Below are positions 1 to 64,000 of a DNA stretch of 64,000 bases, one piece after another. Numbering within the stretch: the stretch's first letter is position 1; each line of letters opens with the position of its first letter. The notes under the pieces were generated by a model, which made no database searches, was not told where the DNA came from, and saw nothing but the letters and a program-made list of their open reading frames with translations. The position numbers were made by a program, and so were the translations under genes. Source of the stretch: Acanthochlamys bracteata (Eukaryota; Streptophyta; Magnoliopsida; Pandanales; Velloziaceae); NCBI GenBank assembly GCA_019914995.1, contig CM034134.1, positions 3,790,463 through 3,854,462 on the forward strand, written 5' to 3'.

Positions 1-59
1 ATGGCTGTGCAATTTTTACTCTCTTTTCAAACTTCCATTTCCGAGACCCCAAAAAACAA

Positions 60-440
60 TCCAGTAAAAGTATGATGATTATCGATGGTACTTTTCCACC
101 CGTGGAAGTGTTTATTATCAAGATCGTACGGCCAAATTTAATGAGAATTTAGTCATTTACGGAGTCCCTGTAGAGGGCAGTTGCGTCATTCCCCATTTCT
201 AAGGGATCCCCGTGGAGCTCTCTTTTTTTTCTTCTGTTCTTCCGCTCATCTTCCTCGCCTCTCCCTAGCAGATCCCGAATTGCATCTCCCGTGTAGATCG
301 CGAGCATTCTTCCTCTCCGCTGCTTCCGTTCTTCCTCCAAACTTCTCCTTCCTTCGTGATCTGCTCAAAATTTCTCCTTTTTTGCTACCATGTCGTGAAA
401 TTATAGTTTACGGGATCGTTCACCGCGCAAGGTTGTAATT
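60..440 (+). repeat. Decayed arm related to the inverted-repeat element at 5.6-8.6 kb
   Basis: From about 130 this stretch aligns by eye with the outer part of the arm at 5720-5860. The shared order is a 'cggccaaattt' block, a 'ttacgg' block, 'agagggcagt', a 'tcattcc' block, and then a run of T leading into a CT-rich tract. I estimate 65-70% identity, so it is a distant relative and not a recent copy. It is cut off at 440 by the Copia-1 LTR, so the rest of this element is missing or displaced. No coding function is visible; open frames here come from the pyrimidine-rich composition. Confidence 0.45.
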
Positions 441-988
441 TGTTGGAAATACAGTAGTATGCACGAACGAAAAATAGCACAGCGAAATATATAGCACACA
501 GTAGGATTTTTCAATCCAAGTTGAGATTGTTAAAAATGAATAAGGCAATCACACAACACAAAAATATACATGGGAAAAACGAGAAAAACCCCACGGTGGT
601 GTGGTTACACCAAAAGAATTATCACTATGTGATGAGATTACAATGTAGGCTTACAACTTTGTTTTCTTACTTGCATTCTCTCTTTGAATGCTTCTTCCAG
701 ATTCCACACATTTGGGACATATATATAGGATGCAAGAAAATCCTTTGATAGCTTGTCCAATAAATAACTAACTCTCCAAATCAACTCTTTGGCATTAATT
801 CCTTGGCATAACTTCCTATGGTAGTTAGAGTGAATCTGGACATAACTTCCTCATAAATCTGGACATAACTTCCTCATGAATATAGACATAACTACCATAG
901 CAGCTATGTTCGACTAAATTGTGGACTACCAGTAGCTATTTATGGACTGCTTGATTAGAATCTCATAAAAGTGTCTTTATATCCAACA
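441..988 (-). repeat. 3' LTR of Copia-1
   Basis: 548 bp bounded by TGTTGGAAAT at the left and ATATCCAACA at the right, the TG...CA ends expected of an LTR. The polypurine tract of the minus-strand element lies immediately to the right. Its first ~225 bp match 5090-5314, and it also matches the LTR at 32418-33015 in reverse complement. Confidence 0.85.
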
Positions 989-3900
989 AATCTCCCTCTT
1001 AAAGACAATTTGCCATGTCTTTCTAAGAAAGTAAGAAGTTTGTACGAAAGTACCAGCATCGGAGGTACTGAAAATTGATAAAAGCAGAGCGGAGCAAGGG
1101 CTAGTGTACTTACTAGCTGACTTCCGTAGTTCATCATGCTTTCTTGAGATGCTTTTTTAGGATACCTGTGATCACTACCACTGCTGTCCCTACTGTTGTC
1201 CATTGTGATTTCATACAAAGTTCTTCAATATTCAAACTTGTCAAAAAAAACTGCCTTCGTTAAGGCATCCGCGAGATTCTCCTTGGTAGGAATCTTGAGT
1301 AAGTTAATACTCCCACTGGAAACCACATAACGAACAAAATGATATTGCACTTCAATGTGTTTTGTTCTGAAATGAAATGCTGGATTTTTGCTAAGAAGTA
1401 GGGCACTTTTGCTATCACAAAATAGAGGCAATGACTCTTGTTTGTGCCCGAGTTCCTCCAGCAATCTCTTCATCTATATGCCTTCCTTGTATGTTTGTGT
1501 TGTTGCCATATACTCTACTTCTGTTGTGGAAAGAACTACAACAGATTGCAGTTTTGAACACCAACTAACAGCACCACCTGCAAAGGTGAACACATAATCA
1601 GAAATGGATTTACTCCTATCAAGATCACCCGCATAATCCAAGTCTCCAAAATCTTTGACAAAACATTCAGACCCTTTGTAACACAATACAGCATCTAGAG
1701 TACCGTTAATATATCGAAGTACTCTCTTGATAGCCATCTAGTGCTCATTGCCTGGATTTGCCATGTATCTACTCACCACTCCCACTACTTGGGCAATGTC
1801 TGGCCGAGTGCATATCATGGCATACATAAGGCTTCCCACTTCAGATGCATATGGTACTCGAGATATCTCCATCTTCTCTTTGTTTTGGCTAGGACATCGC
1901 AAAAAAGATAACTTGATACTAATAGAGAAAGGAGTAGACACTGACTTACCTGTTTGCATGCCAAACTATTGCAACACCTTCCTCAAGTAGCCAGCCTGAG
2001 ACAGTCGAATTTCTCTATTGTCTCTATCTCGCCATATCTGCATTCTAAGAATCTTGTTTGTCGGACCCAAGTCCTTTCTATCAAATTCACTGGCCAGTTG
2101 AACCTTCAATTGTTGGATGTGTTCCATGCTTTGGCTCCTCACAAGTATATCATCCACATACAGCAGCAAGATGACATACTCACCTCCCTCAAACTTGTTG
2201 ATGTAAGCACAAGAGTTCGAGACTAGCTTGCTGTATCCGAGGCTCCCGATACAACCATCAAATCTCTTATACCAGCACCTTGGTGCCTGCTTAAACCCAT
2301 AAATAGATTTGACTAATGGCAAACTAGGTTCTCTTTACCTACCTCGGCAAAGCCTTCTGGTTGGACTATGTATATCTCCTCTTCCAACTCACTGTGCAAG
2401 AATGTCGTCTTCACGTCGAGTTGTTCAAGGTGGAGATCCGATGATGCGCATAATGCCAAGACTGCACGAATTGTTGCAAAACGAACCATCGGAGAGATAT
2501 TTCATCAAAGTCGACTCCTTCCTTTTGTGCATATTCTTTTACAACCAATCGAGCACGAAACTGTTCTACTTGATCATTGCTACCATGCTTGATCTTGTAG
2601 ACCAATTTGTTACCAATAGCTTTGCGTCCTTAAGGAAGTGGAACTAATTCCCAAGTCCCATTCTTATGGAGTGCCTCAATTTCTTCTTGCATAGCTTCCA
2701 TCCAACAGGCAGCATCTGGACTATCCAATGCTTCATTAAGATTTGTTGGCTCTCCTTCTTCAACAAGAAGACTATATGTAAAGTTAGGTGTAGGCTCCAA
2801 ATAATAATCCGCATACCTCTCAGGTGCTTTCCTCTTACGAATTGAACGCTTAAGGGTTGGATTCCTAGGAACTTCTTCCTCATGCCCATCCCTTGGTTCA
2901 TGCACAGAATCTGAGTCTTCTTCCTCATCTTCTGCCTCCTCCGGATTAACCATGGTCTTATCCTGAAGCAAGTTTTGCTTTCCAGTGGCATATTTAGTGG
3001 CATCATCACCTTCAGATGTTCTTTGTAGTTGGTCTTCTACAAAAATCACATCCCTGCTGAAGAAAACTTTACGGGCAGTAGGATCCCACAAGCGATACCC
3101 CATAACATCTTTAGCATACCCTATAAATATGCACTTTCTGGAGGTAGGATCCAACTTGGATCTTTTCTGTGATTTATATATCACGAATACTAGACAACCA
3201 AAAATCTAAAGGCGAGAATAATCAACAACATTACCAGTCCACAATTCCATTAGCACTTTCAACCCAATAGCAATTGAACGGATGCGCGGTTCAATACATA
3301 ACAAGCCATCATGACTGCCTCTGCACAAAAAGAGTTAGGCAAAGCATCCACTTTAATCATAGCCCTTACCCGCTCAAGTAATGTCCTATTGAACCGCTCC
3401 GCAACTCTATTTTGCTGTGGAGTATAAGGTATAGTAGACTGCCGTTTGATCCCTTGCCCGTTTGTATTCTCCTCTGTTGTCCGATCGTAGGCACTTGATC
3501 CTACTGCTAGAATCAAGTTTCACCCGAGCTTTAAAGTACTTGAACACACCAAAGACCTCTGACTTCCTTCGGATTGGATACACCCAGCTTCGTCGAGAAA
3601 AATCATCAATAAATATTACCAAATATTTGGCTCCTCCAAGTGAAAGCTGCGGTGACTCCCACACACCCGAGTGAACCAAGACAAGAACGGCTTTAGCTCT
3701 GGAGAATGATCTTTCAAACTTGGTACGGTGCTGCTTCCTGATAACACACTTCTCACAAAACGGTAACTTAATCTTAGATAGCCCTGGCAACAGCTTTCGA
3801 TCACAGAGAATTTTAAGGCTATACTCCGAAATCTGACCTAGCTTCAAGTGCCACATTCGAGTTACCTCCTCTAAACTAGTGCCGGATGTCACACTTGCAT

Positions 3901-5075
3901 CTCCATGTGATAGTGTCACTCCAAGCATTTAGTACAAGTTGGAGCCAATCTTTTCTCCCTTCAAGATTTCCTGCCCATCCTGAATAACCTTCATAATGTC
4001 ACCCTCTATTCGGGTCTTACAACGAAGGTTATCAAACTGTCCAAAAGATAGCAAATTTTTAGTGAGACCAAGTACATGGTGTACCTTACTGTGAGGCGAA
4101 TCCTTCCATCTTCTCCCTTGAGCATGATGGAACCAACTCCAATAACCTTCAAGACTTTGTCATTTTCCATCCGCACATTACCTTTAGAAATGACTTCATA
4201 CTCATAGAACCAATCCGTTTTGGATGTTATGTGCCAAGATGCTCCTAAATCTAAAATCTAGACATCAGAAATTTGGCCTTGTCTTCGGTAGCAATTGCTA
4301 TTTCGCCAACTAAAGCCTCGCCCTCATCCGAATTATATGCCACACATGCCATACTTCCACCTTTGGCCAACGACTTGCACTCACGCTTGTGTGCCCAAGC
4401 TTTCCGCAAGCAAAACACTTTACTTGCTGCTTGTTCCTCTTTTGCTACCCCGTGCCACTACTTCAAAATTTCGCTTCCTTTTCTTATCTTGTGCCAACAA
4501 CAAAACCTTCGGTTGTTGTCCATCAGGCACAATATCAAGCTTGTCCTTTCAACCAACTTTCTTCTTCAAGAATAGCTGCAACAACATCTTCATAAACAAG
4601 TGATTTCAAGTCGCAATTACCTGTTTGATTTATGACAACTTAAGGCACACTCATCAGTCTCTATCTTCTTCTCTAGTGCTATTAATTGAGAGAAAAGAGA
4701 CTCCATTGCACTAAGATGATCAGCCACAGAAGAGGTTTCAGTCATGCGAAGAGAATACAAACTTCGCATCAAGAATATAGCATGTTGCCTTGACTTCTTG
4801 GCATAAACTTTCTCAAGCTTTTCCCGAATGTCTTTTGGGGTCTTTAGTTCTGAGACACTAAGAAGCACATGATCAGTAAGAGAAAGATGTAGATTTGCCA
4901 TAACATACCTTTTCATCTTTTGTCATCTATCGTCCGTCATATCGTCAGAACGATCCTCTATAGCGGCAAAGCAATTTTCTTTGGCTAGAATTGCCAAAAT
5001 CTTCATCTTCCACAATGGGTAGTTGCTCCCATTGAAATTTTCAATCTCAAACTTGTTTGCCATCAGAAAAACCTA

Positions 5076-5087
5076 GCTCTGATACCA
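5076..5087 (-). other. Primer binding site of Copia-1
   Basis: On the minus strand this reads TGGTATCAGAGC, the complement of the 3' end of initiator Met-tRNA, a common plant Copia primer site. It sits directly inside the LTR that starts at 5090, which fixes the orientation of the element. Confidence 0.85.
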
Positions 5088-5089
5088 CT

Positions 5090-5314
5090 TGTTGGAAACA
5101 CGGTAGTGTGCACGAACAAAAAATAGCACAGCGGAATATATAGCACACACTAGGATTTTGCAATCCAAGTTGAAATTGTTAAAGACGAATAAGGCAATCA
5201 CACAACACAAAGATATACGTGGAGAAAAAGGAAAAAATATCCCCACGGTGTTGTGGTCACATCAAAAGAAATATCACTATGCGATGAGATTACAATGTAG
5301 GCTTATAACTTTGC
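5090..5314 (-). repeat. Partial 5' LTR of Copia-1
   Basis: The terminal ~225 bp of the Copia-1 LTR, starting with TGTTGGAAAC. It matches 441-665 at about 90% by eye. The other half of the LTR is not found here; it is replaced by the inverted segment that follows. Confidence 0.8.
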
Positions 5315-5397
5315 TCAACTGGAATTATAAGATCTAGTGTGTGCCAAATATATCGTTGTGCTATTTTTCGATTATGCACACCGCCAAATTTCCAATA
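5315..5397 (+). repeat. Inverted copy of the Copia-1 LTR end
   Basis: About 83 bp running from 'tcaactggaatta' to 'tttccaata' matches the LTR terminus in the opposite orientation to the adjacent LTR (compare 32930-33015). It therefore forms an inverted repeat with 5090-5172 across a spacer of about 140 bp. It could be the edge of a second, oppositely oriented copy or the product of a rearrangement. Confidence 0.6.
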
Positions 5398-5609
5398 GAC
5401 TTCCTATTTTGCGCTACTAGATGACATGTAAAATAATGCATTTGCTCCTAAGAAAGACCGAAACTGTAAATATTAACTGCAACTATAAGGACCGTCTGAT
5501 TCGGCTATGGCGGCCTGAATTTAGGCACATCAACATAGTGCATAGTACCGACTGTATAGCTATTTCGCCCCATATATACATATATATGTAACGTACATAT
5601 ATCTTCTTC

Positions 5610-5636
5610 TATATATATATATATATATATATATAT
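5610..5636. repeat. (TA)n microsatellite at the left edge of the inverted-repeat element
   Basis: An uninterrupted AT dinucleotide run of about 27 bp that ends exactly where the left arm becomes alignable with the right arm. Confidence 0.9.
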
Positions 5637-6385
5637 GAACAACGTTTGGCCCACATCGAGTAATGTACGCACACATTGTGTACGTCAAATACGAACCATT
5701 GGATGTTGATCAAACGGCCAGATTTGAGGCGCTAACTCGTCACTTACGGGAACCTTGTGGAGGGCAGCAATGTCATTCCGTCTACCAACATACAGGATTC
5801 CTGCAGAGCATTTTCGCTCTTTTTTTTCTTTTTTTTCTCTTCTCTTCCTCTCTTCCTACAGCCTCTCATCGAACGGCCGCTATCTCTCCTTTCTCGTTGC
5901 CGATCCTTTCTACGGCAATACCCATCCTTCATTTTTTCTACATAATTTTTCCCCTGCACTTTCTCTTCCCAGATTTCAGACTCGATCAAGAGCAGAAACC
6001 CTAATTCGTCCGTGCTCGGCGCCCTCCTTCTGCCCGCCCCGTCGCTTACTCACGAGTGGCTTCTTCCTCGTATTTCCTTTCTTCGTCGTCCTTCCTTCCC
6101 ATCTCTCCCAATCTTAATTTCAGCGGAAAAATTTCCTCCTCCCACGACGATCTTCTTCTTCAACTGTGTCTTATTTTTCTTTTGTCAATTGGATCTCCAA
6201 ACTAAATGTAAATCTATTCCGGTGCAAATTGAGAAGTGCATTGGAAGAAGGATTTGTGAGACTAGGAAATGTGGATGCAGCATATGTTACCAACATTGAC
6301 AACGGATCCCTAGCTGTCAGGAGCTTGCTTTCTGTTCCCTTCTTACAAAAGGTATACTCGTGATTGTTGAATTCTTCAAATCGTT
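5637..6385 (+). repeat. Left terminal inverted repeat arm
   Basis: About 750 bp. The outer end is moderately GC-rich, the middle is strongly pyrimidine-rich like a plant 5' leader, and the inner end holds a gene-like stretch ('tgtgagactaggaaatgtgg'). Homology with the right arm stops after 'gaattcttcaaatcgtt'. Confidence 0.75.
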
Positions 6386-7848
6386 AATATATGCAGCTAC
6401 ATTGTTGATGTATAAACACTGTCTTAATCTTTCTTTTTTTGTGGGATCAGTATGTAAATATTACTCAATCATTCGCTGCAGTGAAGTTCATAGCACGATC
6501 AAGTTTGATCAGCTCAACAACAATATTTCACGGAGCATGCCATTGCTTGTACTCGCCTACTGCCTTAGGAACACTTGATCATAGAGGCATGCCTTCCTTT
6601 CCTCACCGATCCCACTGACCACCAGGTAAACAATTCGACTTGTCTCTCTTATTAGTTGCATTAGTTTATGTGGGGAAGATGTTTGTGAAGTGTTTGATTA
6701 TTGATTAAGAGATAAGAGATTGATTGTGGTGGTGTTCTCAATAAGAGAGAGGGCGAAGGAATATACATAACAAAAGTTTCTAGATGGGCCTATAATTGAT
6801 TGTTGATTTCCTAAATTTATGTTGTGTTCTTAGCATAGTTAGTTATCCTGAGGAGCATGTTGATTGATGCAGTTTATAGCAGGAGCAAGAGTTTCATGGC
6901 CTTTTTCTTCATGTTTTGCCACAGAGATGAAGCTTGAAGATAATCGAGCTATGGCTGTCGCAGGAATTGTTATTACTGGTCTTGGGTATCAAACACTTTA
7001 TGCAAAGTCACGTCATGGTACAACACTTATTCTGCTTAAGATTGTTGTTAACATAGGCAGTGACGCCAAAGCTGCAGTTACCAAGTACTAGACTAGTTTC
7101 GGTAATTCTGTTAATAGCCGGCCAATAAGGGCAATAATACTCAAACTTTCTTTCAGTTTTTGGAGTTAATAGTTATTAGATTGTGTTTTGTTTTGTTATG
7201 AATGGATGAATAAGAATAACAAAAATTACTGTTTGTATACTTTGGTGGTTTTGTATAGATGAATTTTTCAGAAACTTTGTAGGTTTGAGTATTATTTTTA
7301 AGAAATTTTATCAAAAAGTTATGGTAGCCAAGCTTTCTTTGAATGGACTGCTTTGGACCAAAATTGAATGAAATGTGACAACTTTCAAGTAATACTTACT
7401 GACAAGTGTCTAGATGTCGAAGAAGAATAAGATCACCACGAATTTGAGCAATATCTACAGAAACAGTACTATTGTCAAGATCTTGAGTAGAGCCTTATGT
7501 ACTTTTCGATAGCCAAATTTATTCTAGTGATTGGGATTGCATTCAAAGCATAATAATTATAATTCTCGATTTTCTATTTGTGAACAAAAATTGGTTTGAA
7601 AATTGGTTTTATATTTTGTACCAAAACAGGGTTATCAGTTGTTATGGCTCTACAAACAAACCTAAGGATAAATGTTATTCATCAAAGCCTGAATGATCAT
7701 TTTTTGGTGAGCACAAAGGCATTGGATTTTCTACATCAGTTGCCATGCAACTCAGAAATTTAATGAATCTCTAGAAGGATATCAATACATAAATAGCACT
7801 CTTTAGCTAAAAATTCCATGAGCATAGTTGAATTCATAAAGATTTACA
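6386..7848 (+). other. Interior of the inverted-repeat element
   Basis: Unique sequence between the arms. It holds a short clean open frame at 6867-7091, a stretch near 6450-6590 with coding-like composition, and AT-rich DNA beyond 7100. No transposase, integrase or other element protein is recognisable. The pattern of short coding-like blocks separated by AT-rich sequence fits captured exons, but I cannot name a parent gene. Confidence 0.4.
6867..7091 (+). CDS. Small open frame, possible captured exon, function unknown
   Basis: A 74-codon frame starting at ATG 6867 and ending at a stop at 7089-7091. The peptide has a hydrophobic stretch around 'AVAGIVITGLGYQTLY' followed by 'AKSRHGTTLILLK', which could be one short membrane-associated helix. 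Its balanced amino-acid composition differs from the low-complexity frames nearby. The stretch just before it resembles a plant 3' splice site (T-rich then 'gatgcag'), so the true coding part may begin inside rather than at the ATG. I do not recognise the family. It sits alone inside a transposable element, so it may be a gene fragment without function. Confidence 0.3.
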   Translation: MQFIAGARVSWPFSSCFATEMKLEDNRAMAVAGIVITGLGYQTLYAKSRHGTTLILLKIVVNIGSDAKAAVTKY

Positions 7849-8602
7849 AACGATTTGAAGAATTCAACAACCACGAATATACCTTTTGTAAGAAGGGAAC
7901 AAAAAACAACCTCATGACAGCTAAGGATCCGTTGTCAATGTTGGTGACATTATGCTGCATCCACATTTCCCAGTCTCACAAATCCTTCTTCCAATACACT
8001 TCTCAATTTACGTCGTAGTAGATTTACATTTAGTTTGGAGATCTAATTGACGAAGAAAAATAAGACACGATTGAAGAAGGAGATCATCGTCGGAAGAGGA
8101 AATTTCGCTGCTGAAATTCAGATTGGGGGAAACGGGAAGGATGGACGGACAAAGAAAGGAAATACGAGGAAGAAGCTGCTCGCGAGTAAGCGACGGGGCC
8201 GGGCAGAAGGAGGGCACCGGGCACGGATGAATTAGGGTTTCTGTTCTTGATCGAGTTTGAAATCTAGAAAAGAATGTGGAGGTGAAAATTTTTAAAGAGA
8301 AAATGAAGGATAGGTATTGCCGTAGAAAGGATCGGCAACAAGAAAGGAGAGATAGTGGCCACGCAAGGAGAGGCGGTAGGAAGAGAGGAAGAAAAGAGAA
8401 GGAAAAAAAAAAAAAAACAGGAAGACCGAAAATGCTCTACAGGGATCCCGTATGTGGGTAGACGAAATGACGTCACTGCTCTCCACAAGGTTCCCGTAAG
8501 TGACGAGTTAGCACCTCAAATCTGGCCATCGGATCAACATCCAATGGTTCGTATTTGATGTACACAGTGTGCGCGTACAGTACTCAATGTGCGCCAAATC
8601 TA

Positions 8603-8603
<1 letters not shown>
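7849..8603 (-). repeat. Right terminal inverted repeat arm
   Basis: Reverse complement of the left arm along its whole length. Open frames on either strand here are by-products of the purine- or pyrimidine-rich tract. Confidence 0.75.

Positions 8604-8629
<26 letters not shown>
8604..8629. repeat. (TA)n microsatellite at the right edge of the inverted-repeat element
   Basis: A TA dinucleotide run of about 26 bp immediately outside the right arm, mirroring the run at 5610-5636. Confidence 0.9.
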
Positions 8630-8633
<4 letters not shown>

Positions 8634-8640
8634 GAAGATA

Positions 8641-9050
8641 TGTGCACATTACCATCTTAGGTAGATATTGGCACACATTGCCCGATATAAATGCATAGAA
8701 AGTTCAAAATTTAATCTTCATCGTTGGATATAAAAAACTATGAGTAGACAACAAGCCCACTAAATTTCAGCTCAATCCGATAATGAATCTATCTGTTATC
8801 GGACTTCTTAATCAAGACGACAAAAAAAGAAATGTTGACAAAATTTTCAAATATAAGATTTTTTTTTTCTTTTCTATCATCTTGATCAAAGAGGCCAGAG
8901 AGATGAACTTTTATCCGATTGAGCTGAAAATTTATGAGCGTGTCTCTACTCATTGTTTTTCATATCTAATTGTAGAGATTAGATTTTAAGCTTTTAGGCA
9001 TTTATATGAGTCAATGTGCACCTACGTTGCAAATATGCACATATTTTTTT
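8641..9050. mobile_element. Foldback MITE-like element, ~410 bp
   Basis: The left ~170 bp are matched in reverse complement by the right ~170 bp. Shared landmarks in order are 'atgtgcaca', 'atataaatgc', a 'ctatgagtaga'/'caatgagtaga' pair and 'tttcagctcaatc'. The centre is AT-rich with a poly-T run. There is no coding capacity. Structure and size fit a MITE, possibly Mutator-related. The outer ends are blurred by AT- and GA-rich repeats, so the exact boundaries and target duplication are uncertain. Confidence 0.5.
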
Positions 9051-9371
9051 CCATAAATATATATAGAGAGAGAAAGAATGATATATGCACTCCCTAACAC
9101 TGTAGGCACACTCTCATTTCAACTGTCCAAATCGCATCACACATTAATCAATCAAGATGAAAACACTCCTTTCTCCCTTCTCTCTTCAAACTCTAGTAAA
9201 TCTCCCAAAAATTACTTTAGATCAAGCATACTCCCTCCATGCGTGGCTCGAATTCGCTCTCCCATAGATCTCTGTCGAACTCACTATGGCTCCACGACTT
9301 TTATATCGGTTCAATTTCGGAGATCCTGTCGAACTCTTGCAAATACCTTCGTTTGGTCCCATTTGACGATT
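9051..9371. other. Unassigned spacer between MITE and Copia-2
   Basis: Begins with a short (TA)/(GA) microsatellite, then about 290 bp of mixed composition. An open frame across 9078-9407 continues into the Copia-2 LTR and so is unlikely to be a real gene. Confidence 0.4.
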
Positions 9372-9938
9372 CTATTTGAAATGCCGAGTGTGTTCGGTTG
9401 TCGATAGACACAGCGTAAATAAAACACATTTAAGGATCTTGCGTAAACAAATATAAGAATTGAGACAAGAACAATACAAACACAAAGACAAGAGATTTAC
9501 GTGGGAAAAAATACGAAACCCTTGCAGGAAGCCAAGCTAGCCTTCAAGAAAATCACTAAATGAAAGCAATTACAAAACTTTTGTGTTACACTTTAAGTGG
9601 GAATTCTCACTAGAATGCTTTGCTTCTATCTCTCACACTTGATGTTATGAGTGATCATGATAATATTCAAAGCAAATGCCTCTCATTAATATGTAATGCC
9701 CCAAGAAAGTTTTGAAAAAACTTCCAAACGATTGTCCTTCCATCTTTCCATTAATTGTCCAAATCCTTTGGCCTTGCATCTTCCAAGAGATTTTTCAAAA
9801 TCCTTGACCTTTGGCTTTCCAACTTCTTGGGTGATGATTCATTTTCCTTGACCATTGCTATTCCAATATGAATGCACATTTAACTTATTGCATTCCAATG
9901 AACTACTAATTTGAATAGTGGCTTTACAATATCTAACA
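9372..9938 (-). repeat. 3' LTR of Copia-2
   Basis: About 567 bp, ending in 'atatctaaca' and followed by a purine-rich tract on the minus strand. It matches 13160-13730, including the shared 'gttcggttgtcgata' stretch near its left end. The left terminus is diverged, so the boundary is approximate. Confidence 0.7.
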
Positions 9939-10182
9939 AATCTCTCACTTAATGACACTTTGTAAATTGCAATACAAGAATAACAAGAAACTGATACGTA
10001 AATGTCAAAATTTGATGACACTGAAAATAGGTACGACTGAGAGCAGCATGGCTAGAACGCATGCTAGCTGACTTTCTTTACTTCATACTGTTGCCTATCT
10101 CCTTCTGATTCCATTGCTATCTTGAAATGATTTTCTTTCGGCTTCCTTATGACAACAATCATATCTAACAATGTTCTCCACT
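9670..10182. repeat. First copy of a ~550-bp-period tandem duplication in Copia-2
   Basis: Starts at 'aagcaaatgcctctcatt' and covers the inner half of the 3' LTR, the polypurine region and adjacent internal sequence to 'gttctccact'. The same sequence recurs at 10221-10731. Confidence 0.75.
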
Positions 10183-10220
10183 TGATGTGTGAATGATTCT
10201 TTTTCTTTTTCCATTGTTCT

Positions 10221-10731
10221 AAGCAAATGCCTCTCATTCATATATATAATGCTCCAATGAGACTTTTGAACTTTCAAACGGTTGTCTTTTCATCTTCCCA
10301 TTAATTTTATAAGTCTTTTGGCTTTCCATCTTCTAATAGATGATTCAAAGTCCTTAACCGTTGGCTTTCCAACTTCTTGGGTGATGGTTCATCTTCTTGA
10401 TCTTTGGCATTCCAATATGAATGCATATTTAACTTGTAGCATTTTAATGAACCACTAATTTGCATAGTGGTTTTACAATATCTAACAAATCTCTCACTTA
10501 ATGACACTTTGTAAATTGCAACCCAAGAATAACAAGAAACCGATACGTAAGTGTCAAAATTCGATGACACTGAAAATAGGTACGACTGAGAGTAGTAGGG
10601 CTAGAACGCGTGCTAGCTGACTTCTTTTACTTCATACTGTTGCCTATTTTACTTCGGTTCAATTGCTATCTTGAAGTGATTTTCTTTCGGCTTCCTTATG
10701 ACAATGATCACATCTAATAATGTTCTCCACT
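10221..10731. repeat. Second copy of the tandem duplication in Copia-2
   Basis: Repeats 9670-10182 in the same orientation at an offset of about 550 bp, including a second LTR end ('atatctaaca') and purine tract. Identity looks about 90%. Confidence 0.75.
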
Positions 10732-13159
10732 GTGATTCCATAAAGAAATCTACAAAACAAAAACTTGTCGAGGATTTACCGCCTTAATTAAGACATCCGC
10801 AGGGTTCCCTTTAGTAAGAATATTGAGTATATCAATGCTTTCACTAGAAACAACCTCATACCCAAATCACCTGTATAGTCTCTATCAACAAATCCTTTGA
10901 CAACAAAGTCAGACCCTTTATAACACAATGCAGTATTTAAGGTTCCTTTCATATACCAAAGGATCCCTTTCACTGTCTTCAAATGCTCAATGCTAGGACA
11001 TGCCATGAATCTACTTGTCACTCCGACTGCATATGTAATATCCGGTCGAGTGCAAATCATGGCATAAATTAGGCATCCCACTGTTGATTCATATGGTACT
11101 TGAGACATCCCTATTCTCTCTTACTGCTGTCTAGGGAACAATAAAGGGAATAGTCTGACACTTCTAAAGACTGGGGTAGACATCAGCTTACTACCATGCA
11201 TGTTGAACCGTTCCAACACTTTTCCTATATAACTAGCCTGAGATAGCCGAATCTCTTTATTGCCTCCATCTCGTCATATCTGCATCTCCAGGATTCTATT
11301 TGCTCGCCCCAAGTCCTTAGTATCGAATTCACTAGCCAGTGGAGACTTCAATTGTTGGATGCGATCCATACTTAGACCTACTGCAAGCATATCATCCACA
11401 TACAGCAACAAGATGACAAACTCACATCCCTCAAATATCTTGATATACACACAAGAGTCTAAGACAAGCTTGTTGTATCCAAGGCACCCGACACAAGAAT
11501 CAAATATCTTATACCAACACCGTAGTGCTTGCTTAAGCCCATAAAGAGATTTGGCCAACCGATAAGCCAAATTCTCCCTATCTTTCACAGCAAAGCTTTC
11601 TGGCTGGACCATATATATATGCTTTTCGAGCTCCCCCTGCAAGAACGCTGTCTTCACATCAAGCTGTTCAAGATGGAGATCCGATTATGCACATAACGCT
11701 AAAACCACGCAAATAGTTGTCAAACGTACCACTTGAGAGAAGATCTCGTCAAAGTCGATCCCTTCCTTCTGTGCATAGCCTTTCACCACCAGCCGAGTAC
11801 GATACCGTTCTACTTGATTATTGCTGTCTCGTTTGATCTTGAAAAACCATTTGTTCTAAATAGCCTTAGGGGCTTTGGACAGAGCGACCAGTTCCCATGT
11901 CCTATTTTTATGAAGCGGCTCAAACTTTTCCTGCATAGCTTCCATCCACAAAGACGCATATAGACTCTCTAACGCTTCTTTGAGAGAAGACTGCTTTCTT
12001 TCCTCTGTGAATAAGTAATATATAGATTTAGATGACTCTATAAAATATCCTCATACCTCTCAGGTGTCTTTTTGTTACTAGTAGAATGCGTAAGGAACAC
12101 AGACATAGGAACTCCATCCTCTTCTATTTGCCATCCCCTAGTACATACTCTAGATTAGGATCGTCTTTCTCACCATTCTCCTCCAGTACAGATGTGGTCA
12201 TCACTGCGAGTGATGCTTCTTCTCCTTTGCATCATCGTCATCAGTCATTCTTTGCAACTGGTTTTCACAAAGATGACATCCCCGCTGAAGATAACTGTAT
12301 GGGCAATGGAATCCCATAGGTAATACCCTAAACATCTTTAGCATACTATAGACATCTTCGGAACTTGATCCTGCTGCTGAATCAAGTTCCATCCGGACTT
12401 TGAACAACTTGAATACCTCAAAGACCTCCGACTTTTTTCGGATTGAGAACACACAAGTTCTCAAGTTCGAGTGAACCAAGTCGAGCTTGTCTTTGAACTA
12501 AAAAATTATCTCCAAACCTTTCAAAGTGTTGTTCACTGATGACACACTCCTTGCAGAATGGCAATTTTACCTTGGACAATCCCATTAGGAACTTCCGATC
12601 AATGGGGATCTTCAAACAACGTCCCGAGATGTGCCCATGTTTCAGGTGTCACACTCGCGTGATATCCTCAATGTTGTCCGATGCAACACAAGCATCTTCT
12701 GCACCCGTGTATCACCCCACGCACCTTGTATAAGTTTGAGTCAATCTTTTAGACTCCAGTTCTTCTAGCCCGTCCTCGATGACCTCCATGATCTCTTCTC
12801 CACCGCTAGTCTTGCATCACAGGTCATCCAGTTATCTTACAAACAACAACTTTTTCGTAAGACAAAAACAGAACGTATCTTGCTGATGATGCATCTCCTT
12901 ACATCATTTTGCCATAAGCTTGATAGAGCCGACTCCAGTAACTTGAAGGACTTGTCTATTTTCCATCCGCACGACCAATTCCAGAAACAGCTTCATAGTT
13001 ATGAAAAATGTGCCAGGATGCTCCATCATCAGAATTATACGCCACACAAGTAAGGGACGTCGACGGATCCACACCTCCAACCATGTTTGTCATGGTGTTG
13101 CATTCCTTCTCAATCTCGTACTTGTTTGCCATTGAAACAAGCCTGGCTCTAGTACCACT

Positions 13160-13730
13160 TGTTGGAATATCGAGTATGTTCGGTTGTCGATAGGTGTAGC
13201 AAAAATATAAAACACACTCAAGGATCTTGTGTAAGCAATACAAGAATTGAGATAAGAACAATACAAACACAAAAATAAGAAACTTACGTGAGAAAAAACA
13301 AGAAAAATCACATGGGAAGGCAAACTAGTTTTCAAAAAAATCACTAAACCAAAGCAATTACAAACTCTTGTGTTATACTTTAAATGTGAACTCTCAATAG
13401 AATGATTTGATTCTATCTCTCATACTTGATGTTGTGAGTGATCTTGATCATGATAATATTCCAAGCAAATGCTTCTCATTCATATATATAATGGCCCAAG
13501 AAAAATTTTGAACTTTCAAACGGTTGTCTTTCCATCTTCCCATTAATTGTCCAAATCCTTTAGCCTTCCTTCTTTCAAGAGATGCTTCAAAGTCCTCGAC
13601 TTTTGACTTTCCAACTTCTTGGGTGATGGTTCATCTTCCTTGACCTTTGGCATTCCAATATAAATGCATATTTAACTTGTTGCATCTTAATGAAGTACTA
13701 AATTACATAGTGAGTTTACAATATCTAACA
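13160..13730 (-). repeat. 5' LTR of Copia-2
   Basis: 571 bp from TGTTGGAATA to ATATCTAACA, directly adjoining a primer-site-like sequence on its left that differs at a few positions from the Copia-1 site. Confidence 0.8.
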
Positions 13731-15019
13731 TACTCTTCAATTGGATCTCCTATTTTGAGCTTTAGGGAGAGATTTTTGAGCTACGGGGAGAGATTACCCT
13801 CAATTGGTCCCATTTTATGAGCAGCGATAGCAAAATTAGTCTGCTCGATTCGTCTCAATTTCGAGCGGAGACGTCGAAAATTCAATCTTCGATTCAACAC
13901 AACTCGATGAATGTAAAACTTATTCTCGAGTCTATTTAATTTATTAAAGTTTCCAAAAAAAATTTGATCTTTCTAGATTTTTGGATTGATAGTGATTACC
14001 GGCTCGATCTCATCATAAGATGTTCAAAGTTTTGATGTTGTTGTTAATCTTCTCATAAGATGTTAATCTTCGTCTCTTAGTTGTTTCTTTGTTGATTTTG
14101 CTGCTAAAATATTTTTTTTACTAACGAAGGTGGAAAGTTGAAGCCTCTGAAAGAACCGAAGGCTGAGAAGAAACTGTTAATCTTATCATAAGATGTTCCC
14201 TCTTCGTCTGCAAGTGCCCAAGGTCAGTTAGCTTTTTCCACCTGTTCGTGTATTATGAAAACAACTTTGTACAGATTACATGCAAGCAAATTTCAGCTGC
14301 TGCACGTAATATGTACACAAGGAAATTTTGATAAAGGTGTTTGCTATAGGTTGCTATATATGTTGAAAATGATGCTCTTGTGGCATTGACACTGAGAAGA
14401 GGTTCTGTTTTCCATGTTTATCTTCTTGTGTAGTGCTTAGAGTATGCAATCATGGCATATAATAGTTATTTATATTTATATGTCAACCATTACTTGGTCC
14501 TAATGTCCTGTGTGACAGTGATCTAAAGGAGACTATACTTTTATCAATGCTACTCTTATTCTTATAGAAGTCCAATAACTTTCAAAGTTCAATACACCTA
14601 GTTTGTTTATGTTAATTTTTCTTACTTTTGACTATATGGTTTGTGGTTTCAAGACTTGACATAGTTATTTAAACTTCTCTCCACAAATGCCAATGAGTTT
14701 GAAGAGGTAACTTTGCAAGGCCAAAGACTTCAAATCTTTCTCATAAAAGCTGGTTCTTATAACCTTTAAGTAAATAATGTCACTTGGGCCACGATATACA
14801 TCTGTACCTATTTGTACTCTTATGGATTTAGCATCCACTACTGAACTCAATTTTCTGCAATACCAGCATTCTCTTCTCAAACATTGTAATTCTGTATTGA
14901 CTATGTGTATGACAAAGTTATGACAGTATCAAAGTGAGCAAATCCTTCTTAGATGTACTTATTTCAGTATCAAAGTTAGTCCAGAGTGTAGGAGCTGAGT
15001 GGGATAAGCAAGATTTAGG
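13731..15019. other. Unassigned intergenic DNA
   Basis: No recognisable gene. A short motif, approximately 'gttaatcttctcataagatgtt', recurs near 14000, 14045 and 14180, and a lysine-rich coding-like snippet occurs near 14130-14180. A minus-strand open frame at 14665-14880 has ordinary composition and no recognised domain, so I do not call it a gene. Confidence 0.3.
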
Positions 15020-16185
15020 TTTTTCTATGGTTTGAGGTTGACTAGAAGGGGTAGATTAGAAATGGAGGATCTGTAAGTCATCTGGTCCTTAAGCCATTCA
15101 TTGAAACCTTCAAAATTTTCATCCATCAACTTGTCAAACTTTTCAACCAAACCTTTTAGCTTTGCCTCATTCCTTTGGTCCAGTTCCATGATCCTTGTGT
15201 TCAATCCATTATACATGTGTTGGGTAGTGTCCTCAAGGGTCCAAAGTCTCCTTCTCAGATTTGTCCACTCATTTTTGAGGTCCCTAAAGTGATCGATGGG
15301 TACTCATACCATATATGGTGATGCAGCTGGCTGTTCACTTGATATAGCTAGTGGTTCGCTGGACTGAACTTGTTGTCCAGTGGGTGCATCTTACTGTTCT
15401 GGTGCCTTTAGTTGCTGTTGGGGATGCTGCTGGTGCTTCCTCTTGCACCGGTTCATCAAAATTCTCGTCAATTTTTTCATCAGCCCATGGAGTCAGTTGA
15501 TGAACTTTAAATCCAAGTGACATAAAATGCTTTGCACTGTGTCATTATAACTTTCCAAGGGCACACCTTTCTAGCGGCAAATTTCGGTAACAATGTGTGC
15601 ATAAGGGAATTGCTTGTTCCTTTCCTAAGCCACACTACTATGTGTCAACGCATGATACTGCCGAGATTAGAGATAGGCTGCCTCTCCTTGGAACTAAGAC
15701 TCAGCTAATGATGTGTAGGAGCACTAGGGACAGCAAGGGCAAGTGGGTGGCTGACTGATTTTTCTCCAGTATAACATAGTCTGTGCTAGTCATTTCAAAT
15801 GCTCAATCTTGCTCACTTGCACCTTCTCCAGATCCTTATAGTAAGGCGTGTTCAAGAGTAAGGACAAGTTTCTCTGGTTAATGTGCATCTCAATGCCATC
15901 CATTATGGAGAAGCCAGAGAAGGTATTGGGTTGAAGATTTGCATAGAGCTCTGAACAACTTCTTCATAGTAGATCTCCAGGCACACTTTTAAAAATTGCC
16001 ATCCTTGAAATTCAAAAATATCTAGAGCATTCAGTCTGGTGCAAGCAAAATCATCATACTTAACTTTTGTAAGGGGAAGCACGGTGAAGGATTGGTGCTT
16101 AATGGTAGTTGGCTTGAGCTTTCATCCCGATGAATCTCTCATCAACATAGGTGGATCCTGACTTCGGCATTGTGATTTGAATCAA
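15020..16185 (-). pseudogene. Decayed coding remnant resembling the retroelement-associated 'putative plant transposon protein' family
   Basis: Minus-strand translations in several frames carry protein-like stretches in order: 'MPKSGSTYVDERFIGMKA' near 16170, 'LNALDIFEFQGWQFLKV' near 16000, 'NLSLLLNTPYYKDLEKV' near 15850, and near the end a charged, coiled-coil-like part containing 'RNEAKLKGLVEKFDKLM' at about 15130. This architecture recalls a plant protein family usually found inside retrotransposons or as their captured cargo. The match is from memory and weak. The copy is broken, and it lies next to Copia fragments, which supports an element origin. It could instead be a dead host gene. 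Confidence 0.35.
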
Positions 16186-16439
16186 GGTTCAAAGAATTTT
16201 GGCTGGATCGGCTAGGGAAGCAAATTGGTTTAGCTCAACCGAGGGAAGAAGGATATGAACAGTAGGTAGGGTTTGAGCTCAGTGAGGAGAAAATAACATA
16301 GGAGCCAGTAGATTAAATAGGCATTAGCACGTATGGAAAGAAAATTTTGTACAGGAATAAAACTCTAAACAAGGAAAGAACACTAGATAAGGAAGGAAAA
16401 GTTTTAGTAGCACCCACTACCTCCTTTAGACATTATTGT

Positions 16440-17105
16440 TAAAATCACTAAGTCTACTAGTAGTTAAGTGGAGAAGTGATAAGATCATACCTCTATAGAG
16501 CTTTTGATCAACAAACATATTTACTTGATTCATCTTTGTCAAGCTTAGTGTTTGTGGCAATGGGGGTACTTACACTTTTTGATACTTGATGTACTTCTTA
16601 AATAAATCCCTAACATACTTTCCTTGGTTTATGAAAATGCCATTGTGAAGTTGATTGATCTGAAGCCAAGAAAATAGTTGAGTTCTCCCATCATGCTCAT
16701 TTCAAACTCACGCTACATAAGCTTCGCAAACCATTTGCACAAGGATTCATTAGTAGCACTGAAAATAATATCATCCACAAACACTTGTACTACTAAGATG
16801 TCATTCTTATCATGCTTAATAATAAAAAGAGTTGAGTCAATTTTACTGCGAGAGAAACCTTCCTCCATAAAAGGACTAATACCAAGCATGTGGTGCTTGT
16901 TTGAGTTGAAAAAAGCTTTTGATAACTTGTGTACATATCCGGGTGCCTTGAATTTTCAAAACCTGGCGGTTGCTCAACAAAAAACGCATCTTCTTTGATA
17001 AACATGCTGAGAAACATACTTTTCACATCCATCCGAAACAACTTGAGATGCATGTGACATGCAAATGCAAATAACAAGCGAAAAGCTTCCAAACGTGCAA
17101 AAGCA
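16440..17105 (-). mobile_element. Copia fragment of a SIRE-like lineage (RT region)
   Basis: Minus-strand translations show reverse-transcriptase motifs of a different Copia lineage from Copia-1 and -2, including 'FVEQPPGFEN' near 16960 and 'VQVFVDDIIFSATNESL' near 16770, followed by an 'EFEMSMMGELNYFLG' block. No LTR is recognisable. It is a broken fragment that abuts a Copia-2-type fragment at about 17106. Confidence 0.7.
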
Positions 17106-18178
17106 TCATAAGTTTCCCTCCTTGTTCCTTACCACCATACATGTTCAACCATTCCAACACTTTTCTTAGATAACTAGTCTGAGACAGCCGAATCTCTCTA
17201 TTGCCTCTATTTCGCCATATCTGCATCCCCAGGATTCTGTTTGCTAGCCCCAAGCTCTTAGTATCGAATTCACTAGTCATTTGAGCCTTCAATTTTTGGA
17301 TACGACCTATGCTTGGACCTGCCACAAGCATATCATCCACATATAGCAGCAAGACGACAAACTCACCTCCCACAAATCTTAATGTACACACAAGAGTCTG
17401 AGACCAGCTTGTTGTATCCAAGGCTCCCGATATAAGAATCAAATCTCTTATACCAACACCACGTTCCTTGCTTAAGCCATGAAGAGATTTGGCCAACCGA
17501 CAAACCAGATTCTCCCTATCTTTCACAGCAAAATTCCTGGCTTGACCATATATTTCTCCTCTTCAAGCTCCCTGTGCAAAAACATTATTTCAACATTGAA
17601 CTGTTTAAGAAGGAGAACTGATGATGCACACAGAGCTAAGACCGCACGAATAGTTATCAAACATACCACTGGAGAGAAAATCTCGTAAAAGTCGATCCTT
17701 TCTATCTGCGCGTAGCCATTCAGCACCAGCCGAGCACAATGCCGTTTTATTTGATCATTCCTGCCTCGCTTGATCTTGTAGATTCATTTATTCCTAATAG
17801 ACTTACGGCTTTTGGACAGAGGGACCAGCTCCCATGTCTTATTTTTATGAAGCGCCTCATTCTCTTCCTACATAGCTTCCATCTATAGAGACGCATCTGG
17901 ACTCTCCAGTGTTTTCTTGAAAGTAGATGGCTCTCCTTATTTTATGAATAAGCAATATGCAAATTGAGATAACTACATAAAATAGTCCTCATACCTCTCA
18001 GGTGTGTTTCTCTTGCGAGTTGAACGCCTAAAGAATGTAGGCCTGGGAACTCCACCCTCTTCCATGTGCTCATCAGCTGGTTCAGACTCCAAATTATAAT
18101 CGTCTTTCTCATCATTCTCCTCTAGTACCGATGTGGTTATCGCTGGGAGTGATGCCTCCTTCTCCTTTATATTATCGA
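17106..18178 (-). mobile_element. Copia-2-family fragment (RT and preceding region)
   Basis: Closely parallels 11150-12240 of Copia-2, including 'LLYVDDMLVAG' near 17330 and the non-coding landmark 'catacctctcaggtgtgtttct' region near 17990. No LTR belongs to it. It is broken and ends sharply at both sides, with SIRE-like Copia sequence on the left and unrelated DNA on the right. Confidence 0.75.
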
Positions 18179-18713
18179 GTTGCTGTTAAGATTGGGTTCA
18201 CTTGGATGCGTCAGCATTGGCAAGTACAAAACAGCAAACTTTCCTATTTTTTTTAAAAATTCTTTCTTCATGAAATAATATGATATTTTGAATAGCTACT
18301 TAAAGTTGTTTTCTACATAAAAAAAGTTAGACCTCTAAAATCTTGCCTGAATAGAAAGATATTCCATTTGCCATGTGCTGTCCCGAGGTGATGTCCAAGT
18401 GATCCTATAGAGTTAGGCAGTGTGATCAACAATCTTCACAGACTTTTTCTGTCTTTGTTACCTGATCAAATTTCGGCCTCTATGTCATACTATCTTTCAA
18501 CTGCCACAAAGAAATCTCCATTTGGTGCTCTAAGATAAAGGCTATGGATGTATAAAGTTGGCATCCCAATAAGGTTTCAACACTTGGCCAAAATCTGCTT
18601 GCAGTTCTGTCCAGCTCCATATGCTACTCAAATCTAATGTAGTAGACATGTTTAAAGCTTAGCAAAGATTCTCAAATATAAGTTATCATCAAAATACTTG
18701 GGATGCCAACATA
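18179..18713. other. Spacer upstream of the CACTA remnant
   Basis: AT-rich DNA with no recognised gene. It may include the 5' part of the CACTA element, but I could not find a convincing CACTA terminal repeat. Confidence 0.3.
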
Positions 18714-20490
18714 ATGGATAAGGGTTGGATGAGAATTAAGAACGGAGTGAGGAGAGAATATATTCAAGGAGTGAAACAATTTATGAAATTTGCACGTGAG
18801 CATGTATGAAATATTGATTCGATGTCCATGAAGATTTTGTTTGAATGTATATTGGTAAGTTTGGGAAGTGGTCGAAATACACCTAACAAGAAAGGGTAAT
18901 CATGGTGACGTATACCACGTGGTTGGATCATAGATAGAAGCTTCCAGAAACTGGCAATTAATCAAGTGGAGGATTAGAGCATGCTCCTGTTCCAGATGTC
19001 GAGAGTGATGATGATGAATTATTTGAAATGCTGCAGGATATTGATAGCAGTTAGCTTGTTGATGTCAGGAACGGGCAACATACACCTGTAAATGCTGATA
19101 ACAATGAACAACTTGATAGGTTCAATACTTTACTATGAGATTTTCAAAATTCGCTGTTTGGGGTATTAATGGACCTTCATGTCTTTCATTCATCATGAGA
19201 TTGGTTAACCTGAAAGTGCAAAACTAAGCAATGAATAAGATGGTTGATGATATTAAGGATTTTGGTGATACGGTACCTACAGCCGACAAATCCATCATCA
19301 TATTACGAGGCTAAAAAAGTGTTGTGGTGTCTAGGATTGATGGGAGCCTATCCATGCATGCAAGTACAACTATGTCCTTTTTAAAAAAAAATACGATGGA
19401 AAGATGCAATGAATCGAGATGGAAGCACACTGGTGTTCCGGGCAAAAAGATAGATCAGAAGGTATTTCGTGACTTTCCTTTGACCCCGAGATTGCAAAGA
19501 TTACATATGCCAAAAACTGCATTAGATATGCGTTTGCATAAGGAATAACTTGCCTCAAATGAAAATTTGTTGAGACATCCACCAGATAGTAATGCTTGGA
19601 AATAATTTGATAAAAAACTTTAACATATTTTGAGGATCCTCGTAATGTGTTGCTTAGTTTATCAATGGATGGTTTCACTCTATTCAACTATATGAATAAG
19701 CCATATAACATGTGGCCAGCTATACTAACACCGTATAGCTTGCCTCAATCGGGATATACGAAAGGCTCATTTTTCATGTTGTCATTATTAAATCCAGGCC
19801 CAAGCCAGACTAGTAAAGTTCTTGATGTATTCTTATCTCCACGGAAGATGAATGAAGGATTTGAGGGAGCCGGGGGTTAAAACATATGGCGTGGTTTCTA
19901 AAAGGATGTTCAATATACATGCTTGGGTCATTTGGGCTATCAGTGACTTTCCTTATATGTGGAGATCTTTCTGGTTTAGTCATGACTTGCGTGTCCAATT
20001 TGCAATAGGAATACATCTTGGGAGAGTATAAAGAATAAGATAGGTTACAGAGATCACCAATGATTTTTACCTCTCAATCACTGTTTGAGAAAGCGTAAAA
20101 AGTTTAATAAACGTCTAGAGGAGGTGTAAGCCAGGAGACCTGACTGTAGAGGATATACTATTTCATTTGGAGGTCGTGATCGAAACACAACTTTGGATGC
20201 CGGTGACATTAAAAAAACAAAAGCGACCAGCTGAATATTTGAGTTGGTCCAAGAAAAGCATATTTTAGAAATTGGCTTATTGGAAGCATTTGCTGTTAAG
20301 TCATAATCTTGACATTATGCATATTGAAAATAACATTGTCCCTCCTAAGTACATAGGTGTTGTTTATGCAACATGACAAATGTATAACCCAGCTTCAAAC
20401 AACTTTTTTGAATTGGCCATTATTAAGTTAGGCAATATTTAGGGATACATCGAGATCAAGATGTACTAATTTTAACTATTCAGATTACGA
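18714..20490 (+). pseudogene. CACTA (En/Spm) TNP2-like transposase remnant
   Basis: The plus strand carries, in TNP2 order, a transposase-associated N-terminus from ATG 18714 ('MDKGWMRIKNGVRREYI'), an acidic stretch near 18990-19060 ('VPDVESDDDELFEML'), a short Cys/Ser region, 'FPLTPRLQRLHM' near 19480, 'LLRHPPDSNAWK' near 19575, the hallmark 'DGFTLFNYMNKPYNMWP' at about 19670, 'SFFMLSLLNPGP' at about 19775, 'GVKTYGV' near 19880, and 'HNLDIMHIENN' near 20310. These correspond to the TNP2/Transposase_21 core. Family members cut and paste DNA elements with CACTA ends. Several frameshifts and stops separate the blocks (for example the frame opened at 19324 closes at 19548 and resumes at 19647), so it is dead. 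No second ORF or terminal repeats were found. Confidence 0.85.
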
Positions 20491-21279
20491 ATTACAATTG
20501 ATAATTCATATGGATTGATATAATGACTTAAATCTTTCTGGATGTAAAGATCAAGGAACAAAATGACAATCTTCAACAGCAGTAAGAAGTCTTCCTTACA
20601 AAGCATGATCAAGAATCCACTACAATTTTATCTTGGAAGCTGCAATCTCTAGTACAATAGTTTCTATGATTATTATAAAAGCCTCTCTCTAATCTTAATG
20701 GAATAATATAAAGACATATCCAAAAATCTTCCTGTATCATAAAAAGGAAACTATTACCACCATTATTAACTCCAAAAAGCAAAGGCATTTCTTCCAAATC
20801 CTGGAAGAGATCATAAAGTAAACATGTGTTCGTCATTAATCAATGTTATGTCCTAGATTGTCCAGAATGTTGATGTAGATTTCGGGACCCTCTAAATAAT
20901 GAACCTGTATAAGCTTCATGAAGTAAATGCTTTCTGGTCCAGCACCTTTAGACCTGCACAATTAGCATCAAATTTCACAATGCCCAAATGTATAATGCAC
21001 TCACGGAGATTTAGTATATGATGTTTCTTTTATACATACGAATTTGTCATACATGCCTAGTTGATTAAAGAGAATACACGACTCAAGCAAAATAGTCCTT
21101 ATTTTTCAAAAAATATTATTTCGATGATTCCAGTAATTTGCATAAGCTTTGAAATAACTTAAGAGAGATTTATTTTATATAGTAAAAAACAAATCCATAT
21201 AAGCTACAAAACACTTACGAAAGAAGTTTTTTGAGTAATTTATGAGACAAGAGTATTTCTAAAACTTGTTAATGTGTTA
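20491..21279. other. Unassigned DNA 3' of the CACTA remnant
   Basis: About 790 bp of AT-rich sequence. A 75-codon minus-strand frame at 20609-20836 has no recognised domain. The CACTA element may extend into this stretch, but I see no terminal repeat. Confidence 0.3.
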
Positions 21280-22140
21280 CAAATTTCATGTTACAAGTCT
21301 CTTACTAGACCCTATCATATATTATCATCAATCTTATCATTTTTTTTCTCAATTCCATGTGACTAACTTAAACAATATGGGACTACACTTATATAACAGA
21401 TCAAAATAAGATGAGCTTATACACAAACCAAAATATAATATAATGCACCCCCTCAAGTTCATTGTAGGTCAAACAATAGGATTCTGCCTAATAATGTTTG
21501 TGTGAGATGCGATTTTGTGAAGAAATCCGTTATTGATCAGTAGATGTAACATGCAGTAATAAAATAGTGGTTCCGAAAAATACTCACAACCAAAATTACA
21601 ATCAATCTTAATATGTTTCATTTGTTCATGAAAAATTGCATAGATTGCAATTTGCGTAGCACTCTGATTGTCACAGTGAAGAGTTGTAGATCCTATAAGT
21701 ATAATGCCCATATCAATAACAATTTTCTCACATGAAAAATCTCCCTAGTAGTATCAGTCATAATTCTGTACTCTGCTTTTATAGAAGAACATGCAATCAC
21801 TTCTTGTTGCTTGCTTCATAACGAGATCAAAGAATCACCAAGAATAAACATAAATCTGTAGTATACCATTTTGGTGGTTCGATCACCAGTCCAATCTATA
21901 TCTAAAAGGCTTTAAGTTTCAAATTAGATGTAGAAAATAAAAAAGTGATCGAGTAATGGTACCTTGAAAATATATGAGATTCGAAGTAAAAAATGGCCAA
22001 TGGCAACCAGTTTCATTAGGATATAAAATCAAATGAAAGTAACTGAACCACATAAGTGCATTAGGTAAATTTATTTGTTTATGCGAAGCTTATTTCTACA
22101 CAATAAGCAGTACGGTTTCCTCTTCAGAGGAAGCATACCA
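21280..22140 (-). mobile_element. Copia fragment: LTR edge, polypurine tract and RNase H
   Basis: On the minus strand the RNase H motif 'TLHCDNQSATQIA' (about 21680) and 'HEQMKHIKIDC' (about 21620) precede a purine tract reading 'ACTTGAGGGGGTGCA' near 21440-21460, beyond which an LTR-like AT-rich stretch runs left to about 21280. Upstream RNase H sequence extends to about 22140. This is the 3' end of a Copia element of a third lineage, broken, with the rest absent. Confidence 0.65.
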
Positions 22141-22589
22141 TAAACTAATATTGTTCTTTTGTGTAGATAAAAGATTTCATAACTAGCAGGTTATAAAAAA
22201 TTGCTAGATTTTCTTCTTGTTTTAGGACGTCATGTCTTAAAAAAAATGGTGAAGGTTTGGAGCTGGTTTGGCAGTTCAGCAGAGAGATTGTTTTAGGAGA
22301 AATTAACTATTTGAAGGTTGTTAAGGTTGGCATTGTTGGACGGAATTTGTCATGTGAGCTTGTTGTTTGAAAAATCCTTGCAACAAAAAATATTCCAAAG
22401 AGAATTCAAGAACTATGAGAAAACCAATCAAATTTAAGACAACAAAAGAAGATAGCTAGAGTTTGCGGAGAATCCAACAAAGTCATGAGGGAAGTGGAGT
22501 TGCCAATCTAGGATGGAATGCTAGACTGTTCTTTGCTCAAATCTGTACACTAGCAATAGCTTCAGTTTCCCAATGCTTGCCGGAATACA
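22141..22589. other. Unassigned DNA
   Basis: About 450 bp with no gene or repeat that I can recognise. It may contain the unrecognised left edge of the LTR-like sequence that follows. Confidence 0.3.
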
Positions 22590-23599
22590 ATGTTATATCC
22601 TGCTCCATCTAAGACCAAGCCCAAAGCATCAAGTGTAAAAGCCCAATCCACTTATCTTCCCTTATCTTCCTTCTCGTTTATTTTTATTTTTCTTCTTTTT
22701 CATCTTCTTCTCCCGATAGCCACGGGACCTGCTTCATCTTCTACGTGCGAGCATCTCCTTCGGCTACGATGATCTCTTCCCTGTCATTTAGGCCATCAGC
22801 TTTCTCCTTTCCGGTTATCATCATCGCAATTCCGGTGAACCTTCCCGCTTGACCGAAAGTTTGGGATTTTGCCAGGCCACTTCACCAGCGATCCGGCCAA
22901 GCCTAGTAGCTACAGACCCTTTCAACATCATGCTGATGTTTTCGCCACACCAAATTTCAGTGATTATTAGCTCCGGCGTGTAGATCGTAAGTGTTGTGCT
23001 AAAGCGATGACCTATAGTTTTTGGATGCGGCGTCTGTTTTTGGTTAGTTGTCTCCACCTGGATCAACTATTGCTGTTGCTTCTTCTTGCTGTTGAAATTT
23101 CTTCTCCTGTCGGAATCCTAGCTTCCCTGGAATTGGGCGAGTAGGCGGGACTAGAGGTATCTTCCATCATAAATTCTACAAGTTCACCGCTAGGATACGA
23201 AACCTATTCGAACTCCAATCATCTTGTTTAGTTGGTAAGCTCTTGAATCTTGTTAGTTCTAGCATTAATTACGTAGTGATTAGAATCAGACAAATGGTTG
23301 AATGCATCCAACTGTAGAATGCGAATCGTGTGGCGTTTTTATTTTGGACTTGAATTCGGTTATGCCCTATATTGGAATTTTGAGTTTAGCCTCCATTTGT
23401 CGTATTTGAATAATGAATGTACTAGTACGTGCATTAGGATTGCGCGAGTGATTAGTAATGTAGTGGTGCAGAATAGAGTTGACCTGTGATCCTGAGTAAT
23501 TGCGTGGACCTCAAAAGAGGGGTTACCATGCCTTTCTTTATATAATGATATTGTTAGATCTTTTGGCATAGGTAACATCTACTAGGTTTAGAAGTAGCG

Positions 23600-24150
23600 C
23601 ACTAATACGTGTGCACCCAAAATTAAACACCACAAGTAGAGCAGCAGAATTATAAAGCGTTGTAAGGATCTTGCAATTCAGGGGAACGTGAGATAAATTT
23701 AGAAGCAATACACAATAGTCACACGATATTTAATGGAAAACCCTCTCTTACTAGGCGGAGATGTGAAATACCAAGGCGGCAAAGGCAAAGAAAACTTCTC
23801 TAAGAAATAAGGTATATACCGCTCTCTTTACAAGGTTATTACCAATCGTAGCTCTTGGTGGAGAGATTCCAATTGTTTCATAGAAGTAGGATTGTTGGTG
23901 GCCATCCTAAGCGCAAGAGAGTGTATAGTTGGATGCTTATTATTGCTAGCTTTCTCAATGGTTCCAAATGGGGGGCTTTTCCTCCCTGTTTATAGTTTTT
24001 CCTCCTCTTGATGAACAGTGGAGATGGCTTTAATCAAACGATTACTTGTCCAGAAGTTTCTCTCAAAATATCTTTATAAGATAACTAAGATTTACAAATA
24101 TCTTGGCATACAAATCTTAATATAGTAGAGTGGCTTTACCATTCTCACAG
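23600..24150 (-). repeat. Copia-type LTR nested in LTR-like sequence A
   Basis: The shared landmarks of sequences A and B are contiguous in B but separated here by about 570 bp. The inserted stretch resembles a Copia LTR in minus orientation, with 'gtaaggatcttgcaat' and 'acacgatatttaatggaaaac' blocks analogous to those in the Copia-2 LTR. No internal element sequence accompanies it, so it is either a solo LTR or a fragment. Confidence 0.4.
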
Positions 24151-24689
24151 CATCTGCTTGGAACCTTAGCATACCTCACCACTTTCTATGTATTGATTAA
24201 ATTATCCCTCATGCTTGTATTATGTGGTTTTGTGTGAATCCAGCATATTATGTTGTGATGTGTGAATCATGTTTGTATAGGATCCACAACGAACTAACAT
24301 AGAAACCATGCCGAAATTAATGGCTTAGTTCTTTTAACAATCAATGGTATGAACTACTAGGTATCTTGTAGGAGTTCTTGCATGTAACTTCTAGATCATG
24401 CTTAGTAGAAAATGATAATCATAACAAAAGCATTCTAGCATTTCATAAACCTTGTGACATGATTATATGATATACTTGTTGCACTTACTATTTCTCACGT
24501 TACAAACATGCATGACTTTGATTATTGATAACATTGAAGACATGGGGCATAGCATATTCATTATGTCAAAATTTATTGTATTGCATCTACTTGTTAAGAG
24601 CTGGATTGGTATGAGACATTTGACAACTATTGCTCTAACCTATTGTATTATGGATGTTTGCATGAGGTATTGATACCATTGATCTTAGA

Positions 24690-24935
24690 GCAAACTAGCC
24701 ATCGAGAGATATTAATTGCCAGTTGGGTCCCAAGGTATAATGGGTACTCAAAGATACCAATTGATTCGATGGGTCCTAATACATACTGGGCACCGAGATA
24801 TATGAATAGCCGATGGCTCCAAGAACATACTGGACATTGAGCTACAAGATATGGATAGCCGGTTGGTCCTAGAATATATTGGGCATCGAGCTATGAGATA
24901 TGGATTGCTGGTGGATCTTAACACATACTGAGCAA
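24690..24935 (+). repeat. Minisatellite, ~44-49-bp unit, five to six copies
   Basis: The phrase 'tgggcaccgagatatatg' and its variants recurs near 24741, 24787, 24831, 24880 and 24929, each followed by a 'ggtcctaatacatac'-like stretch. The spacings are about 46, 44, 49 and 49 bp. Copies are diverged. No coding meaning is evident. Confidence 0.75.
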
Positions 24936-25030
24936 CGAGCTTGCTTGAGACTCTAATATATAAAGTTGTTATGTATGTGCGCTGATGTGCATAAAGTATA
25001 CACATAATATCACACACTCTTATATCATAT

Positions 25031-26296
25031 GAGCTTAGTTTTATATAGAAAAATTAACTAAAAAGAACCTTATTTCTTTGTTTTTCATATTACCAGCAAT
25101 TCTGTGCAGTCTACGCATTTTTGATGAAGAATTGACTTTTCAGTGGAGGTTTTACAAATGGCCAACTTGGTTTGAAAGCCAAGACATTGAAGTTGGTCTA
25201 TGAATTAATTCAGAATTTCTAGGCAATGTGCAATTTCATAGAAGAAGTTGAGATATAGTGTTGACCCGAATTATTTGCGCAATGTGCAATTGTAGGTCTT
25301 CCCGATTTGTAAATGACAATGTGATATATGTGGAAAGATAAGACATTGATCTTAATTGTGAATATTGTTAGATATTTTTCGGAGGCCAAACAGACCCCAA
25401 AACGGTGCAGATAACTGGGTGGATAGAGAATTCATATTAGTTTTGGTTGCACCAACTTAATTATGGAAAGAAAATCCCCATGGTTTTATATTGAATTTTC
25501 AGATTTCCTGTGTGGAAGAAGAAAGCAGAGGCGGCTGATATAGGGTTTATTGTTGAGTACTTGCAGCTGGAACGGAAATGACATATGGTAGCAAGGAGCA
25601 AGGAAAAGAGACAGTAGTTCGCTCGACAACACTCTTTGTTCAGTTCTGTCTATCATGTTTCTCTCTGTTTTGTTAGATCTGAAATAATGAGCTAAATTTT
25701 TCTTTTATGAGGCTATGATGTAGCCTAACTATGATAATTTTATTCTTAATTCTATTCTATTCGAAGTTTTACAATTTGCTTATTGAGTATTTCATTACGA
25801 TGCTTAATGCTTTTATCGCGTCAATATATAATCAATTTCAGATTCATATTGAGACAGAGATGTGATGTACAGATTAGTCTTTGTAATAAATGCTATGAAT
25901 TGCATAAAAGATGGAAATGTACTCTTATGGTTGGTGAAGTTAGTCTAGGATGCCACAGAACTTAATGAGCTTTTTTATATTTTACTTCACATAGAGATAT
26001 AGGGAGTTATTGTATGATGTATGTTTGGTATAGCTTGAGATAGTATGTCAATGAAACTAGGGTTTCAAACGATTAATAAAGATATATTACTCGATAGCAT
26101 GAATATGGAATTGAATTGGATAGTTACCGAGAAATCAAATGCCCTAGCACTTAATTAATTGAAATCTCAAAAGCGTGATGCGAGCTAGAGATGTGGTCTC
26201 ACTCGACCACTTATGCTATGTGGTTGCAATTCTTGATGCATTGCATATGTTGTGTCATTAGCTTGTATGCATGGAGATATATATATATATATATAT
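25031..26296. other. Unassigned DNA between the two LTR-like sequences
   Basis: About 1.27 kb without a recognisable gene, polyprotein motif or primer site. It ends in a short (TA)n run at 26278-26296, directly abutting LTR-like sequence B. Confidence 0.35.
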
Positions 26297-27930
26297 GTAA
26301 TATCTCAAATTTTTTAATAGGTAGTCTTGTCAACATAAATGAATTGGGGTGTGTAAGTGGGTCTGTCGGTGGACTCCAAACCCAACACCGTGTATTAAGT
26401 CCTTATCTAGAACCCTCTAATCTTTAATTTTCTTACTTACCTTCTCTAATGTTTTGCTTTCTTTCACCTCTCCCTCCCGAGCCTTGCAGTGTAAACTCTC
26501 CGCCGCTCCAAACTCTCCGCCGGCGTTCTCATTTCGCTACTGCGGTAAGCTTCCTAAACCGTTGCAATGGCTTGCTTGATGCAATTTAAATTCGGCCGAA
26601 ACCCTAATTGCCGGAATCCGGCGAATTTGAGAGCTCCACTGTTTGGCCGAAATTTGTTTCTTCGTCGGCGGCTGTCGCCGTGAGCAACCCAAACAGTCGC
26701 TTTCGTTGCTACTGCTGCTACCTCTGTCTCACTACTAAAATTTTTCAGTGGTCGGAACTTTAATCGCCGGAGTCCGGCGAACAAGCGGCCGGAATTGTTA
26801 GGTGAGCTGCTATACTTAATGTCGTCGTTAAGACTTGTTATTGAAGTAATTATTAATCTTTTCTATGCGGTAGGTATTTTCCTCAACCGGAGGCATTAAA
26901 GTTCGACATAAATACTTGAGCTAATTAGGAGCTTAGTCGATTCGTCATCTAGTTAGGTAAGCTTTTGTCTAACTAGTATTACTTTTAAGAATGACATAGA
27001 ATTTGCGATTTCGAGGGAAGTTAAATCCAAGTGTATGCATTAATGTTGTTGTAGAGCTATAGCTTGGTAAATGCCTAGTGATCGATAATGTTGATTAATG
27101 GACATTAGTAATTATTTGCGTATAATTGTTAGGCTTGAAAAGAGGAAGATAGTGTTCTAAGAAAATTGTAGCGGTTTGAGCAATAACGAAGGAATTTAAG
27201 GTGATGGTTATCGTGCCATCTTTTTCTCCCTAGATTAACGCTAAACCTTTGGCACAGGTAATATTACTTTGATCCTCGAGCATACCTTGCCATTTTCATG
27301 CATTTTACGATTATACCCTTCATAATGCATAATTATATGTGATATATGTTTTCTTGATATGATAAGTATTTATGATAATATAAATAGTTACTTGGATTTA
27401 CAATATGTGGATAAATGTATCAATGAGTATTAAATGGAAATTTGAAAGATGAGCTATGTATATATGGTTTATGAACATTTGGATAAATGTTATTATGCCT
27501 TATTTAAAGAGTTAAATGATTTATGACGATGATTTTATTGATTTTCTAAATGATTTGAAAACGATTTCGTATGATATTATTATGCTTTCATTTAATAAGC
27601 TATATATTATGTGTGACGATTAATTTGAGTTTTATTTAAAATGTCATTTATTGAGGTAATTTGTGGATTTTGAAATGTTTAGAGATTCGCGCTGCATTGA
27701 GGTAGGCGATAGTCAGGGGCTGAGTTCAGGATTTCTCTCTCCTCTCTCTTTCGTCTGTAGATTAGGTGGGCCCATGCGCGTGGGGGCGATAATACCACGG
27801 CACCCGGGTTAAATATATGGATATGTGGACGAGCTGGAGACGCGGTCTCGCTCAGTCCTTGGTATCTATCCTGACTCCTTGACTGGTAAAATTTTTGTGG
27901 ATTGATGTTTGGCAATAAATTTTTGATTGT
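26297..27930 (+). repeat. Gypsy-type LTR-like sequence B
   Basis: Begins with 'tgtaatatctcaaatttttt', very like the starts of many plant Gypsy LTRs, then has the CT/CCGG-rich leader ('gccggaatccggcgaat'), the landmarks shared with sequence A, and AT-rich DNA. No internal element sequence adjoins it, so a solo LTR is possible. The right terminus is uncertain. Small open frames inside are not credible genes. Confidence 0.45.
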
Positions 27931-28384
27931 TATAAGTTCTTAATTTACTTATTTGTTTGGCTTTTAATATGACCTTCACTATTAATTAGATATTTTTATA
28001 ATTTATTTACCTATATATTTATTTGTTATTTAATATGTTGTACTCTTAACTATCTATAGTTAATTAAATTTTTATTCAATATTTCTTTTCTTAAATTGGA
28101 ATGTCTATGCTATACTTTTAAGAATAATATAAAATACTTATATAGCGGAAAAACATAGTTCCTTGATTTTATTGTATGATTGGTTGTTTGAAGTATATGC
28201 ATTGCATATAGCCGAACCTCTTGTACTAAGGACTGAGTTGGTATGGGACGACTCAGGACTTAGTAATAATGATTTTGATCCAATCCCTGCATTTTTGTAC
28301 ATGTAGAAAATTAGTATGTAAACATTAGGATAATGCATTAGAAAACTTAAATGGTGCATCTGTTATTTTTAACCTCACTAAGAT
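27931..28384. other. AT-rich spacer before the tandem array
   Basis: About 450 bp of AT-rich DNA. No gene is recognised, and it shows no similarity to the array units. Confidence 0.4.
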
Positions 28385-28413
28385 TATACAATATTGATTT
28401 TGCTGGAAGTGAT

Positions 28414-28898
28414 TTGTTGTATGAATACGATGGCATATTTCGTAGATCGAAGAGTAATATGCTTTACAATTTTAGGAAGTATATAGAATTTCAAAAGAAC
28501 CCCATATCGATCACCGAGTTCGATAGGAACTTGCTAGAGGCGAGAGCGTCTTCTACGAGGACGAGAATTTCTAAATTGGCATATTCGAAGACCACAAGGT
28601 TCGGGACGGTAGAACGGTATTATTCCTCAAACAACTAATGACTGACTGCACTAAATATGGAGTATTGAAGGCACAGATGCTCTTGATTCATTACAATACG
28701 AAATACTCATAATGTTTGCCCGAGTAAAATGTGTTCCAGCATAAGAAGATTGCTAAAGGCACACGGATGAAGAAAACAGTTCCGTTGACCCTGACAAATG
28801 GCAGCACTTATTATCACCAACTACGACGAAGTATAACTTACGCCAGATACGAGTTATACAATGTGGACAGAAGGTTGCTCGATCCAAACCTTCCGTGA
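28414..28898 (+). pseudogene. Protein-like block of the array unit (unit 1 example)
   Basis: A plus-strand stretch of about 160 codons present in all seven units. It reads like real protein, with segments such as 'YNFRKYIEFQKNPISITEF' and, in later units, 'KKTTLLTLTNGTTFYHQL' and 'YELYNQDRRLLDPSLP'. It is basic and mixed alpha/beta in flavour. The reading is interrupted several times, and the interruptions are largely shared between units, so the block was probably already non-functional when the array formed. I do not recognise the family. It may descend from a host gene, a transposon or a virus-like element, and I treat it as a fossil. Confidence 0.45.
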
Positions 28899-29270
28899 AT
28901 ACGAGAAAGCTTAACTCACCGCATTCACTCGACCGCCATGTGATTAGATTCCTTGTTTTGGTAAAATAATATTTGATAAGTTGGGGATTTCTAATCGTCC
29001 GCTAATTGATTTGCATCTTTTACAGAATGTGGTAGCATCCTTACTGCGATTGCAAAACACGTAAGAAAATTGACGTAAAGATCATCGAAAATTTTTAACA
29101 AATCAAAGTTTTGGGAAAAGTTTCTTTCCAAGTTTTCTACGATGGTCTTTCGTTTTTAGAAGTGATCGGCGATCAACTTATATCAACAACGTTCATTCGA
29201 AAACTTGATATAGGAAATAAACTTATTAGTTACAATATCATCGAAATAATGACCAAGTCTGAAATCTTTA

Positions 29271-29280
29271 CTATATAAAG
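29271..29280 (+). promoter_or_regulatory. TATA-like motif conserved in the array units (unit 1 example)
   Basis: 'ctatataaag' followed by 'tgcactgtcg'. Equivalents occur near 33211, 34874, 40745, 42346 and, more weakly, 43996; unit 4 has a shorter version near 36566. It lies in the non-coding part of the unit. Conservation could reflect common descent only, so promoter function is inference. Confidence 0.3.
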
Positions 29281-30716
29281 TGCACTGTCGTGAACATAAA
29301 GATCGTATGACCGAATAAGGTCATCCATTGCACCTGTTCGTTATATGCAATTACGAGCAGCTCTTCATAATTTATGCGAAAGTAATGTATGTTATTGACA
29401 AAGTTCTATTTACCTATTCTAACGTATTGAAACCAACTTTCAAATTCGTTGCTCCAAAGCATTTGTTAAAGTTTTCCAAGTTGCAAGTAAAAAACCTGTT
29501 TGATCAATATTAATCCATGCACGAAAATTACAACTTTATAATCAAATTCATGTATTTGTCGAATCATTAAAGAAATAAAATATGAATATTAGATTAATAC
29601 TTTGTATCATCTAAACACACTATATTTACAATTGTTAGAAAAATGAGAACGAAGCTACATCATCCAAAAAATTGCATCACTATTACACGGAAGTGGCTGA
29701 TGCAGGAATAGCGCCGAACGTTTTGTGAAATATTCATCGTTTGAGCGTTAGAATGGAACAGATAGTGGAATGAAAAACCATAACTAGCACAGCTGTACAA
29801 AGAGAGAGTCGTGACCCCATACGACCACAGAACCACCTGATTAGAACCGTGGATGTTCCAACTAAAGTATGCATTGCATATGTTCAATAATTCACAGTAC
29901 ATGCATTGGAGAGAATGACAAAGGCTGTTTTTTAGTAACCGTTTATCCCACAACAATGCAATACTTTATGCGCGGACATGTTCCTGTAAAGCAAACAACA
30001 ATAAAATTAAAAATACTCATGGCGAACACTCACGACATTGCAAGTGATACAGTATCGATTTTGCTGGAACTGATTTTGTTGTATGAATATAATGGCATAT
30101 TTCATAGATCGAAGAGTAGTATGCTTTACAATTTTAGGAAGTATATAGAATTTCAAAAGAACCCCATATCGATCACCGAGTTCAACAGGCACTTCCTAGA
30201 GGCGAGCGTCTTCTACGTGCACGAGAATTTCTAAATTGGCATATTCGAAGACCACAAGGTTCGGGACGGTAGAACGGTATTATTCCTCAAACAACTAATG
30301 ACCGACTGCACTAAATATGGAGTATTGAAGGCACAGATGCTCTTGATTCATTACAATACGAAATACTCATAACGTTTGCCCGAGTAAAATGTGTTCCAGC
30401 ATAAGAAGATTGCTAAAGGCACACGGATGAAGAAAACAATTCTGTTGACCCTGACAAATGGAAGCACTTTTTATCACCAACTACGACGAAGTATAACTTA
30501 CGCCAGATACGAATTATACAATGTGGACAGAAGGTTGCTCGATCCGAACCTTCCGTGAATACGAGAAAGCTTAACTCACCGCATTCACTCGACCGCCATG
30601 TGATTAGATTCCTTGTTTTTGGTAAAACAATATTTGATAAGTTGGGGATTTCTAATGGTTCGCTAATTGATTTGCATCTTCTATAGAATGTGGTAGCATC
30701 CTTATAGCAATTGCAA

Positions 30717-33015
30717 GGACTTGGGAATTAGTTCCACTTCCTCAAGGACGCAAAGCTATTAGTAACAAATGGGTCTACAAGATCAAGCATGGTAGCAATG
30801 ATCAAGTAGAACGGTTTCGTGCCCGATTGATTGTAAAAGGATATGCACAAAAGGAAGGAGTCGACTTTGATGAAATCTTCTCTCCGGTAGTTCGTTTGGC
30901 AACAATTCGTGTGGTCTTGGCATTGTGCGCATCATCGGGTCTCCATCTTGAACAACTCGAAGTGAAGACGGCATTCTTACACGGTGAGTTGGAAGAGGAG
31001 ATATACATGGTCCACCCAGAAGGCTTTGTCGAGGTAGGCAAGGAGAACTTGGTTTGCCAGTTAGTCAAATCTCTTCATGGGCTTAAGCAGGCACCAAGGT
31101 GCTGGTATAAGAGATTTGATGGTTGTATCGGGAGCCTCGGATACAGCAAGCTAGTCTCAGACTCTTGTGCTTACATCAAGCAGTTTGAGGGAGGTGAGTA
31201 TGTCATCTTGCTGCTGTATGTGGATGATATGCTTGTGGCGAGCCAAAGCATGGAACGCATCCAACAATTGAAAGTTCAACTAGCTAGTGAATTTGATACA
31301 AAAGACTTGGGTCCAGCAAACAAGATTCTTGGAATGCAGATATGACGAGACAGAGACAATAGAGAAATCCGACTATCCCAGGCTGGCTACCTAGGGAAGG
31401 TGTTGCAGCAGTTTGGCATGCAAACAAGTAAGTCGGTGTTTACCCCTTTTTCTATTAGTCTCAGGTTATCTTCTTTGGGATGTCCTAGGCAAAACAAGAA
31501 GAAGATGGAGATGTCTAGGGTACCATATGCATCTGCAGTGGGAAGCCTTATGTATGTCATGGTATGCACTCGGCCAGACATTGCCCAAGCAGTGGGAGTG
31601 GTGAGTAGATACATGGCAAATTCAGCCTATGAGTACTGGATGGCTGTCAAAAGAGTATTTCGATATATTAACGGTACTCTAGATGCTGCATTGTGTTACA
31701 AAGGGTCTGAATGTCTTGTCAAAAGTTTTTTGGACTCGGATTATGCGGGTGATGTTGATAGGAGGAAATCCACTTCTGGTTATGTGTTCACCCTTGCAGG
31801 TGGTGCTGTTAGTTGGTGTTCAAAACTGCAATCTGTTGTAGCTCTTTCCTCACAGAAGCAGAGTATATGACAGCAACGGAAGCATGCAAGGAAGGCATAT
31901 GGATGAAGAGATTGCTGGAGGAACTAGGCTACAAACAAGAGAGCCATTGCCTCTATTTTGTGATAGTCAAAGTGCCCTACATCTTGCAAGAAATGCAGCA
32001 TTTTATTCCAGAACGAAACACATTGAAGTGCAATATCACTTTGTTCGTGATATGGATTCCGGTGGGAGTATTAACTTACTCAAAATTCCTACCAAGGAGA
32101 ATCCCGCAGATGCCTTAATGAAGGCAGTTTCTTTTGACAAGTTTGAATTTTGTAGAACTTTGTATGGAATCACAATGGACAACAACAGGGACAGCAGTGG
32201 TAGTGGTCACAGGTATCCTAAGAAAGCATATCAAGAAAGCAATGAGTTAGGGGAAAATTGACTAAGGCATGATGAACTTCGGAAGTCAGCTAGTAAGTAC
32301 ACTAGCCCTTGCTCCGCTCTGCCTTTATCTATTTTCAGTACCTCTGATGCGGGTACTTTCGTACCAATTTTTTACTTTCTTGGAAAGACATGACAAAGTG
32401 TCTTTAAATAGAAATTTTATTGGATATAAAGACACTTTGATGAGATTCTAATCAAGTAGTCCACAAGTAGCTGTTGGTAGTCCACCATTTAGTCCAACAT
32501 AGCTCTTATGGTAGTTATGTCTAGATTTATTCATGAAGAAATTATGTCCAGATTAATGAAGAAGTTATGTCCAGATTCATGAGGAAGTCATGTCTAGATT
32601 CATCTAACTACCATAAGGAAGTTATGCCAACGAACTAATTCCAAAGAGTTACTTTGGATAGTTAGTTATTTAGTGGACTAGCTATCAAAGTATTTTCTTA
32701 CATACTATATATATGTCCCAAATGTGTGGAATTTGGGAAAACTAGAAGAAGCATACAAAGAAGCATGCAAAGAGAGAATGCAAGCAATAAAGCAAAGTTG
32801 TAAGCATACATTGTAATCTCTTCTTATAGTGATATTTATTTTGGTGTGACCACACCACCGTGGGATTTTTTCTCGTTTTTCCCCACGTATATCTTGGTGT
32901 TGTGTGATTGCTTTATTCATCTTTAAAAATCTCAACTTGGATTGCAAGATCCTAATGTGTGCTATATATTCTGCAGTGCTATTTTTCGTTCGTGCACACT
33001 ACCGTATTCCCAACA
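30717..33015 (+). mobile_element. Copia-1-family fragment inserted in array unit 2
   Basis: Plus-strand reverse transcriptase (from about 30720, with 'LLYVDDMLVASQSMERI' near 31215), RNase H (to about 32150, with 'TKHIEVQYHFVRDMD' near 32030) and a 3' LTR (32418-33015). It matches the corresponding half of Copia-1 in reverse complement at roughly 90% or better by eye. The 5' half of the element is absent and the copy is broken. It begins abruptly inside the coding region, next to array DNA. Confidence 0.88.
32418..33015 (+). repeat. 3' LTR of the Copia-1-family fragment
   Basis: Starts near 'tattggatataaag' and ends in 'tattcccaaca'. It is the reverse complement of the Copia-1 LTR at 441-988, with short length differences in a region of repeated 'gaagttatgtccagatt' phrases. 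Confidence 0.75.
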
Positions 33016-33981
33016 AGATCATCGAAAATTTTTAAGAAATCAAAATTTTGTGAAAAGTTTCTTTCCAAGTTTTCTACGATGGTCTTCCGTTTTTAGAAGT
33101 GATCGACTATCAACTTATATCAACAACGTTCATTCGAAGACTTGATATAGGAAATAAACTTATTAGTTACAATATCATCAAAATAATGACCAAGTCTGAA
33201 ATCTTTATTATATAAAGTGCACTGTCGTGAACATAAAGATCGTACGACCGAATAAGGTCATCCATTGCGCCTGTTCGTTATATGCAATTACGAGCAGCTC
33301 TCCATAATTTATGCGAAAGTAATGTATGTTATTGACAAAGTACTATGTACCTAGTTCTAATGTATTGAAACCAACTTTCAAATTCGTTGCTCCAAAGCAT
33401 TTGTTAAAGTTTTCCAGGTTGCAAGTAAAAAACCTATTCGATCAATATTAATCCATGCACAAAAATTACAACTTTATAATCAAATTCATGTATTTGTCAA
33501 ATCATTAAAGAAATAAAATATAAATATTAGATTAATAATTTGTATCATCTAAACACACTATATTTACAATTGTTAGAAAAATGAGAACGAAGCTATCTCT
33601 TCCAAAAAAATTGCATCGCTGTTACACGGAAGTGCCTGATGCAGGAATAACGCCGAACGTTTTGTGAAATATTCATCGTTTGAGCGTTAGAATGGAACAG
33701 ACAGTGGAATGGAAAACCATAACTAGCGCAGATGTACAAAGAGAGAGTCGTGACCCCATACCACCACAAAACCGCCTGATTAGAATCGCAGACGCTCCAA
33801 CTAGAGTATGCATTGCATATTTTCAATAATTTACCTTAATGCATTGGAGAAAATGACAAAGGGTGGTTTTTAGTAACCGTTTATCCCCCAACATTGCAAA
33901 TATTTTATGCGCGAACAAGTTCCTGTGAACCAAACAACAATAAAATTAAAAATACTCGTGGCGGACATACACGACACTTCA

Positions 33982-35662
33982 TATGATACAATATCAATTT
34001 GTTGGAAGTGATTTTGTTGTATGAATATGATGGCATATTTCATAGATCGAAGAGTAATACGGTTTATAAATTTAGGAAGTGTATCGAATTTCGAAAGAAC
34101 CCCATATTGATTACCGAGTTCGACTGGAAATTCCTAGAGTCCAGCGTCTTCCAAGAGCACGAGAATTTCTAAATAGGCATATTCAAAGAGCACTAGTTTT
34201 GGGACGGCAGAACGATATTATTCGTCAAACAACAAGTGACCTACTGCACTAAATATAGAGTATTGAAAGGACAGAGGCTCCAGGTTCATTACAGTACGAA
34301 ATACTCATAACGTTTGCCCAAGAAGAATGTGTTGCAGCGTAAGAAGATCCCCAAAGGCACACGGTTGAAGAAAAAAACTTTGTTGACCCTAACAAGTGGC
34401 ACCACTTTTTATCACCAACTATGACGAAATATAACTAGCACCACATACGAATTATATAGTGAGGACAGAGGGTTGCTCGATCCGAGCCTTATGTGAATAC
34501 GAGCGAAAGCTTAACTCACCGCATTCATTTGACCGCCACGTGATTAGATACCTTGTTATTGGTCAAACAATATCTTGAAAAGTTGGGGATTTCAAATGGT
34601 CCGCTAATAGATTTGCTTCTTCGACAGAATGTGGTAGCATGCTTACTTGGATTGCAAAACATGTATGAAAATCGACGTAAAGATCGTCGAAAATATTTGA
34701 GAAATCAAAATTTTGGGAAAAGTTTCTTTCCAAGTTTTCGACTATCGGCTTTCGTTTTTAGAAGTGCTCGGCTATCAACTTATATCAACAAAGTTCATCC
34801 GAAGACTAGATATAGGAAATAAACTTATTATTTACAATATCATCGAACTAATGACCAAGTCTGAAATCTATACTATATAAAGTGCACTGTCGTGAACATA
34901 ATGATCGTACGATCGAATAAGGTCATCCATTACGCCTGTTTGATACATGCAATTACGAGAAGCTCTCTATAATTAATGCGAAAGTAATGTATATTCTTGA
35001 CAGAGTACTATTACCTATTGCTAATGTATTTGAAAGCAACTTTCAAATACATTGCTCCAAAACATTTGTTAAACTATTACAGGTTGCAAGTAAAAAAGCC
35101 ATTCGATCAATATTAATCCATGGACGACAAATAGAACTTTATAATCAACTTCACGTTTTTGTCTAATAATTAAAAAAATAGAATGTAAATATCAGATTAA
35201 TACTGTATATCATATACATACGCTATATTTACGATTGTTACAAAAATGAGAACGAAGCTACCTTGTTCAAAAAATTGCATCGCTATTACACGAAAGTGGC
35301 TGATGTAGGACTAACGCTAAACGTTTTATGAAATATTCATCGTTTGAGCGTTAGAATGGAATAGATAGTGCAATGAAAAAAGATAATTATGCTTGCCAAA
35401 AAAAGCACAAATGTTACAAAGTTAGAATCGTGACCCCATACCACCGCAGAACCACCTGATTAGAATCGCAGTCGGTCCAACTAGAATATGCATTGCATAT
35501 GTTCAATAATTTACAGTACATGCGTTTGAGAAAATGGCAAACGTTGGTTTTTAGTGACCCTTTATCCCACAACAATGCGAATATTTTATGCGCGGACAAG
35601 TTCCTGTGAACCAAACAACAATAAAATTAAAAATACTCGTGGCGGACATACACGACATTTGC
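33982..35662 (+). repeat. Array unit 3
   Basis: Complete unit of about 1680 bp, moderately diverged from units 1-2. Confidence 0.85.
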
Positions 35663-36944
35663 AAATGATACAATATCGATTTTGCTGGAAGTGATTTTGT
35701 TGTATGAATGTACTGGCAAATTTCATAGATGGAGGAGTAATATGCGTTATAATTTTAGAAAGTATGTCGAATTTCGAAAGAACCCCATATCGATTACCGA
35801 GTTCGACAGGAACTTCGTAGAGGCGAGCGTTTTCTACGAGTACGATAATTTCTAATTAGGCACATTCGTAGAGCACTAGGTTCGGGACGGGAGAACGGTA
35901 GAACGGTAATATTCGCCAACCAACTAATGACGGACTGCACTCAATATAGAGTATTGAAAGGACAGATGCTCCTGATTCATTACAATACGTAATACTCATA
36001 ACGCCTTGCCCAAGAAGAATGTGTTGCAGCATAAGAAGATCCCCAATGGCACACAGTTGAAGAAAACAACTCTGTTGACCCTGACAAACGGCACCACTTT
36101 TTATCACCAACTACGACGAAATATAACGTACGCCAGATACGAATTATATAACCAGGACAGAAGGTTGCTCGATCCAAGTCTACCGTGAATACGAGCGAAA
36201 GCGTAGCTCACCGCATTCATTCGACCGCCATGTGATTAGATTTCTTGTTATTGGTAAAACAATATCTTGAAAAGTTAGGGATTTCTCATGGTCCGCTAAT
36301 TGATTTGCATCTTCTACAGAATATGGTAGCATCCTTACTACGATTTCAAAACACGTAAGAAAATCTACTTAAAGATCAACGAAAATATTTGAGAAATCAA
36401 AATTTTGGAAAAAGCTATTTTCCAACTTTTCTACGATCGTCTTTCGTTTTTAGAAGTGATCGACTATTAACTTATATCAACAACGTTCATTTGAAGACTT
36501 GATATAGGAAATAAACTTATTAGTTAAAATATCATCGAACTAATGACCAAGTCTGTAATCTTTACTATTAAAGTGCACTGTCGAATAAGGTCATCCGTTA
36601 CGCTTGTTTGTTACATGCAATTACGAGCAGCTCTCTATAATTCATGTGAAAGTAACGTATATTCTTGACAGAGTACTATTACCAAGTTCTAATGTATTTG
36701 AAACCAAATTTAAAATACATTGCTCCAAAACATTTCTTAAACTATTCCAGGTTACAAGTTAAAAAGCTGTTCCATCAAAATTAATCCATGTACGACAAAT
36801 AATACTTTATAATGAACTTCATTTATTTGTCAAATCATTAAAGAAATAAAATGTAAATATAAGATTAATACTTTATATCATCTAAATACACTATATTTAC
36901 GATTGTTAGAAAAATGAAAATGAAGCTGCCTCATCCAATTAAAA
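35663..36944 (+). repeat. Array unit 4, left part
   Basis: Unit sequence from the protein-like block through the TATA-like region up to 'aagctgcctcatccaat', where the Gypsy LTR begins. The last ~430 bp expected of this unit are not found on either side of the Gypsy element. Confidence 0.8.
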
Positions 36945-37496
36945 TGTAAACAGTGAGCAAAAGTCAAGGACAGGAGTTGGAATGCTGACCAAAACAGAGG
37001 AAGAGGAACAACGTCGGTCTCGCCGGAGCCGACGACCAGTGATGAGCTGTCAGACCGCCCAGGATGCCAGCCATAAAGATGCACAATGTTTAGCAACCAA
37101 AGGAACCTAGTTGAGGTGCAATAGGGGATGCAAAAGGGCACCTGGTGCAACAGGGAGCAAAAGGGTGCCTGGGTGCAGAACAGGGCGCCCGGGTGCAGTC
37201 TGGAGGCGCCTGGATACTTTTTGAAAAAGCACCTCAGCGCCTAAAAGCCTGCTAGGCACCTATAACTGCCATTTTAAGAGTTTGAATTAATTAGGAGTCT
37301 TTAGTATTTAGTAAATCTTAATGTTTCAATTATAATTCAATTGTAACTCTAGGAGAAGTGTTTTATTGGGATTGTAACTCTTCAATTATAAATAAACAAG
37401 GCATGAACCTAAGAGAAGCATGCAAGTTATCAATAAAACTTAGTAATTTTTTTAGCTCCTAGTTTGACCTTAGCATTAGCAATTCAAGTTGCATCA
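36945..37496 (+). repeat. 5' LTR of the Gypsy fossil
   Basis: 552 bp from TGTAAACAGT to GTTGCATCA. It contains a run of related 'gggtgcctgggtgca' phrases near 37150-37200 and a 'ttataaataaa' stretch near 37390, plausible promoter/polyadenylation sequence of the LTR. Confidence 0.85.
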
Positions 37497-37817
37497 ACTT
37501 GGTATCAGAGCACCAGCAACTCCTTGAGTCATCAGGGGACTTTCCTTATATATGACCTCAACTGAATGGGGCCTCCCATCAGCGAGCTCCACCTTTAATG
37601 GCCTAACCTTTTCAGCTGCTAGTCTTAGATGCTTGGCCAATTGTTCAAAGATAAAGTTATGCGTGCTACCTGAGTCAATCAATTCAAAAACCTCTTGTTT
37701 TTTAATTTTTCCTACAATACGAAGAGTTTGAGGTCCGACCATATCGTTCATGGCGCTAAGGGACAAGGTTGCGTCCTCCATCAGTTCTGTTTCTTCTAAT
37801 GTCTTAGCCAAATCCAC
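37494..37817 (-). mobile_element. Inverted protease block of the Gypsy fossil
   Basis: On the minus strand a clear retropepsin region with the DSGSTHNF active-site motif (near 37670) and the flanking hydrophobic context typical of plant Gypsy proteases. The rest of the element codes on the plus strand, so this block is inverted relative to its host element. Remnant only. Confidence 0.8.
37500..37511 (+). other. Primer binding site of the Gypsy fossil
   Basis: TGGTATCAGAGC, complementary to initiator Met-tRNA, three bases inside the 5' LTR. Confidence 0.85.
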
Positions 37818-39385
37818 CTACGAGAAGGAATTGGTGACGTTGGTCCTAGCAGTCCAAAAATAGAGGCCATACCTTCTTGGGCAGGGATTCACCATCAAGA
37901 CTGATCACTTTAGCTTGAAGTACCTATTGGAGCAACGTTTGTCAACAAACGAACAACATAAATGGCTTGTAAAGCTGCTTGGCTATGACTACCAAATCGT
38001 TTACCGAGCGGGGACACAAAATGTGATGGCAGATGCCCTCTCCCGAAAACCGAATGCCCAGTTGGCAGCATTCACTACCATACATGCTTCCTTTTGGGAT
38101 GACCTACGTGCAGCCCAGCTGAGAGATCCTTTCTTGAAAGAAAAAATTCGGGAGGCAGCAAAGGGAGATCACCTTCAATGGAGATTATCTAACGGGCTTC
38201 TTCTCTGCAGCAACCGAGTTCGTGTGCTTGAAGACACCTCCTTGCGTACACAATTACTGTACGAGGCGCATAACTCGATGGAGGGCATGGCGGGGAGTTC
38301 CACACGTACAAACTTCTTGCACAGCAGTTTTCATGGCCAGGAATGGCTAAGGATGTGCGGAAGTATATCGCAGCTTGCTCTATTTGTGCTCGGGCAAAGG
38401 TTGACTGTCTCAAACCGGCTGGATTGCTGCAGCCCTTACTGATTCCGAAACACATATGGACTGACATTGCAATGGACTTCATTGAAGGGGTGCCCGTGTC
38501 AAGAGGTAAGGACTCAATACTTGTTGTTGTAGATCGTCTCTCTAAGTATGCGCACTTCATTGTGTTGAAGCATCCCTACACGGCAGCCGAAGTTGCTACT
38601 TTTTTTACTAAGGAGATAGTTAGACTCCATGTATGTCCAGCAGCTATAGTCTCCGATTGAGACCCTATCTTCCTTAGCAATCTGTGGAAGGAGCTTCACA
38701 AGGCACAGGGCACTTCTTTACACATGAGCACCGCCTATCATACTCAAACCGACGGACAATCTGAAGTAGTACACAGAGGACTAGAGACTTATCTAAGGTG
38801 TTTTGTAGGAGATCATCCCCACAGGTGGTACTAATGGTTGCATTGGGCAGAGTTTTCTTATAACACTAGCACACATTCTGTCACTAAGACAACTCCTTTC
38901 AAAGCAGTTTATGGCCGTCCCCCTCCTCCTTTAGTTTTCCCTCCAAGGAGCAGTTTACAGTCGGAAGAACTAGGGATTAAACTTCGGGAGCGCGACGAAA
39001 TTCTAAAGGAATTGCGACTACACATACACCGCGCGTAGAATAGAATGAAGCAACTGGCTGATCGGCATCGGAGGGAAAAAAACTACGAACCCGGCAATGC
39101 TGTTTTCCTTAAACTTCGTCCTCGTCGGCAATCATCAGTAGCAGAACGTCGGGATCATAAACTTCGATTCAGATATTATGGTCCCTTCGTGATCGAGAAG
39201 GCTGTGGGACCAGTTGCATACCGGCTCGTGTTGCCTCCTAACTCAAAGATCAACCCGGTCTTCCATGTGTCCCGACTAAAGGATGCACGGCATGTTCCTA
39301 ATGATGACTTTTCCGGTGCTATGACGGATAACGATCTAATTTTACTCGGCTCCGAGGACAAAGCCGAATTTCAAGGGGTGGGGAA

Positions 39386-39938
39386 TGATACAAACAGTGA
39401 GCAAAGGTCAAGAACAGGAGCTGGAATGCTGACCAAAACAGAGGAAGAGGAACAACGTCAGTCTCGCCAGAGCCAACGACCAGTGATGAGCTGTCAAACC
39501 TGTCCGGGATGCCAACCATAAAGATGCACAATCTTTAGCAACCAAAGGAACCTGGTTGAGGTGCAACGGGGGATTCAGAAGGGCGCCTGGTGCAACAGGG
39601 AGCAGAAGGGTGCCTGGGTGCAGAACAGGGAGCCCGGGTGCAGTCTGGAGGAGCCTGGATACTTTTTGAAAAAGCACCTCAACGCTAAAAAGCCTGCTAG
39701 GCACCTATAACTGTCATTTAAGAGTTTGAATTAATTAGGAGTCTTTAGTATTTAGTAAATCTTAATGTTTCAATTATAATTAATTGTAACTCTAGGAGAA
39801 GTGTTTTAGCAGGATTGTAACTCTTCAATTATAAATAAATAAGGCATGAACCAAGAGAAGTATGCAAGTTATCAGTAAAGCATAGAAATTTTTTTAGCTC
39901 TTAGTTTAACCTTAGCATTAGCAATTCAAGTTGCATCA
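39386..39938 (+). repeat. 3' LTR of the Gypsy fossil
   Basis: 553 bp from TGATACAAACAG to GTTGCATCA, preceded by a purine-rich tract. It aligns along its length with 36945-37496. Confidence 0.85.
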
Positions 39939-41459
39939 GAATATGCTGGCAAATTTCATAGGGAGGAGTAATATGCATTATAATTTTAGAAAGTATGTCG
40001 AATTTCGAAAGAACCCCATATCGATTACCGAGTTCGACAGGAACTTCATAGAGGCGAGCGTTTTCTACGACAATTTCTAAATAGGCACATTCATAGAGCA
40101 CTAGGTTCGGGGCGGGAGAACAGTATTATTCGCCAACCAACAAATGACGGACTGCACTAAGTATAGAGTATCGAAAGGACAGATGCTCCTGATTCATTAC
40201 AATACGAAATACTCATAACGTTTGCCCAAGAAGAATGTGTTGCAGCATAAGAAGATCCCCAAAGGAACACGATTCAAGAAAACAACTCTGACAAACGGCA
40301 CCACTTTTTATCACCAACTACGACGAAATATAACGGACGCTAGATACGAATTATATAAGGAGGACAGAAGGTTGCTCGATCCGAGCCTTCCGTGAATACG
40401 AGCGAAAGCTTAACTCACAGCATTCATTCGACTGCCATGTGATTAGATTTTTTGTTATTGGTAAAACAATATCTTGAAAAGTTAGGGATTTCTAATGGTC
40501 CGCTAATTGATTTGCATCTTCTACAGAATATGGTAGCATCCTTACTGCGATAGCACAACATGTAAGTAAATCAACGTAAAGATCATCGAAAATATTTTTT
40601 TCCAACTTTTTTACGATCGTCTTTCGTTTTTAGAAGTGATCGGCCATCAACTTATATCAACCACGTTAATTCGAATAATTGATATAGGAAACAAAACTTA
40701 TTAGTTACTATATCATCGAACTAATGACCAAGTTTGAAATCTATACTATATAAAGTGCACTGTCGTGAACATAAAGATCGTACGATCGAATAAGGTCATC
40801 TCTTATGCCTGTTTGTTACATGCAACTACGAGCAGCTCTCTATAATTCATGCGAAAGTTACGTATATTCCTGACAAAGTACTGTTACCAAGTTCTAATGT
40901 ATTTGAAACCAAATTTCAAATACATTGCTCCAAAACATTTGTTAAACTATTCTAGGTTGCAAGTTAAAAAGATGTTCCACCAAATTATCAGATTAATACT
41001 TTATATCATTTAAATACACTATATTTACGATTGTTAGAAAAATGAAAATGAAGCTACCTCATCCAAAAAATTGCATCTTTGTTACACTAAAGTGGCTGAT
41101 GCAGGACTAACGCCAAGCGTTTTATGAAGTATTCATCGTTTGAGGATTAGAATGGAACAGATAGTGGACTTAAAAATGATAATAGTGCTTGAAAAATAAA
41201 AAAGCATAGATGTGAAGAAGATAGAGTCATGACCCCATACCACCATAGAACCACCTGATTAGAATCGCAGACGTTCCAACTAGAGTATGCATTGTATATG
41301 TTCAATAATTTACAGTACATGCGTTCGAGAAAATGACAAAGGTTGGTTTAGTAACCCTTTATCCCACAACAATGCAAATATTTTATGCACGGACAAGTTC
41401 CTGTGAACCAAACAACAATAAAATGAAAAATACTCCTGGCGGACATACACGACATTGCA
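39939..41459 (+). repeat. Array unit 5 (left end lost at the Gypsy insertion)
   Basis: Picks up at 'gaatatgctggcaaatttcatag', a phrase shared with units 4-6, and runs about 1520 bp to unit 6. The 'tatgctggcaaattt' variant groups it with unit 6. Confidence 0.85.
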
Positions 41460-43099
41460 AATGATACAATATCGATTTTGCTGGAAGTAATATTGTTGTA
41501 TGAATATGCTGGCAAATTTCATAGATGGAGGAGTAATATACGTTATAATTTTAGAGAGTATGTCGAATTTCGAAAGAACCCCATATTGATTACCGAGTTC
41601 GACAGGAACTACATAGAGGCGCGCATTTTCTACAAGTACGACAATTTTTAAATAGGCACTTTCGCAAAGCTCTAGGTTCGGGGCGGCAGAACGGTGTTAC
41701 TCGCCAACCAACTATTGATGGACTGCCCTAAATATAGAGTATTGAAAGGACAGATGCTCCTGATTCATTACAATACGAAATACTCATAATGTTTGCCCAA
41801 GAAGAATGTGTTGCAGCATAAGAAGATTCCAAGAGGCACACGTATGAAGAAAACAACTCTTTTGACCCTGACAAATGGCACCACTTTTTGTCACCAACTA
41901 CGACGAAATATAACGGACGCCAGATACGAATTATATAACCAGGACAGAAGGTTGCTCGATCCGAGCCTTCCGTGAATACGAGCGAAAGCTTAACTCACCG
42001 TATTCATTCGACCGCCATGTGATTAGATTTCTTGTTATTGGTAACACAATATCTTGAAAAGTTGGAGATTTCTAATGGTCCGCTAATTGATTTGCATCTT
42101 CTACAGAATGTGGTACCATCCTTACTGTGATCGCAAAACACGTAAGGAAATCGACGTAAAGATCATCGAAAATATTTGAGAAATCAAAATTTCGGAAAAA
42201 GCTTTTTTTCTAACTTTTCTAGAATCGTCTTTCATTTTTATAAGCTATCAACTTATATCAACAACATTCATTCGAAGACTTGATATAGGAAATAAACTTA
42301 TTAGTTACAATATCATAGAACTAATGACCAAGTCTGAAACTATACTATATAAAGTGCATTGTCGTGAACATAAAGAACGTACGGTCGAATAAGGCCATCC
42401 GTTGCGCCTGTTTGTTACATGCAACTACGAGCAGCTCTCTATAATTCATGTGAAAGTTACGTATATTCTTTACAGAGTACCATTACCAAGTTCTATTGTA
42501 TTTGAAACCAAATTTCAAATACATTGCTACAAAACATTTGTTAAACGATTCTAGGTTGCAAGTTAAAAAGCTGTTCCATCAAAATTAATCCATGTACGAC
42601 AAATAATACTTTATAATCAACTTCATGTATTTGTCAAATCATTAAAGAAATAAAAGGTAAATATCATACTAATACTTTATATCATCTAAATACACTATAT
42701 TTACGATTGTTAGAAAAATGAAAACGAAGCTACCTCATCCAAAAAATTGCATCCCTGTTACACGAAAGTGGCTGATGTAGGACTAACGCCAAGCATTTTA
42801 TGAAGTATTCATTGTTTGAGCGCTAGAATGGACCATATAGTGGAATGAAAAATTATGACTATGCTTGAAAAATAAAAAAGCACAGATGTGACGAAGATAG
42901 AGTCGTGAACCCATACCACCACAGAACCTCCTGATTAGAATCGCAGACGCTCCAACTATACTATGCATTGCATATGTTCATTAAAATTTACATTACATGC
43001 GTTAGAGAAAATGACAAAGGCTGTTTTTTTGTAACACTTTATCCCACAACAATGCAACAATAAGATTAAAAACACTCGTGCGGACGGACACACAATTGC
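41460..43099 (+). repeat. Array unit 6
   Basis: Complete unit of about 1640 bp. It has the longest uninterrupted stretch of the second half of the protein-like block (41793-41975). Confidence 0.85.
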
Positions 43100-44394
43100 A
43101 AATGATACAATATTGATTTTGCTAGAAGTGATTTTGTTGTACGAATATGCTGGCATGTTTCATAAATCGAAGAGTAATATGTTGTATAATTTTAGGAGGT
43201 ATATCGAATTTCGAAAGAACACCATACCGATCACCAAGTTCGACAAAAACTTCCTAGAGTTGAGCGTCTTCTACGAGCACGAGAATTTCTAAATAGGCAT
43301 ATTCGTAGAGCACTAGGTTCAGGACGACAGAACGGTGTTATTCGTCAACCAACTAATGACCGACTGCACTAAATATAGAGAATTGAAAAGATAGATGCTC
43401 CGGTTTCATTACAATATGAAATACTCATAACGTTTGCTCAAGATGAATGTGTTGCGGTATAAGAAGATCCCCAAAGGCACACGGATGAACAAACAATTCT
43501 GTTGACCCTGACAAATGGCAAAACATTTTATGACCAACTACAATGAAACATAACGAAAGCCAGATACGAATTATATAATGAGGACAGAAGGTTGCTCGAT
43601 CCGAGCCTTCTGTGAATACGAGCGAAAGCTTAACTCACCGCATTCATTCGAATGTCATGTGATTAGATACCTTGTTATTGGTAAAACAATATCTTGAAAA
43701 GTTGGGGATTTCTAATGGTCTGCTAATTGATTTGCATCTTCTACAGAGTGTGGTAGCATCCATACTGCGATTGCGAAACACGCAATAAAATAGACATAAA
43801 GATCATCGAAAATAGTTGAGAAATCAAAATTTTGGAGAAAGTTTCTTTCCAAAGTTTTTGTACAATTGTCTTTCATTTTTAGAAGTGATCAGCTATTAAT
43901 TTATATCAACAACGTTCATTCGAATAATTGATATAGGAAACAAAACTTATTAGTTACTATATCATCGAACTAATGACCAATTCTGATATCTTAATTATAT
44001 AAAATGGACTGGCTAGAACATAAAGATCCTCCGATGGAATAATGTCATCCGTTACGCTTGTTTGTTATATGCAATTAAGAACAGCTCTCAATAATGCATG
44101 TGAAAGTAATGTATACTCTTGACAGAGTACGATTACCTAGTTCTAATGCATTTTTAAATATAATAGGAACATCGTATAACTTTACATGATATATCAGCTT
44201 TCAAATCCATTGCTCCCAAGCATTTGTTAAACTATTTCGGGTTGCAAGTAAAAAAGCTGTTCGATCAATATTAGTCCATGTATGATAATTAGAACTTTAT
44301 AATCAACTTCAGGTATTTGTCAAATCAATAAAGAAGTAAAATATAAATATAAGATAAATACTTTATAGCATCTAAATACACTATATTTACGATT
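43100..44394 (+). repeat. Array unit 7 (right end of the array)
   Basis: About 1295 bp. It is more diverged than the others and carries an extra AT-rich segment near 44150-44200. Homology ends at 'tatatttacgatt', about 350 bp short of a full unit. Confidence 0.8.
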
Positions 44395-45372
44395 ACACAA
44401 ACAATTCAAACATCAAATTCAAAGTTGATCGGACATTTGTATCCAATATTCAAATTGCAAATATAACAAAGACTAATAACCCACAAATTATTCATCAATT
44501 GTTCAACAACACATGTTCAAAACTCAATACAATCTACCAGGGTTTCATACAAAAATTTCAGTATGATGAATTTAGCTACTCATATTGATAAACAGCAAAA
44601 TCAAATGAAGTAAACATTAGAGACGAAATAATCAAATCTAGAAAAATAATGCTTGTTATCCTCTCTGTTGTAGTGCTCTCAGTCTCGTAGCGGTGCATCT
44701 GTATTCTCTGTTTTTCTCTACCCCGTTGTTCTCGTTGTTCACCCCTTTATAATACTCTACTTTTCTTCCATATTTGGTGGTATCCCCTCTCAAGTGAAAC
44801 TACAAGAAATTCCAACCAAAATCGACTCTTGCCTTTGAGATCTAATGTATAGAAGTTTTTTAGCGTTCGCCAATTTCAATACGGAGATGACTCTTTCAAG
44901 TCAAGCAAATGTTTATTGAGAGAGTCACCTGAGGTTCCTACCAAGAGTCCTGCTGAAATATAGAGACGAAGCTGAGAAAGAAAGAAAAGAAAACAAAAAG
45001 TAACTTTTTATTTTCGGCTCTAATGAGAGACGCGTGGCTGAGAATCCTTGCGGCTGGGAAGAAGATTAATCAAAACTCTAGCCTCACTTGAGGAGCCTAC
45101 TTGCGCTTAATCATGTGATCTTCTTCAAATGATTTTTCGTCTAGGTGAGAACGAGGCCTACTCCATAAAGAATTAATTCGCGTAGCCTTTTTTTCGTGCG
45201 TTTTGCTTTGTCTGTTTTGCTTCTCATTTTCTTGTATTATTAGCTTATTTCTTTAGCTTTTCGTATCTTCTGGATATTCATAAAAATACACTAACTTAAC
45301 TCATACTTATAAATAAATCATCCTTTAAACTCTATTAAAAGATATTAACATAATACATCCAACTATACTATA
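44395..45372. other. Intergenic DNA right of the array
   Basis: Nearly 1 kb with no recognised gene. Two pyrimidine-rich patches near 44660-44770 and 45170-45260 have no clear meaning. Confidence 0.35.
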
Positions 45373-45899
45373 GGGTGAAATATATGATCTAACCCGAAAA
45401 TCCGACGCGAAACTGATCCATTCAAATCGTGTTTAGGTTTGAACTTAATCAGATTCGAGTCAATTTTTGGTTGACCCTAAATCAATGCAAAATTTTGAAT
45501 ACATTCGCGTCGGATTCGGATTGATCTGGAATTTGACACGTTTAATCTATATAATTATTTATATATCATATATTATTTAATAATTAGAATATTCACATTT
45601 GTTTTAATTTAATTATGTTGTTTTTTTTAGGTTATCATATTTTGATTAATTTCTTACTTAATTTATAGATTGTATCAAATTTAACAATTTCTTTTTTTTA
45701 GGTATATGATATTTAACAATTTTCACCTTTTATTGTTAGAAATTAATTTTTATAATTCGTATTTTAATAATATGATTATTAAATAGATCGATCTAAATTT
45801 TATCTGGTTATTAAATTGGATAGGATAGGGTTAATCAATTTTTTATCCGATTATTATATAGATCCACTCGAGCCCAACCTGTCATCCATATTGTCACCC
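45373..45899 (+). mobile_element. MITE copy 1 (hAT-like candidate)
   Basis: About 527 bp starting GGGTGA and ending TCACCC, flanked by 'tactata' at 45366-45372 and again at 45901-45907. Internal sequence is AT-rich and aligns with the reverse complement of 47325-47888. Short inverted ends and a 7-8-bp target duplication fit hAT-type MITEs. No coding capacity. Confidence 0.6.
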
Positions 45900-45907
45900 C
45901 TACTATA

Positions 45908-46823
45908 CTGTTAACAAAAGGATTTAGCTTTTATGAATGTGCATTATGCTTTGATGAATCATCAAACCAAAATTATAAGACATGAGCCAAGCTAGAGAAT
46001 ACTAGTTGTTACCCATGTGTAAACTAATTGATTTAACTATCCACTATGAGAGAAATTATAATAAGCATCCACTATGAAGGATTGTGGATTAGTAAATACA
46101 ACCCTAATAATAAACATGATCATCTCTCTATCTCTAATCTACATCTGAAGTATTATTTCTCTATTCATCAATGAAAGTATTGCTTCAGAGCTAAGTAAAG
46201 ATCAAGAATGAGAAAATCATGTTTCCAAGAGGTAAAGAATGGATTAAAGAAGAGTGTTATGGCTCACTTTATGCCTTTTATCTCGTTTAAGTTTTCGTAA
46301 TACCATCGAAGTTTTATATTTGGAATTATAATCTACACGAATTGATTGTTGCATAGAGTTAAAAAATTCTAACAAGAAGAATTCATACATTATTTATAAC
46401 GTTCCGGTTGCTATTTGTATAAAGAACGATATTTTGTAAACTATTAAAATAATTGTCAACTTAAAAGGATAATGATAATAAATTTATTCAAAGTGTCTCA
46501 AAAAATCAAATTTGAAATTTGAAATTATTTTTGACAATACAAATAATGTTTTAATATTGTATTGCTAAAATTTTGTATATTTAAACAGTAATGTGGTATG
46601 TTAAAATAAAATTTTAAATTAACTGATATGTACAAAATTTTTAAAATATAAATGCAACTTACAAATAAACTTAAAATTTTATGATGATATTTATCAAACT
46701 TTCTAAACCCTATAATTTCTTTTCTGTAGCCTCTAAACATTAATTCATCATATGACTACATAGTTGTTTATCTCGAGAAAGATATGCAATGAAAGGTGCA
46801 GCTCTGTAGATAGTGTCTATATT
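45908..46823. other. AT-rich intergenic DNA
   Basis: About 900 bp without a recognised gene. A 71-codon minus-strand frame at 46525-46740 is low in complexity and is not called. Confidence 0.35.
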
Positions 46824-47229
46824 AGAGGTGCAAACAGACAGGTCGGGCTGGTCTGGTTCAGCTAGTCTAGTCCAAATGATGTAACGTCGGGCCGATTCGG
46901 TCCTATTTAGCCAACCGGGTCAGGTTGATCCTGTCAATTGGAGAAAAATATTCTCGGTATAACTCGATAACCAGCATTTCTCATTTATCTTTTAGTTTAG
47001 TATTTTCTTGTGCTAAACAATAACGATTACCGGTTAATATTGACCGATAAATATTCACAAGTCAATGGTCAAACCATTGACCGAGCGAACCGACTCGCTG
47101 AGCTAATGAGGTCTGCTCAATATATCTAAAGGATCAGGTGAAGTTGGCCATATCCTACTATGTTAACGGCCAAATAGGCTTTTGCACGATCCACATGTTG
47201 GGCCGTGAGCCGACCCATTGCATCTATGG
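46824..47229. mobile_element. MITE-like repeat, ~400 bp
   Basis: Begins 'agaggtgcaaacag' and ends 'cccattgcatctatgg', giving weak inverted termini (AGAGGTGCAA against TTGCATCTAT). It contains GC-richer phrases such as 'ggtcgggctgg' and 'gggccgtgagccgaccc' set in AT-rich DNA, a pattern common in dispersed plant repeats. No clear target duplication. Confidence 0.35.
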
Positions 47230-47324
47230 TTTACGTGCATGACATAGTAATGTAGCTACAAAATACACATGAAACAAGACCGGATCTAATAACATCCACA
47301 TTTGCAGACCAAAATACAACAAAT

Positions 47325-47888
47325 TAAGAGTGCCATTATGATTAACAGATCATATTCGGATCGACCATATAATAGTTGCATCAAAATCGCTTAATCCTAA
47401 CACAATCTATATAATTTAGATCAAAATTATTAATCTTAATCCAATTTATTTAATAATCAGACCAAATTTTAATTTATGCGTTTAACAATAAAAATTATAA
47501 AACAAAAATTATAAAAATTAATTTCTGACAATAATCAATGGAAATTGCTAAGTATCATACTTTTAAGACAATAAATTGTTAATTTTGACAAAATATATAA
47601 ATTAACTAAGACAAAATATGATAAAAATAAAAAGATACATACAAATTAAATGAAAATTCAAAATCATTGTTCTACATATTTTTAATTATTAGATACTATA
47701 CAAATAAATTATATAATTAAATGAATCAATTATATGTCAATTCGAATCAGATCCGAACCCACTTAATTTACAGAATTAATTTTGGTTTATTCAAAAGTGA
47801 CCGAAACTCGAATAAGATCAAAATCGAATTCGACCAAATAACTCAAATTCAAATTAGATTTGCTGAACGAATCATATATTACCACCCC
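47325..47888 (-). mobile_element. MITE copy 2, opposite orientation to copy 1
   Basis: About 564 bp flanked on both sides by the 10-bp direct repeat TACAACAAAT (47315-47324 and 47889-47898). Its right end 'ttaccacccc' matches the right end of copy 1, and its reverse complement aligns with copy 1 through landmarks such as 'agaaattaatttttataatt'. Because the right ends are alike, terminal boundaries may be diverged. Confidence 0.6.
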
Positions 47889-47898
47889 TACAACAAAT

Positions 47899-50394
47899 AC
47901 GACAAAAATAAAAACTATAAATCTAAAGTTAACAATATATGATACAATTTAAAAATTCAATCTGATAAATCAGATTTAAATTAAAATTTTTCAAATTCAG
48001 GTCAATTTCGGATACGGATAATATAAACATGTTTTAAGTAAATTTTAGGTTGACCCGCAAATTCAAATATTCCTCTTCCTTCTTTCTTCCTCCTCGTTCG
48101 CCTCAGCCCAAGGCCTCACCGACGCACCTAAACGGAGCCCTATCACATTTACCTCACCGGCAATCACTCCATCCTTTGCTAGAGCTCATATAGTTAAGCA
48201 ATCCACCACATCTCCTGCTTTTCAATCCCACCAACAATTTCTCCTTCAGCAATTCTCTAGTTTTTTCCGCCACTTGTTCCAGCTTCACCATCGTCAATTC
48301 CAGCTTCGGTGCCTCCAACTCCTGCTACTCCGTCTCCTGCTCTGGCACCTTTTTCAGATCAGCACTCCTGCAGCAAGTAAACAACCAAATTTTCGCAACT
48401 GCTAGCTAGCTTTATCTAACCAATTAATGGAGAAGAAGAAGAACAAAAACAACAACTATTTGTTGTTTCTCTCCAATGTAAATGAAATGGAAGAAAAAAT
48501 TGTTTTGTTTTTGTGTTTGTTTTTTCTTTTCTGGACGTTTTGAATGAAAACTTTTTTTTTTTTCTTTATTTGAGACGAAGAAAACGAAGATAATCGAAAG
48601 GTAGAAGAAAAGGTTACAACCTTCAAGAAGGTAAGCGAAAGAGACAGACACAACCGTAGACCAATTTGATAGCGGTTTGCTAACGTGTCACTCTAGCGAT
48701 TCCCTAATTGCTTGCCTTTAGAAAGTTTAGAATTTACCATTTCACACTTTCATGCGTAGTACTTCATGAAATAAAATGCTTTTTCAATATCTTTATAAAT
48801 ATATTAATAATTTTAACATTACTATTTTTCTTAACGAAAATCAACAAATTTCATTAGAATATAGTTTCTTTCCCCCTAATGTTCGACGAGTATTTGAAAA
48901 TGTGTAGAGCATTGTGAAAGCTGATAATTGAATAGGCCTATTTTAACGAACACTTATCATATTTTTTAATTAAAAATACTGTGTAATATTTATTTTAACT
49001 GATTTTTTAATTCCATTCGTGCTTGAAAATAGAAAACAAAAATAAATAATTTTAACTATCAAATTGGTCATTACGAATTTGATCCGGTTACTAAATATGT
49101 TTGGTTATGTTTGATATTTTTGACCCATATATATCATGAGCTAAATTATAGTTGAACGAATTTAACTAAAGCTGAACTACTAATCCGAATTGTCATTCGT
49201 AATAATCAATGTTATCAATTTAAATTTTAAAATACTACGATTTTACTTCATCAAAACGATTCCAATTTCAAGTAAAATCTTTTTTGAATAAAATTCTACC
49301 GAAATTTTGATTTAAATTTTAAGATCGGTAAGATTTCGATCTTTTTACGATTCCTACGATTTTAGTTTTGAAGAAAATTTTATAGTTAACTAAATTTGAG
49401 AGAGTTTTTTATAAAATTGTAGAGAGTTTTATATAAATTTAAAAAGATTTTCTGAAATATATAATTTGAAGAATTTTCTATAAAATATAAAGTGATTTTT
49501 TTATAAATTTAAAGAATTTTCAAAATTTTTTGAAATGGACCAACTTTTTTTAAGAAATAATTAAAAATTTTTTTTATAAAAGATGATTAATAGTATTAAA
49601 AAATATTTATAAATTTATTAGTATATAAATATTTTACAATTCTATGCAAACGAAACAATCCTAAATAAAATCCCGATTTTGATAATTTTGGTAACGACCC
49701 GACTCAAACCCATATCAAATTAAGTACCGTTTGGTGCAGCAGAAATTAAAACAAATTTTTAATAAAAAAATATTTTATTAAGTGTTTGTTTATTTCATAA
49801 GTGTTTAAAATAATATCGATTTGGTAAAAATTTGCCTGTGACTGCACTTTTATCCGAGTCAAATTTTTGGTACTTTCAGATAGAGAAATTGTTTGAAAAA
49901 TTTTATATAAGATGAGACTTCTAATTAAATAAAATATAGTTTAAAAGATAATAAAACAAACTCACAGAGTAACTAAAAAATCTAAAATACTATAAAATCT
50001 CTTATGTAAATTATTATTTATGAAATAATTTTCGATAAAATATTTATAATTAAAAAGAAAAATCACAAAAAAGGGCGCCTAATGCCATCTTGCATTTGTC
50101 CAACAAGTAGCATTAATGTGTGTAAAACTTTTTTCACGACAATATGATTCTTTTCTTAACTTTATGAGGAAATAACTCAAAACAGCCAGAGGAAAAAAAA
50201 TTGCTTCTTTACCTCTATCTTCAGCTCTCTGCAGACAATGGAGAGTTGACAGCAACATCAATCTCCAGCAAGTCTAAAGCCTATAAAAGAAACTCGTACT
50301 ATTATGGTATATCATCTACGAAGTAAAATCTCATTGATAATCAACCATGTAAGCAGATCACGTAGATTGCTGATTGAATGAGATGTCTGTCCAG
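47899..50394. other. AT-rich intergenic DNA downstream of the bHLH gene
   Basis: About 2.5 kb. A CT-rich island at 48060-48370 has coding-like composition but no frame I can assign. A poly-purine/pyrimidine tract lies near 48430-48640. 49200-49700 is extremely AT-rich with repetitive 'aaattttt' phrases. The last ~130 bp should contain the 3' UTR of the bHLH gene; no canonical AATAAA is evident. Confidence 0.4.
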
Positions 50395-52420
50395 CTAAAG
50401 AAACTTCTGCTCCAGTATGTTTGCGAGGATGTTCGTTCGCTGACGTTTGATGGTTGAAGACGTCTCATCGGCAGTCGCTCGTTCAATCACAGCCTTGAGG
50501 GATTCCTGGATCATGCTGAGGTTCTCCGGCTTATTTACGTTATCAGTGTCCTCTTCTGCGGTGACAATGAGCACATTCTTTACACGACCTCCGAGAGTTG
50601 TCATCTCGGCCTTGAGTGCACGGAGTTTTAGAGCCTTGAGTGTTCGGATAAGATCAGGAAGTAGGTCGGAGCGATCATCGCAGCAGAGAGAGGCGCGTAC
50701 GATGAACTTCCCGTCCTCATCGTTTGCTGTATCAATTGTAAGCTCATCAGTCTCGGTTGGCAGTGGACTCTCTTGTGCGATCTCCGATGTCTGCCGTTTG
50801 AGTTCTTTCACATGTTGGATCACCTCTGCAAGTAAAGATGCCTTGTCGGTCTGCAAAACAAATTCCCATGTACCGAGTGATCAGTCGGAGAACTCAACAT
50901 CGGCCACGAAACACGTACAAAAGAGTTCTAGAATTTTAGAAACCTTATTGGGTAGGTAGGAGATACAACTTTAGTGGACGACTTGACTGAAAAATGAGAG
51001 ACTATTGTAAAGCATACGGTACGCTTGGAAGAGAAAGTCATGGGCTAGAAAATGCAAATTGTGCAGGCTAAGTGGGATTTCACGGTTGTTTAATATCATC
51101 AATATCGGTTTAATATTCATGGAAGAGAAAGATAGTTATGAGAAGGGAAGGGTTGTGGCTAACTAGTGGTGATGAGATATATAATGGATTGTGTAGGTAT
51201 AGTAGCTAGCAAGACATGGTTATGCTGCTGGTGTGCTTTTCATATGACGAAATCCGACACTAGAGCTCGTCTTTGTCACTGTTGGTACCACTGCAGCTCC
51301 AGCAACAATTAGTACTCAATGAGAGCTTTTTCGTTGCTCTTTCATGAGTCAACTTTATAATGCCAAAAAGCAATGATTTCTTGTTCAGTCTGTTAGTACA
51401 GCAGCAAAGGAAGCAAGCAAAGTACGGGAAGGTTTGAAGTGGAACAACAAACTGAAGCACAACAGTCTCTGAATTAGTTACAATTGGAACAACTTCATCT
51501 GTACTGTTGACTATGGTTCGTGTTGAATTTCTTATTAAACTAGGGTGATTGATCTAGTGGTCTTGCAAAGGAAGACTGTGTTAGTTAAGTGAATCAAGGA
51601 CCGTTAACTGCCCTATAATCTTTCACATTAAAACTTAAGCTTTTGTTATTCGAAAGAGAGTAATCTATAAATATGATCAACAAGGAGAAAATTAAATTAA
51701 AGGTAAAATAGTACTAGCTAGTAAGTAGACGGATATATTAAACCTGTGTCCTGGAGCCCTATGAACTGAAATGTTATATGGGGTAGCATATATTACCTTG
51801 GTGGTGTTGGGTAGCATGCTGCGGAGCATGGCAAGATGCCCATTTATTCGCTCCCGGCGTCGGCGCTCGGCCTCACTATGGCTTCTGGATGCAGCGAGAG
51901 CCTTGGCGTCCATTATTTCCTGTGCTGTCATCCGACTGAATTCTGCTTGAAGACCACCAAACGGATATGAAGAAGTCGACACTGGTCCTCCTCGAGGGAA
52001 AGCTTCTGATCCACACAAACCGGGTAGTCCCAGAGGATTTACTGAAGAGTTGCCACCACCACCTCTGTAATTATAAGCAAACTGAAGAGAAGATGAAGCT
52101 TTACGAACTCCGTAGAAGGGAGGCAGAGGTGGTGATGTTCCAAAGGGAAGTTGGGGAAGTGATGGAATGGAAGGAAACAAGACGTCTTGAAGGCCAACAT
52201 CATGGAAATGGTGATCTATGCGGCCAACCGGCGCAATCGAACATGACCGAGAAGTTGCAATTTCATGATCTGACGAAAATATAAACCCTTCATCTCCTTC
52301 TCCTCCTTCACCATAGCTGCGATTAATGGTGGCTGTGGTGCAGTGCTGTAGTAGGGGATCTTGGTGATAAACTTGTAACTCTTGAATCCCATTAGATGAA
52401 CACCCGTTATTCATCTCCAT
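50395..52420 (-). CDS. bHLH transcription factor of the bHLH30/bHLH32 (TMO5-like) group
   Basis: Two exons on the minus strand: 52420-51797 and 50850-50395, with a 946-bp intron (GT at 51796-51795, AG at 50852-50851) in phase 0. The protein is 359 residues, close to the 340-370 of Arabidopsis bHLH30 and TMO5. Residues 1-165 are low-complexity and family-variable, with Gly/Ser and Pro patches. The bHLH domain spans about 178-230: basic region 'SHSEAERRRRERIN' with the H181/E185/R189 E-box-binding triad, helix 1 'GHLAMLRSMLPNTTK', then after the splice 'TDKASLLAEVIQHVKEL'. The C-terminal half, about 255-325, contains 'RASLCCDDRSDLLPDL' and 'GGRVKNVLIVT', an ACT-like dimerisation region typical of this group. 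Known members act in the nucleus, and TMO5 pairs with LHW to control vascular cell division. Which paralogue this is cannot be settled here. The splice point inside the bHLH domain and the intact frame support an active gene. The start is ATG 52420; the second Met codon is two residues later. Confidence 0.95.
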
Positions 52421-52530
52421 AGTCTAGTCTGCGCAATCAAATCTCACAACTGGATCCCTAACTAACTTCTTGTACACTTTATCCCTTAGTCGACCTGCCT
52501 AGCTTTTAACTGAACTTGTTATGTATCTCC

Positions 52531-52543
52531 CATATATATAAAT
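52531..52543 (-). promoter_or_regulatory. Candidate TATA box of the bHLH gene
   Basis: Minus-strand TTTATATATATG about 110 bp upstream of the start codon, a distance compatible with a short 5' leader. No other TATA-like site on this strand is closer. Prediction only. Confidence 0.4.
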
Positions 52544-54659
52544 TATCAAAAATTAACTCTCGCTTGTTTGTGAAGAAAAGTTTTGAGGGAAAACATCTGA
52601 CAAACCCTCTTCTTCGCCTTACATCCTACGCTAGCTCCTGCTTTGCCTTTTAATTTGTCTGTCTCTTCTCTCGTTATGTACTTTTTTGCCAAAATCTTTT
52701 GCACTTTCTCTTGCAGCAGAAAGCTGAGAGCCAGATAGATATAAAACCCCTGGTCGAGTGTGGCAGAAGACAAAAGGTAGAGGGAGAAATGAAAGCAGGA
52801 TGATGGCGGTCTAAGGTAAGTAGAAGCGACCACTGCTGCTATCAGAATAGAAAGAAGACCACAACAAATATTAAATTCCTGTAAAGATCATAATAAACAA
52901 ATGAAAAAAAAAAGCAACTCCTTGGTCAAGGCCCACGTTCTCCCTCCTGCAGCCGCTGCCCCTCTCGCTAATTGCTTTGCTTCTTACTTTCCCATTCCAC
53001 GCCTTCGGACCTCTGCCCTCCCAAAACTATGTAATCATTTCGTCTTGGAGCACACTCTCCTCTCTCCCACTTTCTCTACTCTAGCTAAGACATTAGTCCA
53101 TCCATTGCTACCCCTCTCGTTCTCTATCTACATCTCTTTCTGATATTGACACTTCTTCTCGACATTAGTCTAGCAACATACTTCAACCCATTTGTAACCT
53201 TAATCTCTATCTCTTATCGCTCTCTTTGTAGAGTTTGAGTTTGGTTTGCCTTTTGCTTTTTATCATCTGCAAGAGTCTAAAACGACATGACTTTTACATA
53301 AGGAGTTTAGAGATATTATTGTTCTTTTCAATTCTTTTTTTCTAAATGAAATCATACTTAATGACGTTTTTGATGCTAATGCTAAGTGGAAATCCTAGAG
53401 AGAGAGTGTGGGTACACGGCAACATTTACATACAAAATAATGGTCCCCCTTGGCTACACAACGTTCTAGTTTTCTGTTTTCAATCCTTTTGCCTGCTTTC
53501 CTGTTAGAAGGATTCAAAAAGAAAGAGCTCCACTACTACCACCAGCACGCCCCCGAGGGATAGCGAAGAGTGAGTGGGTCCTATAATGATGTCAGTGACA
53601 TGCTAGCCTGACGTGGGCACTGGTTGCATTCATGGATCCCCCATTCGCCCGACCGGCTCCCCCGCCTTCCATGATACAAATTTCTTAAGACCATTCCATG
53701 AAATGGTAAAGATGGATATACATTCTAAGAGCGTGATTGGTTGCCCAACATTTCATGTCTTTCGCGAAAATTCTCATTCCTGTTTTCTTTTTTCATCCTT
53801 CCAACTTATTCACTTTTTCAATGCACTCATTCTGTCGTCCTTTCGCTCAAAAAATGCTCCATTCATCTGTCGATACTTTTCGATGCGCTTCAACTCGATC
53901 TTACCAGTCTCTTCCTATTGAACTTTCTACTATTTTATAGTCCGAGTAGAATAATTTTTTATCGTTAAATTTATGCTATAATATTATATATATGACAGTT
54001 TTATCTATATTAAATTCTATATTATATTTATTTTTATAATTTTATATATTATATTAGAGTTTTATATTCTTGTCTTACGATATAGATACAATTAATAATC
54101 ATCAACTATCATCAAATGATTTTTTCTTTTCAATTACACAATTAAATCGGTGTGTTTGGCATTGCTTAAGAAGAAAATAATTTTTTAATTTTTAATTTTA
54201 TATTTTTCAATACATTTTTTACAACTATATATAAAATTTATTTTAAAATTTAAAAAAATTTTATGTACTGAGATTTTTTTATTGTATATTTTTATTATTT
54301 TTTAGAGATAAAAAAAATATAGCTTATTTTTAAAAAAAAATAAATATATCCTACATTTTAGAAAAGTATTATTTCTAAAATACTTCTAAATATCATCCTC
54401 TATAATTAAATTTTATTGTAATTGAAGACCTAAAATTCTGATTAAAAGCAAATAAATTTGAAAAAAGAAGTGTACTACTTCGCATCTAAGCAGGAAGAAA
54501 TTTCAATTAAATACAATTACAAAAAAAACCTTTAAAAGAATCAGTAAAGCTAACAAAAAACCAAACGAAAAATTATTTTTCTTATGACAATCCTCACAAA
54601 AGGGTAAGTTGTTTCATTTATGACATAAAGGAGCCTTATTTTACCGAAAATTGCATATT
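52544..54659. other. Upstream region of the bHLH gene and intergenic DNA
   Basis: About 2.1 kb. 52640-53250 is rich in CT blocks and may be regulatory. A GC-richer stretch near 53530-53660 contains an ACGT core ('ctgacgtgggc' near 53610), a possible bZIP-type site. 53950-54540 is very AT-rich. Overlapping plus-strand frames at 53613-53968 are biased by pyrimidine composition and are not called as genes. Confidence 0.4.
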
Positions 54660-54860
54660 CTTTGGATCTCTTTGTAATTAAACCGCAATTGTAGGCGTTA
54701 CAATTAGTTGCTATTGGTGAGGATCCGAACCAAGGACAACGGATTGAGCATACAGTGTTTCCTTTTTGGTTTAAATATATTAGCACTACAAGAGATTCGA
54801 ATCATATACCTCTCTTTTAGAGGGGATGCCTTAACTGCTCTACTTCTGGCTGCTATGCAT
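54660..54860 (-). repeat. tRNA-derived SINE candidate
   Basis: On the minus strand from about 54845 a tRNA-like order appears: an A-box-like 'AGAGCAGTTAAGGC', then about 30 bp later a B-box-like 'TGATTCGAATCTC'. A second B-box-like 'GGTTCGGATCCTC' lies about 85 bp further on. No target duplication or A/T tail was identified. It could be chance or a decayed tRNA gene. Confidence 0.3.
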
Positions 54861-55979
54861 ATAGTATTATTGTTTCTAACATAGATACCCTTTCTTCTGA
54901 CTACATAACTGCAATGACCTCAAGATGGTGTAGAAAGGATCTTAATTTTCTTAAAGATGGCTAAGGTTTGATTAGATCGATATTTGTTCGGTTAGGACAT
55001 TTAGTTTCACAACGTTCATAATAGTTTTGATATTATATTCATAAATTTGTGAACTAACATCCCATTACCACATGGTATCAAAACATATTGAAACAAATCA
55101 GTGACGTTGTAGACTAACCCACATTTGCCCCCGATTTTGTTTCCTAGCACGTGTTAAGAGATTCAACTCACCTTCGTGGCCACTTTACTCTCAAGTAGTC
55201 AATAAGATATTTAAATCCATTTGTCTAGTCCATTTTTTATTTCAGGTTGGTGTTAAGAGGTTTAAACCCACATTAATTCGTAACCCACTTCATTTTAGAT
55301 ATGTATTAAAAGTTTAAACCCACCTTTATAGTCGCCTCCTATGGAGAGGATGTTAAGAGATCTAGTTCCACATCACTTATTAATCATTCTAAGATAATAT
55401 TCATAAGATATGTTCTCACTTTTTTCGTTACCAATTAATTTTGGAATGAATACCAAGTTCGTCATAGATTCAACTTGGACCGAGAATGGCACTGGCTATA
55501 AAGCCACGTTGACGTCATTTTCAAGAAGCAATCACCAACTAGCAGCTCGAAGTACACTATCTAATCCAACATAGAACCTACGACAATGGTGGACTAAAGA
55601 GGCACATGGGACGAATAAGCATTAAGCTAGAATATGGTCCAGATCAGATCCTATGGGTGATTAAACGCATCAACTAGCATAAGGCAATTATGCTAGTGCC
55701 AAGGTAGCGGTTACCGGGCTGAAATTACCTTTGGTAGTTAGACAAGCAGATGACTAGCAAACAAAGGGAAGTGGTTTGGCATCTCTAGCATCATATAAGT
55801 ATGACCCAAATCTATTGGCTTGATGTAAGGAGAAAGCAAGTAATAATAACACTTCCGGTGCTTCACAATTTAAACCCGTCTATAGGGCAGCATTATTCCC
55901 CATCTATGATGTTCCTTTGCCATGACTAATGAAGGTAAAGTCACTTAAGTAAAATTTAGAAATTCTGTCATAGTTTATC
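54861..55979. other. Intergenic DNA with a degenerate repeated phrase
   Basis: No gene recognised. Variants of 'gttaagaggtttaaaccca' occur near 55150, 55250, 55305 and 55347, suggesting an old irregular repeat. 'catggtatcaaaacatat' near 55070 faintly recalls an LTR-element primer site, but no LTR is evident. Confidence 0.35.
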
Positions 55980-56200
55980 GTACAAGTGTAATATTATCCG
56001 TCTACCGTATAGTAAATAATGAGTTTGCGATCAAAAATCTTTCAATCATATTCAACTCTTCAATACTCATACAAGTACATATATATAGACTCTTTATAAC
56101 ACTAAATAAGGAAAATTCGAAATAAGAAAAGATATCTAATTATAAGAAAAGATATTCTAATATAACTGAAATACTAGATATATATTGACTCACACGAATA
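55980..56200 (-). repeat. 3' LTR-like end of Copia-3 copy A
   Basis: Shares 'tcatacaagtacatatatat' and the following 'actaaataagga' block with 58360-58410, and ends next to a purine-tract remnant ('ctcctgctcaagttgg'). The left boundary is approximate. Confidence 0.5.
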
Positions 56201-58344
56201 CTCCTGCTCAAGTTGGTGCGAAAATATCACCAGTAGTCAACTTGCTCAGTAAGTAATAAAAGATTCTATTTGAAACATATTCTCTTAATATATTTGCTAA
56301 CTGTGCTTCTGAACTTATAAAAAATAACTCAATCAATTTTGACTCTATTTTTATTTTGAAGAATATGTCGATCCACCTCAACATGTTTGGTGCGATCATA
56401 TTGCACTAGATTATAGTCTCATAAGATTTCTTTAAGGAAAACCAAGTTCTGTCAACAATATTCGAAGGCACAAAAGTTTACAAACTCCATGTGTCATTTC
56501 TCCATATTCAGCTTCAGCAGAAGATCGAGCAACCACTTCTGTTTCTTACTCCTCCATGTGACTAAATTATCACCAACAAACGTAAAAAAGCAAGATGTCG
56601 AACGCTTGTCTGTCTTATCTCCTGCCTAGTCAATATATCCATCTCTAGTCATATGGTTATTATTTTTAATAGTAGTCTTTTGCCTGGTGCTGATTTCAAA
56701 TATCTCCAAATTTTTTTCACAACTTGCATGTGATCAACATTTAGAGAATGTATAAACTGGCTAATAACACTCACCGCATATGATATATCAAAGCGAGTAT
56801 GCAATAAATAAAATAACTTGCCTAGTAATAGTTGATATTTTTTCCTTAACTGCTAGTACTAGATCAGGATATTCTTCTAAGTTATTATTCTCAATGATTA
56901 GTGCAGCGGCTGGTATGCAAGTTGACTCCCCTATCTCAGACAATAAGTTAAGGATATTTTTTTTTTATGATAGAAAAATACCTTATTTAGACATCGCCAC
57001 TTTAATGTCAAAGAAATATTTTCAGCTCTATAAATTCTTTAATCTCGAATTCAGAGGCTAGATATTTATTTAATATCTGAATTTCTTCCTCAACATTATC
57101 AACATAGTTTATCAAAACTGTTACCTTATCATTTTAGTTCTTCAAGAATAATGTATGACTAAGGCTTGACTAAATCTACGAAATCATGCTCTTGAAGATT
57201 ACTTCATAGAGAAAATCTCTCAAGAGAGTTTTAAGATTTTCTCTGTGGCAATTGATAACTCTTGTTAACAATGTTAGATTTATTCACAGCAATATTCTGA
57301 TTATCAGTACATACCTTAGGGATATCCTCGGAAGTTTGAGCTTGTACTATTGGATGCGAGTGAGAGATTTCTTCCACACTCCAACTCTTACTATTTCTTC
57401 CGTTTCTTTTAGTTTAAGTTAAGTAGTTCTAATCTCCTCCAAACCTGAGTCATGACTCACACATTGCCTATGATATTTCTCAATATGTGTATTGAGTCCT
57501 ATAGTAAACCAGTTCACATATTCCGTAGCTTCTATCTCCCCTTGAAGATTTTAATGTGACACCGATTTCATGAAATACATTTTTTACTCTAGAATTATCA
57601 CATTTATAGTCAAAATTTTACGATGTGTCGGAGGTTGATAGTTGTGATAACCTTTCTACTGAGGACAATAACCAAGAAATATGCACCTCAAAGCACATTG
57701 ATCAAACTTATCCTCTGCAAATGTTCTAGTGCAATAGATACAAAAATCTGATATGGAAGTGAGATGACAGAAAGTATAGTAATAAATGTAGATAAAACCT
57801 TGAATGTTGTCCAAATATTCAGCACTCTAGTGGCACGCTGTGAATCAGATAAACTGCAAACTAAATTGTGTATACCCAATAGTGTTTTGGAATATGGGTT
57901 TTAAACAATAAAGCACGGTCGTTCTCTATGATATGTCGATTTTTCCTTTCAGCCACTCCATTTTGTTGTGTTGTATGTTGATAAGAAATTTTGTAAATAA
58001 TGTCATGCTGAAGTAGGAACTCAAAGACATTAACGTACTCCCCCACATTATAGATCGAAAAACTCGAAATAAAAGAAAATTTGTGTTTACACCATATTAT
58101 GAACTGCACAAATATATCTACTATATCACTTTTATTTTTCAAAAGATATAACCAAATTGTAACTATGCAATCATTGACAAATGTCGAAAATCACCTGACA
58201 CAGTATGAGTCATAATCGGAAAAGGTCCCCAAATATCCTAATGCACTAATTCAAAGAGAGTTGTTATGTTGTTCATAACAGGTAAGGCACTCGGTGACTC
58301 TTATTAAGAATGCAAGCTTCACACTAAAACCCAGACTCTTTAGA
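55980..58344 (-). mobile_element. Copia-3 copy A (partial)
   Basis: Minus-strand order from the right: pre-integrase/integrase (from about 58340, with 'YKISYQHTTQQNGVAERKN' near 57980), then reverse transcriptase and RNase H remnants (56210-57300) and a 3' LTR-like stretch (about 55980-56200). It parallels copy B block for block but lacks gag and is broken many times. Its right edge abuts the LTR of copy B. Confidence 0.8.
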
Positions 58345-58508
58345 TGAAAACATTTTCAATCTTATTCTTCTCATTCAATACAAGTACATATATATAAACT
58401 TGTTATAAAACTAAATAAGAAAAGTTCTAAATAAAAAAAGAGATCTAAAATATAATATAATTTTATGGAAAGATATTTAGAATAATATATAGTTGATCCA
58501 CGCTAACA
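58345..58508 (-). repeat. Partial 3' LTR of Copia-3 copy B
   Basis: About 164 bp ending 'cgctaaca', followed by the minus-strand polypurine tract 'TTGAGGGGAAG'. It is shorter than a full LTR and directly adjoins the pre-integrase end of copy A. Confidence 0.65.
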
Positions 58509-61500
58509 CTTCCCCTCAAGTTGGTGCAAAGATAACATCAATGCCTAACTTGTTCAGTGAGTCATGAAAGATTTGGTTTGAAACTCCTTTTGTCAATAAA
58601 TCTGCTAACTGTGCCTCTGAAGCCACAAAAATTAACTCAACCAATTTGCTTCCAACTTTTACTTAATAAAATATCGATCGACCTCAACATGTTTGGTCCT
58701 ATCATGTTATACTCGATTATCAGCAATATTTATCGCTGCCTTGTTATCACAGGACATTTTGATAGTACTTTTAGGAGGAAAACCAAGCCCCGTCAATAAA
58801 ATTTGAAGTCATAAGAGTTAACAAACTCCATGTGCCATCCCTCTTTATCCAACTTCAAAAGACGATCGAGCAACCACTTTCTGTTTCTTACTCCTCGAAG
58901 TGAGTAGATTACCACCAACAAATATAAAACAGCCGAATGTAGAGCGTCTATTTGTCTTATCTCCTACCCAATATGCATCAGTATATCTATCAATATTCAG
59001 ATGATTATGCTTTCTGAATAATAATCACCTACTTGGTGCTGACTTCAAATATCTGAAAATTCTGTTCACTACTTCCATATGATTAACACTTGGAGAATGT
59101 ATAAACTGACTAATAATGGTCCTGCATATGCTATATTAGGGCGACATGCGATGAATAAATCAACCTGGCAACCAATTATTGATATTTTCCAGTAGCTCTT
59201 GGCACTTGATCAGAATAATCTGCTATGTTGTGATTCTCAATGATTGGTGTATTGGCTGGTTTGCAATCTGACATCCCTGTTTCAGACAATAACTCAAGAA
59301 CATATTTTTTTGATGATAGAGAAATACCTTGCTTAGACCTTACCACTTCAATTCCCAAAAAATATTTCAACTCTCCAAATTCTTTCATCTCAAATACAGA
59401 GGCTAGATATTTATTTAGCCTCTGAATTTCTTCATGATCATTATTTGTAACAATCATATCATCAACATAGTTTATCAAAGCAGTTACCTTATCATTTTGG
59501 TTCTTCAAAAATAATGTATGTTCAGTATTACTCTGTTGGTAACCATATCTACTCAAGGCTTGACTAAATCTACCAAACCATATTCTTGGAGATTGCTTCA
59601 GCCCATATAAAGCCGTTCTTTAACTTGCAGACATATTCAGTCCTTCCCGATACCCCATAGACAGGTAGAAGCTCCATATAAACTTCTTCTTCTAACTTAA
59701 CATGAAGAAATGAATTCTTTACATCAAACTGCTGCAAGAGACAGTAATACTCTGATGGTATTAATTTGGCAACTGGGCGAAAGTCTCATGATAATCCACT
59801 CCATAAGGTCTGTGAGTATCCCTTGGCCACTACCTTGCTTATACCTCTCTATCGTTCCATCTGCTTTTTGTTTGATTATATACACCCATTTACAACTAAC
59901 TGCTTTCTTATCTTCGAGTAGTGGCACTATCTCCTAGTCAAATTCTTCTAAAGAGGATCCATCTCTTCATTCATAGCCTTAGTCCATTTAGGATCGGATA
60001 AGACTTTCCTAGTGCTAGAAGGAAGAGTCGCAGCTGATACCTGATTAATGAAAGCCACATATGAAAAAGACAGTCTGTGATAAGACACATGATTGGCAAT
60101 AGGATATTTGGAAAATTTTTCTTCCGGTGAATATCTATCAGGAGGTTTTTCACGATTTTCTCTTTGTGGCAACTGATAACTCCTGTTGACAACGTTAGAT
60201 GTAACCATAATAATATTCTGAGTGTGAGTACTTACCTCAGGAATATCCTCAAGAGTTTGAGCTGGTATTGTAGGAAGCAAGAGGGGGGTTTCTTCTACAA
60301 CTTTAGCTTTTTCTATTTGTTCCGTTTCTTTTGGTTCAAGTTCAATAGTCTCAACCTCCTCCAGACCTGAGTCATGATTCACACATTGCCTCTGACCATC
60401 CTCAATATATGTGCTAAGTTTAATAGTAAGCTAATTCAGATCTTCCTTAGCTTCTATCTCCCCCTGAAGATTTGAATGTGATGCCGATTTGACAAAATAC
60501 ATTCCAACTCTACAAATGTCACACCGATGGTCACAAAAGTTTAGCGTGTTGGAGGATGATAGCAGCGATAACCTTTCTAGTGAGGACCATAACCGAAAAA
60601 CATGCAGCTCAAAGCACATGGATCCAATTTGTCTCTTTAGGTTTTCTACAAATGTACTAATGCAACATAACCCAAAATTCGAGGTGGATGTGAGAGGACA
60701 GATGGTATAGTAAGAAATGAACATAAAATCTCAAGTGGTGTCCGAAAGTTCAGAACCCTAGATAGAATGCAATTAATCATATAAATAGCAAACTGAATTG
60801 CACCTACCCATTAATGCTTAGGAACATGAGCTCCAAACAATAAAGCACGGGCGATTTCTAATATATGTTTATTTTTTCTTTCAGCTACTCCATTTATTGA
60901 GGTGTTGTGGATAGGAAGTCTCATGAATAATACCATGTTGATGAATGTAAGAGGTCAAAGATGTATTAACATACTTCCCCCCCTATTATCAAAGCAAAAA
61001 ATTTGAATAGGAAAGAAAAATTAAGTCTGCACCATCTTATGAAACCACACAAAGATATCACCAACATCACTTTTATTCTTCAAAACATATAACAATGTCA
61101 TATCTGTGCAATCTTCTACAAATGTCACAATCCACCTAACACTAACAAAAGTCATAACCGGAGAGGGTCCCCAAACATCCAAATGGACTAACAAAAAATG
61201 GGTTGTTCTTTTTTTGATAATAGAAAAATACAACACTTGATGACTCTTAGCAAGAATACATGCTTCACACTGATACTCAGACTCTTTGAGACCAAAAAAT
61301 AAAGATAATAGTAAATGTTTTAAAGAATAAAAAGACACATGACTTAGACGGCGATGCCAAAGCCATACTTTATTCTTCTTATCCAAATAGTATTAGTACC
61401 ACGCCTAATACTTATGTGTCTGAATATCCTGAAAAGTAAGCAAAAATAAGGATACATAAGAACAAGCAGTTCAACTGTTCATTAACTTGTCCAATAGATA

Positions 61501-62699
61501 AAAGATTGTGTAAGAGATGGAACAATAGGCAAGTAGAGACAGAGATGATGATAATGCTACTGTAATAGCACCTCTCACTGGATAACTCTTTTCATTGTCA
61601 TATGTCACATTATTTCTAATTGAAGTACTTATGGTCTGAAATTTTTTTGGATCAAATGTCATATGATCTGCAACTCCAGAATCTAAAATCCGTCATGTAT
61701 TCTACCGTGAATCTAAAACAGAAAAAGCAAAAGATTTGGTTACCTATATTTGGAGAATCTGAATTAACTTGCGACATCAAAGATAGAATTGATGAAGGAG
61801 CAGTCCATGATGTAGAAGATGAAGGATCAGCTAATGTGAGGCCTGCAACTCCATACGCTACACCAGAGATCTTTTTGTCTTATTTTTTCTTCTTCTTCAG
61901 TTCCTCCCACGAATTAGGATAACCAACTAATTGAAAGCATTAATTTCGATTATGCCCAGCTTTACCACAATGAGTACATTGTCCTTCTTGTGCTTTTACT
62001 TTACTTAGGATCTAAGATTATTGCAGGCCACAATAGCAATAATTCCAGTACAAATATCGTTAGAACCATCATGACTATTTGTCGGTGCTCCTCACGACAA
62101 ATGTAGTTATAAGTGCTTCTAATCCAGGGAACGCATCTGTTCTAGCAAATCACTGTAGGGTTTATCAAATGTTCATCAAGCCCAATCAAAAAAATATAGA
62201 CACGTTCTCTCTCAATCTCCTGTTGTCAGGTTAATAGATCATTAGCACAACACATCCTTGCTTCAATTTTAATCTAATTCTAGCCAAATGCTCTGCAATT
62301 CTGCAAGTAGGCTATATCGAGCCTTCCAACTTGCTTCAATTTGAATGCCCTGCATATAAATTCGTAAATCTGAGATATCTTAGAATTATCATAGTAAGTT
62401 TTGAACATATCAGTCCAAACATCTTTGCCAGTGGGAAGTCGAATAAAGAGCTCTATCACAGTTAGTTCCATGGAGTTAATCAACCATCCTTTAACAATTG
62501 CATTGTCAGTTCTCCATTGGGCATAAATAGGATTAGTCTCTTGAGATTATACTATTTCTCCAGTTAAATATCCCATCTTATCTTTTCCAGCGATATACAT
62601 CTCAACAACTTGAGACCAAAGAGAATAATTTGATCCATTTAGCTTAACACTAATGGTAGATAATGAATCACCTTGTATGTTGAAAATAGGAGTAGTCAT
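58345..62699 (-). mobile_element. Copia-3 copy B
   Basis: Minus-strand order: gag from about 62699 ('MTTPIFNIQGDSLSTI', retrotransposon gag type), a zinc knuckle near 61960 ('CTHCGKAGHNRN'), protease region, pre-integrase ('LWHRRLSHVSFYSLKHL' near 61360), integrase to about 60700, reverse transcriptase (about 59200-59960, with 'INYVDDMIVTNNDHE' near 59470), RNase H to about 58560, and a partial 3' LTR. No 5' LTR or primer site is visible right of gag. It is broken many times. Confidence 0.85.
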
Positions 62700-62787
62700 T
62701 TAGGCAATCAGAGAGAGAGCACTTGAACTTTCCATGCACAAAAAAAAAAAAAAATCTTTTTCTGTCGGGCCGGGTCAGTCGGAAACT

Positions 62788-63163
62788 TTGTTTGGTAGTT
62801 GGTTAATTCAAACGAGAGTTTTGTTTGGTTGTCAAGATTTGTGGGAGGTTGTTAGTGATGGATTTACGGAATCCACACTAGAGGAAGAAGCCGCCTACAC
62901 AAATGAAGAGAAAAAAGTTCTTAGAGAGCAAAGAAGGAAGGACAGTAAGGCTCATTTTCTACTCTATCGAGGATTAGATGAGTCTACCTTTAAGAGAGTT
63001 GCCAAAGTAACAACATGTAAGAAAGCATGGAAAATTCTTGCTACCATCTACAAAGGAGTCGAAAGGGTGCAACGAATTCATCTCCAAATTTTGAATGGCG
63101 AGTTTGAAGCCGTTCAAATGAAAAATGAAAAAGCATCTCTGATTATTATTCACGATTAATTTT
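62788..63163 (+). mobile_element. Copia gag fragment (UBN2-type)
   Basis: Plus-strand frame with 'LFGCQDLWEVVSDGF', 'KAHFLLYRGLDESTFKRV' and 'KKAWKILATIYKGVERV', the typical order of a plant Copia gag domain. The beginning and all of pol are missing. A 15-base A run at about 62742 lies at its left edge. It belongs to a different family from Copia-3 and points the other way. Confidence 0.75.
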
Positions 63164-63164
63164 C

Positions 63165-64000
63165 TTGGCATTTATATAAAATTTCTGAACGAGAGTTTTG
63201 TTCGTCCTACAAGGCATCAGAGACGGAGGCGTATCTTGCCTTACTAGCATGCGGGACATTGGTTCACTTTATGCTATACATCTCATGCTGGTATCCGTCA
63301 ACATTTTGCCAACACTAGATATTCCAACTGACTTACAACTTTTGCTGCAATAACACTCGACCGTTTTTGCACCTCCCAAGAGGTTACTAGCTTGTACCCT
63401 TTTGATCACCATATTCCCCTGCTACCAGGATCTTCTCCTACGAACCTTCATCCCTACAGGTACCCTTACATCCACAAGGCTGAAATCGAGCACACTGTCA
63501 ATGACATGCCCGCAGAAGGCATTATTCAACCAAGCTCCTCTGCTTTTCCTCTCTTGTTCTTCTTGTAAAGAAAAAGGATGGGACTTGGAGATTCTATGTG
63601 GACTATCGAGCACTAAATGGAATCACCATGAAGGACAAATATCCTATTCCAGTCATCGACAAGCTGTTAGATGAATTACATAGGGCTATGTTCTTACCAA
63701 ATTGGACTTAAAATCTGGATATCACCAGATTCGAGTGCATGGTGACGACGTTCATAAAACAACGTTTCGAACTCATAATGGTCATTATAAGTTTCTCATA
63801 ATGCCTTTCGGCCTGTGAAATGCTCCAGCAACCTTCCAATCACTTATGAACGACGTTTTTTCGCCCTTACATGCGCAAGTTTGTCCTAGTATTTTTTTAT
63901 GATATTTTGGTGTACAGTGCATCGTCGCAGAAACATTTGCATCACTTGTAGCTTGTTCTGTCCCTACTCCAAGGCCTTAAGGCCAACCTGTCCAAGTGTC
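63165..64000 (+). mobile_element. Gypsy reverse transcriptase fragment, continues beyond the window
   Basis: Plus-strand translations in several frames carry Gypsy RT motifs: '[17 protein letters not shown]' near 63460, '[17 protein letters not shown]'-like sequence near 63570-63620, '[16 protein letters not shown]' near 63635, and a later RT block near 63800-63900. It is broken repeatedly. Its left edge follows the Copia gag fragment directly. The LTRs, if any, are outside the window. Confidence 0.8.

Follow-up and report, generated by a model that had tools for sequence, protein, structure and literature searches.

A probable satellite-like tandem repeat with long AT-rich monomers in several short arrays

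The window, by which we mean the whole stretch of 64,000 nucleotides analysed here (C9:3790463-3854462 of a 195.5-Mb assembly), contains a tandem array of a kilobase-sized unit, and further arrays of related units are present elsewhere in the genome. We consider it probable, at roughly 0.8, that they represent a noncoding, AT-rich, long-monomer tandem repeat of satellite-like type (~1.62-1.69 kb), which exists as several short arrays and has spread by unequal exchange together with segment duplication, the array of the window (array A) being in decay. The tandem amplification put forward in an earlier note on this DNA is judged right as an origin. A single amplified gene fragment, also suggested there, is not borne out: the genome search revealed several arrays that make up a small family of repeats.

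Structure of array A and its retrotransposon inserts

Self-comparison of the window, which the earlier note had proposed for 28-45 kb, displays head-to-tail repetition of seven unit copies in a single orientation between 28383 and 44394. The seven-unit array described in that note is thus confirmed, its end points being correct within 2 bases, and so is its unit length of ~1.65 kb; uninterrupted neighbours are spaced by ~1.57-1.69 kb. Two larger spacings, ~3.9 and ~4.2 kb, correspond to the positions of two inserts. Long matches between units reach a BLAST E of 0.0, which excludes chance. Pairwise identity among three fully aligned units is 87-88%, and ungapped mismatch in five unit pairs ranges from 8.6 to 15.1%. 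Near-complete units occupy 28383-30043, 33982-35664 and 41461-43101; of the other four, a copia piece divides one, another is 5′-short with an internal gap and two are truncated, at phase ~1287 and ~1248. All phases are given relative to unit 6. The features, all on the + strand, are as follows.

26600..28382, +: left neighbour of array A, truncated piece of an LTR-like repeat that is dispersed in high copy number (identified from genome matches and a relative in array D)
28383..30043, +: unit 1, near complete
30044..30716, +: unit 2, first part, interrupted by the copia piece at phase ~672
30717..33014, +: copia piece, from reverse transcriptase to 3′ LTR, 5′ part missing (87% to the reverse of 440-2658; RVT_2 E 9e-51)
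33015..33981, +: unit 2, second part, resuming at phase ~699
33982..35664, +: unit 3, near complete
35665..36945, +: unit 4, stopping at phase ~1287
36946..39938, +: shortened Ty3/gypsy element, LTRs 36948-37496 and 39392-39938, SH3_Tf2-1 domain
39939..41460, +: unit 5, beginning at phase ~42 (first ~41 bp absent), with ~75 bp of internal loss
41461..43101, +: unit 6, near complete, phase reference
43102..44394, +: unit 7, stopping at phase ~1248, the right edge of array A

The two LTR-retrotransposon pieces make up ~5.3 kb of the 16 kb of array A. The earlier note, which saw no LTR hallmark in the unit, overlooked both pieces inside the array. The Ty3/gypsy LTR pair is 92.9% identical (BLAST; K2P 0.068 over 546 sites), and ~395 bp of array A have been lost at its site. 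The array A units differ from each other more than this LTR pair does, so that at equal rates the divergence of the array would probably predate the gypsy insertion.

Related arrays in the genome

The genome was searched with units of arrays A, B and D, and the counts obtained are lower bounds. One search was blurred by a dispersed element contained in its query, and another missed contig C373 though a further one found it, so that the match lists are incomplete. Besides the array loci, the unit matches in this genome include at least an 80-bp piece and some short fragments; no dispersed retrotransposon is among them. The related loci are the following.

C9:4.107-4.116 Mb: array B
C9:5.794-5.806 Mb: array C
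C9:5.867-5.877 Mb: array D
C7:6.802-6.805 Mb: array E (short)
C7:3.312 Mb: unit fragment
C3:6362703-6362782 (L027:1704-1783): isolated 80-bp piece, 96% to array A unit phase 1188-1267
C373, unplaced contig of 16,568 bp (L016 and L017): unit sequence end to end

The 80-bp piece on C3 is far closer to array A than the other arrays are.

Arrays A, D and E share one orientation, and B and C have the other. Spacings of ~1.62-1.65 kb recur in arrays B, C and D; C also has irregular spacings of 2.1 and 1.2 kb, and D of 4.3 and 0.9 kb. Conservation is fairly even along the unit length. Array A units are 64-69% identical to those of B, C and D, which among themselves reach 82-88%. In array B, alternate units are 98-99% identical and neighbours 93-94%, a dimeric order. 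A tree was built from 19 unit segments, including a partial one (7 rows from A, 5 from B, 3 from D, 4 from C). The A and B units each fall on one side of a branch with support 100/100; support for the D group is weak (64/82). The C units do not form a single group, and two of them join B. Units are therefore more alike within than between arrays for A and B, weakly so for D, and not for C.

The 16.6-kb contig C373 is array throughout. Ten C373 units show 65-82% identity to a B unit and no more than 59-70% among themselves, and deletions exceed insertions in all 11 comparisons; to judge from these figures it resembles an unpolished long-read contig. Two C373 units nevertheless depart from B in a shared column 5746 times against 3825 expected for independent errors, with the base shared in 58%, and this excess of shared differences speaks against pure read noise. 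The assembled arrays have a few units each, but since C373 consists of array over its whole length, the assembly may lack longer ones.

Long arrays are a mark of satellite DNA. Because those assembled here are short, we call the repeat satellite-like and stop short of full membership.

Chromosomal setting and proposed mode of spread

A search for copia reverse transcriptase, in which 150 of 2487 candidates were scored, listed 20 matches on C9. Of these, 14 lie within 3.6-6.45 Mb of the 8.64 Mb, which places the C9 arrays in the transposon-rich middle part of the contig. From its transposon density, this part would be the pericentromere. TRF revealed no centromeric satellite in seven sampled 4-kb stretches of C9.

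The repeat occurs in several short arrays, most of them in this transposon-rich middle. We suppose that these were enlarged by unequal exchange between adjacent units. Array segments would then have been duplicated or transferred to give further arrays, with partial homogenisation within arrays. Array A is probably decaying: its units are 9-15% diverged, and two LTR retrotransposons have inserted into it. The unit itself would serve no selected function. Array edges fall at differing unit phases; together with the clustering in the tree and the dimeric order of B, this agrees better with unequal exchange and duplication of segments than with an element of fixed ends that inserted repeatedly. 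Against the satellite-like reading stand the shortness of the assembled arrays, the weak D group (64/82) with the split of C, one codon-like unit pair in eight, and a high CpG content.

The layout also bears on the virus-like insertion and the rolling-circle origin evoked in the earlier note. Integrated viral or rolling-circle DNA would share with these arrays the head-to-tail arrangement, and nothing else speaks for it. Array edges at different unit phases leave rolling-circle amplification unsupported, six frames of two units contain no viral protein domain and no Pfam family above cut-off, and there are several arrays with long independent divergence. We regard the probability of such an origin as practically negligible.

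Coding potential of the unit

Each unit had been described as carrying the same protein-like block of ~160 codons. Such a block is not supported: in eight array A unit pieces the longest stop-free stretches measure 66-101 codons, lie on differing strands and at differing places, and are no longer than in shuffled sequences, 15, 49, 65, 76, 80, 86, 137 and 184 of 200 shuffles matching them. A six-frame Pfam search (X at stops) of one A and one B unit returned no family above cut-off and one sub-threshold row with E 0.093. Among the tblastn matches listed between arrays, protein identity is ~28-45% with many stops, for a DNA identity of ~65%.

A scan for synonymous excess was carried out in an unshuffled form, which covered few windows, and in a shuffled form on 8 unit pairs with 100 shuffles each. 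In the latter, a single pair outscores every one of its 100 shuffles (z 4.67; minus strand, phase ~10-190), whereas each of the remaining seven is equalled by 17-90 of its 100 shuffles. In four of the eight pairs the top-scoring window lies at about this phase on the minus strand, and in a fifth it does so in another numbered frame, with units being shared between pairs. We take the codon signal near phase 10-190 as a weak hint of a coding past. Apart from that single pair, no reading frame kept or traceable across the copies was found.

The unit could be imagined as a gene or gene fragment that was duplicated in tandem, its copies now all being pseudogenes and the protein block their remnant. 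Besides the pair above all shuffles and the three more sharing its best window, a 98-codon stretch at phase ~10-190 is open in several B units, with similar residues elsewhere, and the units are CpG-rich. This origin is unlikely all the same: seven of the eight pairs stay within their shuffles, there is neither a stop-free excess nor a Pfam family above cut-off, protein identity falls below DNA identity among the matches listed, and the genome matches listed include no related copy longer than ~0.4 kb outside the arrays.

RNA and CpG properties

The units could also be noncoding RNA units, as small-RNA or long RNA loci. Their folding is slightly more stable than that of shuffles on the two strands (z -1.50 with 0/20 as good, and -1.37 with 3/20), and they retain CpG. 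These z-scores are modest, however, and no long hairpin appeared in an inverted-repeat search of the unit. A tRNA scan gave no match to a known RNA gene; Rfam at gathering level detected no family, a lax search yielding weak, chance-like rows but none in B. We give this alternative very little credence.

High CpG is unusual for silenced repeats. The array A pieces have a CpG observed/expected ratio of 1.23 (408 CG in 10,721 bp), against 0.44 for the copia piece and 0.61 for the gypsy piece inserted in them. For the main stretches that contain B, C and D the ratio is 0.94-1.05, and for smaller ones with C, D and E it is 0.83-0.88. This pattern fits low germline methylation, as far as base composition can tell. 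One could go further and imagine units that are unmethylated in the germline, perhaps transcribed as noncoding RNA, largely tied to one chromosome, and that would have escaped the silencing of the nested retrotransposons; we hold this extended scenario to be distinctly improbable. The flanks of array A are CpG-high too (1.08 at 26-28 kb, 0.98-1.20 at 44-50 kb), as are two other genome stretches (1.10 and 1.23, the latter holding a unit fragment), which counts against a special reading of the CpG of the unit. Transitions account for 0.47-0.59 of differences in eight unit comparisons, versus 0.57-0.78 in 12 comparisons of transposon copies or other repeats, and the ratios of CpG to non-CpG transitions overlap (1.1-1.8 for units, 0.8-3.5 for transposon copies and other repeats).

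Array edges and the LTR-like repeat

An LTR-like repeat adjoins the left edge of array A (window 26600-28382) and the upper edge of array B (L023:721-2636), cut on opposite sides, and has a relative within array D (L011:2000-4652). The latter starts with TG, ends with CA, is flanked by a 5-bp GCTAG duplication and splits a unit at phase ~190. It resembles a solo LTR; we name it LTR-like from its TG/CA ends alone, and a six-frame search of the repeat gave no Pfam family. The repeat is dispersed, with 44 matches from the 40 scored of 484 first-look candidates genome-wide, and with so many candidates its closeness to the arrays requires no special cause.

This association raises the question of whether the unit derives from tandem repeats inside an LTR retrotransposon, like the Ogre-derived satellites of Lathyrus. 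The repeat does adjoin A and B and lie inside D. Yet its dispersal in high copy, its opposite cuts at A and B and the 5-bp duplication inside a D unit make it look secondary to the arrays. The unit, moreover, matched no dispersed element among the matches listed in this genome, the one searched; a transposon of another species may still be its source. We judge this derivation very improbable and retain the satellite-like repeat.

A common parent locus for A and B was considered because the left flank of A strongly matches the upper flank of B, and was rejected. The match is that of the dispersed high-copy LTR-like family and so gives no evidence of common descent.

Comparison with known long-monomer repeats

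The best reading of the repeat is that of a known kind, with close parallels in the long-monomer satellites of Vicia faba. As described in PMC5895790, these have mostly AT-rich monomers that measure 687-2033 bp, with 1619 and 1762 bp among the examples, are unlike other genomic sequences and make up 0.008-2.7% of a large genome; most favour pericentric regions and several are chromosome-specific. The likeness, one of description and not of sequence, lies in the kilobase AT-rich monomers without similarity to other genomic sequence (PMC5895790). In contrast, according to the same account the Vicia satellites are abundant, while here there are few units per assembled array, whose position is deduced from transposon density and not from FISH.

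Lathyrus sativus, as portrayed in PMC7004042, carries retrotransposon-derived tandem repeats in short arrays, and higher-order repeats there occur in two long-array satellites. Short arrays with LTR elements nearby are common to both cases, but the present unit lacks retrotransposon similarity and its LTR pieces look secondary (compare PMC7004042). Solanum long-monomer satellites of up to 5.4 kb share the kilobase unit and the few loci; most are similar to retrotransposons (as cited in PMC5895790), whereas none was found similar to the unit here. On these descriptions, the repeat looks like the Vicia faba long-monomer kind rather than the retrotransposon-derived Lathyrus kind.

The general picture of such repeats is unchanged. 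One chromosome nevertheless offers a readable series, from B, homogeneous and dimeric, through C and D, which are mixed, to A, decayed and broken by transposons, and this series helps the study of the birth and death of short arrays.

Other features of the window

In the flanks of array A (24.5-28.4 and 44.4-49.3 kb), six-frame Pfam searches gave nothing at E 0.05. About 7 kb to the right of the array, a 242-codon open frame at 51692-52417 (minus strand) contains a helix-loop-helix domain (E 2.7e-07). A copia element occupies 440-5315 on the minus strand, with SH3_retrovirus and gag_pre-integrs domains and two ~225-bp LTRs that are 89% identical (K2P 0.114 over 222 sites). Two direct-repeat pairs, 73-74% identical, lie within 56029-61300, and a gag_pre-integrs domain at 61021-61383 (minus strand) suggests that they belong to copia-type copies.
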